Source: Pseudomonadota bacterium
GTDB taxonomy: Bacteria > Pseudomonadota > Alphaproteobacteria > Rhizobiales > Aestuariivirgaceae
Assembly: GCA_020161855.1 (NCBI GenBank)
Contig: JAIUNJ010000004.1
Span: forward strand, 248,001-312,000
Length of the DNA: 64,000 nucleotides
Reading direction: 5' to 3'
The notes under the pieces were generated by a model. The model had not been told where the DNA came from. It was given only the letters and a program-made list of their open reading frames with translations, and made no database searches. Positions 1 to 64,000 of this stretch are shown piece after piece (within the stretch, counting starts at the first letter, position 1; each line of letters opens with the position of its first letter). A program made the position numbers and the translations under genes.

Positions 1-1023
1 ATCCGCCCCTGTGTCGGGGCAACCTATTGCCTTGATCGCATCTATCAGGGCGGCGAGGCCTATTGCATCCACAACCCGGCGACAGGCCGCGAAGTGACCA
101 TGCCGCACATCATCCCCAAGGCGGAGCGGCAGCGCCGCGTCATCGTCGTTGGGGCAGGACCTGCGGGGCTTGAGGCCGCTCGCGTGGCGGGCGAGCGTGG
201 CCATCAGGTGACGGTCTTCGAGGCGGCCAATGAGCCGGGCGGCCAGATCCGCCTGACGGCACGTTCAAAGCGGCGCAGCGAGATGATCGGCATCGTCGAC
301 TGGCGCAAGAGCCAGTGCGACCGGCTCGGTGTTGCGTTCCATTTCAACACCTATGCCGAGCGGGCCCATGTCGACGAGGCCCTGGCAGGTGGTGACGGTA
401 CCGTGATCATTGCCACGGGTGGCTTTCCGCACAAGAATGTCCTGAAGACCGGTGATGACCTCACCGTCACGGCCTGGGATATTCTTTCCGGTGATGTGAA
501 GCCGGGCAGCAATGTCCTGCTCTATGACGATGCCGGTGATCACACCGCTTTGCAGGCCGCCGAGGTGATCGCGAAGTCGGGTGCAAAGCTTGAGATCATG
601 ACGCCGGACCGTTCCTTCTCGCCGGATGTCATGGGCATGAATCTCGTGCCCTACATGCGCGAGCTGCAGAAGCTCGATACGACCTTCACCGTCACCTTCC
701 GGCTAGAGGATGTGGTGCGCGAAGGAAACCAGCTTCGTGCTATCATCGGCAGCGACTATGGCGGCGTGCGCAAGGAAAGGCTCTTTGACCAGGTGGTGGT
801 CAATCACGGCACCCGCCCGCTCGACGATCTCTATTTCGAACTCAAGCCTCTGTCCCGCAATCTGGGTGCCGTTGACTATGACGCGCTCATCAATGGCAGG
901 CCGCAGGCCATGGCAAAGAATCCGGAGGGGCGTTTCGATCTCTATCGCATCGGCGATGCAGTATCGGCGCGGAACACCCATGCCGCGATCTATGATGCAC
1001 TGCGGTTGATGAAGGACATCTGA
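1..1023 (+). CDS. FAD/NADH:flavin oxidoreductase of the TMADH/N-methylproline demethylase type, C-terminal part (5' end outside window)
   Basis: The reading frame is open from base 1, so the N-terminal FMN barrel lies outside the window. What remains starts with the iron-sulfur segment (Cys at fragment residues 4, 10 and 22), followed by a Rossmann ADP-binding fold with the motif VVGAGPAGLEAARV, an acidic strand end (VFEAANEPGGQ), a second nucleotide-binding half (VIIATGG), and a C-terminal GDAVSARNTHAAIYDALR segment. Trimethylamine dehydrogenase and relatives demethylate N-methylated substrates with FMN, a 4Fe-4S cluster and an ADP/FAD domain. The RPCVGATYC form resembles rhizobial N-methylproline (stachydrine pathway) demethylases. 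The central residue of the usual CxxCxxC is Ala here. The class is clear; the substrate is inference. Confidence 0.8.
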   Translation: MRPCVGATYCLDRIYQGGEAYCIHNPATGREVTMPHIIPKAERQRRVIVVGAGPAGLEAARVAGERGHQVTVFEAANEPGGQIRLTARSKRRSEMIGIVDWRKSQCDRLGVAFHFNTYAERAHVDEALAGGDGTVIIATGGFPHKNVLKTGDDLTVTAWDILSGDVKPGSNVLLYDDAGDHTALQAAEVIAKSGAKLEIMTPDRSFSPDVMGMNLVPYMRELQKLDTTFTVTFRLEDVVREGNQLRAIIGSDYGGVRKERLFDQVVVNHGTRPLDDLYFELKPLSRNLGAVDYDALINGRPQAMAKNPEGRFDLYRIGDAVSARNTHAAIYDALRLMKDI

Positions 1024-1076
1024 GGCCTTGCGCGGCGACATGTGTCCGTTGCATCGTTGCCGCAGGGAGGACTTCA

Positions 1077-1535
1077 ATGCTCAAGAAACTTGATCCGCTG
1101 CTCAATGCGGATGTGCTCTATGTGCTGCGTGCCATGGGCCATGGCGACGACATCGTCATTTGCGACACGAATTTCCCGGCCGACTCGGTGGCCAAGCAGA
1201 CGGCCCATGGCAAGCTGCTGCGGATCGATGCGGACGCACCGCGCACAGCGCGTGCCATTCTCTCGCTGTATCCGCTCGACAGTTTTGTCGATGATGCCGC
1301 CCTCCGCATGGAGGTCGTGGGCAAGCCCAAGGAAGTGCCTGTCGTGCAGCAGGAGGTGCAGGCCGAGATCGACAAGGCCGAAGGCAAGTCCTGGCCACTG
1401 GGCGCGATTGAACGTTTCGCCTTTTATGAGCGGGCCAAGAAGGCCTATGCCGTCGTGCAAAGCCAGGAGCGCCGTTTCTACGGATGCTTCATCCTCAAGA
1501 AGGGCGTGATCCCGCCTGACGCGCAGCTGGGCTGA
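1077..1535 (+). CDS. RbsD/FucU family sugar mutarotase
   Basis: A 152-residue protein whose N-terminus (LLNADVLYVLRAMGHGD, then DTNFPADS) matches the RbsD/FucU fold, which interconverts anomers of free ribose or fucose in the cytoplasm. The early MGHGD-type segment carries the catalytic His, and the C-terminal ERRFYGCFILKKGV segment is typical. It looks closer to FucU than to E. coli RbsD. The ATG follows a good GGAGG (aGGGAGGacttca). Ribokinase starts 5 bp after the stop, so the two probably form one operon in which the mutarotase supplies the sugar anomer to the kinase. Which sugar is used cannot be read from sequence. Confidence 0.85.
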   Translation: MLKKLDPLLNADVLYVLRAMGHGDDIVICDTNFPADSVAKQTAHGKLLRIDADAPRTARAILSLYPLDSFVDDAALRMEVVGKPKEVPVVQQEVQAEIDKAEGKSWPLGAIERFAFYERAKKAYAVVQSQERRFYGCFILKKGVIPPDAQLG

Positions 1536-1540
1536 GCATC

Positions 1541-2467
1541 ATGGCGAAGGCTGGCGTTTGCATCCTCGGCATCTATGTGGCGGACCTGGCATTCCGGGCC
1601 GACCGCCAACCCATCATGGGCGAAACGATCATGGGCACGTCCTTCGCCATGGGGCCGGGGGGGAAGGGCTCCAACCAGACCGTGGCGGCGGCGCGCGCGG
1701 GGGCGAAGGTCACCTTCATCAGCAAGCTCGGCAAGGATGACTTTGGCGACGCGGCACTCGCCATGTATGCCCGAGAAGGTGTTGCGGTGCGGGCGGAGCA
1801 GGTGAGCGACAACTCGACCGGGGCCGCCTACATCTTCGTGCAGAACAACACAGGTGCCAACGCCATCATTGTCGTGCCGGGTGCTGCGGGCACGATCAAC
1901 GTGGCGGATGTCGAACGCAATGCCGATGCCATCCGCGATGCTTCGGTTTTCATGACCCAGCTCGAACAGCCGATCCCTTCCGCCGTACGCGGGCTTGAGA
2001 TTGCCAAGGCTGCGGGCACGACAACCATTCTCAACACAGCGCCTGCCGCACCGCTCGATGATTCCATCTTCAGGCTCTGCGATTACGTGACGCCCAACGA
2101 GAGCGAGGCGAGCGCCATCACCGGCGTCGAGGTGACGGATGTCGATTCTGCCCGCAAGGCCGCCGATGTGCTGTTGAGAAAGGGTGTCGGCACCGTGCTG
2201 GTGACGTTGGGCGGGCAGGGATCGCTGCTGCACACGGCAGAGAAATCCGTCCATGTTCCGATCTTCTCTGCCGGAAAGGTCGTCGATACGACAGGCGCCG
2301 GCGATGCCTTCAATGGCGGCTTCGCGGCGGCACTGGCCAGGGGTGAAACGCCGGAGGCCGCGGCCCGCTTCGGCAGCGCCGTGGCTGGTCTTTCTGTCAC
2401 GAAGCCGGGGACGGCGGGATCAATGCCGACACTGGCAGACGTGAAAGCCTTGCTGGCGAAATCCTAG
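1541..2467 (+). CDS. rbsK: ribokinase / PfkB-family carbohydrate kinase
   Basis: A 308-residue PfkB kinase. The N-terminal GGKGSNQTVAAARAGA motif (about residues 44-60) and the C-terminal VDTTGAGDAFNGGFAAAL (about 245-263), with the catalytic Asp and the anion hole, are both intact. Length is normal for ribokinase, which phosphorylates D-ribose at O5 with ATP. It follows the mutarotase gene by 5 bp. Its stop overlaps the stop of the convergent asparaginase gene by 4 bp. The assignment to ribose rather than another pentose is inferred from the family and the RbsD-like neighbour. Confidence 0.87.
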   Translation: MAKAGVCILGIYVADLAFRADRQPIMGETIMGTSFAMGPGGKGSNQTVAAARAGAKVTFISKLGKDDFGDAALAMYAREGVAVRAEQVSDNSTGAAYIFVQNNTGANAIIVVPGAAGTINVADVERNADAIRDASVFMTQLEQPIPSAVRGLEIAKAAGTTTILNTAPAAPLDDSIFRLCDYVTPNESEASAITGVEVTDVDSARKAADVLLRKGVGTVLVTLGGQGSLLHTAEKSVHVPIFSAGKVVDTTGAGDAFNGGFAAALARGETPEAAARFGSAVAGLSVTKPGTAGSMPTLADVKALLAKS

Positions 2468-3441
2468 CCGGCGGCACTGACATCGCCGACCACAAGGCCG
2501 CGCCAGTTCTTGAGCGTGACGTGGGCGTGCTTGGCGAGAACATCGCGCTCTTCGGGCGACCAGACATCAAGCTGCAGCAGGGTCTGGGAAATGGCTGCCT
2601 CGGCGGCACGGAAGGAGCCATCCTCGCATTTGAGGGCAAAGCCCAGCCCGGCATGGGGAATGCAGCCGCAGAAAACGCCTTCGGCTCCCACCTTGATGAA
2701 GAGCCGGGGCAACTCCTGCATGATGATTGTATCGAAGCGGTTGCTGCCCGCGATCATGAAGGGGTGCTTGCGCGCGGCACGGATGATCCATTGCCCGGCC
2801 TTGTGTTCGGGAGCGGCAAGGCGGGCAAAGCCCAGCGCCATGTTGCGCAAGGGATAGGCCCAGGTCGGAACCGAACAGCCGTCGATGCCGACGGGGGCGG
2901 TGGAGAGATCGACGTCGCAGATGCGGGCCATGGCCTCTGCGACGGCCCGCTGCACCGGATGCCCGAGCTTCACATAGCCATCGGAGTCAGCGCCAAGCTG
3001 TCTGGCAAGTGCGAGCATGCCAGCATGCTTGCCGGAACAGTTGTTGTGGATGGCGCGCGGCTCCTGCCCCGACTGGGCCAGTGAGATGACGTCCTGGCGT
3101 TCATGCGGCCAGTGCGCGCCGCACTCATACTGCGCCTCGGCATTGCCGGCCTTCTTCAGGATCGAAGCGGCGACTCGCAGGTGCTCCGGCTCGCCGTTGT
3201 GCGAGGAGCAGCACAGGGCGATCTCCTCGTCGTTGAGGCTAAAGCGTTCGGCAGCACCGCTCTCAATGAGCGGCAGGCACTGGAAAGCCTTGATCGCCGA
3301 GCGCGGATAGACCGCTGCCGCAATGTCGCCTGACGAGAGGACAATGCGGCCCGCCGCGTCGCTCACCGCACAGGCGCCGCGATGCTGGCTCTCGACGATA
3401 CCGCCGCGGCTGACCGTGGCAATGATGGGATTGGGAGTCAT
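2464..3441 (-). CDS. ansA: L-asparaginase, rhizobial type (asparaginase II family, AnsA/ReAV-like)
   Basis: 325 residues from the ATG that shares one base with the MFS stop (TGATG), which makes translational coupling likely. The family (PF06089) is unrelated to E. coli asparaginases and is typified by Rhizobium etli enzymes, which hydrolyse L-asparagine to aspartate and ammonia. The known active-site and zinc elements are visible: a Ser-x-x-Lys pair in AVYPRSAIKAFQ, Cys and Lys in NNCSGKHAG, and the second Cys in DGCSVPTWAYPL. An upstream in-frame GTG adds 10 residues, but the coupled ATG fits better. The MFS upstream may import an amino acid or peptide for it; that is inference. Confidence 0.88.
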   Translation of the reverse strand: MTPNPIIATVSRGGIVESQHRGACAVSDAAGRIVLSSGDIAAAVYPRSAIKAFQCLPLIESGAAERFSLNDEEIALCCSSHNGEPEHLRVAASILKKAGNAEAQYECGAHWPHERQDVISLAQSGQEPRAIHNNCSGKHAGMLALARQLGADSDGYVKLGHPVQRAVAEAMARICDVDLSTAPVGIDGCSVPTWAYPLRNMALGFARLAAPEHKAGQWIIRAARKHPFMIAGSNRFDTIIMQELPRLFIKVGAEGVFCGCIPHAGLGFALKCEDGSFRAAEAAISQTLLQLDVWSPEERDVLAKHAHVTLKNWRGLVVGDVSAAG

Positions 3442-4655
3442 CAGGTTTCTTTCCGGGGCCAGAGGTACCACAACAGGGCGAGAATTTGCAGAGCCAGAAA
3501 AAGACCGAACGCCCAGACATAGGCGTGCGGATCATAGCCCGTGGCGGTGGGCGCGAAGAGGCCGATCACCAGGCCCACGCCATATTGCGCGGCAAAGGCC
3601 GTGACGAACATGGCGAAGTTGATGGTGGAGTTGGCGCGGCCTGACAGATGCTCGCCAACGCGCGCTGCAAACCAGGGAAAGGCGAGCACCGCTGACTGGC
3701 CGACGGCCGCCAGCATCAGCCAGGCCGGGAGCGCAAGCGCCTTGACCTGAAAGACGATGATGGCCTGTGACAGCAGATGCAGGGCGTAGAGCCCGAGGAA
3801 AGTCTGCATGGGGCCAATGCCACGGCGCTGCAGGCGGTCGGCGATCACGCCGATGAGGAAGATGCCGACGGTGAAGGACACCGCCATCCAGAACAGCTCG
3901 CGAGCGGCCTCATGCGGTGCAAAGCCCATCACATCGCGGAACCAGGGACCGGCCCAGAGTGTCTGGTAGGCGATGGGCACACCGGCAGCGAGGCCGAGGA
4001 GGGGCGCCAGCCGCCAGAACAGCGGCAGCTTCAGAATGCCGACCAGTTCCTTTGCCTGTTGCGGGAAGCCGGCGGCACTGCTGGCCCCTTGCTTCTCGGG
4101 GACCGCCAGGAAGACAAAGACCGCAGACAGGGCAACCAGGGCCGACAGCACAAGGAAGACGTTCCGCCAGCCGATGGCATCGGACAGCATCGCCGTGGGT
4201 TCGGTCGCGATGACGAGGCCGATGGCACCCATCGACATGATCGAGGTATTGGCCAGCGAACGGCGCTCCATCGGAACCCAGAGCGAGCTCGACTTGTAGC
4301 TTGCCATGAGCCCGGCGGAGAAGCCGAAGCCGATCACTGCGCGCGCGGCGAAAAGGCTGAGGAAGTTGGGCGCAAGGGCGAAGCCGACGCAGCCAAGGGC
4401 GGCGATGAGGAGGAGGGTGGTCTGCACCCGGCGCGGCCCATAGCGGTCGAGCAGGACACCAAGCGGCAGCTGGAAGGCCGAGAAGGCCAGCAGATAGGCC
4501 GCCGTGAGGAGGCCCAGTTCGGCGGGGCCGATGCCGAACTCGCGGACAAGATCGGGGGCCACCACGGCATTCACGGCGCGCAGGAGATAGGAGAGCAGGT
4601 AGCCGCAGGCGAAGGGAAAGAGCGCCAGGAAGAGGGTGAAGGGCCGGACAGTCAT
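3441..4655 (-). CDS. MFS transporter
   Basis: 404 residues with twelve predictable hydrophobic segments and the MFS loop motif after TM2 (GVLLDRYGPRRVQT, about residues 66-79). The N-terminus is short and runs straight into TM1 (FTLFLALFPFACGYLLSYLL). It lies in the inner membrane and is co-transcribed with the asparaginase gene, whose start overlaps its stop by one base. Substrate is unknown; the coupling suggests asparagine, another amino acid or a related metabolite. It is divergent from the glutamine amidotransferase gene, with about 107 bp between them. Confidence 0.8.
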   Translation of the reverse strand: MTVRPFTLFLALFPFACGYLLSYLLRAVNAVVAPDLVREFGIGPAELGLLTAAYLLAFSAFQLPLGVLLDRYGPRRVQTTLLLIAALGCVGFALAPNFLSLFAARAVIGFGFSAGLMASYKSSSLWVPMERRSLANTSIMSMGAIGLVIATEPTAMLSDAIGWRNVFLVLSALVALSAVFVFLAVPEKQGASSAAGFPQQAKELVGILKLPLFWRLAPLLGLAAGVPIAYQTLWAGPWFRDVMGFAPHEAARELFWMAVSFTVGIFLIGVIADRLQRRGIGPMQTFLGLYALHLLSQAIIVFQVKALALPAWLMLAAVGQSAVLAFPWFAARVGEHLSGRANSTINFAMFVTAFAAQYGVGLVIGLFAPTATGYDPHAYVWAFGLFLALQILALLWYLWPRKET

Positions 4656-4762
4656 GTGATCTTAACGTCTAGCCCTCAGAGCGAAGCTGCGGCAATCGAA
4701 TCATTGCATTCCGTCATGCCGCTCCTATATGGCGCCTTTCCTTTTTTGAGGATCGAACGGCA

Positions 4763-5488
4763 ATGCTCAAGCGAGCCCTGGTTTTTCAACACATGGATGA
4801 TGAACCGGCCGGACTGTTTGGCCAGTTCCTTGAAGCGCGCGGTGCGAGCCTCGACGTCGTTATGCTGCATCGCGGCCAGGCCATTCCCTCGCTCGCCCCT
4901 TACGACTTCCTGCTGGTGATGGGCGGAGCCATGGATGTGTGGGAGGAAGACGCCCACCCCTGGCTCAAGGCCGAGAAGCAGGCCATCCGCGAATGGGCCT
5001 TCGACTACAACCGCCCCTATTTCGGCGTCTGCCTCGGGCTGCAGCTTCTGGCGGAGGCCGCGGGCGGCAAGGTCGGCCTGGCGCAGGCGGCGGAAGTGGG
5101 GATCGGCGCGATCGATCTGAAGGGCCGCCATGCCCTGACGGCGGGCCTGCCCAAGTCCTTCCGGATGATGCAGTGGCATCATGCCGAGGTGAGCGAATTG
5201 CCGGCCGGGGCCACGGTGCTTGCATCATCGGCGGTGTCGCCGGTGCAGGTCATGGCGCTGGGCGATTGCATGGTGGGCACGCAATTCCATGGCGAGCTGA
5301 CGCCAGCCCTTGTCGATCGCTGGGCCCACCTGCCGCAATACATCACGTGGCTGGAGCAGGCGCTTGGGGCTGATGCCTATGCCCGGGTGCGGGCCGAGGC
5401 CCTGCCGCTCATGCCGCATATGCGCCGGGTGAGCGAGCGCATGTTCACCAACCTGGTGGATGGCAAGGCGCTCAGGGTTGCCGCCTAA
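4763..5488 (+). CDS. class I glutamine amidotransferase-like protein
   Basis: A 241-residue stand-alone GATase-1 domain. The nucleophile elbow YFGVCLGLQLLAEA (Cys near residue 93) is present and the C-terminal catalytic pair appears as QFHGELT rather than the usual QWHPE, with His and Glu conserved. The N-terminal segment resembles GMP-synthase-like amidotransferases that bind amino-group donors for unknown acceptors. No synthetase partner is adjacent. It is transcribed alone and followed by an intrinsic terminator at 5602-5636. The specific reaction cannot be assigned. Confidence 0.75.
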   Translation: MLKRALVFQHMDDEPAGLFGQFLEARGASLDVVMLHRGQAIPSLAPYDFLLVMGGAMDVWEEDAHPWLKAEKQAIREWAFDYNRPYFGVCLGLQLLAEAAGGKVGLAQAAEVGIGAIDLKGRHALTAGLPKSFRMMQWHHAEVSELPAGATVLASSAVSPVQVMALGDCMVGTQFHGELTPALVDRWAHLPQYITWLEQALGADAYARVRAEALPLMPHMRRVSERMFTNLVDGKALRVAA

Positions 5489-5789
5489 GCCACTGCTGAC
5501 AAAGCAGAAACGAATAAAATTCCCATAAACTGAATTTAGTGCTTGACAGGCGCGCGGTGTTTCACTAGTTTTGTGGACAATCCAGAAATGGGTTCAGAGA
5601 CAAGGCAGAGCGGCGGCAACGCCCCTCTGCCTTTTTCATTCCACCAACAACAGTCCTGCAAGCCGAGTGAGGACGACGTGGGTGGGGTAGGGCTGATCCA
5701 GGTTTGGAGAATTGTGATGCAGCCTAAGACGAAGCTGGGTTCCAGCTTGCGCTGGAATGACGAGGTGGTGCTGGAGCAGGCCGAGGGGC
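5489..5789. other. 301-bp intergenic region with promoter-like element, terminator and hairpin
   Basis: There is no convincing gene here. On the plus strand TTGACA (5543-5548) lies 17 bp upstream of TAGTTT (5566-5571). About 30 bp later comes a strong intrinsic terminator (5602-5636). A separate hairpin TTCCAGC-TTGC-GCTGGAA (5741-5758) lies just downstream of the minus-strand aldolase gene. The terminator explains transcription end for the amidotransferase gene; the promoter inside the region would give a transcript of only about 60 nt. Confidence 0.5.
5602..5636 (+). terminator. Rho-independent terminator
   Basis: The stem AAGGCAGAG (5602-5610) pairs perfectly with CTCTGCCTT (5625-5633), and the T-run continues to 5636. 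It lies 113 bp after the amidotransferase stop and also just after the promoter-like element at 5543-5571. Confidence 0.75.
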
Positions 5790-6776
5790 CTAGTTCGCGT
5801 TCAGTGTCTGGCGGTATTTCTCGGCGTCCCAGTTGAGAAGCTGATCGATCTCCGCCGCGCTCAGGGCCTTGAGCCGGGCCGAGGGATCGAGACGGCGGAA
5901 CACGTCACCGGCGCAACGCAGCATCGGCTCAACGGACGACTTGGCGCTTTTGTGGACAAGTACGCCTGCACCCGGCACGGAGATGGCGGGCTGGCCGGAA
6001 GTGGCATCTTGCGGAATGCTGGTGCCGAGAAAGACCACATGGTCGGGATAGTAGACGTTCTGGCAGCCATGCTGGCAGGACCAGCCATCGAGTGCAATGT
6101 CGTGGCAGGCGGGATCTTCCGGCAGGCGATAACCGGTGCCCTCAGCCTTCGCCTTGAGGGCAGCGAGGTCGGGCGTGCCGAGGCTGCGGACCGGGCGTTG
6201 CACCGCTGCGACAACACGGGAAAGCAGGGCCTCGGCCTCCTTGACTGTGTCTGCCGCGACGGCAAGCCCGTGATTGCCAAGCACCAGCACGTCGACGCCC
6301 GGCCTGATGGCGCCCTTGATGGCGCGGGAGAGCATCAGGCCCGGGCGCGCATAGGGCACCCAGGCCCAATGGAAGTCCTTGAGGCGCTCACCGATGAGGG
6401 CCTTGCCGTTCTCCTGGACGGCAAAGGCGATGGTGTTCACACAATGCACATGGACGACGACCTTCTGGGGCATCAATCCGTGTACGGAGGTTTCGATGGA
6501 GGGACGGAGGCCCGACGGGTTCAACTCCTGCCGGACGAAATCGGTGCAGGACTCGCAGGCCGGATCGTCGGCGGCCAGTGCCGCAGTGAGGCGCGGCATG
6601 TCGAGCGGCACGAAGATATCCTTGGCCCCGGCGTCGCGTAGCCAGGTGCCCGAGGCCTTGATCCACATGACGCCATCCTTCTTCAGCGAGGTGTTGCCGC
6701 CGGCAGCCTGCACCAGAAGCGGGTCGCTGCCGACCTTGGCCGACAGGGTTCGCAGGGCCTTCATTTCATCCGACAT
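5790..6776 (-). CDS. class II aldolase/adducin domain protein
   Basis: 328 residues from an ATG (MSDEMKAL) placed 13 bp after the glpK stop. The class II aldolase core is clear: AAGGNTSLK near residues 21-29, KASGTWLRDA about 37-46, HVHCVNTIAF with the first zinc histidines, and LGNHGL with the third. About 100 C-terminal residues follow the core, making it longer than fuculose-phosphate aldolase (about 215). Related domains cleave ketose 1-phosphates to DHAP plus an aldehyde. As the last gene of a glp operon it could feed DHAP or act on a phosphorylated polyol; substrate is inference. Confidence 0.78.
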   Translation of the reverse strand: MSDEMKALRTLSAKVGSDPLLVQAAGGNTSLKKDGVMWIKASGTWLRDAGAKDIFVPLDMPRLTAALAADDPACESCTDFVRQELNPSGLRPSIETSVHGLMPQKVVVHVHCVNTIAFAVQENGKALIGERLKDFHWAWVPYARPGLMLSRAIKGAIRPGVDVLVLGNHGLAVAADTVKEAEALLSRVVAAVQRPVRSLGTPDLAALKAKAEGTGYRLPEDPACHDIALDGWSCQHGCQNVYYPDHVVFLGTSIPQDATSGQPAISVPGAGVLVHKSAKSSVEPMLRCAGDVFRRLDPSARLKALSAAEIDQLLNWDAEKYRQTLNAN

Positions 6777-6789
6777 GGTCTTCCTTTCA

Positions 6790-8274
6790 TCAGGCCAGCA
6801 GTTTTCTGACGGCATCCTGCCAGCCGGCATATTTGGCCTCCCGGAGGGCAGGCTTCATCTTCGGGGTGAAGCGCTTCTGGCGCTTCCAGGCCCTGGCGAA
6901 AACCTCGGGCTCCGGCAGCAGGCCGGACTGGAGCCCGGCGAGATAGGCGGCTCCCAGCGCCGTGGTTTCCAGGATCTTCGGGCGGTCAACGGGGGCATCG
7001 AGGATGTCGGCGAGGCATTGCATGGTCCAGTCCGAGGCGGTCATGCCGCCATCGACGCGAAGCACCGTGTCGCCGGAGCTGCCCCAGTCCTTGCGCATGG
7101 CCTCGAGCAGGTCCCGTGTCTGGTAGCAAACGGACTCAAGGGCGGCCCGGGCCAGTTCCCTGTTGGTCGTGCCGCGGGTCAGGCCGAAGAGCGCGCCGCG
7201 CGCCTCGGCGTTCCAGTAGGGCGCGCCAAGGCCGACAAAGGCAGGCACCAGATAGACCTGCTGCGTGGTGTCAGCCGCCTTGGCAAGCGATCCCGTCTCG
7301 CCGGCTGAATCGATCACCTTCAGGCCATCGCGCAGCCATTGCACGGCGGCACCGGCAATGAAGATCGCCCCTTCCAGGGCATAGGTACGCTTGCCCTTGA
7401 ACTGATAGGCGATTGTGGTGAGCAGCCTGTTGCGTGAGGTGACGGCCTTTGCGCCGGTGTTGAGAAGGGCAAAGCAGCCCGTGCCATAGGTCGATTTCAC
7501 CATGCCGGGCGTGAAACAGGCCTGGCCGATGGTGGCAGCCTGCTGGTCTCCGGCAACACCGCCAATGGGAATGGCGGCACCGAGGATGCGCGCGTCGGTG
7601 ACACCGAAGTCATCGGCGCAATTCCTGACATCTGGCAGAAGGCTGCGCGGAATCGTCAGGATACGGAGCAAATCCTCATCCCACGCGCCCTCGTGAATGT
7701 TATAGAGAAGGGTGCGCGAGGCATTGGTGGCGTCCGTGGCATGGACCTTGCCGCCGGTCAGCCGCCAGATGAGGAAGCAATCAATGGTGCCGAAAAGAAG
7801 CTCGCCGCGCTCGGCGGCGGCGCGCGCACCCTTGACGTTGTCGAGCAGCCACTTGAGCTTGGTGCCGGAGAAATAGGGATCGAGCAGCAGGCCGGTCCTT
7901 GCGGTGAACAGGGCCTCATGGCCCGCTTCGCGCAGCGACTTGCAGAGATCCGCGGTGCGCCGGTCCTGCCAGACGATGGCACGGTGGATCGGCTTGCCGG
8001 TCTTGCGGTTCCAGACGACGACGGTCTCGCGCTGGTTGGTGATGCCGATGGCGCGGATGGCGGAGGCGCGAAGCTTCGCCTTGCGCAGCGCCATCTTGCA
8101 GGTGGCAACGACACTTTTCCAGATTTCCTCGGCATCATGCTCGACCCAGCCCGAGGCCGGAAAGAACTGGCGGAACTCCTGCTGGCCGGAGGCCTTCGCC
8201 ACAAGCTTGCGGGTGAAGACGATGGCGCGGGAGGAGGTCGTTCCCTGGTCGATCGCGAGGATATGGTCGGCCAT
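6790..8274 (-). CDS. glpK: glycerol kinase
   Basis: 494 residues, the normal GlpK length, from [15 protein letters not shown]; a further in-frame ATG 12 codons upstream lies inside the glpD tail and is less likely. FGGY-kinase signatures are complete: [12 protein letters not shown] phosphate-1 loop, NQRETVVVW and QDRRT substrate loop, [20 protein letters not shown], and [15 protein letters not shown]. The enzyme phosphorylates glycerol to sn-glycerol 3-phosphate in the cytoplasm. It starts 13 bp after glpD, with the DeoR-type regulator further upstream in the same operon, so repression by GlpR is expected. No glpF facilitator gene is present in the window. Confidence 0.93.
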
Positions 8275-8287
8275 CAGCGCGTATCCC

Positions 8288-9778
8288 TCAGGCCGCGGCC
8301 CTGTCTTCACCGAGATAGGCGCGCAGGGCTTCCTGCTCGTCGGCCTTCATGTGCAGGCCAAGCTTGGAGCGGCGCCAGAGAATGTCGTCGGCGCTGCGGG
8401 CCCATTCCTTGGACTTGAGATGCTCGATCTCGCGCTCGCTGATCGGCCCGAAGAACTGCCCCAGATCGGCAGCAAAGCGGGCACCGGAAAGCATGCCCTC
8501 CACCTCCGTGCCATAGGCGCGGAAGAGGCGGCGCACGATCTGCGGCTTGAGGAAGGAATAGCTCCGCTGCAACTCGTCGATGCGCTTCTCGACTTCGTCA
8601 TAGGAAATGTCGCCGCCGGGAAGTGTGGACGATGCCGTCCAGGCCGGTTTCATCTGCGGGAAGAAGGGCTTCAGTTCGAGCAGCACGGATTCTGCCAGCT
8701 TGCGCGCCGTGGTGATCTTGCCGCCAAAGACCGAGAGCACCGGCGGCTGGCCTTCCGGCCTGTCGAGCTTGAGCACGTAGTCGCGGGTGGCTTCCTGGGC
8801 CTTGCTTGCGCCATCGTCATAGAGCGGGCGGATGCCGGCATAGGACCAGCGGATCTGCTCGCGCGTAACGGGCTTGCGGAAATATTCGCTGACCGCCTTG
8901 AGCAGGTAGTCGGTCTCGGCTTCGGAAATCTGCGGCTTGCCGGGATCGCCCTTGTGGTCCTGATCGGTGGTGCCGATCAGCGTGTAGTTCTGCTCATAGG
9001 GAATGGCAAAGCAGATGCGGCCATCGGCATTCTGGAAAATGTAGCAGCGGTCGTGGTCGTAGAGCTTCTCGACGACGAGATGGCTGCCCTTGACCATGCG
9101 GATGCGGTCCGGATCATTGCGGCCAACCACTTCGCCCAGCACCTGGCTGACCCAGGGGCCTGCCGAATTGACCAGTGCCGTTGCCGTGACGGTTTCCTTC
9201 TGACCGTTGGAGTCGATCTCGACGGTCCACTTGCCGTTTTCGCGGCGGGCCGAGGTGACGCGCGTGCGCGTACGGATCGTGGCACCGCGGGCCGCTGCAT
9301 CGCGGGCGCTGAGCGCAACGAGGCGGGCGTCCTCCACCCAGCAGTCGGAGTATTCATAGCCGCGCGTGAACTCGGGCTTCAGCGCCGCGCCGACCGGGTT
9401 GGTGGTGAGATCGAGGCTCGCTGTCGGTGGCAGGATCTTGCGGCCGCCAAGGTGATCATAGAGGAAGAGGCCGGTGCGGATGAGCCAGCGCGGCCGCAGC
9501 CCATCATGATGCGGAAGCACGAAGCGCAGCGGCCAGATGATATGCGGCGCCGACTTGAGCAGAACCTCGCGTTCGATCAGCGCTTCGCGGACAAGGCGGA
9601 ATTCATAGTGCTCGAGATAGCGCAAGCCGCCATGGATGAGCTTGGTGGAGGCCGACGACGTGCCGGAGGCAAGATCGTTCTGCTCGGCGAGGAACACCGA
9701 AAGGCCGCGGCCCGCGGCGTCGCGGGCAATGCCGCAACCATTGATACCGCCGCCGATGACAAAGAGATCGTAGTTCAT
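8288..9778 (-). CDS. glpD: aerobic glycerol-3-phosphate dehydrogenase
   Basis: 496 residues. The N-terminal FAD motif [19 protein letters not shown] (residues 7-25) and [13 protein letters not shown] (about 39-51) define GlpD. The remaining FAD-oxidoreductase core and the C-terminal helical domain ([42 protein letters not shown]) are present. The enzyme oxidises glycerol 3-phosphate to dihydroxyacetone phosphate at the inner membrane and passes electrons to ubiquinone. The start ATG shares one base with the glpR stop (TAATG-type join), so coupling with the regulator is likely. Confidence 0.93.
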
Positions 9779-10569
9779 TATGCAACAGTTCCGTTCATGT
9801 CGTGAGTGTCGGTGAGGCGCAGGTCGACGCCGTTATGCTTGCAGAGTTCGGCAATGGCTTCCGGGGGCATGCGATCGGTGACGAAGGTGCTGACCTGCGA
9901 CATATGCGCGATGCGGACCGGCGCCGAGCGCGAGAACTTCATGGCATCGGCCACCAGCATCACATGGCGCGAGTTGCCCATGATGGCCTTGGCGGCGCGG
10001 ACCTCTCGCACGTCGAAATCGAGAAGGGCGCCATCGCCATCAATGGCCGAAACACCCATGACGGCATGATCGACCTTGAACTGGCTGATCATGTCCACAG
10101 CACTCTCGCCGACGATGCCGCCGTCGCTGCTGCGCAGCGTGCCCCCGACGACGATCACGTCGATGCGCGGGCAGGGCATGAGGATGCCGGCTACATGAAT
10201 GTTGTTGGTGATGACGAGAAGGCCCTGATGATGAATGAGGGCGCGCGCCACCTCTTCGGTGGTGGTGCCGATATTGATGAAGAGCGAGCAGTTGTCCGGG
10301 ATCAGCGAGGCGGCGAGCTGGCCGATGCGGCGCTTCTCGGCGGCAGCGAGATTGCGCCGCGCCTCATAGGCCATGTTCTCGACACCGGAGGAGAGCATGG
10401 CGCCGCCATGGGTGCGCGCCAGGATGCGGCCGTCACAGAGTTCGTTCAGATCCTTGCGGATGGTCTGCGGGCTGACACTGAAGCGGCCGGCCAGTTCATC
10501 GACGGCGACACTGCCGGTCTGGCGGGCGAGCACAAGGATCTGTTGCTGTCGGGGGCTGAGAGCCAGCAT
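9778..10569 (-). CDS. glpR: DeoR-family repressor, GlpR-like
   Basis: 263 residues from MLALSPRQQQILVLARQ. The ATG has AGGAA six bases upstream; the frame is open a further 42 codons, but that stretch is low-complexity basic sequence and unlikely to be translated. The N-terminal winged helix (residues about 1-57, FSVSPQTIRKDLNEL as recognition helix) is followed by a sugar-phosphate-sensing DeoR_C domain with NIGTTTEEVA and a C-terminal LVADAMKFSRSAPVRIA motif. It heads the glpR-glpD-glpK-aldolase operon and should repress it, with glycerol 3-phosphate as inducer (family knowledge). A GAAA-rich upstream tract may be its operator. Confidence 0.88.
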   Translation of the reverse strand: MLALSPRQQQILVLARQTGSVAVDELAGRFSVSPQTIRKDLNELCDGRILARTHGGAMLSSGVENMAYEARRNLAAAEKRRIGQLAASLIPDNCSLFINIGTTTEEVARALIHHQGLLVITNNIHVAGILMPCPRIDVIVVGGTLRSSDGGIVGESAVDMISQFKVDHAVMGVSAIDGDGALLDFDVREVRAAKAIMGNSRHVMLVADAMKFSRSAPVRIAHMSQVSTFVTDRMPPEAIAELCKHNGVDLRLTDTHDMNGTVA

Positions 10570-10594
10570 GGGGTTCCTGCGATTCCGTGCGCGT

Positions 10595-10618
10595 CTTTTT
10601 TCATTTTTTTTCGCTTTC
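10595..10618 (-). promoter_or_regulatory. possible GlpR operator: GAAA-repeat tract
   Basis: Read on the minus strand this 24-bp tract, 26 bp upstream of the glpR start, is made of repeated GAAA units (GAAAGCGAAA, then AATGAAAAAAG). DeoR/GlpR-type repressors commonly bind repeated TTTC/GAAA half-sites. Position and composition are seen; binding is inference. Confidence 0.35.
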
Positions 10619-10774
10619 GGCAAGAATGGTTCGAATCTGAAAGTCAAAAAGTATTGCTGCGAAATGGCTGGTTTTCGGATTGTGCGTTGCAGCATTCAGA
10701 TCGATGCCGGACCTGCCTTGCGCCCGGCGATGGCCGCGGCCGCGAGCTATGCGCCATCAATATTCTGATACATA

Positions 10775-10802
10775 TTGACCCTTGCCAGCAAAAACGTACA
10801 TA
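10775..10802 (+). promoter_or_regulatory. sigma70-like promoter for the 2-oxoacid dehydrogenase operon
   Basis: TTGACC (10775-10780) and TACATA (10797-10802) with a 16-bp spacer, placing the start of transcription about 25 bp before the E1-alpha ATG at 10834. Confidence 0.5.
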
Positions 10803-10833
10803 AGGCGCCAAATCCTCAAGACAGTGTGGTGCC

Positions 10834-11868
10834 ATGGCAGCCAAAAGCGCGACCAAATCCGTTGAACAGGGGCGCAATCTCCGTCCGTTCTATGCAAATC
10901 ACACGCCCGAGCAGCTGAAGGAAGCGCTGCGCCGCATGTGGCTGGTCCGGCGCTTCGAGGAGATGGCGGAAGAATCATACATCCGCGGCCTGACCCACGG
11001 CACCATGCATCTGTCGATCGGCCAGGAGGCTTCAGCCGTCGGCATCTGCCTTGAGCTGACCGACAAGGACTACATTACCTCAACCCATCGCGGCCACGGC
11101 CACTGCATCGGCAAGGGCGCTGAGGTGAAATACATGTTCGCCGAGTTCTTCGGCAAGGAAGAGGGCTATTGCCGGGGCCGCGGCGGCTCCATGCACATCG
11201 CCGATCCGGCGACGGGCAACCTGGGCGCCAACGGCATCGTCGGCGGCGGCTTGCCGCTGGCCACGGGTGCGGCACTCGCCATCAAGAAGCGCGGCAGCAA
11301 GGATGTGGCCGTGTGCTTCTTCGGCGACGGCGCCAACAATGAAGGCGCCTTCCACGAGTCGCTCAACATCGCCGCGGTTTGGAAGCTGCCGGTGATCTAT
11401 GTCTGCGAGAACAACCAGTATGGCATGTCGGTCTCGACCGAGCGTTCCACCGCCGTCAAGGACGTGGCCACGCGCGCTGCCGCCTACAACATGCCGGGCG
11501 TCATCGTCGACGGCAACAGCATCGCCGACGTGAACGAGGCCATGACGGCCGCGATGGAACGGGCCCGCAACGGCGAAGGCCCGACGCTGATCGAATGCAA
11601 GACCTACCGGACGCGCGGCCATTCGCGCTCGGACCGCAACCGCTATCGCAGCAAGGAAGAGATCGAGAGCTGGAAGGGCAAGGACCCGATCCCGGCCTTC
11701 GAGGACGAATTGATGGCCTTGGGCATTCTCACCCAGGCCGATGTCGAAGGCGTTCGCGCCGGCGTGGAGAAGGACATCCAGGACGGCTTTGACTTCGCCA
11801 CCAAGGGCACCAATCCAGAACCTTCATCGCTGCTGCGCGGTGTCTATACGACGGGAGACGCCGCATGA
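10834..11868 (+). CDS. pdhA: pyruvate/acetoin dehydrogenase E1 component, alpha subunit
   Basis: 344 residues. The thiamine-diphosphate-binding motif is present as [15 protein letters not shown], ending in ENNQYGMS, and the phosphorylation-loop-like [11 protein letters not shown] follows. Typical alpha-subunit elements [20 protein letters not shown] and [13 protein letters not shown] are intact. With the beta subunit it decarboxylates a 2-oxoacid (or cleaves acetoin) and transfers the acyl group to the E2 lipoyl arm. The gene overlaps the beta gene by 4 bp (ATGA). Sequence alone does not separate pyruvate from acetoin dehydrogenase; the short alpha subunit and the beta subunit without a lipoyl domain leave acetoin possible. 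Confidence 0.82.
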
Positions 11869-12863
11869 GCGAGAATGTCCGTGAACTGAGCTTCTCCGGT
11901 GCCGTGCAGGAAGCCCTGGCCGTGGCCATGGAAAACGATCCGCGCGTCTTCCTAATGGGTGAAGACATTGGCGTCTATGGCGGCGCCTTCCAGGTGACCG
12001 GTGATCTGGTGCATCGCTTCGGCGAGGACCGCGTGATGGACACGCCGATCTCTGAGCTCGGCGGTGCCGGCGTGGCCGTGGGTGCGGCAGTGGCCGGTGC
12101 GCGACCTGTCTACGAGTTCCAGTTCTCCGACTTCGCCTCGCTTGCCATGGAGCAGATCGTCAACCAGGCCGCCAAGATGCGCTTCATGCTCGGCGGCAAG
12201 GTGTCGGTGCCTGTCGTCTTCCGCATGCCTTGCGGCTCCGGCACGGGTGCAGCGGCGCAGCATTCACAGTCGCTGGAAGCCTGGTTCGGCCATGTGCCGG
12301 GACTGAAGGTTGTCGAGGCGGCAACGCCGGAAGATGCCAAGGGCCTGCTTCTCGCCGCGATCGAGGATCCCGATCCGGTGCTCGTGTTCGAACACAAGCT
12401 TCTCTACAAGATCAAGGGCCATGTGCCCGAGGGCCACTACACGACGCCGATCGGCAAGGCCCTTGTCCGCCGCCAGGGCAAGGATGCCACGGTGGTGGCT
12501 GCGGCCATCATGGTGCACAAGGCGCTGGAAGCGGCTGAAGTGCTCGCCGGTGAAGGCATCGACATCGAAGTGATCGACCTGCGCACCATCCGCCCCATCG
12601 ATACGGCAACGATCATCGAAAGCGTCAAGAAGACGACGCGGCTCGCCTGTGTCTATGAAGGCGTCAAGACGCTGGGCATCGGCGCGGAGATTTCCGCGCT
12701 CATCGCCGAAAGCGAAGCCTTCGACTATCTCGACGCGCCGATCATGCGCCTGGGCGGGGCCGAAAGCCCGATCCCCTATAGCCCCATCCTCGAGAAGGCC
12801 GCCGTGCCTCAAACCGACGACATCGTGGCGGGCCTGCGCAACCTCGTGAAGGGCCGGATCTAA
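11865..12863 (+). CDS. pdhB: pyruvate/acetoin dehydrogenase E1 component, beta subunit
   Basis: 332 residues, transketolase-like pyrimidine-binding fold. The motifs [18 protein letters not shown] (about 28-45), [17 protein letters not shown] and [20 protein letters not shown] are typical of E1-beta. Many alphaproteobacterial PDH beta subunits carry an N-terminal lipoyl domain, but this one starts directly with the catalytic domain. It overlaps the alpha gene by 4 bp and lies 4 bp before the E2 gene, so a 1:1:1 operon is evident. The subunit binds the aminopyrimidine half of ThDP and forms the alpha2beta2 tetramer. Confidence 0.85.
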
Positions 12864-12867
12864 GACC

Positions 12868-14136
12868 ATGGCGACAGAAGTCATCCTGCCCAAAGTCGAC
12901 ATGGACATGACCACGGGCACCATCAGCAAGTGGCTCGTGAAAGACGGCGATACGGTCAAGAAGGGCGCTGTGCTCTTCGAGATCGAGACCGACAAGGCGG
13001 CGATGGAAATCGAGTCGCCGGCCGATGGCGTGATCAAGATCGGCGATGCGCCCGAAAAGGCCGTGCTGCCGATCGGCGCTGTCGTGGGATTGATCTTCGG
13101 TGCCGGTGAAACGCCGGTTGCCCCGGGCAAGGGCGCTGCTGCAGCGCCTGCCGCCGCCGCACCGGCCGCGGCTGCTGCCGCAGCACCAGCGGCTGCCGTT
13201 ACCGCGGCACCCGCCGCTGCATCGCTCCCCGGTTCGGGCCGCCGCGCCACGCCGCTCGCCCGCAGGCTGGCTCGCCAGAAGGGCCTTTCACTCGATGCAA
13301 TTGCAGGCTCGGGCCCCCATGGCCGCATCGTTGCGGCCGATGTCGAGGCTGCCAAGACAACAAAACCCGCAGCCGGTACGGCACCTGCTCTCGCCGCGCC
13401 GCTTGAAGATGTGCGCGGCTTCTACCAGCCCGGCAGCTACGACGTGGTGCCGCTCGACGGCATGCGCCGGACCATTGCCCAGCGCCTGACGCAATCGAAG
13501 CAGACGGTTCCGCATTTCTATCTGTCGACCAGCTGCGTGCTCGACGAGCTTCTGTCGGTGCGCGAGCGCCTGAACGGCCATGCGCCGAAGAATGCCGACA
13601 AGACGCCGGCCTGGAAGCTTTCGGTCAATGACTTCATCATCAAGGCGCTGGCATTGGCCCTGCAGAAGGTGCCTGCCGCCAATGTGACCTTCGCCAATGA
13701 CTCGATCCTGCAGCACAAGACGAGCGATGTGGGCGTAGCCGTTGCCATCGAAGGCGGCCTCTTCACCCCGATCATCCGCGCCGCGGAAAGCAAGACCCTG
13801 TCGCAGATCTCAATCGAGATGAAGGATCTCGCCACCCGCGCCCGCAGCCGCAAGCTGCAGCCCTCCGAATACCAGGGTGGCACGACGGCGGTCTCCAACC
13901 TCGGCATGTTCGGTGTCGAACAGTTCAACGCCATCATCAATCCGCCGCAGGCCACGATCCTGGCCGTTGGCGCAGGCGCTGAAACATTCGTGGCCGTGAA
14001 CAAGCAGCCGGTGCTGAAGACGGTGATGAAGGTGACGCTCTCCTGCGATCACCGCGCCGTTGACGGGGCCGTCGGCGCAGAGCTTCTCGCCGCCTTCAAG
14101 TCGCTTATCGAAGAACCGGCTCTGATGCTGGCATAG
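12868..14136 (+). CDS. pdhC: dihydrolipoamide acyltransferase (E2) of the 2-oxoacid dehydrogenase complex
   Basis: 422 residues with standard E2 architecture: an N-terminal lipoyl domain (residues 1-76, lipoyl Lys in IETDKAAMEIES), an Ala/Pro linker (about 88-125), an E1/E3-binding domain (about 127-163, TPLARRLARQKGLSLDAIAG), a second flexible linker and the catalytic domain (about 190-422) ending in the HxxxDG motif (SCDHRAVDGAVGAELL). It transfers the acetyl group from lipoamide to CoA. No dihydrolipoyl dehydrogenase gene follows, so E3 must be supplied from elsewhere. The last 32 bp overlap the end of the convergent DMT gene. Confidence 0.9.
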   Translation: MATEVILPKVDMDMTTGTISKWLVKDGDTVKKGAVLFEIETDKAAMEIESPADGVIKIGDAPEKAVLPIGAVVGLIFGAGETPVAPGKGAAAAPAAAAPAAAAAAAPAAAVTAAPAAASLPGSGRRATPLARRLARQKGLSLDAIAGSGPHGRIVAADVEAAKTTKPAAGTAPALAAPLEDVRGFYQPGSYDVVPLDGMRRTIAQRLTQSKQTVPHFYLSTSCVLDELLSVRERLNGHAPKNADKTPAWKLSVNDFIIKALALALQKVPAANVTFANDSILQHKTSDVGVAVAIEGGLFTPIIRAAESKTLSQISIEMKDLATRARSRKLQPSEYQGGTTAVSNLGMFGVEQFNAIINPPQATILAVGAGAETFVAVNKQPVLKTVMKVTLSCDHRAVDGAVGAELLAAFKSLIEEPALMLA

Positions 14137-15067
14137 GATCGGCGGCGACTTTCGCCGCTGCCTTGCTCTTGCGCGAGTCCGCCCAGGTGAAATAGCCGAC
14201 ACCGGCGAGTACCATGCCTGAGCCAATGGCGTCGGCCAGGGTGAAAGGCTCACCAAGGATCGAGACGGCAAGCCCGATCGTGACCAGCGGCGAGATGGTG
14301 GAAATCATGGCCACCACCTGCGCATTGGTGCGCGCCATGCCCGCATTGATGAGGAACGACGGTATCACCGTGGCAAAGATGGCCGTGCCGAAGGACATCC
14401 AGATGAACCACGAGGTGGCGGTGAAATCACCGCCGCTGACAATGGCCTGATGCAGAACGCAGGCCACGCCTGATGCCGTGAGCGCCACCGAGGTGAAGAG
14501 GACGCTGCCCATCACTGTGATGAACTGCTTGGCCAGCAGTTGGTAGATGGCAAAGAGCAGGGCGCAGATGAGCACCAGCACGGTGCCGATGATGACATTC
14601 GAGCCCCCTTCCGGCAGGTCCATGCCGAAGACGATGGCAAGGCCGAGATAGCTGATGAAGGCACCGAGCAGACCATGCGATGTGAGCTTCTGTTTCCAGA
14701 CAGCCGCACCGATGAGCATGACGAAGATCGGATAGGTGAAGAGCACCAGGCGCTCCAGTTGCGCGCTGATATACTCGAGGCCTTTGAAGTCGGTGTAGGA
14801 CGACAGGTAATAGCCGATGCAGCCGGTGCCGATGGCCTTGAGGAGAGTCATGCGGTCAGGCAGGGGTTCGCCGCGCAGCTGCTTCTGGCGCCAGGCCCAG
14901 AGCCCGGCCACCACGAAGAACGGGATCGCAAAGATCATGCGATAGGCCAGCATCAGGGCGGCGTTGACGTCGTCCTGATAGGCAAGCTTGATGAAAATGG
15001 CCTTGGTGGAAAAGAGCGCGGCGCCTGCGGCCACGAACCAATAGCCAAGCTGGCGTCCCTGGAACAT
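14105..15067 (-). CDS. DMT-superfamily (EamA) transporter
   Basis: 320 residues from MFQGRQLGYWFV. The frame is open far upstream, but that part is the shadow of the RES gene; an ATG four codons upstream (MPPP) is the only other plausible start. Ten hydrophobic segments in two EamA repeats are visible (for example AGAALFSTKAIFIKLAY and GTAIFATVIPSFLINAG). The protein is an inner-membrane exporter of unknown metabolite. The basic Ala/Lys tail and the 32-bp 3' overlap with the E2 gene on the other strand are unusual but small. Confidence 0.8.
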   Translation of the reverse strand: MFQGRQLGYWFVAAGAALFSTKAIFIKLAYQDDVNAALMLAYRMIFAIPFFVVAGLWAWRQKQLRGEPLPDRMTLLKAIGTGCIGYYLSSYTDFKGLEYISAQLERLVLFTYPIFVMLIGAAVWKQKLTSHGLLGAFISYLGLAIVFGMDLPEGGSNVIIGTVLVLICALLFAIYQLLAKQFITVMGSVLFTSVALTASGVACVLHQAIVSGGDFTATSWFIWMSFGTAIFATVIPSFLINAGMARTNAQVVAMISTISPLVTIGLAVSILGEPFTLADAIGSGMVLAGVGYFTWADSRKSKAAAKVAADPMPASEPVLR

Positions 15068-15143
15068 GGGCGGCGGCATACACGGAAGCCGGACGAAGGC
15101 ACAGAAACGTCGCTGCCGTGGCCCCATGACGGCAGGGTATGGC

Positions 15144-15716
15144 TCAGCGGCAGTTGGCCTTGCCCCAGGCGGCGAGATCGACAGCACCATGATCCCGCAC
15201 ATGCCTGACCTGATCCTCCGCCAGATGGCCCATGAGCAGCACCGTGTTCGACGCGGGCCAACGGGCGCTCGGCACGACGAGCGCATCGAAGCCGAGAAAA
15301 TGCGCTGCCTCGGCAAGCTTCTGGCTTGCGGCATATTCCGCGTTGCGCCGGGCATAGGCCGCCGTACCGAAGCCGTGCGGATCGATGCCGAAGGGTTGCA
15401 AGGCATCGAGGGAGGTGAAGACCAGCGCCTTGTGCAGGGCCGCGTGGATTTCGTGAAGATGAAACTTCGCCTGCGAGGGGAAGACAGGCTGCAGGCGTGA
15501 CAGGTGATAGTGAACCTCGGCCTTGGCGCCATCAGCGGCATTGGCCGTGTAGAGGACATCGAAACTGCCATCGTCCCAGCGCCCGCCGGGGCCGGATGGC
15601 ATCAGCGGGTCGCGGCCGCTGCGCACAATCCGCCAAAGCTGGAAATCTCCGGCCTGTGCTTCACAGGCGGCCAGACGATCCAGCAAGCCGGGATCGCGGA
15701 TGATCCGCTGGGCCAT
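15144..15716 (-). CDS. RES-domain toxin of a type II toxin-antitoxin pair
   Basis: 190 residues with the RES fold: an early Arg in LWRIVRSGRDP, GGRWDDGSFDVLYTANAAD with the conserved Tyr, an AEVHYHL segment with the conserved Glu, and a late Ser in VVPSARWPASN. RES toxins characterised elsewhere degrade or modify NAD+ and stop growth. Its start is 3 bp after the stop of the Xre-type antitoxin gene, the usual antitoxin-first order of RES-Xre modules. Toxicity is family-based inference; the catalytic residues appear present. Confidence 0.82.
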   Translation of the reverse strand: MAQRIIRDPGLLDRLAACEAQAGDFQLWRIVRSGRDPLMPSGPGGRWDDGSFDVLYTANAADGAKAEVHYHLSRLQPVFPSQAKFHLHEIHAALHKALVFTSLDALQPFGIDPHGFGTAAYARRNAEYAASQKLAEAAHFLGFDALVVPSARWPASNTVLLMGHLAEDQVRHVRDHGAVDLAAWGKANCR

Positions 15717-15719
15717 GGG

Positions 15720-16067
15720 CTAGAGAAACGCGCTTGCGTCCAGCCGGTCCAGTACGGCGACGACATCTTCGGTGCGGCCCGACGCAATCAGGTCGATGGC
15801 GCGGGCACCATCCAGCTGCGGATGCCGGGCAAAGAGCCAGATGCGGACCTCGGCTGCCGTATAATAGTCCCGGAGCCGCGTCACCACATAATGCAGGTCG
15901 GAGAGCAGCAGCTGGGTTCTGGGATGCGGCAGGGCGCTGCCCTTGATCCAGCGTGACACCGTTGCCTCGGAGACATCGGCAATATTTGCCATGTCGACGC
16001 CCTTGAGGCCGCCGGTTTCCCGAAGGCCCTCAAGGTAATGCGCAATGGCTGACTGGGTCTGAAGCAT
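15720..16067 (-). CDS. Xre/MbcA/ParS-type antitoxin
   Basis: 115 residues: an N-terminal helix-turn-helix (VDMANIADVSEATVSRWIKG, about residues 24-43) and a C-terminal MbcA/ParS-like toxin-binding domain (AEVRIWLFARHPQLDGARAIDLI). It would neutralise the RES protein and repress its own operon through the palindrome that begins 5 bp upstream of its ATG. The pair is compact and carries its own promoter. I see no transposition or phage genes next to it. Confidence 0.83.
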   Translation of the reverse strand: MLQTQSAIAHYLEGLRETGGLKGVDMANIADVSEATVSRWIKGSALPHPRTQLLLSDLHYVVTRLRDYYTAAEVRIWLFARHPQLDGARAIDLIASGRTEDVVAVLDRLDASAFL

Positions 16068-16071
16068 GGGC

Positions 16072-16115
16072 TACATTTTCCTTTCACAGATATAGTCTCG
16101 TGAAAGGAAAATGTA
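16072..16115 (-). promoter_or_regulatory. RES-Xre promoter embedded in a 16-bp-arm inverted repeat (autoregulatory operator)
   Basis: TACATTTTCCTTTCAC (16072-16087) and its exact reverse complement (16100-16115) are separated by 12 bp. On the minus strand TTTACA (16117-16112) and TATATC (16094-16089) form a sigma70 promoter with a 17-bp spacer: the -10 box lies in the loop and the -35 box covers the distal arm end. The start codon is 5 bp beyond the proximal arm. Binding of the antitoxin here would block RNA polymerase directly. Confidence 0.8.
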
Positions 16116-16122
16116 AAGACGG

Positions 16123-17595
16123 CTAACGCCTTGTCAGGCCACCCAAAATTCCGCGCACCAGGGCGCTGCCAATGGAGCGGGCGACGGAACCAGCCATGTT
16201 CTTGACGAAACGGTCGGTGGCCGTCTCGCGGGTGCGGGTGGCGCGCGGCGGTGAGGACCTTTCGGCCTTTGCCGCTGCCTTGGCCTGCCTGGCTTCGGCC
16301 TCCGCGGCGGCGCGCTCCCTGGCTTTCGCGGCAAGCTTCTCGTAGGCGGACTCGCGATCCACGGCCTCATCATACTGACCGGCGAGCGGGGAGTTCCTCA
16401 CGAGCTTCGCGCGTTCCTCAGGTGTGATCGGCCCGAGCCGCGATGACGGCGGACGGATGAGCGTGCGCTCCACCATGGTCGGAATCCCCTTGGGATCGAG
16501 CACCGAGACAAGCGCCTCGCCCTTGCCCAGCTCCGTGATCGCCGTCTCGGTCTTGAACCTGGGGTTGGGCCGGAAGGTCGAGGCGGCGGTGGCTACCGCC
16601 TTCTGTTCGCGCGGCGTGTAGGCGCGCAGGGCGTGCTGCACGCGATTACCCATCTGGGCCAGCACCGCCTCCGGCACATCGAGCGGGTTCTGCGTGACGA
16701 AATAGATGCCGACGCCCTTGGAGCGGATCAGCTTCACCGTCTGCTCGATCTTCTGGATCAGGCCGGGAGGCGCATCATCGAACAGGAGATGGGCTTCATC
16801 GAAGAAGAACACGAGCTTCGGCTTCTCCACATCGCCGACTTCCGGAAGCTCCTCGAACAGTTCCGACATGAGCCAGAGCAGGAAGGTGGCATAGAGCTGC
16901 GGGGAGTTGATGAGCCTGTCCGCGGCGAGCACGTTCATGTAGCCGCGGCCATCGCGGGTGGTGCGCATCAGATCCTTGATGTCGAGGGCAGGCTCGCCAA
17001 AGAACTTGTCTCCGCCCTGTTCATCAATGACCACAAGGCGGCGCTGGATGGCACCGATGGTCTGGTCATTGATGTTGCCGTAGTCGGTGGTGATCTCCTT
17101 GCCACGGCCGGCGAGATCCTTGAGCAGGGCGCGCAGGTCCTTGAGATCGAGGAGGGCCAAGCCTTCCTCATCGGCAATCTTGAAGGCGATGTTGAGAGCG
17201 CCTTCCTGCGCATCGCTCAGGCCCATGAGGCGCGACAGCATGAGCGGACCCATTTCAGAGATGGTGGTGCGGATCGGATGACCCTGCGTGCCAAAGAGAT
17301 CCCAGAAGATCGTCGGCGTGGCCGCGAAGTCATAGTCGTCGAAGCCGATCTTCCTGGCGCGCTCCACGAGAAAATCCTGCGGCTTGCCTTCCATGGCGAT
17401 GCCCGCAAGATCACCCTTCACATCGGCGGCGAGAACCGGAACGCCTGCGGCACAGAAACCTTCCGCCATGATCTGCAGCGTCACCGTCTTGCCAGTACCG
17501 GTGGCACCTGTCACGAGCCCGTGGCGATTGGCCATGGCGAGGAAAAGCTCTTCGCGCTTTTCGCTCTTGCCCAGAAAGATGGAATCACCGGCCAT
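16123..17595 (-). CDS. HerA-like ATPase, YjgR/DUF853 family
   Basis: 490 residues. Walker A is GLVTGATGTGKTVTLQ (about residues 26-41), Walker B LVFFFDEAHLLFDD, and the arginine-finger-like C-terminal part VQHALRAYTPREQKAV belongs to the HerA/FtsK-type hexameric ATPase fold. The C-terminus is Ala/Arg/Lys-rich (about residues 405-465), then a short conserved end. E. coli YjgR is its closest well-known relative; the physiological role is unknown, though a DNA-translocating motor is plausible. It sits head to head with the small gene at 17646 and downstream of nothing related. Confidence 0.85.
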   Translation of the reverse strand: MAGDSIFLGKSEKREELFLAMANRHGLVTGATGTGKTVTLQIMAEGFCAAGVPVLAADVKGDLAGIAMEGKPQDFLVERARKIGFDDYDFAATPTIFWDLFGTQGHPIRTTISEMGPLMLSRLMGLSDAQEGALNIAFKIADEEGLALLDLKDLRALLKDLAGRGKEITTDYGNINDQTIGAIQRRLVVIDEQGGDKFFGEPALDIKDLMRTTRDGRGYMNVLAADRLINSPQLYATFLLWLMSELFEELPEVGDVEKPKLVFFFDEAHLLFDDAPPGLIQKIEQTVKLIRSKGVGIYFVTQNPLDVPEAVLAQMGNRVQHALRAYTPREQKAVATAASTFRPNPRFKTETAITELGKGEALVSVLDPKGIPTMVERTLIRPPSSRLGPITPEERAKLVRNSPLAGQYDEAVDRESAYEKLAAKARERAAAEAEARQAKAAAKAERSSPPRATRTRETATDRFVKNMAGSVARSIGSALVRGILGGLTRR

Positions 17596-17645
17596 GTCTT
17601 GATCCTCTTTGAAAAAAATCAGCTTCGGCCTATCTGCTCTAAATC

Positions 17646-18047
17646 ATGAGTCAAGGCAAACAGGCGGCGGCGCGCATGGATGAACTTATCGGCACGATTG
17701 TGACGCAGACCGGGCTGACGCCGGCGCGCGTCGAGGAGGCTTTGGGCATCCTGCTCAATCTCGTGAAGACGCAGGGACACCCCGCCAAGGCCGCCGAACT
17801 TCTGGCGAAGCTCGATGGTGCCGAAGCGCTGGTGTCAAGGCATGCACCGCGCCTGACGGGCATGCTGGCCGGCGGCATGATGGGCGGGCCGCTGGCGGCG
17901 CTGACCAAGCTGCAAGCCATCGGTGTTTCCATGGAGCAGACGAAAACCATCGCCAAGGTGCTGCTCGATCATGCCCGCGCCAAGGCCGGGGACGATCTGG
18001 TGCGGGCAGCGGCGGCCAATATTCCCGGGCTGAGCGGTTTTCTGTGA
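17646..18047 (+). CDS. small conserved hypothetical protein
   Basis: 133 residues, mostly helical, with a central Gly/Met-rich stretch (GMLAGGMMGGPLAALTKLQA, about residues 79-98). I do not recognise it firmly; weak resemblance to DUF2267/DUF2780-type helical proteins is the best I can offer. An internal ATG at residue 11 is possible. It is divergent from the HerA-like gene with 50 bp between starts, and 63 bp ahead of the methylmalonyl-CoA mutase operon. There is no signal peptide or clear membrane segment. Confidence 0.55.
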   Translation: MSQGKQAAARMDELIGTIVTQTGLTPARVEEALGILLNLVKTQGHPAKAAELLAKLDGAEALVSRHAPRLTGMLAGGMMGGPLAALTKLQAIGVSMEQTKTIAKVLLDHARAKAGDDLVRAAAANIPGLSGFL

Positions 18048-18110
18048 CGGTGCCAGCACTCGACTTTTGGCTGTTTGCAGCGCAATCTTCCTGACGCTAG
18101 AGCAGGCCCC

Positions 18111-19291
18111 ATGACGACATTTCCGCCCGCCTCCGAACAGGAATGGCTGACCCGCATCGCCAAGGTTCTGAAGGGCGAGGATTTCGAGAAGAAGCTGGTG
18201 TCGGAGATCGATGGTATCCGCATCGATCCGCTTTATGGGCGCATTGCAGCGCCCTCCGCAGGCCGCGCCAGGGTGGCGCCCTGGAAGATCCTGCAACGGG
18301 TTGACCATCCCAAGGCAGAACGGGCCAATGAACTTGCCGCCGAGGATGTGGCCGGTGGCGCAGATGGCCTGGTGCTCGTCGGCAAGGAAGAGGGGGCCGG
18401 GCAAAACATCGGCCTCGCCCCGGCAGATGTGGGGCGGGCGCTTCAAGGCATTGCCTTGCATCAGACAGAATTGCGCGTCGATGGCGGCGAGGCGCTGGGT
18501 AAGGCGCTGGCGGCCCATGTGGCGAGCCAGCCCGTTGATCCGGCGCGCCTCAAGATCAGCTTCGACTGTGATGATGCAGCGGCGGCGAAGGCACTTCACG
18601 GGCAGGGCTTTCAGGGGCCTTTCATGACGGCCGATGGCCGCATGTTTCATGGTGAGGGTGAGACAGACGCGGCTGAACTTGGCGCCAGCCTCGCCTGGCT
18701 GCTGCAGTCCTTGCGCAAGCTAGATTTTCTTTCCGACACCGAATTGCCAAGGGCCGTGAGCGTGACGCTGGCGGCAAGCCAGGACATGTTCCTCACACTC
18801 GCCAAGTTCCGCGCCATGCATCTGCTCTGGGCACGGCTGCTCGAAACCTGCCACCTGCCCATCACGCCGCTGGCGCTGCACGGCGAGACCTCGCGCATCA
18901 TGATGGCGGCCAAGGATCCGCACAGCAATCTGTTGCGCGCCGTTGCCGCGACCTTCGCTGCAGGCCTCGGCGGCACCGAGAGCTTCACCGTGCTGCCGCT
19001 GTCGGCCGCCCAGGGCCTGCCCAACAGCTTCGCGCGGCGCATGGCCCGCAACACGCAGATCATCCTGCAGCAAGAGTCCAGCCTGTGGCGGGCCCATGAT
19101 CCGGGTTCAGGCGCAGGCTACATCGAGCACCTCACCCAGGCCCTGTGCGAGCGGGGCTGGGACATCTTCAGGAGTTGCGAGAAGGGCGATTGGCCGGCGA
19201 GCGAGGCGCAGAACCTGCGCGTCTGGCCCGTGATCGGTGTCACGTCCTATCAGCTTGCCGAGGAACCGGCCGCGGAAGTGGAGAGCGCATC

Positions 19292-19295
<4 letters not shown>
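18111..19295 (+). CDS. mutA: methylmalonyl-CoA mutase small (beta) subunit, short form
   Basis: 394 residues from [13 protein letters not shown]. The sequence follows the TIM-barrel half of the mutase family ([21 protein letters not shown]-type segments, [18 protein letters not shown]) but lacks the catalytic substrate loop residues, as expected for the non-catalytic subunit. Known small subunits are about 620-640 residues with a degenerate B12-like domain; here that C-terminal half is absent. The stop overlaps the mutB start by 4 bp (ATGA). Together the subunits isomerise methylmalonyl-CoA and succinyl-CoA in propionate and branched-chain amino-acid breakdown. Confidence 0.85.
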
Positions 19296-21442
<2,147 letters not shown>

Positions 21443-21516
21443 GAGCAATCTGCCGGGGCTTGCCTCCAACTTGCAGCCACCCTATGCAGCGGCATTCTTT
21501 CTGACGCGGATTCATC

Positions 21517-22179
21517 GTGCCTGATTTCATTGCCGAAATTTTCACCCAGCAGGGCCTGATCGCCCTGGGCCAGGTCATCATGATCGATCTGGTACTGGCT
21601 GGCGACAACGCCATTGTCATTGGTCTCGCCGCTGCCGGACTGCCCAAGGACCAGCGCAACAAGGCCATTCTGGTTGGTATCATCGCGGCCACCGTGCTGC
21701 GTATCGTCTTTGCCGGACTGACCACGCAGCTTCTGCAGATTCTCGGCCTCCTGCTCGTCGGCGGCATTCTGCTGCTCTGGGTGTCGTGGAAGATGTGGCG
21801 CGAATTGCGCGATGGCGGCCATCAGGAGGAAGCCATCGAGGCAGTCACCGGCGAGGACGTCAACGCCGATGGCAGCATCGCCCGAAAGGCGCCACGCAAG
21901 ACATTCAGTCAGGCGGCCTGGCAGATTGTCGTGGCCGACATCTCCATGTCGCTGGACAACGTGCTGGCCGTGGCCGGTGCGGCGCGCGAGCATCCGTCGG
22001 TTCTTGTGATCGGCCTCGTGCTCTCGATTGCACTCATGGGGCTTGCCGCATCCTTCATCGCCAAGCTGCTGCACCGCTACCGCTGGATCGCCTATGTTGG
22101 CCTGGTGATCATCCTCTATGTGGCGCTCGACATGATCTATCGTGGTGCGCTGGAAATCTGGCCGAACTTGCTGGGCTAG
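21517..22179 (+). CDS. TerC-family integral membrane protein
   Basis: 220 residues with about seven membrane segments and both TerC signatures: DLVLAGDNAIVIGLA (about residues 22-36) and DISMSLDNVLAVAGAA (about 143-158), whose acidic residues are thought to bind a metal. A cytoplasmic linker (HQEEAIEAVTGEDVNADGS) separates the halves. The start is GTG at 21517. TerC proteins are linked to tellurite resistance, manganese export and metalation of secreted proteins; which applies here is open. The last 4 bp overlap the end of the convergent gene. Confidence 0.88.
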   Translation: MPDFIAEIFTQQGLIALGQVIMIDLVLAGDNAIVIGLAAAGLPKDQRNKAILVGIIAATVLRIVFAGLTTQLLQILGLLLVGGILLLWVSWKMWRELRDGGHQEEAIEAVTGEDVNADGSIARKAPRKTFSQAAWQIVVADISMSLDNVLAVAGAAREHPSVLVIGLVLSIALMGLAASFIAKLLHRYRWIAYVGLVIILYVALDMIYRGALEIWPNLLG

Positions 22180-22793
22180 TTTTTGGCCAGAAGGTTTGCG
22201 CCGGCAAAGGCCCGGCGCAGCCATGGCACATCGGGCGCATCCCAGTTGGGCGGGTTGCCGCAGACGAGATCGAAGAAGGCAACGGCTGCCGCCGGATTTT
22301 CCGCGACGTTCTCCCTGAAGGAGGCCCAGAACTTCGGGTCATTCGATTGCGGCGTTGCCTCGGGTTCGGCGAGGCCCATGTCATGGAGAATGGCTCCCGC
22401 TACCGAAAGACAGAAGCTCGTGTAGGCATAGCCTTCCGGCCAGCTGTTGAGCGGGTGCAGGGCAAGCTTGCCGTCGAGCCTAGAGGGGGCATCCTCGCGG
22501 GGCGCCGTTTGCAGCGGGTGAGCGGCCAGCAGTTCCTTCAACATCAGTCCCGCCGCATAAATCACGAAATCCTGCCGGTTGATGTCCGCCAGATGCTTGG
22601 TGGCATCGAAACGCTCGCGCCAGTTGGCAAAAGCGGTGGCCAGTGCCGCATGGTCGACATGGGCAGCCAGAGGCGAGTCGCGGAACAGCAAGTCCAGGTT
22701 GCGCTCGAAGGACCTCAGGATCGTGCGAAAGCGCCGCGCCTCGTGCGCGAGGTCAGGCAGCGTCGCGATTTCGTCTTTGAGGGGCGTTAACAT
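22176..22793 (-). CDS. conserved hypothetical protein
   Basis: 205 residues from MLTPLKDEIATLPD; a longer frame upstream crosses the divergent gene's promoter. It is soluble and helical, with HVDHAALATAFANWRERFD and SWPEGYAYTSFCLSVAGAIL segments. I do not recognise a named family. Its gene converges on terC (4-bp overlap) and diverges from another unknown at 22848, the two starts being 54 bp apart, which suggests a shared regulatory region. Confidence 0.6.
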   Translation of the reverse strand: MLTPLKDEIATLPDLAHEARRFRTILRSFERNLDLLFRDSPLAAHVDHAALATAFANWRERFDATKHLADINRQDFVIYAAGLMLKELLAAHPLQTAPREDAPSRLDGKLALHPLNSWPEGYAYTSFCLSVAGAILHDMGLAEPEATPQSNDPKFWASFRENVAENPAAAVAFFDLVCGNPPNWDAPDVPWLRRAFAGANLLAKN

Positions 22794-22847
22794 TCTGCGT
22801 CGCAGTATCGCTTGACGCTGCCACCCCGGCAAGGTTCAAATTGGCCC

Positions 22848-23618
22848 ATGACGATAGCGCTTCGCACTGCTGGTTCGATGACAGATCATGCCGTCTGCAT
22901 GGCGGCCGGCGTGCGCGACGGGCTGCGCACGGCGCAATATTACGTGCGCGACATGTCTCACGCCGACGCGACCGAAACGGCGCAGCCCACCGTGTTGTCG
23001 CGTGGCGTCGGCTGGGCCGCACGGCTGGCCGACTGGTTGCTGTCGCGGGCGGCGGACCTTTCCATCCGCATCTTCCTGCCATCGTGGCGGAACCTGCCTT
23101 CACCCTTCGCTCCGCACATGATGGAGGAGGTGACGCGCGCCATTGGCGAAAACCGCCTCGCCATGACGTCGCTTTTCACGGCCTATTTCTTCAGGGCCAC
23201 GCGGCACATTCTCGACCGTTGTGCCGAGCCGCCTTTCCTTGTGCTTGAGCATCGCATTGATGCGGCGCGGCGCCTGCTGGCCGAGCGCAACATTGAATCG
23301 CCGTCGCGCGTGACGGTTCTTGGAGAAGTGCTTCTGGCTCTGGCCGAGACGCGTGCCATTGCCCGCATCGGCAAGGCGAAGACCGGCTATGCCTTCCTCG
23401 ATGGCACCGATCCCAACATTGCCGTGATGGCCACGGCCTGCCTCGCGCTGTTGCTGGCCGAAGAAGGCAAGCCGATCGAGACGCTGGATGAAGATGAGTT
23501 CTTCGCCATCGCGGGCGCATTGATCGCACCGCGCCTGCCGGCCATGGGGCAGGCCATCAAGCAGCGCGATGCTGCGGCGCTCGCAAGCGAGCTTGCCCAG
23601 GTGCGCGAGCTCTACTGA
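22848..23618 (+). CDS. conserved hypothetical protein
   Basis: 256 residues from MTIALRTAGSMTDH (an ATG twelve codons upstream is also in frame). Largely helical; a mildly hydrophobic stretch near residues 66-80 (LADWLLSRAADLSIRIF) is not a convincing membrane span. No catalytic motif is recognisable. It is divergent from the gene at 22793. The coding character is supported by good third-position GC and a uniform Ala/Leu-rich composition like its neighbours. Confidence 0.6.
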   Translation: MTIALRTAGSMTDHAVCMAAGVRDGLRTAQYYVRDMSHADATETAQPTVLSRGVGWAARLADWLLSRAADLSIRIFLPSWRNLPSPFAPHMMEEVTRAIGENRLAMTSLFTAYFFRATRHILDRCAEPPFLVLEHRIDAARRLLAERNIESPSRVTVLGEVLLALAETRAIARIGKAKTGYAFLDGTDPNIAVMATACLALLLAEEGKPIETLDEDEFFAIAGALIAPRLPAMGQAIKQRDAAALASELAQVRELY

Positions 23619-23792
23619 CGTCGCTGAAATGCCAAAACATCAGGCAAACTGGCCTGTGTCTTGCCGTGTTTTGACGACTTGCCCAATTCTGAATCACTCG
23701 ATAAGGTTCTTGAGAAATATCAGAAAAAGAAGACGACGCAGGGAGCTGGAGTGTGTGGGGAAACAAAGCCGCGAGTGCGGCTCAGGATAACT

Positions 23793-23808
23793 GTTACTTC
23801 TTTGTAAC
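23793..23808. promoter_or_regulatory. inverted repeat upstream of the TRAP operon
   Basis: GTTAC-TTCTTT-GTAAC, 21 bp before the dctQ-like start. It is a plausible operator for an unseen regulator, or a chance short palindrome. Confidence 0.3.
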
Positions 23809-23829
23809 GAACCCGCTGATGCCATCATC

Positions 23830-24342
23830 ATGATCAAGGCACTGCGGAGCTATGTCAGGGTTGTTGACAGGTTGTCCGACTGGGTTGGCATTGTTGCGAT
23901 GTCGCTCATTGTCGTGATGATTGCAGTGCTGCTGCTTGATGCAGTGACACGTAACGTCATCCGCATGCCGCTGCATTGGTGCGTCGAGGTGGCCCAGTTT
24001 ACACTCGCGGCCTACTATTTCTTGGGCGGTGCGATGACGCTCAAGAACAACGACCACGTGCGCATGGACCTGTTCTATGACCGGCTTTCGGAACGCGGAA
24101 AGGCGGGTCTCGATTTCGTGACCATGGCCTGCTTGTTGTTCTATCTCGGGGTGTTGCTCGTCGGCAGCATCTCAAGCCTCGAGTATGCCATTGCAACTGG
24201 CGAGCGGCGTTTCTCCATCTGGAACCCGTCGATGATCCCGATCAAAGCCCTGATGTCGGCATGCCTGGTCCTGATGATACTGCAGACTGTTTCCCTCGCG
24301 ATCAAATATGCAGCGAAATGGCGCGGGGTGCAGATTCCATGA
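23830..24342 (+). CDS. dctQ: TRAP transporter small permease (DctQ)
   Basis: 170 residues with four membrane segments and the DctQ family signature around GGAMTLKNNDHVRMDLFYDRLSE (only its core is quoted: NNDHVRMDLFYDRL). It forms the small inner-membrane subunit that works with DctM to drive sodium-coupled uptake of an organic acid delivered by DctP. Its stop overlaps the dctM start by 4 bp. Confidence 0.9.
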   Translation: MIKALRSYVRVVDRLSDWVGIVAMSLIVVMIAVLLLDAVTRNVIRMPLHWCVEVAQFTLAAYYFLGGAMTLKNNDHVRMDLFYDRLSERGKAGLDFVTMACLLFYLGVLLVGSISSLEYAIATGERRFSIWNPSMIPIKALMSACLVLMILQTVSLAIKYAAKWRGVQIP

Positions 24343-25661
24343 GTTATGAGCTGATTGCCCTCTCGATGTTTGGGGCGATGATGGTGATGCTGCTTACGGG
24401 GCAGCGCGTCTTCGCCGCCATCGGCTTCGTCGCTTCCGCTGCCGCTTTGCTGCTCTACGGCAACGGCGCTATCGAGATGCCGTATAGTCAGGTTTTCAAG
24501 GCCTTTAACTGGTTCCCGCTCCTGACCGTGCCTCTCTTCATCTACATGGGCTACATCCTATCAGAATCAGGAATCGCCGAAGACCTGTACAAGATGTTGC
24601 ATGTCTGGTTTGGCAGGCTGCGCGGCGGCCTTGCCATCGGCACCATCCTGCTCATGGTCATCATCTCGGCGATGAACGGCCTGTCAGTCGCCGGCATGGC
24701 CATCGGAGCGACGATCGCACTGCCGGAGATGCTGCGCCGTGGCTATGACAAGATCATGATCTCGGGCGTTGTTCAGGGCGGTTCTTCGCTCGGAATCCTG
24801 ATTCCGCCGAGCGTCGTGCTGGTGCTTTATGGCATGATCGCGCGCCAGCCGGTGGGACAGTTGTGGCTCGCCGGCGTGTTTCCGGGCCTCATCATGGCGG
24901 CGATTTTCGTGATCTACATCGTTGTCCGCTGCAAACTCAACCCGGCGCTGGCACCGACAGTTGCGGATGAAGACCTGAACATGCCCTGGAGCGAAAAACT
25001 GCGGCTGCTCCGTGCCGGCATTCTGCCTTTTCTCATCTTCTTCTTCATGACCGGCCTTTTCGTGTTCGGCTACACGAGCCTCGTTGAAAGCTCTGCTGTC
25101 GGCGCGACCTGCGCTACGCTGGCGGCGTTGTACAAGAGACGCCTGAACTGGAAGGTGTTGAAGGACACCGCAAGGAACACCCTGGCGATCTCCGCGATGT
25201 TCATGTGGCTCATCCTGGCCGCCCTGGCCTTCGGCGCAATCTTTGACGGTCTTGGCGCGGCGCGCGCACTCGAGAATTTCGTGATCGGTCAACTCGGGCT
25301 AGAGCCCTGGATGGTGCTCGGTATAATGATGGCGAGCTTCATCATTCTTGGCGTGTTCCTCGATGACACGGCGATGCTCGTGATCGTTGCACCACTCTAT
25401 ATCCCGCTGGTGAAAGCGCTGGGATATGATCTGGTCTGGTTTGGCGTTCTCTATACGATCACCTGCCAGATCGCCTACATCACGCCTCCGTTCGGCTATA
25501 ATCTCTTCCTGATGCGCGCGCTGGCGCCGAAAGAGATTACCTTGGTGGATATCTACAAATCCATTTGGCCATTCGTGGCAATGATGATCGTGACGATCAT
25601 CCTGCTCATGATTTTTCCGCAGCTCGCGCTTTGGCTGCCCAACACGGTCTACGGAAAATAG
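24339..25661 (+). CDS. dctM: TRAP transporter large permease (DctM)
   Basis: 440 residues from MSYELIALSMFG at the ATGA overlap. About twelve membrane segments. Conserved DctM motifs are present: SVAGMAIGATIALPEM, GGSSLGILIPPSVVLVLYG, FLDDTAMLVIVAPLYIP and ITPPFGYNLFLMR. It is the channel subunit in the inner membrane. The substrate is set by DctP and is not evident; the PPFGYNLF form is common in mannitol/chloroaromatic-type TRAP families. Confidence 0.92.
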   Translation: MSYELIALSMFGAMMVMLLTGQRVFAAIGFVASAAALLLYGNGAIEMPYSQVFKAFNWFPLLTVPLFIYMGYILSESGIAEDLYKMLHVWFGRLRGGLAIGTILLMVIISAMNGLSVAGMAIGATIALPEMLRRGYDKIMISGVVQGGSSLGILIPPSVVLVLYGMIARQPVGQLWLAGVFPGLIMAAIFVIYIVVRCKLNPALAPTVADEDLNMPWSEKLRLLRAGILPFLIFFFMTGLFVFGYTSLVESSAVGATCATLAALYKRRLNWKVLKDTARNTLAISAMFMWLILAALAFGAIFDGLGAARALENFVIGQLGLEPWMVLGIMMASFIILGVFLDDTAMLVIVAPLYIPLVKALGYDLVWFGVLYTITCQIAYITPPFGYNLFLMRALAPKEITLVDIYKSIWPFVAMMIVTIILLMIFPQLALWLPNTVYGK

Positions 25662-25728
25662 GGGAAGAAGGGAAACGATGCCAGGAGCTCCGGCTTCCGG
25701 GGCTCCCCAATGCAAGGGAGAAAGACCA

Positions 25729-26823
25729 ATGACTGAGAAGAAACCGCCAACCTTCGACGGCCCAACGGAGAAGATCCTTTCCGCCCGGCGCTCGATGCTC
25801 AAGAACCTCGGCGTGGGCAGTGCGGCGATTGCAGCCTCAACGCTCGCGGCGCCGGCCATCGTCCGCGCGCAAAGCCCCATCAAGTGGCGCCTGCAGACCT
25901 ATTCCGGCGCACCGCTCGGCGCGCATGTGATCAAGCCGCAGATCGATGCCTTCAACATTGCGGCCAACGGCGAGATGGAGATCGAACTCTATTACGCCGA
26001 CCAGCTCGTGCCGACGGGCGAGCTGTTCCGCGCCATGCAGAACGGCACCATCGATGCCGTGCAGTCGGATGAAGCCACCATGGCATCGCCAGTCGATATT
26101 GCAGTGTTCGGCGGCTATTTCCCCTTCGCCACGCGCTACAGCCTCGATGTGCCGGCGCTGTTCCGCTACTACGGGCTGAAGGAAATCTGGGAAGACGCCT
26201 ACAAGGATGTCGAGAACGTCACCTGGCTTTCGGCCGGTGCCTGGGATCCGCTGCACATCTTCACCAAGGAACCGATCCGCAGCCTTGCCGACATGAACGG
26301 CAAGCGCGTGTTCGGCGTGCCGACGGCGGGCAAGTTCCTGTCGAAGTACGGTCTCGTGCCTGTGACTGTTCCGTGGGACAACGTGGAAGTGGCGATCCAG
26401 ACCGGCGAACTCGACGGTGTGGCATGGTGCGGCTTCACCGAAGCCTATGAAGTCGGCTGGGCCGACGTCTGCAAGTATGCGCTGACCAACAGCGTCACGG
26501 GCGCCTGGTTCGGCAGCTACTTCGCCAACACCGCGTCGTGGAACAAGGTCCCGCCGCATCTGCAGGAGCTCTTCAAGATCACCATCGACCAGTCGCACTA
26601 CTATCGCGCCGTCTGGTACTGGGGTGGCGAGGCCAAGCTCCGCACCGAAGGCAAGAAGATGGAGCTGACCTCGCTTCCGCCCGAGGAGTGGCAGCAGGTC
26701 GTCAACGACGCCAAGGGCTTCTGGGACGAAACAGCCGCAGCAAGCCCGCGCGCGGCCCAGGTCGTGGCAGCACTCAAGGCCTATTCCGATACCATGGAAA
26801 AGGCCGGCTATCCCTATCGTTGA
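25729..26823 (+). CDS. dctP: TRAP transporter periplasmic binding protein (DctP), Tat-type signal
   Basis: 364 residues from MTEKKPPTFDG. A twin-arginine signal (ARRSMLKNLGVG, then a hydrophobic run ending in APAIVRAQS, residues about 23-50) suggests export in folded form through Tat. The family core follows: the substrate-clamping Arg in MNGKRVFGVPTAGKF and the WCGFTEAYEVGW segment. It is 67 bp after dctM and closed by a strong terminator. The ligand is unknown; folded export is a prediction from the RR motif. Confidence 0.9.
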   Translation: MTEKKPPTFDGPTEKILSARRSMLKNLGVGSAAIAASTLAAPAIVRAQSPIKWRLQTYSGAPLGAHVIKPQIDAFNIAANGEMEIELYYADQLVPTGELFRAMQNGTIDAVQSDEATMASPVDIAVFGGYFPFATRYSLDVPALFRYYGLKEIWEDAYKDVENVTWLSAGAWDPLHIFTKEPIRSLADMNGKRVFGVPTAGKFLSKYGLVPVTVPWDNVEVAIQTGELDGVAWCGFTEAYEVGWADVCKYALTNSVTGAWFGSYFANTASWNKVPPHLQELFKITIDQSHYYRAVWYWGGEAKLRTEGKKMELTSLPPEEWQQVVNDAKGFWDETAAASPRAAQVVAALKAYSDTMEKAGYPYR

Positions 26824-26845
26824 TCGCAACGCACGGAAACAAGAG

Positions 26846-26872
26846 AGGGCGGCCTGCAAGGCCGCCCTTTTC
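26846..26872 (+). terminator. Rho-independent terminator of the TRAP operon
   Basis: AGGGCGGCC (26846-26854), loop TGCAA, GGCCGCCCT (26860-26868) and a following T-run. It sits between the convergent dctP and mttB-type genes. Confidence 0.9.
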
Positions 26873-26895
26873 ATTGAAGACCGCTGTTGGCGATA

Positions 26896-28467
26896 TCAGC
26901 TGACGCTGTCCGGCAGCACTTCCTTGCGCTTGGCCATGAAGGCCTGCAGCGCCTCGTCTATGCCCGGATCGAGGGCTGGCGCCTCATAGTCCCGCAGCAT
27001 CTGCTTCCACTTGGCATTGGCGCGCTGCACGATGTCTTTCTCGCCATCGTCGCGCCATTGCTCAAAGGAGTTGTTGTCGGCGAGCGATGAGCGCCAGAAG
27101 GCCGTCTCGAAATTGGCCTGGGTATGTGCCGAGCCCAGATAATGCGAGCCGGGGCCGACCTCGCGGATGGCATCCATGGCCTGGCCATTTTCCGAGAAAT
27201 CCACACCCTCGGCGAATTTCTGAAACATGGTGAGCTGGTCGGCATCCATGATCAGTTTTTCATAGCCGGATGCGAGGCCACCTTCGAGCCAGCCCGCGGC
27301 ATGGAGACAGAAATTGACGCCGGACATCAGCGTCGGCCACAGCGTGTTGGCGCTTTCATAGGCGGCCTGCGCATCTGCAACCTTGGAGCCGCAGAGACCG
27401 CCACCCGAACGGAAGGGCACGCCCATGCGGCGCGCCAGCTGGGCTGCGCCGAAGGTGACATGGGCCGGTTCCGGCGTGCCAAAGGTTGGTGCGCCGGATT
27501 GCATCGACATGGAGGCTGCGAAGGTGCCGAACACGACCGGCGCGCCGGGACGGCACAGCTGCGTGAAGGCGATACCGACAGAAGCTTCGGCCAGGATCTG
27601 CGTGAGCGTGCCGACCGTCGTCGTCGGCGACATGGCGCCCGCCACGATGAAGGGCGAGATGACCGTGGCCTGGTTGGCGCGGGCATAGGCCTTCAGGGCG
27701 CCGAGCATCACGCCATCCCACACCATCGGCGAGTTGGCATTGATGAGCGAGGTCATCACGCAGTTCTGGTCGACAAACTCCTTGCCGAAGACAAGCTCCG
27801 CCATGGCCACACTGTCTTCGGCGCGTTCACCCGCCGTGACCGAGCCCATGAAGGGTTTGTCGTTGTACTTGATGTGCGTGTAGACCATGTCGAGATGGCG
27901 CTTGGCCACCGGAATGTCCACCGGTTCGCAGAGCGTGCCGCCCGCATGATGCAGGCTGGGCGACATGTAGACGAGCTTGGCGAAATTACGGAAGTCCTCG
28001 ATCGTGGCATAGCGGCGGCCTTCATCGAGATTGCGGATGAAGGGCGGGCCATAGACCGGCGCAAAGACCGTGTTGTTGCCGCCGATGACGACATTGTTGG
28101 CGGGGTTGCGCGCATGCTGCACATATTCGCGCGGCGCAGTCTTGACCAGCGAACGCACGAGGCCCTTGGGAAAGCGAACGCGGAAGCGCTTCGGGTCGAT
28201 TTCCGAGGCCCTGACATCAGCACCTGCATCCTTCCACATGCCGGCCGCTTCCGGATCCTCGTAGAAGTCGATGCCGACTTCCTGCAGCACGGTCTCGGCA
28301 TTGTGCTCGATCAGTTCGAGCTGTTCGTCGGTCAGTGGCTCATAGAGCTTGACCTTGCGGCGGATGTAACCCGCCTGGCGGACAGTGGTGGCGGTGCGGG
28401 CAGCACGGCGCGCATCCGCGCCGCCGCGGGCGCGGCGGCCTGAAGGGGCGGGTTGGGCGTCGGTCAT
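26896..28467 (-). CDS. trimethylamine methyltransferase (MttB) family protein, non-pyrrolysine
   Basis: 523 residues. After a basic, disordered N-terminus (about 30 residues rich in Arg/Ala) comes the MttB TIM barrel: LTDEQLELIEHNAETVLQEV, FAPVYGPPFIRNLDEGRR, SLINANSPMVWDGVMLGAL and HLGSAHTQANFE-like HYLGSAHTQANFETAFWR near the end. True TMA methyltransferases carry pyrrolysine encoded by in-frame UAG; this frame has no amber codon. Relatives of this class demethylate quaternary amines such as glycine betaine to a corrinoid protein. No corrinoid protein gene is adjacent. Convergent with the TRAP operon. Confidence 0.8.
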   Translation of the reverse strand: MTDAQPAPSGRRARGGADARRAARTATTVRQAGYIRRKVKLYEPLTDEQLELIEHNAETVLQEVGIDFYEDPEAAGMWKDAGADVRASEIDPKRFRVRFPKGLVRSLVKTAPREYVQHARNPANNVVIGGNNTVFAPVYGPPFIRNLDEGRRYATIEDFRNFAKLVYMSPSLHHAGGTLCEPVDIPVAKRHLDMVYTHIKYNDKPFMGSVTAGERAEDSVAMAELVFGKEFVDQNCVMTSLINANSPMVWDGVMLGALKAYARANQATVISPFIVAGAMSPTTTVGTLTQILAEASVGIAFTQLCRPGAPVVFGTFAASMSMQSGAPTFGTPEPAHVTFGAAQLARRMGVPFRSGGGLCGSKVADAQAAYESANTLWPTLMSGVNFCLHAAGWLEGGLASGYEKLIMDADQLTMFQKFAEGVDFSENGQAMDAIREVGPGSHYLGSAHTQANFETAFWRSSLADNNSFEQWRDDGEKDIVQRANAKWKQMLRDYEAPALDPGIDEALQAFMAKRKEVLPDSVS

Positions 28468-28732
28468 GGGGGCCTCTGGACTGGACGGGGTGAGATTTTG
28501 TCACCGCAGGTTTAAGCTGTTCAACGCCTGGCCACAGGCCCGCAAGCGTCAGGGCAATGGCGGGAAACGACTGCCCCCTCTTTCCCGGCACGGGGCAAAA
28601 TCCCCTTTTGGCTGCAGATGTTACCGGATGAAAACCAAGACGCGCTGTTGTGGAAAGTTTTAGCGTTATTCCTTCGCTTCTCTTAGGGGGCTTGCTGCCA
28701 TAGCCTGCCGAGTCGGCAAGCGGAGTGCGGTC

Positions 28733-31060
28733 ATGCCTTTGGGCGCGTGGAGCGACCAACAGATTCTGAACCAGCTTGTATCCGGTTCCAAATGGTCCGG
28801 ATCGACGATTACCTATGCCTTTGCGGCATCGAGCGCCTCGATCTACACCGGCAACGGGCAGGGCGGCTTTTCAGCACTTTCAGAAGCGGCACAGCTTCAG
28901 GCCGAGCGGGCCCTGTCGCTCTGGGACGACCTCATTGCCCCCGACATGGCGAAGGTGGCGCCGGGCGGCAGCTATCTGAGCAGCAACATCGAATTCGGCA
29001 TGGGGACGAGCAACATCGGCTACGCCCATGCCTATTTTCCGGGCGGCGGCAGCGTCTGGTTCAATTCCAGCTATGGCAGCGGCACGAACAATCTTGTCGC
29101 TCCTGTGATCGGCCAGCACGGCTTTGTGACCTACATCCACGAGATCGGGCATGCGCTCGGCCTCGAGCACATGGGCGACTACAACGGCTCGGACAGTGAA
29201 GGCCCTTCGAGCTATCAGGACAGCACCGTCTATTCGGTCATGTCCTATTATGGGCCGAGCTGGGGCAGCGGCTCTGACGCAGGGCAGGGCCAGGTGGCCT
29301 GGGCCGACTGGGTCGGCGCCGACGGCAAGCTTTACAGCCCGCAGACGCCGATGCTCAACGACATCATGGCGATCCAGGCCATCTATGGCGTCGAGACGAC
29401 GACACGCACCGGCGACACCACCTATGGCTTCAACAGCACGGTGACGGGATCGGCATCCGCCGTCTTCAATTTCAGCAGCAACAAGAACCCGATCCTCTGC
29501 ATCTTCGATTCCGACGGCATCGACACGCTGGACTTGAGCGGCTGGAGCACATCCAGTGCCATCAACCTGGCGCCGGGCAGCTTCTCGTCCGGCAACAGCA
29601 TGACCTACAATATCTCGATCGCCTATAGCTGCTGGATCGAGAATGCGACGGGCGGTGCCGGCGCCGATACGATCACCGGCAATGTCCTCTCCAACATCCT
29701 CATCGGCCTCGGCGGCGCCGACACGCTCGATGGCCTCGACGGCGATGATCACATCTATGGTGGCCTCGGCAACGACACGATCAATGGTGGCGGTGGCACC
29801 GACACCGTCTATTTCGACGCGTTGTGGGAGAACCTGCTCTATCTTTTCGATTCCGCCACCCAGACCTTCACCTTCTACAACGGCTTTGAAGTCGACAAGG
29901 TGACGGGCGTTGAATACTTCGTCGATGCCAACAGCGTCATCATCGCCGCGGCCGATCTTGCTGAGATGTCGACGGGCATGTTGTCCGTTTCGGCTGTCAC
30001 CCCATCGGTGAGCGAAGGCAATTCCGGCGTGAAGGCCATGACCTTCAAGGCGGCGTTGAGTGCCCCCGTGGACGAGGACGTGACCTTCAACTGGACCCTG
30101 CAATTCGGCACTGGCGCGAGCGCGGCATCGGCATCCGATTTTGCCGGCGCCACCTCGGGCACGGTCACTATTCTCGCGGGCCAAAGTGAAGCGCTGATCA
30201 CGCTCAATGTGAATGGCGACACGGCCTATGAACTGAACGAGAGTTTCACGCTTCAGATCTCCAATGCAAGCGGTGGCACGATCATCACCCAGGCGACGGC
30301 CAGCGGAACCATTCTCAACGATGATGTTGCCCCTGTGACAGTGACCGGCAACAAATACGCCAACAATCTCGGCGCCAAGAATGGCGACGACAAGGTCTAC
30401 GGCCTCGGCGGCAATGACAAGCTCTATGGCTATGGCGGCAATGACCTGCTCGATGGCGGCGCCGGAAATGACACGATGTATGGCGGCACCGGCAATGACA
30501 CCTATATCGTCAACAGCAGCCGTGACGTGGTGGTCGAGGGCGCCAATGCCGGTACCGACACGGTGCGCACCTCCCTTGCCGCCTATACGCTGGGTGCCAA
30601 TGTCGAGAACCTCGTCTTCACCGGCTCAAGCGCTTTCCGCGGCACAGGCAACGGCCTCGCCAACACCATCAAGGGCGGCGCCAACGCGGACACGCTGAAC
30701 GGCCTCGGCGGCGCCGATGTGTTGTGGGGTGGGGCTGGCAAGGACAGCTTTAACTTCACCACGGCGCTGTCTGACAGCAACGTCGACCGCATCATGGATT
30801 TCAATACAGCGCAGGACACGATCCGCCTGGAGAACGCCATCTTCACGGCCCTAACACGCACCGGCGCACTGGCCACGGGTGCGTTCAACCTCGGCAGCAG
30901 CGCCAGCGAGGCCGACGACCGCATCCTCTTCGACCAGGCCACTGGTCATCTCTACTATGACGCCGACGGCTTTGGCGGCACGGACGCCGTGAAGTTCGCC
31001 ACCATCAACGTCGCGGGCCTCACGGGCACGCTGACGGCAGCGGATTTCTTCGTTATCTGA
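28733..31060 (+). CDS. serralysin-like RTX metalloprotease with Calx-beta and calcium-repeat domains
   Basis: 775 residues with no Sec signal. The N-terminal half is an M10B-type metalloprotease: zinc motif HEIGHALGLEH (about residues 137-147) and Met-turn SVMSYYGPSW. A short RTX block (about 325-350) follows, then a Calx-beta-like domain (about 420-535, TPSVSEGNSG to TILNDD), a second RTX block (about 550-590, GGNDKLYGYGGND) and a C-terminal folding/secretion region. Such proteins leave through a type I secretion system and fold on external calcium. No T1SS genes lie in the window. GGAG sits eight bases before the ATG. Confidence 0.9.
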   Translation: MPLGAWSDQQILNQLVSGSKWSGSTITYAFAASSASIYTGNGQGGFSALSEAAQLQAERALSLWDDLIAPDMAKVAPGGSYLSSNIEFGMGTSNIGYAHAYFPGGGSVWFNSSYGSGTNNLVAPVIGQHGFVTYIHEIGHALGLEHMGDYNGSDSEGPSSYQDSTVYSVMSYYGPSWGSGSDAGQGQVAWADWVGADGKLYSPQTPMLNDIMAIQAIYGVETTTRTGDTTYGFNSTVTGSASAVFNFSSNKNPILCIFDSDGIDTLDLSGWSTSSAINLAPGSFSSGNSMTYNISIAYSCWIENATGGAGADTITGNVLSNILIGLGGADTLDGLDGDDHIYGGLGNDTINGGGGTDTVYFDALWENLLYLFDSATQTFTFYNGFEVDKVTGVEYFVDANSVIIAAADLAEMSTGMLSVSAVTPSVSEGNSGVKAMTFKAALSAPVDEDVTFNWTLQFGTGASAASASDFAGATSGTVTILAGQSEALITLNVNGDTAYELNESFTLQISNASGGTIITQATASGTILNDDVAPVTVTGNKYANNLGAKNGDDKVYGLGGNDKLYGYGGNDLLDGGAGNDTMYGGTGNDTYIVNSSRDVVVEGANAGTDTVRTSLAAYTLGANVENLVFTGSSAFRGTGNGLANTIKGGANADTLNGLGGADVLWGGAGKDSFNFTTALSDSNVDRIMDFNTAQDTIRLENAIFTALTRTGALATGAFNLGSSASEADDRILFDQATGHLYYDADGFGGTDAVKFATINVAGLTGTLTAADFFVI

Positions 31061-31158
31061 TCGTATAATCTTCCCCGGTGGATGCTTGAGCATGCCACGG
31101 AGAGACCCCAGAAACTACCGCGCCTCGAATGTCAGTGCCGGCAGGCAGCTAGCGGAGG

Positions 31159-32178
31159 CTAGTGCCCGCGGGCGATGCAGAAATCCACCGCTTCCAGCAG
31201 CGACTCCTTCCATTCGCTGTCGGCGAAGATGGCGAGTGCATCCTTGGCCATGTCGCCGTAGTGGCGGGCCCGGTCGATGGTGTCCGCAAGCGAGCCGTGA
31301 CGCTCCATCAGCTTCTGGGCGTAGACGAGATCGCTCTCGGTCTGGTCGCCCTGTTCCAGCGTGCGCTTCCAGAAGCTGCGCTCCTCGGGGCTGCCGCGGC
31401 GGAAGGCGAGCACCACGGGCAACGTGATCTTGCGCTCGCGGAAGTCATCGCCCACGCTCTTGCCCATGGCGGCGCGGCTGCCGGCATAGTCCAGCGCGTC
31501 GTCGACAAGCTGGAAGGCGATGCCGAGATTGCGGCCATAAGACTCTAGCGCTTCCTGCTCGGCGCGGGGCCGGGCCGAGATCACCCCGCCGACGCGGGCC
31601 GCGGCAGAGAACAGGGCCGCTGTCTTGGCACCCACCACCCGGAGATATGAATCCTCTGTCGTCGAGGTGTCCTGCGAGACGGAGAGCTGCAACACCTCGC
31701 CCTCGGCGATGACGCAGGCGGCATCCGAGAGGATGCGAAGGCATTCGATGTTGCCTGTCTCCACCATCATCTTGAAGGCCTGGCCGAGAAGATAGTCACC
31801 CACCAGCACGCTGGCCTGGTTGCCCCAGATGACGCGGGCGGCTTCCTTGCCGCGGCGCATGTCACTTTCGTCCACCACGTCATCGTGGAGGAGCGTCGCC
31901 GTGTGCATGAACTCCACCGACATGGCGAGCTTGATGTGATGCAGGCCCTGGTAGCCGCACATGCGGGCGGCCGCCACCGTGAGCATCGGGCGGATGCGCT
32001 TGCCGCCGGAATTGATCAGATGCCCTGCGATCTCCGGAATCAGCTCAACATGGCTCTGCGCTTTCTCGAGGATGAGATCGTTGATGAGGCCCATGTCCTG
32101 CGCCGTCAGCTTGACCAGCCTGTCGAGGCTGGGCTGTGGCCGGTCTTGTGCTCCATCGAAGGGGATGACAACGCCCAT
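31159..32178 (-). CDS. ispB: octaprenyl-diphosphate synthase-like polyprenyl synthetase
   Basis: 339 residues from MGVVIPFDGAQD; the frame is open 31 codons further upstream but that stretch has no coding character. Both aspartate-rich motifs of trans-prenyl synthases are present, LLHDDVVDESDMRRG (about 93-107) and AFQLVDDALDYAG (about 224-236), plus GGKRIRPMLTV. It extends farnesyl or geranylgeranyl diphosphate to the ubiquinone side chain. The gene is divergent from the methyltransferase at 32331, with a 152-bp shared regulatory region. Confidence 0.9.
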   Translation of the reverse strand: MGVVIPFDGAQDRPQPSLDRLVKLTAQDMGLINDLILEKAQSHVELIPEIAGHLINSGGKRIRPMLTVAAARMCGYQGLHHIKLAMSVEFMHTATLLHDDVVDESDMRRGKEAARVIWGNQASVLVGDYLLGQAFKMMVETGNIECLRILSDAACVIAEGEVLQLSVSQDTSTTEDSYLRVVGAKTAALFSAAARVGGVISARPRAEQEALESYGRNLGIAFQLVDDALDYAGSRAAMGKSVGDDFRERKITLPVVLAFRRGSPEERSFWKRTLEQGDQTESDLVYAQKLMERHGSLADTIDRARHYGDMAKDALAIFADSEWKESLLEAVDFCIARGH

Positions 32179-32330
32179 GTATTCTCCGAAACTTGCCTGC
32201 AGGAAACCCTGCGATTGCGCTCCCGGGCAGGCAAGAGTGACCCATTGACGCTGCCTAAGCCCCGGGAACAAATTATGATTTTAGACAGTAACGAAGCATT
32301 CACCAAGCCTCATTAACGATTGCCGCCGAT

Positions 32331-33140
32331 ATGCAGCTTGCAGCCGATGCCCCTGTCGCCGTCACGCCCCCGCAGGGCGGTGTGCCGACCTCGCTCACGG
32401 AAGACGCCTTCCTGGGCGGGCGCCTGCGCATTCTCCAGCCGGAAAAGGGCTATCGCGCCGGTATCGATGCCGTGTTTCTGGCCGCTTCCATTCCAGTCCT
32501 CGCTGGCGAGACCGTCTTCGAAGCGGGCATCGGGGCTGGCGTTGCCGCCCTCTGCCTGATTGCCCGCAACCCGGCCATTCACGTCACCGGCATCGAGGTT
32601 GCCACCCGATATGCCGTGCTTTGCGAAGAGAATGGCAGGCGCAACGGTTTCAGCCAGCTCCTGCGCGTCATCCACGGCGATGTGAAAGAGGCCCTGCGCA
32701 AGGATCTGGCGCACATGCCGCAGCATGGCTCCTTTGCCCATGCCTATGCCAACCCGCCCTATTTCGAGGACGGCAAGGTCACCCCGTCCCCCAGCCTGCT
32801 CAAGGCCCAGGCCCATGCCTTTGGCGCCGATGACCTCGAGCTCTGGATCAAGGTCATGCATCTGATGGTGGCCAACCGTGGCACCGTTACCCTCGTGCAC
32901 AAGGCCGAGTCGCTGGGCAAGATCCTCCTCGCCATGGAAGAGAAGTTCGGCGACATCCGCATTGCCCCCCTCTATGCCCGCGAAGGCACGGCCGCGAGCC
33001 GCGTCATCGTGCAGGGCGTCAAGGGTTCCAAGGCGCCGATGCAGCTTCTTCCCGGCCTCGTGCTTCATGGCGCGGGCAGCCAGTTCACCGCCGATGCCGA
33101 GGCGGTGCTGCGTGAAGGCATGGCCTGGCGGCTGCGCTAG
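32331..33140 (+). CDS. TrmN6/YfiC-like tRNA adenine-N6 methyltransferase
   Basis: 269 residues. After a 25-residue leader, LTEDAFLGGRLRILQPEKGYRAG leads into a Rossmann SAM site (VFEAGIGAGVAALCL, about 64-78), and the N6-adenine/glutamine methyltransferase signature appears as ANPPYFED (about residue 142). This combination matches the tRNA1(Val) A37 N6-methyltransferase family. The gene stands between the two RTX genes and diverges from ispB, an arrangement common in Rhizobiales. Target assignment rests on family resemblance. Confidence 0.83.
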   Translation: MQLAADAPVAVTPPQGGVPTSLTEDAFLGGRLRILQPEKGYRAGIDAVFLAASIPVLAGETVFEAGIGAGVAALCLIARNPAIHVTGIEVATRYAVLCEENGRRNGFSQLLRVIHGDVKEALRKDLAHMPQHGSFAHAYANPPYFEDGKVTPSPSLLKAQAHAFGADDLELWIKVMHLMVANRGTVTLVHKAESLGKILLAMEEKFGDIRIAPLYAREGTAASRVIVQGVKGSKAPMQLLPGLVLHGAGSQFTADAEAVLREGMAWRLR

Positions 33141-33323
33141 GCCGCCCGTCTCTCGTCCGGAAATCCAGGTTCCTGCTGTGTGGGGCACTGCCCCCTGATC
33201 GCCCCCTCCATCGGGCATTCCACCCGTTTTCCCTAGTATTGTGCAGTTGCAGCAATTCCGGACACTTGACTCTACTTTGTGTCAGGCGTCGAAGTGATGC
33301 ATTGGGGAAATCAGGAGGGAACC

Positions 33324-36300
33324 ATGACCATTACCTTCAACTATTCGGCCGGCCAACCGAACCATGACTGGCTGCTGGCCCTGTTTGACGCCGCCAAGAA
33401 CGGCACCTTTGCAGCGGCGACGGGTGGCGGTACGGCAATCGTCATCTCTCACAATGGCTTTGAGGTCCACCTCGCAGGCACAGGTCTCGACAAGAGCGGC
33501 ACCGAAGGCAATCAACTGGCTTCCGGCAACGTCACGGGCCTGTCGATCTACGACGGGAGCGACCTGGTGCTCGCCATCACCGGGCTCACGACCGGCGCTG
33601 AAGGAATCAATGAACTTATCGACCATGCCCAGACGCTCAGTGCTAACCCGGAGGACGAGGGCCAGTATAGCCTGCTCGACTATATCTATGGGTTGGGCCT
33701 GTTCGACGAAGCGATCTCGGCAACCGGCAGCAATGACGGCGAGGAAATCTACGGCAGCAGTTACGCTGATACGCTCAATGGCGGAGACGGCGACGACTAC
33801 ATCGAAACCCAGGGCAACGCCGACGACCCGGGCAATCCGGACGTTGTCAATGGCGGCGATGGCATCGACTTCCTCAACCTCAAGCCCGGACAGAACAGCG
33901 GCGTCACTGTCAACTGGATCGATGGCGAGGTGCGTGACAGCAACACCAGCGACCTTCTCGTGCAGTTCAGCAATATCGAGCAGATACAGCTCACCGGCCA
34001 TAACGACATTTTCAATGGCGCTGGCGGCAACGATGTCGTGCGTGCCCGCGAAGGTGACGATCAGCTGAATGGCGGCGACGGCGATGACTATCTGGAGCCT
34101 GGCGCGGGCACCGACACGATTGACGGCGGCGATGGCTGGGACAAGATCGGCTATGCCTTCAACGGCAACAACGGTGGCGACGGAATCACGGTAACCTTCA
34201 CCGGCGGCGGTAACGGGTGGGTTATCGATACCTTCGAGGACACCGACACCTTCTCGGGCATCGAAGCTGTGAAGGGCAGCCAGTATAACGACGTATTCAA
34301 CGGCGACGAGGACAACAACTATTTCGAGGGCATGGCGGGCGACGATACCTTCTATGGCAATGGTGGCCTCGATACCGTCAGCTACGAATGGGAGCACGAA
34401 AGGGGCGGCAGCCAGGGCATCCTTGTCGATCTTGCGCTCGGCGGAGCCTGGGACACCTTCGGCGACGACGATGTTCTAGTTGGCATCAAGAGCATTCGTG
34501 GATCGATCTATGGCGACCTCATAAGTGGCGATGATGATCACAATGAACTCTTCGGACTTGATGGCGACGATACTGTTGAGGGCCGCGGCGGCGATGACTT
34601 CATTACCCTGGGGGGCGGCACGGACCACGCTGATGGCGGCACAGGCTGGGACAAGCTGAGCTATGTCGATGACACGGGCAGCAATGGCATCATCGTCGAT
34701 GTCGGCGATGGCACGGTGACCGACACCGAAGGCAACACGGACACCTTCAACGACATCGAAGCCTTCCAGGGCAGCCAGAATGACGACATCTTCAACGGCG
34801 ATGTCTTCGACAACTGGTTCGAAGGCATGGATGGCAGCGACACCTATTTTGGCGGCGGCGGCCGCGACGCGGTCAGCTATGAATGGGAACATGTGGTCGG
34901 CGGTACCAGCGGTGTCGTGATCGACCTGTCCAGCGTCGATGACAATGGCTTCGCCACCGGCACGGACACCTACGGAAACACCGATTATTTCAAGGCCATC
35001 AGCGACATCATTGGTTCTGTTTACGGAGACACCATCACCGGCAATGGCTCCAGCAATCTTATTCGCGGCTTCGGTGGCGAAGACACAATCCATGGCGGTG
35101 GCGGCCACGATGAAGTGCGTGGCGATGATGGCGATGATTATGTCTATGGCGACGACGGCAACGACAAGGTGCGCGGCGGCACCGGCAACGATCACGTCTA
35201 TGGCGGCGAGGGCAACGACAACATCAGCGGCGGCTTGGGCGACGACGTAGTGGATGCCGGCGCAGGCCATGACTGGATCAATGGCGAAGGTGGCACGGAC
35301 ACCCTGGATGGCGGATCGGGCTATGACGTCCTGAACTATGAGAAGGATTTCGATCCCGAGTTTTCTGCAAATTATGACGGCGATGGAGTTACGGTGACGC
35401 TCACCGATACCGGCCTTGGAAGCGGTACGGTGACAGGCTTCTACGAGACCGAAATCAATGGTGATCCCGCCTCGGTCAATACCACCTTCGAGAACCTCGA
35501 GCAGATCATCGGCACCTGGCGCGACGATGTCTTCAACGCGACCATTGGCGGCTTCGAAAACACCGACGACGCCCAGCGCAGCTTCGGATCCTATGGCGTT
35601 TTTGCCTTTGTGGGCGGCGACGGGGCCGACACCTTCAACATCCACATCGACCTTGTGCTGATCGACTACAGTGAAGAGGTCTGGCGCCATCAGGGTTTCG
35701 ACGGCAGCCACCAGTGGGGCGAGGCTGACAACGAGAATGGTGTCGTCGTCAATCTTTCCGGCACGATGCAAGAGGGCGTGGCCGACGGTCATGCGCGCGA
35801 CACCTTCGGCAATCTTGACGTGCTCAACATCACGGGCGCGATCTCGTTCCGTCTTACTGATGCTGACGACATCGTCTGGGCGGGCGGCACTGACACCTAT
35901 GCCGAAGGCATGTTCGGCAATGATATCTTCCATGGCGGTTCCGGCAATGACCTCTTCGAGGGCTCCGAAGGCAATGACACCATGTATGGTGGCAATGGCG
36001 ACGACGAGTTCAACGGCGGCGATGACAACGACACATTCCATGGCGGCAATGGCAATGACACCGCCTATGGCGAAAGCGGCAACGACGTCCTGAACGGAGA
36101 CACCGGCAACGACGATCTCCGCGGCGATGATGGCGACGACGAGATTCACGGCGGTGCCGGGCGCGACCGCATCGACGGCGGCGCCGACAACGACACGCTC
36201 TATGGCGACGCCGGCAATGACCGGCTGCGGGGCGGCGACGGCAACGACATCGCCTATGGCGGTGAAGATGACGACACGGTCGAAGGCCATGATGGAAATG

Positions 36301-37730
36301 ACAACATCTTCGGTGGCAATGGCACGGACGACCTGCGCGGCAACAACGACAATGACCGGATCAGCGGTGGCCAGGGCTCCGACAAGATCGACGGCGGTGA
36401 TGGCGATGATGTCCTGTCGGGTGACGACACGCTCAATCTGAATGAAATCATCGACTATGTGAACGACGCGGGTGCCGGGGATGATGCTGCCTATGCCCGT
36501 TTCGAAGCGCTGTGGGATGGTATCGATTCTGTTGGTGCCGGGGCTGATCTGATCTTTGGCGGCATCGGCAATGACATTATCTTTGGTGGCCAGGGCGCCG
36601 ACGAAATCTATGGTGAAGACGGTGCGGACAGGTTGTTTGGCGGCCTCGGGGACGATCAGGTCTTTGGTGGCAACAATGATGATTTTATCAGCGGCTCCGG
36701 CGGCAATGACCGTCTCTTCGGTGAGGGCGGAACTGATACGCTGAATGCCGGGAGCGGGGATGACTTTGCCGATGGTGGCGAAGGCAACGACACGATCATC
36801 GGACGCTCGGGCAATGACTGGCTCGACGGCGGCAACGGCAACGACACGCTCTACGGCGATGACCCCAATGATCTGTCAGCGTCTGGCAATGACACGCTGA
36901 ACGGTGGTGCCGGGGCAGACAGGCTGGAGGGTGGCTTCGGGAAGGACAAACTCTACGGCGGCCTTGATGACGACGTCTATGTCTGGAAGGCGGCCTATAA
37001 TGATGGCAACGAGGATACCATTTCCGATAGCGGAGGCATTGATACCCTGGAGACCGATATCAGCGGCATCAACCTGCTGACGAACACCCGGATCTCTGCT
37101 GTCGAAAACATCACCCTTGTGAACAACGCTGCGAATGCGACGGGCAACAACAACAACAATGTGTTGACGGGCAACAACGCGGCCAACACATTGACCGGCC
37201 TGGCAGGCAACGACACGCTGATTGGTGGTGCTGGTACTGACACGCTTAACGGCGGTCAAGGCAAGGATACGCTGAACGGCGGCGCCAACAGCGATCGCTT
37301 TGTGTTTGCTGTGGGTGACTCCGCCTTCAACAACTTCGACGTCATCACCGGCTATACGAAAGGTGCCGTTAATACGGTGGGCGACAAGTTCGACTTCGGA
37401 GCAACGGCGCTGGTGCGCGGCGGCACGGCCGCAGCAGCAACCGCCTCCCAGGCGTCGATCAATCAGACCTCCGGCGTCGCGACTTTCGCCTCGGGCTCCG
37501 GCACGACCATGACTGATTGCGTCAACGACATCGCCGCGCGCATCAATGCGGGAGGCACCAAGGCCGGTGAATTCGCCTTCTTCAAGATCAACAAGGCCGG
37601 TTCCTACTACCTGTTCATCTCTGATGGCGTGAACGGCGCCAGCGCCAATGATGTGGTCATACAGCTTTCCGGTGTGACGGCGATCAGTACGCTCAACCTG
37701 ACAGGTGGCGACCTCACCATCCTGACGTAA
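33324..37730 (+). CDS. large acidic RTX (hemolysin-type calcium-binding repeat) exoprotein
   Basis: 1468 residues from MTITFNYSAGQ, chosen because AGGAGGG lies just before it; a GTG 15 codons upstream lacks a site. No Sec signal. Residues 1-135 form a unique N-terminal region. From about 140 to 1290 the protein is built from GGxGxDxUx calcium nonapeptides, densest at about 570-660 and 860-1040. A larger unit of about 165-171 residues occurs twice (GWDKIGYA near 270 and GWDKLSYV near 441; SYEWEH near 355 and 519). The C-terminal 140 residues (TLNGGANSDRFVF to NDVVIQLSG, DLTILT end) resemble RTX secretion regions. No enzyme domain recognised. Likely a type I-secreted surface or matrix protein. 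Confidence 0.9.
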   Translation: MTITFNYSAGQPNHDWLLALFDAAKNGTFAAATGGGTAIVISHNGFEVHLAGTGLDKSGTEGNQLASGNVTGLSIYDGSDLVLAITGLTTGAEGINELIDHAQTLSANPEDEGQYSLLDYIYGLGLFDEAISATGSNDGEEIYGSSYADTLNGGDGDDYIETQGNADDPGNPDVVNGGDGIDFLNLKPGQNSGVTVNWIDGEVRDSNTSDLLVQFSNIEQIQLTGHNDIFNGAGGNDVVRAREGDDQLNGGDGDDYLEPGAGTDTIDGGDGWDKIGYAFNGNNGGDGITVTFTGGGNGWVIDTFEDTDTFSGIEAVKGSQYNDVFNGDEDNNYFEGMAGDDTFYGNGGLDTVSYEWEHERGGSQGILVDLALGGAWDTFGDDDVLVGIKSIRGSIYGDLISGDDDHNELFGLDGDDTVEGRGGDDFITLGGGTDHADGGTGWDKLSYVDDTGSNGIIVDVGDGTVTDTEGNTDTFNDIEAFQGSQNDDIFNGDVFDNWFEGMDGSDTYFGGGGRDAVSYEWEHVVGGTSGVVIDLSSVDDNGFATGTDTYGNTDYFKAISDIIGSVYGDTITGNGSSNLIRGFGGEDTIHGGGGHDEVRGDDGDDYVYGDDGNDKVRGGTGNDHVYGGEGNDNISGGLGDDVVDAGAGHDWINGEGGTDTLDGGSGYDVLNYEKDFDPEFSANYDGDGVTVTLTDTGLGSGTVTGFYETEINGDPASVNTTFENLEQIIGTWRDDVFNATIGGFENTDDAQRSFGSYGVFAFVGGDGADTFNIHIDLVLIDYSEEVWRHQGFDGSHQWGEADNENGVVVNLSGTMQEGVADGHARDTFGNLDVLNITGAISFRLTDADDIVWAGGTDTYAEGMFGNDIFHGGSGNDLFEGSEGNDTMYGGNGDDEFNGGDDNDTFHGGNGNDTAYGESGNDVLNGDTGNDDLRGDDGDDEIHGGAGRDRIDGGADNDTLYGDAGNDRLRGGDGNDIAYGGEDDDTVEGHDGNDNIFGGNGTDDLRGNNDNDRISGGQGSDKIDGGDGDDVLSGDDTLNLNEIIDYVNDAGAGDDAAYARFEALWDGIDSVGAGADLIFGGIGNDIIFGGQGADEIYGEDGADRLFGGLGDDQVFGGNNDDFISGSGGNDRLFGEGGTDTLNAGSGDDFADGGEGNDTIIGRSGNDWLDGGNGNDTLYGDDPNDLSASGNDTLNGGAGADRLEGGFGKDKLYGGLDDDVYVWKAAYNDGNEDTISDSGGIDTLETDISGINLLTNTRISAVENITLVNNAANATGNNNNNVLTGNNAANTLTGLAGNDTLIGGAGTDTLNGGQGKDTLNGGANSDRFVFAVGDSAFNNFDVITGYTKGAVNTVGDKFDFGATALVRGGTAAAATASQASINQTSGVATFASGSGTTMTDCVNDIAARINAGGTKAGEFAFFKINKAGSYYLFISDGVNGASANDVVIQLSGVTAISTLNLTGGDLTILT

Positions 37731-37751
37731 CGGGAGCAGTTCCTCTGCATT

Positions 37752-37797
37752 TGCCCGCTCCGGCCCGGCGCCGGGGCGGGTTATTCTTTCAGAGCCG
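37752..37797 (+). terminator. Rho-independent terminator after the large RTX gene
   Basis: A GC-rich hairpin (CCCGCTCCGG and matching GGGGCGGG around a GGCGCC core) followed by TTATTCTTT, 20 bp after the stop. Confidence 0.65.
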
Positions 37798-37802
37798 TTG
37801 CG

Positions 37803-38795
37803 TCACCATGGCCACCAGGAACTGCTGACAAGATCGCGGGCGATCCGGAAGCCCTTGTCGTCGTTGGTGTTGTTCGGCCCCTTGGCGCGCGCGGCGGGCC
37901 GCACCATGGATTCAGGCCAGAACCAGGCGCCGCCGCGATGGACATGATCGCAGCCGGTCTTGCCGGTGACGGCAGAACCGTCAATCGGTGCGCCGACATA
38001 GCTCGCCACATAGCAGTCCTGCACCCACTCGGCCACGTTGCCTAGCATGTCGTGGAGGCCAAAGCCATTGGCTGGGAAGGAACCGACGGGTGCGGTGTAG
38101 CCGAAGCCATCGTCGCAGGGGTGGTAGGGCGAATTGTAGCGCGCATAGTTTGCGGCGAGGGCAGGAACCCGGGAGGCGCTGAGATCACCGAGGTTCATCC
38201 TGGCGCAGACTGTTGAGCTGACGTTGGTCAATGAACCCTCGTCATTGCTGCCACCGCGCGCGGCATATTCCCACTCGCTTTCGCTGAGGAGCCGGTAGCG
38301 CTCGCCCGTCTTCTGTGAGAGCCATTTGACATAGGCACTGGCCGCATTCCAAGACACGCAAACGGCAGGATGGCTGTCGTCCTGAGCGAAACCCGGATCC
38401 TTCCAGGTCTTGCCGCGCGCCTTGCCAAAGCCCTCGATATCGATGGTCACGCAGTCTCGCCAGTACTGCGTGTCGTCGAAGCCGCTCTCCTTTTCGAAGG
38501 CGGCATACTGCCCGCGCGTGATCTCGAATTTACCCACGGCAAAGGGCGAGGCGAAGGTCACTTCGTGGGATGGTGCCTCATTGACGGTCGCCTGGATAAC
38601 AACCGATGATCCAATGAAATCCCGGCCCGCGGGGACGACAATCATCTCTGGGCAATCGGGACAATCCTTGAAAGCGTCGCCGGGTTTGAGGCAGGCCGAG
38701 GCACCAGCCACGTTGGTGGCAATCACCGCGCAGGCCTGTGCCAGCGCCGGTGTACATAGCAGCCAGGTGAGGGCCATAAAGAGTCGGAGTTTCAT
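37803..38795 (-). CDS. exported SUMF1/formylglycine-generating-enzyme-like protein
   Basis: 330 residues with a Sec signal peptide (MKLRLFMALTWLLCTPALAQ, cleavage after about residue 20). The FGE-sulfatase fold follows: MIVVPAGRDFIGSS, FEITRGQYAAFEKESG, VCVSWNAASAYVKWLSQ, RLLSESEWEYAARGG, GFGLHDMLGNVAEWVQDC, and HRGGAWFWPESM. The C-terminal cysteine pair that oxidises the sulfatase Cys in true FGE is not present (RPAARAKGPNNTNDDKGFR there), so formylglycine formation is unlikely. Periplasmic or surface role unknown; it converges on the RTX gene, and no sulfatase is nearby. Confidence 0.82.
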   Translation of the reverse strand: MKLRLFMALTWLLCTPALAQACAVIATNVAGASACLKPGDAFKDCPDCPEMIVVPAGRDFIGSSVVIQATVNEAPSHEVTFASPFAVGKFEITRGQYAAFEKESGFDDTQYWRDCVTIDIEGFGKARGKTWKDPGFAQDDSHPAVCVSWNAASAYVKWLSQKTGERYRLLSESEWEYAARGGSNDEGSLTNVSSTVCARMNLGDLSASRVPALAANYARYNSPYHPCDDGFGYTAPVGSFPANGFGLHDMLGNVAEWVQDCYVASYVGAPIDGSAVTGKTGCDHVHRGGAWFWPESMVRPAARAKGPNNTNDDKGFRIARDLVSSSWWPW

Positions 38796-38905
38796 CAGAA
38801 TATCCTCATCTCTCGCCCCGGGCGCAAAACTAACGCAGTTTTCATCTGGCGCAAATGGCTGATGTAAGCTTGAGAAGAGAGGCGGCAGTGCCTACATAAC
38901 AAGAC

Positions 38906-39742
38906 ATGCTCAAATCGCTTCTGCGCCTCGTGCCCGCCCGCTGGCGGATATCAACACCGATCATCCATGTCATCCGCCTCGAAGGCCCGATCATGGCCGA
39001 ACGTGGCTTCCGCCCGGCACTGAATGGCAAGGCCCTGGCGCCAGTGCTGCGCAAGGCCTTTCGCAAGGGCATTGCCGGGGTGGCGCTCGCCATCAATTGC
39101 CCCGGCGGCTCGCCGGTGCAATCGGCCATCATCGCCAGCCGTATCCGTGCGCTGGCCGCCGAGCACAAGCTTCCTGTCTACGCCTTCTGTGAGGATGTTG
39201 CGGCTTCCGGCGGCTACTGGCTCGCCTGTGCGGCGGATGAGATCTATGCCGACGAGAATTCGATCGTGGGCTCGATCGGCGTCATTTCCATGAGCTTCGG
39301 CTTCCCCGAGGCCATCGCCAAGCTCGGCATCGAACGGCGTGTGCATACCGCCGGTGAAGCCAAGAGCCAGAACGACCCGTTCCAGCCCGAGAAGCCGGAA
39401 GACGTGGCTCGGCTGGAGGCCATTCTTGACGAGATGCACCAGAGCTTCAAGGCGCTGGTGCGCGACCGGCGCGCGGGCAGGCTCAAGGGCGATGAGGCCA
39501 CATTGTTCTCCGGGGCTTACTGGACCGGCCGCAAGGGGGTGGAACTCGGCCTTGTCGATGGCCTGGCCCATCTGCATGATGTGATGAAGCGCAAGTTCGG
39601 CGAAAAGGTTGAACTGCGCGTCATTTCGGCCCCGCAGGGCTGGGGTCTGCGACGGATCGGGCTTGCTTCTGCGTCTGATCTTCCGGAGGCCGCGCTGGAA
39701 GCGCTGGAAAGACGTGCATGGTGGTCACGATTTGGCCTATAA
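38906..39742 (+). CDS. S49-family (SppA/SohB-like) serine peptidase
   Basis: 278 residues. The S49 core is clear: IHVIRLEGPI, INCPGGSPVQSA oxyanion region, catalytic Ser in CEDVAASGGYWLACAADEI (about residue 103), SIVGSIGVISMSF, and a downstream Lys in AGEAKSQNDPF as the general base. There is no obvious signal or membrane anchor, so it may be cytoplasmic or peripherally attached. Signal-peptide-peptidase-like digestion of membrane peptides is the family role. The small gene at 39777 follows by 34 bp. Confidence 0.87.
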   Translation: MLKSLLRLVPARWRISTPIIHVIRLEGPIMAERGFRPALNGKALAPVLRKAFRKGIAGVALAINCPGGSPVQSAIIASRIRALAAEHKLPVYAFCEDVAASGGYWLACAADEIYADENSIVGSIGVISMSFGFPEAIAKLGIERRVHTAGEAKSQNDPFQPEKPEDVARLEAILDEMHQSFKALVRDRRAGRLKGDEATLFSGAYWTGRKGVELGLVDGLAHLHDVMKRKFGEKVELRVISAPQGWGLRRIGLASASDLPEAALEALERRAWWSRFGL

Positions 39743-39776
39743 TGCAGGCCATATGCTTGGAGGGAGCAGCAGGACG

Positions 39777-39968
39777 ATGAGCTTTATCAGGACCATCTTT
39801 GCAGCCGGGGCAACGGCTATTGCCGCCTTCGCCATTAAAAGGATGGTGGGCGCACTGGAGCGGCAGGCGGAAGCCGTGCGCGTGCGCCGTGAGGAGTCCC
39901 GCGATCCCAACGAATTCAAGCGCCTCAAGCAGGATCCCGTGACCGGCGTCTACTACGCCGAAGACTGA
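39777..39968 (+). CDS. small membrane-anchored protein
   Basis: 63 residues from MSFIRTIFAAGATA. One N-terminal hydrophobic segment (about residues 4-20), a basic/charged helix (RMVGALERQAEAVRVRREE) and a C-terminal LKQDPVTGVYYAED motif that looks conserved and may bind something. An in-frame ATG lies eight codons upstream; AGGA before 39777 favours the shorter form. It sits between the S49 peptidase and a methyltransferase in what looks like one operon (7 bp to the next start). Function unknown. Confidence 0.65.
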   Translation: MSFIRTIFAAGATAIAAFAIKRMVGALERQAEAVRVRREESRDPNEFKRLKQDPVTGVYYAED

Positions 39969-39975
39969 GACGGCC

Positions 39976-40617
39976 TTGGGTTCCGCCGACACCGACCAGT
40001 GGCTGGAGAAGGTCTACCACGCGGGAAGCCGCGAAGACCTGCTGAAGCTTTATGAGCGCTGGGCTGATACTTATGACGCCGATCTGCAGCATGTGGGCTA
40101 TCTGCACGCGCCGGTGATCACCGGGCTCGTGGCCCGCTTTGTGCCCGACCGGACGTCGGCGATCCTTGATGCAGGCGTCGGCACCGGTGCCATCGGCCAC
40201 ATTCTCTCGATCATCGGCTATGGCAATCTGTCGGGTATCGACATGTCCGAGGCCATGCTGGCGAAGGCCGGTGCGCGTGGCTGCTATGGCGATCTGCGCC
40301 GTGCCGTTCTGGGTGAGACGCTGGATTTCGCTGACGGCCGCTTCGATGCCATCATCTCCACCGGCACCTTCACCAACGGCCATGCACCGGCCAGCGCCTT
40401 TGACGAGTTGGCCCGGATACTCAAGCCCGGCGGATATCTGATGTTCACCGTCGGCACGGTGATCTGGGAAGAACAGGGTTTCCGCCAGAAGCTCGGGGCG
40501 CTCGAGGCCCACAAGCAGCTGCTGCCGGTGGAGACCTCGGCCATTTATGCGCCCATGCCCTATTCCCCGCTCGAAAGCGGTTTCACGACGCGGGCACATA
40601 TCTACAGGCGCGGCTGA
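39976..40617 (+). CDS. class I SAM-dependent methyltransferase
   Basis: 213 residues from a TTG (no ATG is available before the conserved start). YDADLQHVGYLHAPVITGLV precedes the SAM-binding motif ILDAGVGTGAIGHIL (about 56-70), an acidic strand end (LSGIDMSEAMLAKA), and LARILKPGGYLMFTVGT. It resembles small methyltransferases of the ubiE/Williams-Beuren type. Substrate unknown. It closes the S49-small protein-methyltransferase run. Confidence 0.8.
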   Translation: MGSADTDQWLEKVYHAGSREDLLKLYERWADTYDADLQHVGYLHAPVITGLVARFVPDRTSAILDAGVGTGAIGHILSIIGYGNLSGIDMSEAMLAKAGARGCYGDLRRAVLGETLDFADGRFDAIISTGTFTNGHAPASAFDELARILKPGGYLMFTVGTVIWEEQGFRQKLGALEAHKQLLPVETSAIYAPMPYSPLESGFTTRAHIYRRG

Positions 40618-40649
40618 GGCGCCGCGCCCGCTCTTTGCAGTCTTTCCGC

Positions 40650-41306
40650 TTATGCCTCGCGGTAAGTGCCCGCCTTCTTGGCCGCACAGGTGGCCAGATA
40701 ATCCATCAGGCCCGGATTGAGACTGTCATAGGGTTCGAGCCCGAGTGACTTGAGCCGGGCGCGGATGGCGGGCATCTTGGCCGGCGGTGTTCCGCTTTCG
40801 ATGACGGATGACACGAAGGCAGCAAAGCCGGGCGGCGACCAGCCCTTCTGCGATGACAGTTCCGTGTGGATGAAGGACAAGCCCTCAAACGGATGTCCGG
40901 ACTTCTTCACTGGACCGTACAAGTGCGCGCCGCATCCCGTGCAGGCATGGCGGAGAATGACGGCATTCTCGTCCACGATCTTCAGCTTGTGGCCGTTGGC
41001 CGTCACCTTCACCTTGTCGCTCGGCACCACCGAGACGATCGAGAAGATGGCGCCTTCCGGCTTCCAGCACTTGGTGCAGCCGCAGGCATGATTGTGCGCC
41101 GACTGAGATGAGATCTCCACCGTCACCGGATTGCTTGAACATTTGCAGGTCAATGTGCCGCCAGCGAAGTTCTTCGCTGCCGCCTTTGCGAAACCTTTGT
41201 CAATCGACGGATGGAGCGCGATGAGCGGTCCTCGCGCCTTCTTCGCCTTTGTCCGGCTTGCGGCCTTCTTGGCCGGTTTCTTTGCCTTCTTCGCTTTCTT
41301 CGCCAT
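40650..41306 (-). CDS. gfa: GFA-domain (S-(hydroxymethyl)glutathione synthase-like) protein with histone-like N-terminal tail
   Basis: 218 residues. Residues 1-26 are almost only Lys, Ala, Pro and Arg ([18 protein letters not shown] start), like the tails of bacterial histone H1-type proteins. The rest is a GFA domain with its zinc cysteines: [16 protein letters not shown] and [16 protein letters not shown] proteins bind glutathione and are proposed to speed formaldehyde-glutathione adduct formation. The tail is an addition to a family of about 190 residues. GGGAGGA lies six bases before the ATG, so the tail is probably translated. Confidence 0.85.
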
Positions 41307-41599
41307 GCTGGTCCTCCCGCTTTGCTAGAAAATCACGAAACTGCGAATGAGTTGTCAGGCATCAGGCCACGGCCCTGTTCTGCAGGGGCAGCCTGTGTTC
41401 GAGGACGAGGCAAGTTCCAAGGGATTGCGCGCCCCAGGGGCCGCAGCGGCACGCGATCTCATGGCGTACACCTCCCAGAATTGCCTGCTGGCTTCGGCTT
41501 GCCGGAAGACGGTCAAACCCGCCGCTTTGCGCTATTCCAATCTGACGATAACGGCAAAGCGGCGGTTCTGGCAATGGCCATTCGGGGCTATGGGAGGGC
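41307..41599. other. intergenic region without a recognisable gene
   Basis: About 290 bp between two minus-strand genes. Several short frames cross it, but all are composition-driven and run into neighbouring genes on the other strand. No tRNA, terminator or clear promoter was seen. Confidence 0.5.
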
Positions 41600-42475
41600 T
41601 TATCCCTTCTTTCCCGGCTGCCAATCGAACTCCGGCTTGTAGCCGAGGACGCGCTTGGCCTTATCGATCGAGATCAGTGACTCATTGGGTTGCAGGGGCC
41701 GCTTACGCGGCGTGCCCGGAAACACCTCGTCAAGCAGTTCGTCGTTCGGCCGCACCATGAGCGAGTTGTTGTTGGCAATGCCGAAGACATGGGCGCCGGT
41801 GAGCTTGGCGTCGAGCGAGAGGCGGATGGCCTGCGCTGCATCGCGCGCATCGATATAGGTCCAGAGATTGAAGTGCCGGAGCCGCGCATCCTTGTTGTAG
41901 GCCTCGAAATTGGCGTAGTCCTGCGGCTCCTGCACGTTGGAGAAGCGCAGGCCGATGATTTTCGTCGCCGGGTCCCAGCGCGCGAACTGTTCGGCCATTT
42001 TCTCGCCGAGCATCTTGGTCATCGAATAGGTCCAGTAGGGATCCTCGATCTCTTCATCGACCGGCACATATTTCGGACCCTTCACATAGGGGACGCCATA
42101 GACAGTTTCGCTTGAGGCCCAGACCACGTTCTTGATGCCCAGGCGCCGCGCGGCCTCGAAGACATTGTAGGTTGAGGTCATGTTGACCTCGAAGATCTCG
42201 TGATCCGGTGCTTCCCCAGGGGAGGCAATGGCACCGAGGTGGACAATGCCAGTCACGGGAGATTCAACACGGCTGTTGATGCCGGTGAAGGCTGCCATCA
42301 CCTGCCCGAAGTCCGTGATGTCGGCACGCGTGAAGTTCACGTCGGTGGGCTTCGGCGGATTGGAAAGGCCGGCGGGCCTGACGGCATCGATCGAGGCAAT
42401 CTTGTAGCCGCGCTCCATCAGGTCCTTGACCGCAGCACGCCCGACTTTTCCGCTGCCACCGGTAACAATAATCAT
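41600..42475 (-). CDS. NAD-dependent epimerase/dehydratase family protein
   Basis: 291 residues, extended SDR fold. The N-terminal NAD motif is VTGGSGKVGRAAVKDL (residues 4-19), the catalytic Tyr and Lys lie in YSMTKMLGEK (about 155), and a Ser of the triad in VWASSETVYG (about 119). UDP-sugar epimerase-like relatives include uronate dehydrogenases and simple NAD(P)-reductases. It is transcribed alone. The sugar substrate cannot be assigned from sequence. Confidence 0.83.
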   Translation of the reverse strand: MIIVTGGSGKVGRAAVKDLMERGYKIASIDAVRPAGLSNPPKPTDVNFTRADITDFGQVMAAFTGINSRVESPVTGIVHLGAIASPGEAPDHEIFEVNMTSTYNVFEAARRLGIKNVVWASSETVYGVPYVKGPKYVPVDEEIEDPYWTYSMTKMLGEKMAEQFARWDPATKIIGLRFSNVQEPQDYANFEAYNKDARLRHFNLWTYIDARDAAQAIRLSLDAKLTGAHVFGIANNNSLMVRPNDELLDEVFPGTPRKRPLQPNESLISIDKAKRVLGYKPEFDWQPGKKG

Positions 42476-42575
42476 GACTGTAGAATCCTCTCTGTTGTCC
42501 CGTTGAGGCTAGCCAGTTTTATGCAAGCCCTCAACATATCGCTATTGTTTTGAGCGCATTACGCCCCTGCGCGGA

Positions 42576-43529
42576 TCAATCGAGCACATAGCCTTTGGGC
42601 TCGCGCTGCGGTGGAATTTCTGTTTCACCCAGCGTCTCAAGAATACCGATTTCGATCGTTCTCGAGATTGCACTGAGCGGCATGCAATTGTCTTCCGTGC
42701 CGAACGGCGCGGCCAACTGGTCACCCAGGGCATCAAGGCCGAAGAACGTGTAGGCGACGATGCCGGCGAGCACTGGTGTCCAAAGCCCGGCCGTGTCGAT
42801 GAGGCCGAAGGGCAGCAGCAGGCAGAAGAGATAGGCGGTGCGGTGCAGGAGCAGCGAATAGGCGAAGGGCAGGGGCGTCAGCTTGATGCGTTCAGCCGCC
42901 GCCAGCACGCTGGACATGGCGATCAGCCGCTCCTCCATGACCTGCAGGAGCTGGGGGGCAAGCTTGGTCTCGCGCGCCAGTCGAGCAAGTTCAACGCCCA
43001 TCTCTGTCAGAAGCCGGTCGGGAAGATTGCTGCTGGTGGCTGGCAGCTTGTAGTTCGCGCGCTCGGCCTGGCGGAGGCCATCAGGCCCCATGGCCTCGCC
43101 GCGCAGATGGCTGCGGAAAGCTTCAACAAACACCAGCATGAGACGGAGCAGGCGGGCACCCTTCCGCAGGCCGCAATAGGCGGCAACCTGGCGCGACAGG
43201 CTGCGCATCTCGACGATGTGCTGGCCCAGCACCTTGCGGGCCTCCCACCAGCGTTCGTAGCTGGCTGAATTGCGGAAGCCGGAGAAGATCGACAGCGCAA
43301 TGCCGATCAGGGAAAAGGCGAGCGGCGAAATCGCCTGCCAATACAGGATGCCGCGCATTTCTGCCCAGGTGATGAAGGAGGCAATGGCGATGACGGCCAG
43401 GAGCTGCGGCCAGATCGCAGGGATGATCGAGCCACGCAGGATAAAGAGCAGCTCCCAGGGCTTGGGGGCTTCGCGAATGACCACGTGAGGCTTCCGGCTG
43501 AGGTTTTCCGGCCTATAGGCGAAATCCAC
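42576..43529 (-). CDS. bestrophin family ion channel (YneE/UPF0187)
   Basis: 317 residues with bestrophin topology: RGSIIPAIWPQLLAVIAIASF (first membrane helix region), the family signature FRNSASYERWWEARKVLG (about residues 84-101), and LPFGLIDTAGLWTPVLAGIVAYTFFGLD near 230-260. Bacterial bestrophins are pentameric cation or anion channels of the inner membrane. Located 27 bp downstream of the DUF779 gene stop on the same strand, so it may be a distal operon member, with no obvious functional link. Confidence 0.87.
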   Translation of the reverse strand: MDFAYRPENLSRKPHVVIREAPKPWELLFILRGSIIPAIWPQLLAVIAIASFITWAEMRGILYWQAISPLAFSLIGIALSIFSGFRNSASYERWWEARKVLGQHIVEMRSLSRQVAAYCGLRKGARLLRLMLVFVEAFRSHLRGEAMGPDGLRQAERANYKLPATSSNLPDRLLTEMGVELARLARETKLAPQLLQVMEERLIAMSSVLAAAERIKLTPLPFAYSLLLHRTAYLFCLLLPFGLIDTAGLWTPVLAGIVAYTFFGLDALGDQLAAPFGTEDNCMPLSAISRTIEIGILETLGETEIPPQREPKGYVLD

Positions 43530-43556
43530 GCCCTGGCCAAGGAGCGATGCGAGCGT

Positions 43557-43919
43557 TCAGGTCAGGCAGATGTCAGAGCGGGTGAGGAAGCGCTTCTCGC
43601 GGCCATTGTCGAGCGAGAACATGCCGCCGCGCCCCTTTACGACATCGATCGTCAGGTTTGTGTGCTTCCAGGCCTCATATTGTGAACCGCTGATGTAGAA
43701 CGGCATGCCGCCGATTTCCCCCAGCTTGACGTCACGGTCACCGAGCAGAAACTCGCCTTGAGCGTAACACATCGGAGAGGAGCCATCGCAACAGCCACCT
43801 GATTGATGGAACAGCACGGGACCATGATCGCGAACGATCTCGGCCAGAAGCGAAAGCGCTGCGGGTGTGGCCGTCACTTTGTCGAGCGGCGGTGCTGCAG
43901 CGGCGGAATCCTGTGCCAT
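43557..43919 (-). CDS. DUF779 protein linked to aldehyde dehydrogenase
   Basis: 120 residues. The family hallmark is the cysteine-rich segment FHQSGGCCDGSSPMCYAQG (about residues 35-53). Members are almost always next to an aldehyde dehydrogenase of the AldB/ExaC/AcoD type, as here (166 bp downstream of it). Biochemical role unknown; a metal- or thiol-dependent accessory function is a guess from the cysteines. Confidence 0.85.
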   Translation of the reverse strand: MAQDSAAAAPPLDKVTATPAALSLLAEIVRDHGPVLFHQSGGCCDGSSPMCYAQGEFLLGDRDVKLGEIGGMPFYISGSQYEAWKHTNLTIDVVKGRGGMFSLDNGREKRFLTRSDICLT

Positions 43920-44085
43920 TGGTCGTCTCCGGATTTGGGCCGCCCATTGTCATGACAGGCGGCCCGGCTGCGCATACCAGACAGATCAGGCGACCTGCGG
44001 GAGGAAAACTGCGCCGTATTGTTGCGCTCGGAAGGAGCAGGCGGCGGCCAAGTGCCAGCACATGACCGCCGCCTTTGCCTGACGA

Positions 44086-45606
44086 TCAGAAGAAGCCAAG
44101 CGCCTTCGGGCTGTAGCTCACCAGCATGTTCTTCGTCTGCTGGTAGTGATCGAGCATCATCTTGTGGGTCTCACGGCCGATGCCCGACTGCTTGTATCCA
44201 CCAAAGGCCGCATGCGCCGGATAGGCATGATAGCAGTTGGTCCATACGCGGCCAGCCTGGATGGCGCGGCCGAAACGGTAGCAGGTATTGCCGTTGCGGC
44301 TCCAGACACCTGCGCCGAGGCCATAGAGCGTGTCGTTGGCAATCGACAGGGCTTCCGCTTCGTCCTTGAAGGTTGTGACAGAGACGACCGGGCCGAAGAT
44401 CTCCTCCTGGAAGATGCGCATCTTGTTGTTGCCCTGGAACACCGTCGGCTTGACGTAGTAGCCGCCGGCGAGTTCGCCCGGGAGCATGTTGCGCTCGCCA
44501 CCAGCGAGAACCTTGGCACCTTCCTTCTTGCCGATGTCGATGTAGGACAGGATCTTCTCAAGCTGTTCGCTCGAGGCCTGCGCACCGAGCATCGTGCTGC
44601 CATCAAGCGGGCTGCCCTGTTTGATTGCGGCGACGCGCTTCAATGCACGCTCCATGAACTTGTCATAGATCTTTTCGTGGATGATGGCGCGGCTCGGACA
44701 GGTGCAGACTTCGCCCTGGTTAAGGGCGAACATGACGAAGCCCTCGATGGCCTTGTCGAAGAAATCGTCGTCTTCGTCGCAGACATCCTTGAAGAAGATG
44801 TTGGGCGACTTGCCGCCGAGCTCCAGTGTCACGGGAATGAGATTCTGCGAGGCATACTGCATGATCAGCCTGCCCGTCGTGGTCTCTCCGGTGAAGGCGA
44901 TCTTGGCAATGCGGTTCGACGAGGCAAGCGGCTTGCCCGCTTCGAGGCCGAAGCCATTGACGATGTTCAGTACGCCCTTGGGCAACAGGTCACCCACAAT
45001 CTCAATCCAGACCATGATCGATGCGGGTGTCTGCTCGGCTGGTTTGAGGACCACGCAGTTGCCGGCAGCAAGTGCAGGCGCGAGCTTCCAGCAGGCCATC
45101 AGAATCGGGAAGTTCCACGGAATGATCTGGCCGACGACGCCCAGCGGCTCGTGGAAATGATAGGCGACGGTGTCGTGATCTACTTCCGAGATAGATCCTT
45201 CCTGGCCGCGGATACAGCTTGCAAAGTAGCGGAAATGATCAATGGCAAGCGGGATGTCGGCGGCCCGTGTCTCGCGGATCGGCTTGCCGTTGTCCCAGGT
45301 TTCGGCAAGGGCCAGCTTCTCAAGATTGGCCTCCATGCGATCGGCAATCTTGTTGAGGATCAGCGATCGCTCGGCCGGGCTGGTGCGGCCCCAGGCATCC
45401 TTGGCGGCATGCGCTGCGTCCAGTGCGGCGTCGATGTCAGCCGCATTGGAGCGGGCGACTTTGCAGACTTCCTTGCCGGTGATCGGCGAGATGTTATCAA
45501 AGTATGTGCCGGACGCGGGCTTGCGCCAGCCGCCGTTGATGTAGTTGTCGTAGGATTTGGCGAAGGGGCTCGCTGTGAAGTCAGAGCTTTTCGGCTGTGC
45601 GGTCAT
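44086..45606 (-). CDS. NAD-dependent (acet)aldehyde dehydrogenase, ExaC/AcoD/AldB type
   Basis: 506 residues from [16 protein letters not shown] is 7-8 bases before this ATG, while an ATG two codons upstream is too close. The fold is the standard [38 protein letters not shown] with the general-base Glu, [11 protein letters not shown] with the catalytic Cys, and [14 protein letters not shown]. The adjacent cysteine (CTC) and the length are typical of ExaC/AcoD enzymes, which oxidise acetaldehyde formed from ethanol or acetoin. A GAF-Fis regulator lies upstream and DUF779 downstream, the usual setting. Confidence 0.92.
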
Positions 45607-45716
45607 TGTCATTCTCCCATTCAGGGCCCGTCTGTTTTGTGACGTGGCGCTGCGCACAGGATTTCATGACGTTAGAGGCGCAAAACAGTGGCTGGTCACG
45701 AAACAGATGCGCGATC

Positions 45717-45734
45717 TGTCTCACAGATGAGACA
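45717..45734. promoter_or_regulatory. candidate operator TGTCTCA-N4-TGAGACA
   Basis: A perfect 7-bp inverted repeat with a CAGA spacer lies between the regulator gene and the aldehyde dehydrogenase gene, about 110 bp before the dehydrogenase start. TGT...ACA palindromes suit Fis-type HTH regulators of the AcoR class. The repeat is seen; the binding is inference. Confidence 0.5.
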
Positions 45735-45774
45735 TTTCCGAGACGCTAAACACCATTGTGCGGTGCGTCACTGC

Positions 45775-46740
45775 TCAGTGATGATCACCTAGGCCATGCT
45801 GGGCAAGTTTTCTGTAGAGTGTGGCGCGTGACATCTTCAGGGCCTTGGCGGTTTTTGAGATGTTGTGCCCGTGACGCTCCAGCATGCGCAGCAGCACGCC
45901 GCGCTCCGCGTTCTTGAAGGTGTCGCCGGACCCCTCGTCGTGGGGCAGCAGTTCAGGCGCGGGAACCTGCAACTTGCCCGCTTGACGCGGGAGATTGAGG
46001 GATTTGCGTGCGGCGAAGGACGCGCCGATCACCATGTCGTGGCGGTCAATGGCGAGAAGTGCCGGGCCCAGCCTTTCCTGATCCGGCAGAAGAACGATGC
46101 GGCAGCCGTCGAAGGCCAGATTGAAGTTTTGTGTTTCGATGCGGTGCGCGGCATCCACGGCCAGAGAGCAAATCACACGTGACATCTCTTCCGACAGGTC
46201 CTGATGGCAGGACGATACATCGATGACTCCGGCTAGGAGCCCGCATTCATCGTGGACCGGCGCAGTCATGCAACTGAGCGAGATGTTGCGCGAGAGGAAA
46301 TGCTGATCCTTGTAGATCACCACCGGACGGTCCTCGACCAGTGAAGTCCCGATGGCGTTCGTGCCCTGGCTGCGCTCACTCCAGATGGCTCCGGTCCAGA
46401 GCCCCGAGCGTGCAAAGGAGAGGTCATCAGCAGGCTTGCCGCGACGCTCCAGAACCACCCCGTCGCGGTTGGCCATGACGACGGTGCAACCGGCATGGCC
46501 GACAAGAGCAAAGACATGGTCGAGCGACGATCGCGCCACCCCGAGCAGCCGGCCGAGCGACTCCCGTTCACGCCTGAGCGCGGCCTCGTCGATGCGTTCC
46601 GGCAGGACATCCCGTTCGGGAGACAGGCGATAAAGCTGCGATGAGCGGGTCCATGACGCAACAACGGGTGATCGTGCCGCCGCGCCGGCACCGACCGCCC
46701 TGACCACTTCTTCCACATGGTTCCGGTCCAGAAGGTTCAT
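45775..46740 (-). CDS. AcoR-like transcriptional regulator (GAF + Fis HTH, no AAA+ domain)
   Basis: 321 residues. The N-terminal half matches AcoR-type sensors (ARSPVVASWTRS, LRRERESLGRLLGVA, GTNAIGTSLVEDRPVVIYKDQHF in the GAF domain, about residues 60-200). The C-terminal 45 residues are a Fis helix-turn-helix (HNISKTAKALKMSRATLYRKL). In AcoR and relatives an AAA+ sigma54-interaction domain of about 230 residues sits between these parts; it is missing, with a 60-residue linker instead. It therefore probably acts on a sigma70-type promoter. Located directly upstream of the aldehyde dehydrogenase gene, its likely target. Confidence 0.85.
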   Translation of the reverse strand: MNLLDRNHVEEVVRAVGAGAAARSPVVASWTRSSQLYRLSPERDVLPERIDEAALRRERESLGRLLGVARSSLDHVFALVGHAGCTVVMANRDGVVLERRGKPADDLSFARSGLWTGAIWSERSQGTNAIGTSLVEDRPVVIYKDQHFLSRNISLSCMTAPVHDECGLLAGVIDVSSCHQDLSEEMSRVICSLAVDAAHRIETQNFNLAFDGCRIVLLPDQERLGPALLAIDRHDMVIGASFAARKSLNLPRQAGKLQVPAPELLPHDEGSGDTFKNAERGVLLRMLERHGHNISKTAKALKMSRATLYRKLAQHGLGDHH

Positions 46741-46992
46741 GACAAAGACCTCTGCCAGGAGCCGCCTTTGGGCCTGGATGCGTTATTCCCGTTCGGGTAT
46801 TACACTACAGTTTGAGCTTCAGGGGAAGCCTGTAATTGATGGTGTGGGCGCCGTGAGCGGCGAACTCAAGGGCGAGGCCATGAGACTTTCGACGCGTTCC
46901 CGGGCGTGGGCACCCCCGGTTGCGTTTGGGGCCGGATTGTGCACCCGCAAAAGTCATTCAACTTTCGAAAAACATGCTCTACACGGGCGCCC

Positions 46993-47901
46993 ATGGCACT
47001 GAGACCGAAAGAATCATTCCAGGACCTGATCCTGACGCTCCACAACTATTGGGCGGAGCAGGGCTGCGTCATCCTGCAACCCTATGACATGGAAGTGGGC
47101 GCCGGTACCTTCCACCCGGCCACGACGCTGCGCTCGGTGGGGCCACGGCATTGGTCAGCGGCCTATGTGCAGCCCTCGCGCCGCCCCAAGGACGGCCGCT
47201 ATGGCGAGAATCCCAACCGGCTGCAGCACTACTATCAGTACCAGGTGATCATGAAGCCCTCGCCACCTAACCTGCAGGAGCTTTATCTGGGATCGCTGAA
47301 TGCGATCGGCATCGACCCGCATCTGCATGATCTGCGCTTTGTCGAGGATGATTGGGAAAGCCCGACGCTGGGTGCCTGGGGTCTGGGCTGGGAAGTCTGG
47401 TGCGATGGCATGGAAGTGTCGCAGTTCACCTATTTCCAGCAGGTGGGCGGCCTCGACTGCGCCCCGGTTTCGGGCGAACTCACCTACGGGCTCGAGCGAC
47501 TGGCGATGTATGTGCAGGACGTGGACAATGTCTACGACCTCAACTTCAACGGCCGCGCCAAGGGCGACGGCCGCATCAGCTATGGCGATGTCTTCCTGCA
47601 AGCGGAGCAGGAGTACTCGCGCTTCAATTTCGAGTATGCCGACACGGCGATCCTGCACCAGCATTTCATCGACGCCGAGAAGGAGTGCAAGTCGCTCCTG
47701 ACGGCAGGCGAGAAGGATGGCAGCCACGAGCTATGCCTGCCGGCCTATGACCAGTGCATCAAGGCCTCGCATACTTTCAACCTGCTCGATGCCCGTGGCG
47801 TCATCTCGGTGACGGAACGCGCCAACTACATCGCCCGGGTACGCGACCTCGCCAAGGCCTGTTGCGAAGCCTGGAGCAAGACGGCGGGAGGGCGCGCCTG
47901 A
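46993..47901 (+). CDS. glyQ: glycyl-tRNA synthetase alpha subunit
   Basis: 302 residues, the normal length, from [16 protein letters not shown]. The class II catalytic elements are intact: [54 protein letters not shown] and [19 protein letters not shown]. With GlyS it forms the bacterial alpha2beta2 enzyme that charges tRNA-Gly. The frame is open 29 codons upstream but without coding character. The stop shares one base with the glyS start (TGATG). Confidence 0.97.
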
Positions 47902-49913
47902 TGGCCGAGCTTCTTCTCGAACTCTTCTCCGAGGAAATCCCCGCCCGCATGCAGTCGAGGGCAGCGGAGGATCTGCGCGCCCTCATCACCAACGGATTGG
48001 TAGAGGCCGGTCTCACCTACGAAGGGGCACAGGCCCATGCCACGCCGCGCCGCCTGGTGCTTTCTGTGGAGGGCCTCAACGCCCGCGCCGCCGACACGCG
48101 CGAGGAGCGCAAGGGCCCGCGCGTCGATGCCCCGCAACCGGCAATCGATGGCTTTCTCAAGTCAACCGGCCTCAGCCTCGACCAACTCACGGTGCAGGAA
48201 GACAAGAAGGGCAGCTTTTATCTCGCGGTGATCAAGAAGGATGGCCGCGACGCCACAGGCATCATCGCTGATCTCGTGCCGCAGGTGATCCGCAGTTTCC
48301 CCTGGCCCAAATCCATGCGCTGGGGTTCAGGAAGCTTGCGCTGGGTGCGGCCGCTTCACTCCATCATCTGCACCTTCGATGGCGAGGTTGTGCCGCTGGA
48401 TGTCGAAGGCATCGCCAGCAGCAACACCACGCGCGGCCACCGCTTCCTCTCGGATGGCGCGATCGCGGTGCGCCGCTTTGAGGATTATGCCCAGAAGCTG
48501 TTCAAGGCCAATGTGATCGTCGATGCGCAGGCGCGCGCCGAGACGATCCGGACCGAGGCCAAGAATCTTGCCTTCGCGCAGGGGCTGGAAGTGGTCGAGG
48601 ATGAGGGCCTGCTGAAGGAAGTGGCCGGTCTTGTCGAGTGGCCGGTGGTTCTGATGGGCGCTTTTGACGAAGCCTATCTTGATGTGCCGCCGGAAGTGAT
48701 CATCACGACGATCAAGAACAATCAGAAGTGCTTCTGCCTGCGCAATGGCAAGACGGGCCTGCTCAGCAACCGCTATCTGCTCGTTTCCAACATGCTGGCA
48801 CGTGACGGTGGCAAGGAGATCATCCGCGGCAATAACAAGGTGATTGCCGCGCGCCTTTCGGATGCGAAGTTTTTCTGGGACCAGGACCGCAAGGTGAAGC
48901 TGACGGACAACCTCGCCAAGCTTGATGCGATCACCTTCCATGCCAAGCTGGGTACGGAAGCGCAGCGCGTGCGCCGCATCGAGGCGCTGGCCGCCGAGAT
49001 CGCCAAGACCATCGGTGCCGACATTGAAAAGGCAAAGCTTGCGGCTCGCCTTGCCAAGGCCGATCTCGTGACCGGCATGGTAGGCGAGTTCCCGGAGCTT
49101 CAGGGGCTCATGGGCCGCTACTATGCCCTTGATCAGGATGTGGATGCCGAGGTGGCCGACGCCATCCGCGATCACTACAAGCCGCAAGGCCCCTCGGATT
49201 CCATTCCGGAATCGAAAATCGGACAGGCCGTGGCGCTGGCCGACAAACTCGATACGTTGGTGGGCTTCTGGTCCATCGACGAGAAGCCAACGGGTTCCAA
49301 GGATCCATACGCACTGCGCCGCGCGGCGCTCGGTGTGATCCGCATCATCCTTGGCAAGGAACTCCGTGTGCGGATGAACAAGATCGAGCCCGATCTTCTC
49401 TCATTCTTCGCGGATCGCCTGAAAGTCTATCTCAAGGATCAGGGCGCCCGCCATGACCTGATCGATGCCGTGTTCGCACTGCCCGGCCAAGATGATCTGC
49501 TGATGGTGGTGAAGCGTGTTGAGGCACTGGGCAAGCTGCTCGAGACCGATGATGGCCGGAACCTGCTGGCCGGCGTGAAGCGCGCCGCCAATATTCTGAA
49601 GATCGAAGAGAAGAAGGACAACCAGCGCTACGCGGGCGATGTGAATTCGGCGCAGCTCATCAAGGGCGAGGAAAAGGCCCTGCATTCCGCCATCACCGTG
49701 CAGTCGGCGCAGGCGCGCAAGGCCATCGAGAATGAAGATTTTGAGGCTGCCATGCGGGCCATCGCCAAGCTGCGCGCGCCCGTCGATGCCTTCTTCGAGC
49801 ATGTGACGGTCAATGACAAGGACCAGACCTTCCGCGTCAACCGCCTGCGTCTGCTGAACCGCATCCGCGAAGCCTGCTCGGAAGTGGCGGATTTCTCCAG
49901 GATCGAGGGCTAG
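47901..49913 (+). CDS. glyS: glycyl-tRNA synthetase beta subunit
   Basis: 670 residues, slightly shorter than E. coli GlyS (689). N-terminus [18 protein letters not shown]3/4-like and HD-like regions in the middle ([40 protein letters not shown]) and a C-terminal anticodon-binding helical domain ending in [15 protein letters not shown]. The last 154 bp exist a second time at 51112-51265, fused to the start of an MFS gene. This copy is complete and coupled to glyQ. Confidence 0.97.
49760..49913 (+). repeat. glyS 3'-end repeat, copy 1 (parental)
   Basis: From the CATCG at 49760 to the stop codon this segment aligns without gaps to 51112-51265. I count three mismatches in 154 bp, all silent third-position changes. 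Similarity stops within a few bases after the stop codon. Confidence 0.9.
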
Positions 49914-49930
49914 CCGAGGAACTGACCTGC

Positions 49931-49959
49931 TTGCGGATTTGAGGACCTGCCTGTATAAG
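49931..49959 (+). promoter_or_regulatory. sigma70-like promoter of the riboswitch-cbiM transcript
   Basis: TTGCGG (49931-49936), 17-bp spacer, TATAAG (49954-49959). Transcription would begin near 49966, at the 5' edge of the cobalamin riboswitch. Confidence 0.6.
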
Positions 49960-49961
49960 AT

Positions 49962-50160
49962 TTCATGATGGTGCTGTGGTTGGCTACAACTGCCGCGGCT
50001 GAAAAGGGAACACGGTGCGGAAGACCCCAGAGGGACCAAAGCCGTGGCTGCCCACGCAACTGTAAGCGGTGAGGAGTCCTGCAGATGCCACTGGCCATTT
50101 GGCCGGGAAGGCGCAGGAGACCAGAGACCCGCGAAGTCAGGAGACCTGCCATCAGCAACA
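49962..50160 (+). ncRNA. cobalamin (B12) riboswitch
   Basis: The conserved elements occur in order: GGTGCTGTGG, GAAAAGGGAACACGGTGCGG, a GGCTGCCCACGCAACTGTAA core, GCGGTGAGGAGTC, GCCACTGG, GGGAAGGCGCAGGAGACC and the B12 box AAGTCAGGAGACCTGCC (50134-50150). This is the classic aptamer, which folds on adenosylcobalamin and switches the downstream gene off. An additional hairpin CTGCAC-GATGG-GTGCAG (50190-50206) abuts the GGAGGA ribosome-binding site (50207-50212), pointing to control of translation. No U-run terminator is seen before the start codon. Confidence 0.93.
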
Positions 50161-50218
50161 GGCGCTGCTTCGCGCCGGTCAACTTACATCTGCACGATGG
50201 GTGCAGGGAGGAATAGAC

Positions 50219-50896
50219 ATGCATATCGAACCCGGCGTCGTCGACGGCGCCAAGATTGTTCTCAGTTACGCTACCGCCGCAGCCTCATTTGGGGTGACCG
50301 GCAAGCTGGCATTGGACGCAATCCGGAAGGACGGCGTTGGCGCCCTGGCTTTGCGAGCGGCGATTGCCACGGCGCTCGTCTTTAGCTTCTTCGAAATCCT
50401 GCCGCACCATCCGGTGGGCGTGTCCGAAGTCCACCTTATCCTCGGATCGACTCTCTTCTTGTTGTTTGGTGCAGGCCCGGCCGCCATCGGTCTTGCGCTT
50501 GGCCTTCTCATTCAGGGCGTGTTCTTTGCGCCCTTCGACCTCCCGCAATATGGTATGAACGTCACGATCCTGCTGGTGCCGCTCTTCGCGCTCAACCTTC
50601 TGGCCAAGCGCGTCATCCCTGAAAAGACGGCCTATGTAGACCTCAAGTACAGCCAGGCGCTGGCGCTGTCAGTGAGCTATCAGGGCGGCATTGTTGCTTG
50701 GGTTGCCTTCTGGGCGCTTTACGGGCACGGCTTTGGTGCGGAGAACCTTTCCAATATTGCTTCCTTCGGTCTGGCCTACATGAGCGTTATCCTGCTCGAA
50801 CCGCTGGTCGATCTCGGTGTGCTCGCCGGCGCCAAGGCAGTTAGGCAATTGCAGCGGACCGCAATCGTCCAACCACGTGTTTACCAGTCAGCCTGA
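50219..50896 (+). CDS. cbiM: CbiM-type cobalt ECF transporter substrate-capture protein, solitary
   Basis: 225 residues with about six to seven membrane segments. The extreme N-terminus MHIEPG keeps the His at position 2 that, with the free amino terminus, coordinates Co(II) in CbiM/NikM. HHPVGVSEVHLILGS and LFGAGPAAIGLALGLLIQG match the family core. CbiM normally works with CbiN, CbiQ and CbiO; none follows here. GGAGGA sits seven bases before the ATG. Expression is under the cobalamin riboswitch, so cobalt uptake for B12 synthesis is the natural role. The protein is distant from enteric CbiM, so related metal transport is possible. Confidence 0.82.
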   Translation: MHIEPGVVDGAKIVLSYATAAASFGVTGKLALDAIRKDGVGALALRAAIATALVFSFFEILPHHPVGVSEVHLILGSTLFLLFGAGPAAIGLALGLLIQGVFFAPFDLPQYGMNVTILLVPLFALNLLAKRVIPEKTAYVDLKYSQALALSVSYQGGIVAWVAFWALYGHGFGAENLSNIASFGLAYMSVILLEPLVDLGVLAGAKAVRQLQRTAIVQPRVYQSA

Positions 50897-50923
50897 GTCA
50901 CCTCGGCGTCTGTAGGAGTTCAG

Positions 50924-50955
50924 AAGGCGCTCCATCAAGGTGGGGCGCCTTTTCC
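50924..50955 (+). terminator. Rho-independent terminator after cbiM
   Basis: AAGGCGCTCCA (50924-50934) pairs over 11 bp (one G-U) with TGGGGCGCCTT (50941-50951), followed by TTTCC. Confidence 0.85.
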
Positions 50956-50994
50956 TTTGGTTGCGACATTGGCGGCGCAGCGCTTTTCTAGCGC

Positions 50995-51116
50995 TCTGGT
51001 ACTACGCGGCGTCATGTGCCGGTGTTAGAGCGCGGACATGCACCACGCGCCCGACTCCTCCTATTCCTGGTTCCGGATGGCGATTTCGCTGGCCCTGGCC
51101 ATGATCGGCGGCATCG
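50995..51116 (+). repeat. MFS-gene 5'-end repeat, chimeric copy
   Basis: Aligns without gaps to 56101-56222. By eye there are 15 mismatches in the 43 bp before the ATG, and 8 in the 79 coding bases, six of them silent. The leader AGAGCGCGG before the ATG is shared. Similarity to the MFS gene ends exactly where similarity to glyS begins (CATCG, 51112-51116). Confidence 0.85.
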
Positions 51117-51265
51117 CCAAGCTGCGCGCACCCGTCGATGCCTTCTTCGAGCATGTGACGGTCAACGACAAGGACCAGACCTTCCGCGTCAACCGCCTGC
51201 GTCTGCTGAACCGCATCCGCGAAGCCTGCTCGGAAGTGGCGGATTTCTCCAGAATCGAGGGCTAG
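51038..51265 (+). pseudogene. in-frame chimera: MFS N-terminus fused to glyS C-terminus
   Basis: 75 codons. Residues 1-26 (from [14 protein letters not shown] to AMIGGI) match residues 1-26 of the MFS protein encoded at 56144 with two differences. Residues 27-75 ([14 protein letters not shown] to VADFSRIEG) are identical to the last 49 residues of GlyS. The join keeps the reading frame because both parents share ATC-G at the same codon phase. The product would be part of one membrane helix plus a fragment of the anticodon-binding domain, so no function is expected. I class it as a recombination scar, but it has an intact start, frame and stop and could be translated. Confidence 0.85.
51112..51265 (+). 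repeat. glyS 3'-end repeat, copy 2 (in chimera)
   Basis: Second copy of glyS 49760-49913, beginning at the CATCG shared with the MFS segment. Three silent differences. Confidence 0.9.
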
Positions 51266-51504
51266 AACGCCACCTGCCTCTATTCCGCGATGAGTCTGGT
51301 TGCTCTCTTCGCGGCGTTCTGTCCAAAGCTCTGACGCGTTTTCGTTCCGCTTGAGCAAACGCGTTGCGCGATGCGGAATTTCATCTGCTGCAATGTAACG
51401 TATCGATTCAATCGGAACAGAGTGGCAGAAAGATTGTTGCGTTACTGAAGACCTGTCGCGATCCAGTTTATACTTCGACAGGATTTGCAGAAGAAAATCA
51501 TCCC

Positions 51505-52077
51505 ATGATGATTGACTTACGCGCCGAAGCAGCCGGGATGCAGTCTCAAGAGCAGCAGTGCTCCCGCTTGATGCAGGCCAGTGCGGCCCTCTCTGCATCC
51601 CCCGCAGCGCTTTGGAGCGCCGCATGGACTTCGCTCCGCCGCCACTTGCCGCAGCGGAAATTCATGCAGCTTCTGATGAAATCCGATGGTGCAGCGGCCG
51701 TCGAGTTTGCAATCGTCGCACCGGTCTTCATATTACTCGTCTTCGGCATGATCGCATATGCGATCTATTTTGGCGCGGCGCATTCCGTTCAGCAGTTGGC
51801 TGGCGATGCCGCCAGGGCTGCTGTCGCGGGTCTGGACAGCAGCGAACGCCAGAATCTTGTGAAGCAGTTCATCAGCAAGAACGGCGCTTCCTACTCGTTC
51901 ATAGACGTTTCGAAACTGCAATATTCGGTCGGAAACGCCGCAGCTGACCCGACGCAGCTCGCGGTCGTGTTGTCCTATGATGCCAGGGAACTGCCGATCT
52001 GGGGACTATTGCCCTCGGGCCTGCTTCCGGACGAGACCGTGACTCGCCGGGTGAGTATCCGCATCGGGGGAGTCTAG
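51505..52077 (+). CDS. TadE-like pilus-assembly/minor pilin protein
   Basis: 190 residues as annotated. The TadE-like core is SDGAAAVEFAIVAPVFILLV, one transmembrane helix with the conserved Glu, followed by QLAGDAARAAVAGLD. The start is uncertain: ATGs at 51505, 51508 and 51664 and a TTG at 51364 are all in frame and none has a strong ribosome-binding site; the 51664 start would give 137 residues, closer to usual TadE. The TadG-like gene begins on the base after its stop. No tadA/B/C, cpaB or pilin gene is present in the window. Confidence 0.78.
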   Translation: MMIDLRAEAAGMQSQEQQCSRLMQASAALSASPAALWSAAWTSLRRHLPQRKFMQLLMKSDGAAAVEFAIVAPVFILLVFGMIAYAIYFGAAHSVQQLAGDAARAAVAGLDSSERQNLVKQFISKNGASYSFIDVSKLQYSVGNAAADPTQLAVVLSYDARELPIWGLLPSGLLPDETVTRRVSIRIGGV

Positions 52078-53790
52078 ATGCAGACTGCCTTGCTTGCATT
52101 GATTGCGAGATTTGCCCGTGACGGGCGGGGCAACATAGCCTTGATGAGCTCGCTGCTGTTCTCCGTGCTGGTCATGTGCGCCGCTTTCGGTGTCGACGAG
52201 GGAGCCTTGTACTACGATCGCAGGCAACTTCAGGGCGCGGCCGATGTGGCGGCAATCGTGGCGGCGGGCAATATTGGAAACGCGGATCGCGCCGCCCGCG
52301 CGGCGCTCTTGGACAACGGTTACTTGCCCAAGGATATTGATGGTCTCGGGATTGTGCAGCCAATGGGGCAATACCGGGATGTTTCAGCAATCGAGGTGCA
52401 AACCGGATCCTACCGGCCGGCGAGATCGACTGCACCGGATCAGCGATTCACACCGGGCGGCAGCAATCCGAATGCTGTGCGAGTCTCTGTGAGAAGCCCA
52501 GGCGCGCTCTATTTCGCGTCCATGTTTGCCGAGCCGCCGACTTTGTCGGCGGAAGCCATCGCCAGCACGGAAGCCATTGCTGCATTCTCGATTGGTTCAA
52601 GGCTTCTGAGCCTGAATGACGGGATTCTGAACGCCCTGTTATCCGGTCTTCTGGACACCACCATATCACTCGATGTCATGGACTACACGGCCCTTGCCAA
52701 CGCCAATCTCAGCTTGCCTGATTTTCTCGATGAGCTGGCAAAGGAAGTGGGGTTGAAGGCCGGCACTTATGACGCCTTGCTTGCAGAGAAGGTTACTTAC
52801 CGGCAACTCACGACGGCTCTGTCGAAAGCACTTGCAAAAGATGCATCTGCAAACAGGGCGATGAGCCGCTTCAGCAAACAGGCAGCCTTTTCCCGGAGTG
52901 AGATCCCTCTTTCGGAGCTTTTCAATCTTCGGGATGCAGGCGGCATGACCATCGGCGAGCCCGGGTCGCGTCTGGAGCTGACGGTCAACGCCCTTGAAGT
53001 CGTAGGTGCCAGTGCGGCTTTGGGAGGCGAGAACCAGATTGCGCTCGACCTGTCGACGGCAATCCCGGGCGTGGCTTCCAGCTCGGTTTATCTGACTCTT
53101 GGAGAACGTCCGCAGGGTACATCATGGTTTAACGTTGGCGGCCGTGGGAGCACGGTGCAGACGGCTCAGACCCGCCTCCGTCTCGTTCTCCAGGTTGGCG
53201 GCACTGGCCTGCTTGCAGGGACTACCCTGCGGATTCCGGTCTATCTTGATCTCGCCTTTGCCGAGGCGACGCTTGAGAACATCTATTGCCCGGCCAAGTC
53301 TGGCAAGGACAGGGCCGTACGCATCGCCGCAAAGCCTGGCGTAGCTGATCTCTGGATCGGCGATGTCACGACTGCGCAAATGAAGGATCTGGCAAATCCG
53401 GCGAATGTCAAAGTCGCGACTTTTGCGAAGGTGCCATTGATCACGGTGACCGGCAGCGCTCACGTGAATATCGGCAACATGAAGGCCCGGCCTCTTGATT
53501 TCTCAATAGCCGACATTGAAAGCCATTCCGCAAAGAGCGTCTCCACCACGGATGTTGCGGCTCCTCTCTTTGCTTCGTTGCTGGGTGACCTCAAATTGAC
53601 GGTGAAAGTTGCCGGCCTCGGGCTGAATGCGGATGCGATTGGAACCTCGGTTTCCGATGTGTTGAAGCCACTGGCTCCGGCCGTTGATTCATCGATCCGC
53701 AGCCTTTTGGGCCTCTTGGGCATCAAGGTCGGTGAGGCAGATGTCTGGGCCAATGGTGTACAATGTGGCCGGGCAGTTCTGGTTCAGTGA
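52078..53790 (+). CDS. TadG-like protein (Flp pilus-associated, TadE/G N-terminal domain)
   Basis: 570 residues. The N-terminal RDGRGNIALMSSLLFSVLVM segment is the TadG/TadE-type anchor, followed by AAFGVDEGALYYDRRQLQGA and AADVAAIVAAGN, the usual opening of TadG proteins. The remainder is presumably periplasmic, without a von Willebrand domain that I can identify. The gene starts immediately after the TadE-like stop. The pair looks like an orphan fragment of a tad locus; codon use is less GC-biased than in the flanking housekeeping genes. Confidence 0.78.
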   Translation: MQTALLALIARFARDGRGNIALMSSLLFSVLVMCAAFGVDEGALYYDRRQLQGAADVAAIVAAGNIGNADRAARAALLDNGYLPKDIDGLGIVQPMGQYRDVSAIEVQTGSYRPARSTAPDQRFTPGGSNPNAVRVSVRSPGALYFASMFAEPPTLSAEAIASTEAIAAFSIGSRLLSLNDGILNALLSGLLDTTISLDVMDYTALANANLSLPDFLDELAKEVGLKAGTYDALLAEKVTYRQLTTALSKALAKDASANRAMSRFSKQAAFSRSEIPLSELFNLRDAGGMTIGEPGSRLELTVNALEVVGASAALGGENQIALDLSTAIPGVASSSVYLTLGERPQGTSWFNVGGRGSTVQTAQTRLRLVLQVGGTGLLAGTTLRIPVYLDLAFAEATLENIYCPAKSGKDRAVRIAAKPGVADLWIGDVTTAQMKDLANPANVKVATFAKVPLITVTGSAHVNIGNMKARPLDFSIADIESHSAKSVSTTDVAAPLFASLLGDLKLTVKVAGLGLNADAIGTSVSDVLKPLAPAVDSSIRSLLGLLGIKVGEADVWANGVQCGRAVLVQ

Positions 53791-53838
53791 TAAGCTGCCA
53801 GCGGCGGCAATGACCTGAGGTCATTCTAGTGCCCGGCC

Positions 53839-54654
53839 TCAAGATGCTTTCGGCAATCCGCTCTGCGTTTCCGGAGCGGCGAAGTAGTTCATTGATGGGT
53901 TGATGGAATGCTGGGCTGAGAAGCTAAGTAGAGTTTCCTGTACGTGGTTGCGCAGGGCCTCTTCAGCCTTCAAGGGCAGCGTGCATCCGACAACGAGCAA
54001 GGAATTCTCGCGCCAGTCCATGACGGGTACTGCAATGGTCTGCAGGCGCGGATCCGTTTCTCCATGCACCAGAGCGTATCGTCTCTCTCGAACCTCCTTG
54101 ATAATGTTCTGCATCGAGGCAACGCCATCCGCACTCTCGCCCTGCATTTCCGACTCGCGACTGATCAAGGCGCTTGTTTGTGCTGGAGACAGATATGCCG
54201 CGAAAACGCGGCCGGCCGCGGTTCGCGTGACGGGCATAACGTGCCCAGGCAGTGTGTTCACGCCGATGGGGTTGTCTGCATAGGTCCAACGAACAATCAC
54301 AGGCCCCGCCGACGTCCAGATGGAGAGAAAAACATGGCAGCCTGTTTCACGGGCAAGTTCTTGCAGGTTGTTTTCAACCAGTGCGAACAGATCAATCTGC
54401 CTCATGGCTGCCAGACCCAGATGAATGCAGTTCCTGCCGAGCGCATATTGGCCGTGCCTGTGACTCTGCACGGCGAAATTTCTCTTCACAAATGTTGTAA
54501 GATAGCGATGAACCTTGCTGGGTGCTTCATGGCAAGCGTGGCTGAGTTCGCTCAACGATAGCGGTTGTGTTGCCTTTCCGAGCGCTTCAAGAATGCTCAA
54601 AGCGGTATCGAGCGATTTGATCCCCGCCGGATCGTGTCCGTATTCATGATCCAT
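53839..54654 (-). CDS. IclR-family transcriptional regulator
   Basis: 271 residues from MDHEYGHDPAGIKSLD; AAGGA lies six bases before this ATG, and a GTG two codons upstream overlaps the site. The winged helix occupies about residues 12-70 (SLDTALSILEALGKATQPLS, SKVHRYLTTFVKRNF), and the IclR effector domain follows (LFALVENNLQELARETGCHVFL, TAAGRVFAAYL). It converges on tadG. Target and ligand are unknown; the nearest divergent gene is 600 bp away. Confidence 0.87.
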   Translation of the reverse strand: MDHEYGHDPAGIKSLDTALSILEALGKATQPLSLSELSHACHEAPSKVHRYLTTFVKRNFAVQSHRHGQYALGRNCIHLGLAAMRQIDLFALVENNLQELARETGCHVFLSIWTSAGPVIVRWTYADNPIGVNTLPGHVMPVTRTAAGRVFAAYLSPAQTSALISRESEMQGESADGVASMQNIIKEVRERRYALVHGETDPRLQTIAVPVMDWRENSLLVVGCTLPLKAEEALRNHVQETLLSFSAQHSINPSMNYFAAPETQSGLPKAS

Positions 54655-54660
54655 CGTCAC

Positions 54661-55267
54661 TCCTTCGCGCCAATACTACGACCTCGTCTCCAGAGCCGCC
54701 GGGCGCGCAATTGCGGATATTATAGATCGTGCCATCTTTCACGAGGCTGTAACGGAGCCTCAATTGGAGAGGTGTGTTTCATGCTTGTGAATAGCAAGCC
54801 ACGGCGCAGATTAATCTTGTAGTGGCCGATACGTTCCGGCGGCGCACGTCCAATATGTATCTTATGTGTCCGGTCTTGTTACGCAGTTTCGCGCTTGGCG
54901 ATATGAGGGTTGCAGCAAGAAAGACTCAGTTCCGCATGGTGAAACGCAGAGCGCTTTAAATTAATCCGTTTACTGACATTTATACACGTGCCGATCATCT
55001 GTTTCTAAGCGCCGGCACATACATTGCTCGTCCATGAGCTGTTGATGGCTCGCAGGAGATCGCAGTGTTGGCGGAATACCTCATTGCCGGAATTCAGACG
55101 CTACCGTGTTCAACTTCGAATGAGAGCAAGATTGTTGCACCGCGCAACAATCCTGCATCGTTCGGGACGGCAGATATCGTCCCGGCAACCAACAATGCGC
55201 AACTGGCCGATGTTCACGCAAAACGCAGCGGCCGCCGGTTCACCGCGAAGATATGGGAGAAGGTATT
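54661..55267. other. 607-bp intergenic region, relatively A/T-rich
   Basis: No gene seen. Short frames here lack coding character. The stretch is visibly richer in A/T than the rest (for example CGCTTTAAATTAATCCGTTT near 54952), and it presumably contains divergent promoters for the IclR gene and the secreted protein. No tRNA, repeat or terminator was recognised. Confidence 0.5.
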
Positions 55268-55957
55268 ATGCAGTTGAGAAAATGCACAGAAGCTCTGGCC
55301 ATTGCGGCCCTCGCCGCTTTCATCTGGGCCGGTCAGGGCACTGCTGCGGGTTTGGTTGACCGCGTTGGTGGCGTTGTTGGCAAAGTGACCAAAGACGTCA
55401 GCAAGTCGGTAGGCAGCACTGTTGGAAAGACGACATCAGGGCTTTCCAGCGCCACTTCCAGCCTCGGCAAGGCCGCAGGTGGTCTTGCAAGCAGCAGCAG
55501 CTCGGGCGGCACGAACACCACGACACTCGGCTCCAAGACTGGAACATCGGCGAAAGTGACAAGCGGCAATGGTACCATTGAAGCTGCTGTTCAGGACCGG
55601 CTCAACAGTATGAGCCGCAAGCAGCTTGCCGCAGTCTGCAACTCTGTCGGCGGCAACGGCTGCAGTACCGCCACGCGGCAACAACTGCTGGGAATCATTG
55701 ACGTGCGGATGGAGACGATGGGGCCCCGTCGGCTGGCGAGTCTTTGCGTCTCAATCAATGGTGGCTGCGGCGGCACCCGCATCCGCCCAAGGCCGCCGGG
55801 AACTGTCGATCCCGATGGGAAGCCTGGGCCGATCAAGGCCTGGCGTTCTGGCAGCAAGGTTGACCAGGATGTCATTCTGACCTGCCGGAAGATTCTTGCT
55901 TCGCCGAAAAAATACGACCCTGGCATGGTCAAGCTGTGCCGGGCAGTGAAACTCTGA
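55268..55957 (+). CDS. secreted hypothetical protein with a duplicated cysteine unit
   Basis: 229 residues from MQLRKCTEALAIAALAAF, a Sec signal peptide (cleavage near residue 27, TAAG). GGGAGAAGG lies before this ATG; an ATG five codons upstream is less likely. Residues 30-90 are Gly/Ser/Thr/Lys-rich. A unit of about 36 residues then occurs twice: RLNSMSRKQLAAVCNSVGG and RMETMGPRRLASLCVSINGG, each with a pair of cysteines (C...GC). A C-terminal DQDVILTCRKILASPKKYD segment carries another pair. No known family recognised; exported structural or binding protein. Confidence 0.65.
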   Translation: MQLRKCTEALAIAALAAFIWAGQGTAAGLVDRVGGVVGKVTKDVSKSVGSTVGKTTSGLSSATSSLGKAAGGLASSSSSGGTNTTTLGSKTGTSAKVTSGNGTIEAAVQDRLNSMSRKQLAAVCNSVGGNGCSTATRQQLLGIIDVRMETMGPRRLASLCVSINGGCGGTRIRPRPPGTVDPDGKPGPIKAWRSGSKVDQDVILTCRKILASPKKYDPGMVKLCRAVKL

Positions 55958-56100
55958 TCGGCCGTCTTTTACGGCCAGACACCTTGATCTGATATCCAAC
56001 TGAAGCTTCACCGACACCCGGTGGCGTGCGGGGACGAAATCCTTGTGCGTCACCGGAGCCTGGCGGCCTCTCGCCTTGCTTCCGGGCCACAATTGCTGAG

Positions 56101-56222
56101 TCTGGCACTACGCCACCGCCGCCCGGGGTGATAGAGCGCGGCAATGCAATACGCGCCCGACTCCTCTTATTCATGGTTTCGCATGGCCATCTCGCTGGCC
56201 CTGGCCATGATCGGCGGCATCG
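56101..56222 (+). repeat. MFS-gene 5'-end repeat, parental copy
   Basis: Covers 43 bp before the MFS start codon and its first 79 coding bases; ungapped partner of 50995-51116. Confidence 0.85.
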
Positions 56223-57352
56223 GAATCTGGGCCGCCGTGGTGACCCTGCCAGTCATCCAGCAGGAATTCGGCATTGACCGCTCCGGCGCTTCGTTGCCCT
56301 ACACGCTGACCATGATTGGCTTTGCCCTGGGCGGCGTGCTCGCCGGGCGCATGGCGGACCGCTTCGGCATCTGGGTGCCCTTGGTGCTTGGCACCGTGTT
56401 TCTCGGCTCCGGCTTCATTCTCAGTGGCTTTGCCACCGGCTACTGGATGTTCGTTGCGGCACAGACCGTGCTGGTCGGAATCCTCGGAATCGCAGTCACC
56501 TTCGGCCCGCTTATCGCGGATGTTTCGCTCTGGTTCCAGAAGCGGCGGGGCATTGCTGTGGCCGTTGTTGCTAGCGGCAACTATCTCGCCGGCACGATCT
56601 GGCCGCCCATCCTGACGGCAGCGATCGAGACCTGGGGTTGGCGCAATGCCTACATCGCAATCGGCATCATTGTGATCATACTGATGTTGCCGCTGGCGCT
56701 GCTGCTCAAGCCGCGCGCTTCGCTGGAGGAGCGGCCTTCGCCCACCTCGATGAACCGCGAGATCAACGGGACGCCGGTGCTGCAGGCGCTGATTGTTCTG
56801 GCGGGCCTCGCCTGTTGCGTCGCCATGTCAATGCCACAGGTTCACATCATCGCCTATTGTGTCGATCTCGGCTATGGCGTGGTGCGCGGCTCCGAGATGC
56901 TGTCCCTGATGCTTGGCTTCGGTGTCGCCAGCCGTCTCATATCGGGTTTCCTGGCCGACAGGATCGGCGGCGTGGGCACGCTCATCATCGGTTCCACGCT
57001 GCAATGCCTGGCATTGATCCTCTACATTCCCTTTGACGGGTTGATGCCGCTCTATGTGGTGTCATCGCTCTTCGGTCTGGCTCAGGGCGGCATCGTGCCG
57101 AGCTATGCCCTGATCATCCGCGACAACTTCCCGGCGCGCGAGGCAGGTTTCCGGATTTCGCTGGTATTGACGGCAACGGTGCTGGGCATGGCGCTGGGCG
57201 GCTGGCTCTCGGGCGAGATCTATGATGTCACCGGTTCCTATACCGGCGCGTTCATCCACGGCATTGCCTGGAACCTGCTCAACATGGCGATTGCCGCCTG
57301 GCTTATCTTCCGGGGCCGCAAGCCGGCGCGGGCACGCATGGCTGCGGCGTGA
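56144..57352 (+). CDS. MFS transporter, oxalate/formate antiporter-like
   Basis: 402 residues with twelve membrane segments. The GVLAGRMADRFGIWVPLVLG loop motif after TM2 and FLADRIGGVGTLIIG in the second half are typical MFS signatures; the overall pattern resembles monocarboxylate/oxalate-formate (OFA) transporters. The first 26 codons and leader have a diverged copy at 50995-51116. Located 79 bp before the PPDK-like gene; in this lineage the ancestral order was perhaps glyS, MFS, PPDK without the intervening accessory genes (inference). Substrate unknown. Confidence 0.83.
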   Translation: MQYAPDSSYSWFRMAISLALAMIGGIGIWAAVVTLPVIQQEFGIDRSGASLPYTLTMIGFALGGVLAGRMADRFGIWVPLVLGTVFLGSGFILSGFATGYWMFVAAQTVLVGILGIAVTFGPLIADVSLWFQKRRGIAVAVVASGNYLAGTIWPPILTAAIETWGWRNAYIAIGIIVIILMLPLALLLKPRASLEERPSPTSMNREINGTPVLQALIVLAGLACCVAMSMPQVHIIAYCVDLGYGVVRGSEMLSLMLGFGVASRLISGFLADRIGGVGTLIIGSTLQCLALILYIPFDGLMPLYVVSSLFGLAQGGIVPSYALIIRDNFPAREAGFRISLVLTATVLGMALGGWLSGEIYDVTGSYTGAFIHGIAWNLLNMAIAAWLIFRGRKPARARMAAA

Positions 57353-57431
57353 ACCGTTAACCTCTCAAGGCGCCAGTCATCTTGACCGGCGCGGCACAAA
57401 GGGCTTTGCTGCGGCGCAGCATTGCGAGACC

Positions 57432-60071
57432 ATGAAGGCCACCGCCGACCAGCCATTGACGCATGTGCTCGACCCGTCTCTGGCGGGCCGTGAGCTGGCC
57501 TTTGGCCAGAAGGCTGCACAGCTGGCCCAGCTCGCCGATCTTGCATTGCCAGTGCCCGATGGCTTCGCAATTTCGGCCGCCGCCCTGCGCAACATGACGG
57601 AGCAGATCGCCGAACCGCTGGTGCTGGCGATCTTTGGAGAGGTTGCCGCGCTCGCCGGCCGGCTGAAGCGCGGTTTCGGTGCGGCCGAGAATCCGCTCTT
57701 GCTGGCGATCCGCACCAGCGCTCCACCCGGCGTGCCCAATTCCATCGAGGCTGTGCTGAATGTCGGTCTCAATGATGCAACCGTTGAGGCACTTGCGGCA
57801 GAGACCGGTGATATCAACTTCGCCTATGAGAGCTACCGGCGCTTCATACAAAACTTCGCGCATGTGGTGCTCGGCGACGATCCTGCTGCCTTTGAAGACG
57901 TGCTGTCGCTCTACAAGGAAGAACGCGGCTACGTCTCGGAGAGTGAACTGCGTGGCTCCGATGCGAGGGAATTGGCCGGGCGCTTCAAGGCCCAGTTCGC
58001 CAGCAACAACGGCGAGGAATTTCCGCAGGACGTGAATACCCAGCTTGCTGCCTGCGTGCTGGCGTTGATGCGGGCCTGGAATGCGCCGCGGGCGCGGACG
58101 CAGCGCAAGCTGCAGGCCGCCCGCGAAGACGCAAGCCTTGCCATCATCGTGCAGGAGATGGTCTTCGGTAACCTCGGTGATGACAGCGGCGTGGGCCGCG
58201 CCTTCTCGCGCAATAGCCAGACCGGCATCGCACGTCTCTCCGGCGAATATTTGCCTCGGGCCCAGGGGCCCGATCTCGTGAACCGGCTGCGGCAGGTGCT
58301 GCCGTTGCAGAACGGTGACGGCACTTCCCTGGCGCAGGAGGCGCCCGCTGTTTTCTCCCTGCTCCAGAATGGCATCGGCTGCATCGAGGCGCAGCTTCGC
58401 GATGCGATCGAGGCTGAATTCGTCATCCAGCAGGGCAAGCTCAGTTTTCTTTCCGCAAAGCCGTCGAAGAGATCCACGGCGGCCTCGCTGCAGATCGTCA
58501 TTGATTTCGTCAATGCCGGATTGTTGACGCGCGAGGAAGCGCTGCTCCGCATTGACCCGCTCTCGCTTGATCAGCTCCTGCACTCTACCATCGATCCGGA
58601 CGTGAAGCGCACCGTCATTGCCTCTGGCCTGCCGGCCTCTCCCGGAGCCGTGTCCGGCGCCATTATCTTTGACGCCGAGGAGGCGCGCCGCCTTGCCGCC
58701 GATGAACAATCGGTGATCCTTGTGCGCCCCGAAACGCTGCCGGAGGATGTCCGTGGTCTTCATGCCGCGGCAGGCGTGCTGACCACCCGTGGCGGCATGA
58801 CTTCGCATGCGGCGGTGATCGCGCGCGGCATGGGCAAGCCGTGCGTCTCGGGTGCCTCATCGCTGCGCATCGACGCTGCCGCCGGCACCCTGACAGCGCC
58901 GGGCATGACATTGAAGAAGGGCGATATCATCACGCTTGATGGCGGCACCGGGCAGGTGCTGAAGGGCGAGGTGGAAACGCGCAAGCCCGAGCTTTCCGGC
59001 AATTTCGCAACACTTCTGGCCTGGGCTGACGAGTACCGCCGCATGACCGTGCGCGCCAATGCGGAGACCGTGCAGGACGCGCGCATGGCCCGCGATCTTG
59101 GCGCGGAGGGCATCGGCCTTTGCCGCACCGAGCATATGTTTTTCGAGGGCGACCGCATTGTTGCCATCCGCGAGATGATCCTCGCCGACCGCGAGCGCGA
59201 CCGCCGCGCAGCTCTCGCCAAGACCCTGCCGATGCTGCGGGCGGATTTCGTGGAGCTGTTCGAAATCATGGCGGGGCTACCTGTCACGCTGCGCCTGCTT
59301 GATCCGCCGCTGCATGAGTTCCTGCCGGAGGGCAAGGTGGAGATCGAGGCCCTGGCCCGGGCGCTGGGCGCTGATCTTGCCGCCCTGAACCGCCGCATCC
59401 AGGATTTGCGTGAACAAAACCCGATGCTGGGTCATCGCGGTGTGCGCCTGCTGTTGAGCTATCCCGAGATCGTCGACATGCAGGCCCGTGCTGTCTTTGA
59501 AGCGGTTGTCGAAGCTGCACGTTCCACCGGCAGGCCGCCGATCCCCGAGATCATGGTGCCGCTGGTGGCTTCGCGCGCCGAACTGGACCTTGTGCGCAAG
59601 CGCATCGATGCCGTAGCCGAGGAAGTCCAGAAAGAGTCAGGCCTCAACTTCACCTATCGCGTGGGCACCATGATCGAGCTGCCGCGCGCCGCACTCAGGG
59701 CGGGCGACATCGCCCAATCTGCCGAGTTCTTCTCTTTCGGGACCAACGACCTGACCCAGACGACTTTCGGCATCAGCCGCGACGACAGCGCCCGCTTCAT
59801 CGGTGAATATACCTCCAAGGGCATCTTCCAGCAGGATCCCTTTGTCACGCTCGACGTGGAAGGGGTGGGTGAGCTGGTGCATTTCGCCGCCGAACGGGGC
59901 AGGGCGGCGCGGCCGGGCCTGCACCTGGGCATCTGTGGCGAGCACGGCGGTGATCCCGCCTCCATTAACTTCTGTGAGTCTTTGGGGCTGGACTATGTCT
60001 CATGTTCGCCTTACCGCGTCCCCATTGCGCGTTTGGCCGCAGCCCAGGCGCGCCTCCGGAATTTGAGATAA
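57432..60071 (+). CDS. pyruvate, phosphate dikinase paralogue with degenerate ATP-grasp domain
   Basis: 879 residues from MKATADQPLTHVL; the frame is open further upstream only as a shadow of the MFS gene. The central phosphohistidine domain (TRGGMTSHAAVIARGMGKPC, His459) and C-terminal PEP/pyruvate barrel (EGIGLCRTEHMFF, NPMLGHRGVRL, FSFGTNDLTQTTFGISRDD, LGICGEHGGDP with Cys) are intact. The N-terminal ATP-grasp half is eroded: the usual SGARxSMPGMMDT loop reads TSAPPGVPNSIEA, and Gln335 and Arg337 of the Clostridium symbiosum enzyme align with Ser341 and Lys343. ATP use is doubtful; PEP-pyruvate phosphotransfer through His459 remains possible. Confidence 0.85.
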   Translation: MKATADQPLTHVLDPSLAGRELAFGQKAAQLAQLADLALPVPDGFAISAAALRNMTEQIAEPLVLAIFGEVAALAGRLKRGFGAAENPLLLAIRTSAPPGVPNSIEAVLNVGLNDATVEALAAETGDINFAYESYRRFIQNFAHVVLGDDPAAFEDVLSLYKEERGYVSESELRGSDARELAGRFKAQFASNNGEEFPQDVNTQLAACVLALMRAWNAPRARTQRKLQAAREDASLAIIVQEMVFGNLGDDSGVGRAFSRNSQTGIARLSGEYLPRAQGPDLVNRLRQVLPLQNGDGTSLAQEAPAVFSLLQNGIGCIEAQLRDAIEAEFVIQQGKLSFLSAKPSKRSTAASLQIVIDFVNAGLLTREEALLRIDPLSLDQLLHSTIDPDVKRTVIASGLPASPGAVSGAIIFDAEEARRLAADEQSVILVRPETLPEDVRGLHAAAGVLTTRGGMTSHAAVIARGMGKPCVSGASSLRIDAAAGTLTAPGMTLKKGDIITLDGGTGQVLKGEVETRKPELSGNFATLLAWADEYRRMTVRANAETVQDARMARDLGAEGIGLCRTEHMFFEGDRIVAIREMILADRERDRRAALAKTLPMLRADFVELFEIMAGLPVTLRLLDPPLHEFLPEGKVEIEALARALGADLAALNRRIQDLREQNPMLGHRGVRLLLSYPEIVDMQARAVFEAVVEAARSTGRPPIPEIMVPLVASRAELDLVRKRIDAVAEEVQKESGLNFTYRVGTMIELPRAALRAGDIAQSAEFFSFGTNDLTQTTFGISRDDSARFIGEYTSKGIFQQDPFVTLDVEGVGELVHFAAERGRAARPGLHLGICGEHGGDPASINFCESLGLDYVSCSPYRVPIARLAAAQARLRNLR

Positions 60072-60091
60072 ATTTGAGCAAATTCATGCTG

Positions 60092-60169
60092 TTAACCATT
60101 GTGGCAAAGAGGCAGGAAAACGGCGCAAAAGTGGTCATTTCGGGTTGCCGGTCATGGTTAACCTATGAT
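60092..60169 (+). promoter_or_regulatory. two CtrA-like half-sites in opposite orientation and a TATGAT box
   Basis: TTAACCAT (60092-60099) and its reverse complement ATGGTTAA (60154-60161), followed by TATGAT (60164-60169), lie in the 185 bp before the SleB gene. TTAACCAT is the half-site form reported for the alphaproteobacterial cell-cycle regulator CtrA. Confidence 0.45.
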
Positions 60170-60256
60170 AAACAGCATGTGAGCTATGTAACGAGATCGC
60201 GGGTTCAGGGCCGGTCCAATCGGTGTCTGGGGTTCGCATAGTGAGGAAACGGGTCA

Positions 60257-61279
60257 TTGGACGCACCACGTTATCGCAATAGTCGCCAGCGCTTCGCATC
60301 CGACGAAGACGACTATCTCGCGCCGCTTGAACCGCCGCGCAGCGCTTTCCGTGAATATGCACCGGTCGTTTTTGGCGGCATCATGCTCGTCGTGGCTTTT
60401 GCTTTTGCAGGCCACCAGATCGGCCGCAACGCCTCCGCCCACACATCCGCAAGCCTCGCGGCTTCTTCCTTCCAGCTTCCTGAACTGCCGCAGACCTCTT
60501 CTCTGACCAGCAAGGGATCGCTCCTGCCTGATGGCGAGTCCATGGCCGCCGTCAACAGCAACACCAACCTGCGCCGAATGACCGTTTTGTCGGACGGCAA
60601 GGGTGACCTGCTGATCTATGATCCCGGTGTGAGCCAGCAGCTTTTCGCCGGCACGGTGATTGGCAAGAGCAAGGGCTCGTCCTTCGCCAAGACCACGAGC
60701 GAGAAGGATACCCGCATCAAGATTCAGCCGGCCTCCTTCAGCGCCGATGACCAGAAGCTGGAAGACGCTGCCAAGATCGCCAAGAAGCTGGCGCTGGCGC
60801 CCAAGCCCGCAAATATCGACAAGTCCCTCAAGCTCGACAAGCAGCAGAAGCAGGCCGCGCTGAAGCAGCGCCGCTTCCTCGCCGCTGAAGAAAACTGCCT
60901 CGCCCGTGCGGTTTACTTCGAGGCACGTTCGGAAACCGAAATGGGTCAGATCGCGGTGGCCAAGGTCATCATGAACCGTGTCAAGGACCCGAACTATCCA
61001 AAGACGGTCTGCGGCGTGGTTTATCAGGGTTCGCAGCGCCGCAACTCCTGCCAGTTCTCCTTCGCCTGCGATGGCCTGCCGGACGACGTGAAGAACCCGG
61101 CTGCCTGGTCGCGCTCCAAGAAGATCGCCCAGAAGGTCATGAGCGGCGACTACAAGATGGTCGACGCCATGAGCAAGGCGACCAACTATCATGCCGACTA
61201 TGTGAAGCCCCGCTGGGCCCGCAGCATGAAGAAGATCGTGAAGATCGGTACCCACATTTTCTACGACGAGAACGGTTAA
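60257..61279 (+). CDS. SleB-type cell wall hydrolase, membrane-anchored
   Basis: 340 residues from TTG (GAGGAA nine bases upstream; no ATG fits). A cytoplasmic N-terminus, one membrane helix (VVFGGIMLVVAFAFAGHQIG, about residues 37-56), a long low-complexity periplasmic linker, then the SleB hydrolase domain (about 212-340): EENCLARAVYFEARSETEMG with the catalytic Glu, AKVIMNRVKDPNYPKTVCGV, SCQFSFACDG and THIFYDENG. It should cleave peptidoglycan in the periplasm. Closed by a strong terminator; CtrA-like sites upstream suggest cell-cycle control. Confidence 0.87.
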   Translation: MDAPRYRNSRQRFASDEDDYLAPLEPPRSAFREYAPVVFGGIMLVVAFAFAGHQIGRNASAHTSASLAASSFQLPELPQTSSLTSKGSLLPDGESMAAVNSNTNLRRMTVLSDGKGDLLIYDPGVSQQLFAGTVIGKSKGSSFAKTTSEKDTRIKIQPASFSADDQKLEDAAKIAKKLALAPKPANIDKSLKLDKQQKQAALKQRRFLAAEENCLARAVYFEARSETEMGQIAVAKVIMNRVKDPNYPKTVCGVVYQGSQRRNSCQFSFACDGLPDDVKNPAAWSRSKKIAQKVMSGDYKMVDAMSKATNYHADYVKPRWARSMKKIVKIGTHIFYDENG

Positions 61280-61300
61280 GCGGGGAGCGCAGTGACGCGG

Positions 61301-61338
61301 GAAAGGGGCATCCGGAAGGGTGCCCCTTTCGCTTTTAT
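61301..61338 (+). terminator. Rho-independent terminator after the SleB gene
   Basis: GAAAGGGGCA (61301-61310), 10-base loop, TGCCCCTTTC (61321-61330), then GCTTTTAT. A perfect 10-bp stem that touches the end of the convergent phosphatase gene. Confidence 0.85.
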
Positions 61339-61841
61339 CGGACGGACAACGTGAAAGGTCTTCCCTCAAATGCATCTGAACCGCGCCCGATGCGTTCGAC
61401 GGCGCGGAGCATCCGACCCTTGCGGCCCAGCAGGGCATCAGCCTGCGAGACGATCAGGCGATTGGGCGTTGCCGAGGGCGAAGCATCGCGCAGTTCCAGC
61501 GCGAGAGCGTTCTCATCCTCGCGCGGCCTGTTCATGCAGAGCGTCACAAAGGCCGCTGCTGTCGAGCGGCTGATACCGGCCCAGCAGTGAATGAGCATCG
61601 GCGATTGCTTCTGCCAGCCATCAATGAAGGCAACGAGCCGCTCCGCATCCCGCGCGCTGGGCGCAAAAAGCCCGGCATCAGTGGTGATCACATCATGGAA
61701 GGTGAGGCGGAGGTGATCTTCCGGCTGCAGCGCCGTGAATACCGGATGCGGCGTTTCCGGCGACAGGATACTGATCGCCCGGCGCGCGCCATGGGCTTCG
61801 AGCTGGTTGTGGGCCTCGCGCAGCGAGGTGACGATGATCAT
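61335..61841 (-). CDS. protein-tyrosine-phosphatase-like protein
   Basis: 168 residues. The CX5R active site is present as IHCWAGISRSTAAA (Cys near residue 85) and an upstream Asp in FHDVITTDAG may be the general acid. It belongs to the rhizobial dual-specificity-like PTP group. Its start overlaps the HD-hydrolase stop by 4 bp; it is the last gene of the ygfZ-tag-HD-PTP operon. Physiological substrate unknown. Confidence 0.82.
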   Translation of the reverse strand: MIIVTSLREAHNQLEAHGARRAISILSPETPHPVFTALQPEDHLRLTFHDVITTDAGLFAPSARDAERLVAFIDGWQKQSPMLIHCWAGISRSTAAAFVTLCMNRPREDENALALELRDASPSATPNRLIVSQADALLGRKGRMLRAVERIGRGSDAFEGRPFTLSVR

Positions 61842-62449
61842 GTCTCTGCCAGTTGGTTGAACATCGCAAGATATTGCGCCGTTGCCGCCTTCGCGGACAG
61901 GGCTTCGATCGCATGGCTGAATTCCGGCGAAAGCCCGGTCAATCCCTTCGGCGCACCGAAGAACTTGCGGGCCTCCTCAACGCGGAAACCGGCAAGCTGC
62001 GTCGCCTCGAGATAGGCGGCAATGCGATCCGCTGCCTTGATGTCCTCAATGACACGTGGAACTGCAGCCGCAGGCAGCCCGAAACGCAGATGGATGGCGG
62101 CCAGCAGGCGCAGTTCAAAGGCCTTGTAGTCCATGCCGATTGCCGCCTTGAAAGGCGAGATCATGTCGCCGATCACATATTCCGGCGCATCGTGCAGCAG
62201 CGCATGAAGGCGCTCGGCCCGAGTTGCCGCTGGGTTGACATGCGCAAAAACCGCTTCGACCAGAACGCAGTGCTGCGCCACGGAGAAGGCGTGGTCACCC
62301 TTGGTCTGGCCATTCCAGCGCGCCACACGCGCCAGACCATGGGCGATGTCCTCGATCTCGATGTCGAGCGGCGATGGGTCGAGCAGGTCGAGCCTGCGGC
62401 CTGAGAGCATGCGCTGCCAGGCGCGCGGTGTCGGCTCCTGCGTGGCCAT
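61838..62449 (-). CDS. HD-domain phosphohydrolase (YfbR-like)
   Basis: 203 residues from MATQEPTPRAWQRM, at a one-base overlap with the tag stop. HD metal-binding residues are seen in HAFSVAQHCVLVEA, LHALLHDAPEYVIGDM (HD pair) and ADRIAAYLEA. Relatives include the 5'-deoxynucleotidase YfbR. Dephosphorylation of nucleotides fits a neighbour that removes alkylated bases, but the pairing may be chance. Confidence 0.82.
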   Translation of the reverse strand: MATQEPTPRAWQRMLSGRRLDLLDPSPLDIEIEDIAHGLARVARWNGQTKGDHAFSVAQHCVLVEAVFAHVNPAATRAERLHALLHDAPEYVIGDMISPFKAAIGMDYKAFELRLLAAIHLRFGLPAAAVPRVIEDIKAADRIAAYLEATQLAGFRVEEARKFFGAPKGLTGLSPEFSHAIEALSAKAATAQYLAMFNQLAET

Positions 62450-63036
62450 CACCGGGCGAGCTTCTTCACCGCCTTGTAGCGATGGCAATCGACCATGTGA
62501 TCGTTGACGAGCCCGCAGGCCTGCATGAAGGCATAGACGATGGTGGGGCCGACAAAGGTGAACCCGCGCTTCTTGAGATCCTTGGAGATGGCTTCGGCAA
62601 CGGCTGTCTTGGCAGGCACGTCGTGGCCGCTGGCGAATTTGTTCTGCACCGGCTTGCCGTCGATGAACCCCCAGAGATGGGAGGAGAAATCAGCAATCTC
62701 GAGATAGGCGCGGGCGCTGTTGACCGAACCTTCGATCTTTGCGCGGTTCCGCACGATGCCCGCATCCTGCATCAGGGCTTCAATCTTGCGGTGATCGTAA
62801 CGCGCCATGACCTCCGGCTTGAAACCGTCGAATGCCTTGCGGAAATTTTCGCGCTTGCGGAGGATGGTGATCCACGAGAGGCCAGCCTGGAAGCCATCGA
62901 GAATGAGCTTCTCGAACAAGGCGCGGGAATCATATTCGGGCACGCCCCAATCTGTGTCGTGATAATGCACATAGAGCGGATCGGTGCCGCACCAGCCACA
63001 GCGGCAGATGCCATCTTCGTGCTTCACTGCGCTCAT
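62449..63036 (-). CDS. tag: DNA-3-methyladenine glycosylase I
   Basis: 195 residues. RCGWCGTDPLYVHYHDTDWGVP at the N-terminus (zinc Cys and His), LILDGFQAGLSWITILRKRE, FDGFKPEVMARYD and the C-terminal HMVDCHRY with the second zinc His and Cys identify Tag, which excises 3-methyladenine from DNA. Length normal. It overlaps ygfZ by 4 bp upstream and the HD gene by one base downstream. Confidence 0.95.
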   Translation of the reverse strand: MSAVKHEDGICRCGWCGTDPLYVHYHDTDWGVPEYDSRALFEKLILDGFQAGLSWITILRKRENFRKAFDGFKPEVMARYDHRKIEALMQDAGIVRNRAKIEGSVNSARAYLEIADFSSHLWGFIDGKPVQNKFASGHDVPAKTAVAEAISKDLKKRGFTFVGPTIVYAFMQACGLVNDHMVDCHRYKAVKKLAR

Positions 63037-63863
63037 GCCGCCACCTCCGGAATGCTGACATCAATCTTCATCCAGCCGGGTTTATGCACGTGAATGCTGA
63101 CATCTGCTGACAGCAGTGGCGCCTTGACCTCCGCCAGCCGGTCGAGGCGGATCACCGCCATGGCGCGATGGTCCTGCGACGACAGGAGTGTACCGACGAG
63201 CGTTTCGCCTGATGTGATGGCCGTACCCTTTGGTGGTGCTGGACCGCCGCAGGAAACTGGCAACAGGCGCGAACGCGCCGTGCCGCGGTGCTGCATGCGC
63301 GACACCACTTCCTGGCCGACATAACAGCCCTTGCGGAAGTTGACGCCGTTCAGCAGGTCCAGATTGGCCTCGTGCGGAAAGAACTCGTTCTGGCCGATAT
63401 CAAGCGCCCCGTCGCCAATGCCGAGCGCGAGGCCGAAGGCGCGATAGCTGCCATCATCCGGTTCCCCGGCATGTGCTGTGAGAAGGCGCGCACCGAGGCC
63501 GTCATGGCGTGGATCAGCGGCGATGCCGTCCACCGGTCTTTCCGGGTCTGCAACAACCGATAGCCCCTCTGCGGGCTCGATACTGATCTTTGCACGCAGG
63601 CGATACATCATGAGCTTGCGCAGCAACTCGTCGCGCTGCCCTGCCACACAATCGATGAAAACCGCATCGCCCTGATTGTGGACAAAGAGCTCATGCTGGA
63701 TCTTGCCCTGCGGCGAGAGCAGGGCGCCATAGGCGAGGTGGCCGGGCGCCAGATGGTCCACATCCATGGTCAGCAGATTGTGCAGGAAATGCAGTACATT
63801 TTCGCCCGCAAGCCTGATCACGGCCCGGGAGCGGAGAGGCTGGCGTCGGAAAGGCGGTGTCAT
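63033..63863 (-). CDS. ygfZ: folate-binding YgfZ family protein
   Basis: 276 residues from MTPPFRRQPLRSR (a start nine codons upstream is possible). The GcvT-like fold is marked by GENVLHFLHNLLTMDVD and the YgfZ signature KGCYVGQEVVSRMQHRG (about residue 185). The family uses tetrahydrofolate to help assemble or repair certain iron-sulfur enzymes. First gene of the tag-HD-phosphatase operon and divergent from the dihydroorotase-like gene 42 bp away. Confidence 0.92.
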   Translation of the reverse strand: MTPPFRRQPLRSRAVIRLAGENVLHFLHNLLTMDVDHLAPGHLAYGALLSPQGKIQHELFVHNQGDAVFIDCVAGQRDELLRKLMMYRLRAKISIEPAEGLSVVADPERPVDGIAADPRHDGLGARLLTAHAGEPDDGSYRAFGLALGIGDGALDIGQNEFFPHEANLDLLNGVNFRKGCYVGQEVVSRMQHRGTARSRLLPVSCGGPAPPKGTAITSGETLVGTLLSSQDHRAMAVIRLDRLAEVKAPLLSADVSIHVHKPGWMKIDVSIPEVAA

Positions 63864-63905
63864 GGTGCTTGCTTCGCTTCTGCCTCCCATTTACGAAGCA
63901 CGGCC

Positions 63906-64000
63906 ATGACATTCAAGGTTGGCCAGCAGGCATCCCGGCAAGTTGATCTCATCCTCAGGGGCGGCATTGTTGCGCTGCCTGACGGCATCGCTGCCAGGGA
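63906..64000 (+). CDS. dihydroorotase/amidohydrolase-like protein, N-terminal fragment (runs off window)
   Basis: Only 31 codons are visible from the ATG. VDLILRGGIVALPDGIAAR is the N-terminal beta-strand pattern of dihydroorotase and related cyclic amidohydrolases, and such a gene is often divergent from ygfZ in Hyphomicrobiales. The catalytic parts lie outside the window, so this is a tentative call. Confidence 0.5.
   Translation, partial: MTFKVGQQASRQVDLILRGGIVALPDGIAAR

Follow-up and report, generated by a model that had tools for sequence, protein, structure and literature searches.

The 75-codon open reading frame at positions 51038-51265 is probably a scar left where a single additive recombination event brought together two diverged versions of the glyS-MFS locus. 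Two pairs of direct repeats are observed here, together with a joint that fuses the head of an MFS transporter gene to the tail of glyS, two unlike cargos, and a glyS-MFS order that is the usual one in the congeners, which are the 36 other genomes of the genus, taken by us to be Aestuariivirga (several of them incomplete; 25 stretches were read in detail). Since the cargo differs between the two repeat units, a union of two alleles is preferred over a duplication of DNA from the genome itself.

Direct repeats and the two cargo units

The window, i.e. the whole stretch of 64,000 nucleotides that was analysed, covers positions 248001-312000 of its contig and belongs to a genome of 3.36 Mb in 19 contigs, with 92% completeness and an estimated contamination of 0. 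The features of the locus follow each other in the order glyQ-glyS, riboswitch, cbiM-like gene, hairpin, chimeric frame, tadE, tadG-like gene, iclR, an open frame, MFS and a ppdK-like gene. The names glyQ, glyS and ppdK are those that we take these genes to deserve, the last one being backed by Pfam matches. The features are listed below.

47901-49913, + strand: glyS, full length; its final 154 nt (49760-49913) form copy 1 of the glyS-tail repeat
49952-50167, + strand: cobalamin riboswitch RF00174 (cargo A), 128.5 bits
50219-50896, + strand: cbiM-like cobalt-uptake membrane protein (cargo A), Pfam PF01891, E 6e-16
50922-50953, + strand: terminator-like hairpin with a T-rich tail, 3' of cbiM, a pattern match only
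50978-51037, + strand: leader with similarity to the region 5' of the full MFS gene, in an alignment that scored above 500 shuffles
51038-51265, + strand: chimeric frame of 75 codons, with MFS codons 1-26, the joint, and the last 49 codons of glyS with its stop
51112-51116, + strand: CATCG, the five-base overlap at the joint, from the joint analysis
51505-52077, + strand: tadE-like gene (cargo B), PF07811, E 7.5e-13
52078-53790, + strand: tadG-like gene (cargo B), PF09977 and PF13400
53839-54660, - strand: iclR-family regulator (cargo B), PF01614 and PF09339
55253-55957, + strand: open frame, a gene without Pfam match at E 0.01 (cargo B)
56144-57352, + strand: full-length MFS transporter, PF07690, E 3.4e-43
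57432-60071, + strand: ppdK-like PEP-utilising enzyme, PF02896, PF00391 and PF01326, also found to the right of MFS in congeners

Direct repeats were searched for in the region of 47-60 kb and then in the whole window. The glyS-tail repeat has a length of 154 nt (49760-49913 and 51112-51265) with 98% identity, and the MFS-head repeat has a length of 96 nt (51021-51116 and 56127-56222) with 89% identity, its second copy being formed by the end of the leader and the first 79 nt of the MFS gene. These repeats delimit two units (unit 1, 49760-51116; unit 2, 51112-56222), both of which consist of a glyS tail, a cargo, and an MFS leader and head. The cargo of unit 1 is the cobalamin riboswitch with cbiM (cargo A) and that of unit 2 comprises tadE, the tadG-like gene, iclR and the gene without a Pfam match (cargo B). 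No repeats of at least 30 nt were found between the two cargos, and the self-search of the window gave short hits only.

One further direct repeat family of at least 40 nt was found in the whole window, with seven copies of 60 nt that show 60-70% identity to the reference copy. Six of the copies lie inside two genes with RTX repeats and one is at 11199. Two large proteins with RTX calcium-binding repeats are encoded at 28733-31060 and 33279-37730, the former of which also matches a serralysin C-terminal family. The terminator-like pattern was found four times, against 1.6 expected in shuffles.

The five-base joint and the chimeric frame

The preliminary description of this DNA had reported an in-frame chimera of 26 MFS codons and 49 glyS codons with its switch at CATCG, and both observations were confirmed. 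The frame is fully open in the open reading frame reading of the window and gives 75 aa, and copies of CATCG are present at 49760, 51112 and 56218 of the window sequence. The overlap at the joint is exactly five bases, with the bases that flank CATCG differing on either side. Among 200,000 random joints between glyS and MFS, an overlap of at least five bases occurred in 0.76% (P 0.0076). Guidance of the joint by an extended similarity before CATCG was rejected, as no excess was seen over 1,998 other five-base matches (P 0.21).

The length of the overlap also bears on the possibility that two strains of one sample were merged into one contig during assembly. Such a merger would suit a genome that is in 19 contigs and 92% complete, two alleles that resemble strain variants, and near-identical 154-nt repeats only 1.35 kb apart. 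However, the joint shares just five bases and the estimated contamination is 0; assemblers use overlaps that are far longer than five bases. We consider an artefact of this kind quite improbable. The whole genome holds just three matches to the chimera and a single MFS match at E 1e-60. A second glyS and the remainder of the MFS gene to which the fragment would have belonged (MFS') were looked for in the genome, which is 92% complete, and not found; the presence of that remainder elsewhere in the genome was rejected in the absence of a second match at E 1e-60.

The frame might instead be a new small gene that is maintained by selection, with its expression depending on the copied MFS leader. 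It is open, the 10 bases TAGAGCGCGG directly 5' of the start are identical in both MFS copies, and its differences from the full-length genes are mostly silent, although these silent changes are equally explained by the earlier life of the two halves in working genes. A Pfam scan of the frame at E 0.01 and a scan of 49880-51520 for sigma-70-type promoters gave no match. The preliminary description had named an old conserved gene as the contrary outcome of a comparison with sister genomes, and a search of the 36 further genomes of the genus, several of them incomplete, revealed no chimera. Two of these (G036 and G027) align to almost the entire chimera query, and they do so within frames of 780 and 701 residues that are glyS itself. 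A new gene under selection is thus very unlikely, and the chimeric frame is probably a passive by-product or scar and no working gene. That the joint bore a small protein, made up of the first MFS helix and the GlyS tail, which is expressed from the copied leader of the transporter gene and has come under selection, we hold to be doubtful in the extreme.

Divergence of the copies and origin of the arrangement

The differences between the copies were counted anew with the same outcome as before. In the MFS part, eight differences were found in 79 nt, six of them silent and two replacing residues (codons 2 and 3), and in the glyS part three differences were found in 154 nt, all of them silent. 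The silent share is therefore 9 of 11 coding differences, against a neutral expectation of 0.25-0.30 under unconstrained drift (P 1e-4 to 5e-4, about 2e-4), in a test that pools both branches and is generous to the two-allele reading because any model predicts silent changes in the full gene. For the glyS part alone, with three of three differences silent, the corresponding P is 0.015-0.026. These silent changes point to a joint that arose after the two halves had diverged. The 60-nt regions 5' of both MFS starts are also related, with a global alignment score of 5.0, whereas 500 shuffles gave a mean of -14.4 (sd 4.1). The relatedness of these regions had been noted earlier with about a third of the bases changed; they are somewhat more different than that, with 31 of 60 positions equal in the ungapped comparison.

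When set against five congeners (G032, G006, G007, G004 and G026), TCT, TCA and TTT (codons 8, 10 and 12) occur only in the full-length MFS gene and CGG is confined to the fragment; codons 2, 3, 15 and 16 gave no clear polarity. At codons 10 and 12, the third bases of the full-length MFS gene are also present in G024, a more distant congener, but in different codons. At least three changes thus look new in the full-length gene, in a polarisation that involves few sites and distant congeners, which argues that the fragment is not simply a decayed copy of the neighbouring gene. This pattern fits the earlier suggestion that the MFS part derives from a diverged homologue that had been under selection. 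Of the three glyS changes, two seem to be new in the fragment, and the third, which is shared by G026 and G024, seems to be new in the full gene.

The two halves of the frame differ in their divergence. Third-position differences amount to 3 of 51 in glyS against 7 of 26 in MFS (Fisher P 0.026). The pace of the full-length genes relative to G006 is 0.20 for glyS and 0.52 for MFS, with a median ratio over genome pairs of only 1.1, and a comparison over all sites gives a P between 0.03 (equal pace) and 0.32 (MFS 2.5 times faster). The glyS halves are 2% diverged, which is less than the MFS halves, and a single divergence time would therefore call for rates that were unequal or for subsequent gene conversion. 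Such conversion may have taken place between the two copies of glyS, and the evidence for separate histories of the two halves is suggestive only.

Our preferred reading starts from two versions of the locus, one of them with the riboswitch and cbiM between glyS and MFS', and the other with tadE, tadG, iclR and the open frame between glyS and MFS. A fragment reaching from the last 49 glyS codons to MFS codon 26 would have had its two ends joined at CATCG, and the end-joined fragment would then have entered the other chromosome beside the resident version, so that both cargos were kept with the joint of the MFS' head and the glyS tail between them. The simplest path would be a donor fragment recircularised at CATCG into a circle of 1,352 bp, which is the exact spacing of the glyS-tail copies, and a single crossover in the 154-bp glyS tail; this is the path if cargo A was the incoming one. 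If cargo B was incoming, the circle would have 5,106 bp and the crossover would fall in the 89% identical MFS head. The entry of cargo A would be the easier of the two. A linear fragment with homology at one of its ends and an illegitimate joint at the opposite one would give the same product. We infer that the two versions belonged to different lineages, which of the two versions was the donor, and that a circle was involved. The glyS tail, as the target, is duplicated in direct orientation (49760-49913 and 51112-51265) around the added riboswitch and cbiM, and unit 1 runs from the glyS tail through its cargo to the MFS head with an illegitimate joint. A genome with one of the two alleles alone, and thus a donor allele, was looked for among the 37 genomes of the genus (25 of the 36 congeners in detail, several incomplete) and not found.

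The preliminary description had read the arrangement as the novel joint that a tandem duplication would make. A recombination joint is supported and the order is that of a novel joint, whereas a simple duplication is less likely than a union of two alleles. In a plain tandem duplication, the genome's own glyS tail and MFS head would have been duplicated at CATCG, with cbiM and tad genes inserted separately later on. The same gene order results, 8 of 18 congeners have cargo in this gap, and the glyS part is only 2% diverged. However, both copies of a small gap would each have had to receive a later insertion. A fragment free of selection is expected to collect mostly replacing changes, yet 9 of 11 are silent (P about 2e-4, both branches pooled), and three or more of the MFS changes seem to have arisen in the full-length gene. 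Plain duplication gives equal cargo in both units unless both cargos arrived later, and the units do not carry the same sequence, although later insertions could mask an equal start; the additive union gives the observed arrangement in one step. We regard the plain duplication as unlikely.

Several known systems offer parallels. PMC3240628, on conjugation in E. coli, reports a PCR product of a partial duplication in 56 of 60 clones (109-950 bp in 14 that were sequenced), explained by a shortened circle that crosses over once. The present locus likewise has a partial duplication of the target gene (154 bp) beside added DNA. That system was a plasmid built for the test, whereas this is a natural locus in which the closing joint fused two coding frames in phase. 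According to the same study, most products of homology-facilitated illegitimate recombination contain 3-10 bp of micro-homology, and a deletion is generally present. The five-base joint and the gain of cargo beside a homologous gene are alike, but recipient sequence is duplicated here where it is generally deleted there. Both glyS and MFS are full length, and the locus is not classed as homology-facilitated illegitimate recombination because of this duplication without deletion, deletion being general and not obligatory in that class.

A related displacement is proposed in PMC5361080 for effector-immunity modules of Vibrio cholerae, where the incoming module is placed next to the resident one and the end of an old gene stays behind. 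Competitive selection and repeated events are involved there, in contrast to the housekeeping genes and one event of the present case. Merodiploids formed by transformation, as described in PMC3784515, show partial duplications with novel junctions that were made during DNA uptake, including one of 3,276 bp without flanking repeats; those are mostly of about 100-900 kb between repeats, unlike the units of 1.35 and 5.1 kb with unlike cargo and a five-base joint found here. No title about this locus was among the literature matches listed, which is not proof of absence. The event is of a known kind, neatly preserved, and established views are unchanged by it. Its value lies in an unusually readable natural record of an apparent additive recombination, with both units, both cargos and the five-base joint still visible; the locus also shows how the gap between core genes can gather one cargo after another, and how chance can create gene fusions that are in phase.

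The locus and its cargos in related genomes

The adjacency of glyS and MFS is common but not universal in the genus. An MFS match at E 1e-60 was found in 25 of the 36 congeners, the closest of these proteins being about 76-83% identical (two of them partial). A closer relative was also looked for among genome contigs and rejected, the best MFS match being 77% among the best 80 of 584 matches. In 18 of the 25 congener stretches that were read, MFS lies behind glyS on the same strand, across a gap of 79-2738 nt. The full glyQ-glyS-MFS-ppdK order was found in eight of the first 20 stretches (G006, G002, G004, G026, G029, G001, G031 and G017), the others of which end too early or are without one part. 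The glyS/MFS pair was not seen in seven of the 25 stretches. Three congeners (G011, G007 and G016) have the two genes on separate contigs, as does G027, which is outside the 25 stretches, and no match to MFS at E 1e-60 was obtained in three more (G022, G033 and G036). In G003 (contig C9), the last of the seven, and in G020 (contig C37), which is outside the 25 stretches, the two genes are about 11 kb apart on opposite strands, an arrangement not seen in the other congeners read.

A gap of at least 910 nt between glyS and MFS occurs in 8 of the 18 congeners. Nine gap proteins from five of these eight genomes were scanned, three of which had no match. The matches were to Sbt_1 (a bicarbonate transporter) and LysR in G035 and G018, to uracil-DNA glycosylase in G029, and to RTX repeats in G034. 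The five cargo proteins of the window had no match at E 1e-8 in the 18 congener gaps. The cargo taken up by the gap therefore differs between lineages. In G024, glyQ is located behind glyS and not in front of it, within the glyS-MFS gap (L051:4068-6229).

A cbiM match at E 1e-15 was found in 10 of 61 genomes, the source genome included, and the presence of the riboswitch was confirmed in four of these in addition to the window (G032, G006, G030 and G057). This cassette is positioned behind clpX-lon in G032 and G006, beside other genes in G030, and behind glyS in the window; clpX and lon are presumed from the look of their translations. As a counter-point to the two-allele reading, the cassette could have moved within the genome. 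The lon region of the source genome was checked for a cobalamin riboswitch and cbiM and neither was found, and a cassette at that position was accordingly rejected; about 7 kb of other genes separate lon from the next shared neighbour there. Relatives of the tadG-like gene (E 1e-20) and of iclR (E 1e-40) were found in one and three of the 60 other genomes, respectively.

Cargo B was also considered as a mobile element and rejected, three of its four main genes, which were the ones scanned, matching tad or iclR families and the fourth matching nothing. In 500-nt windows, the G+C content is about 58-61% in cargo A, about 52-61% in cargo B with a minimum between iclR and the gene at 55253-55957, and mostly 61-67% on the MFS-ppdK side. 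This profile gives no sign as to which of the cargos is foreign.

The alignment of the G006 glyS gene (L034:1198-3390) is split into two parts, about 210 nt apart, near residue 495, and the glyS alignments of L035 and L051 also break near this residue. GlyS may thus contain a variable insert at this position.
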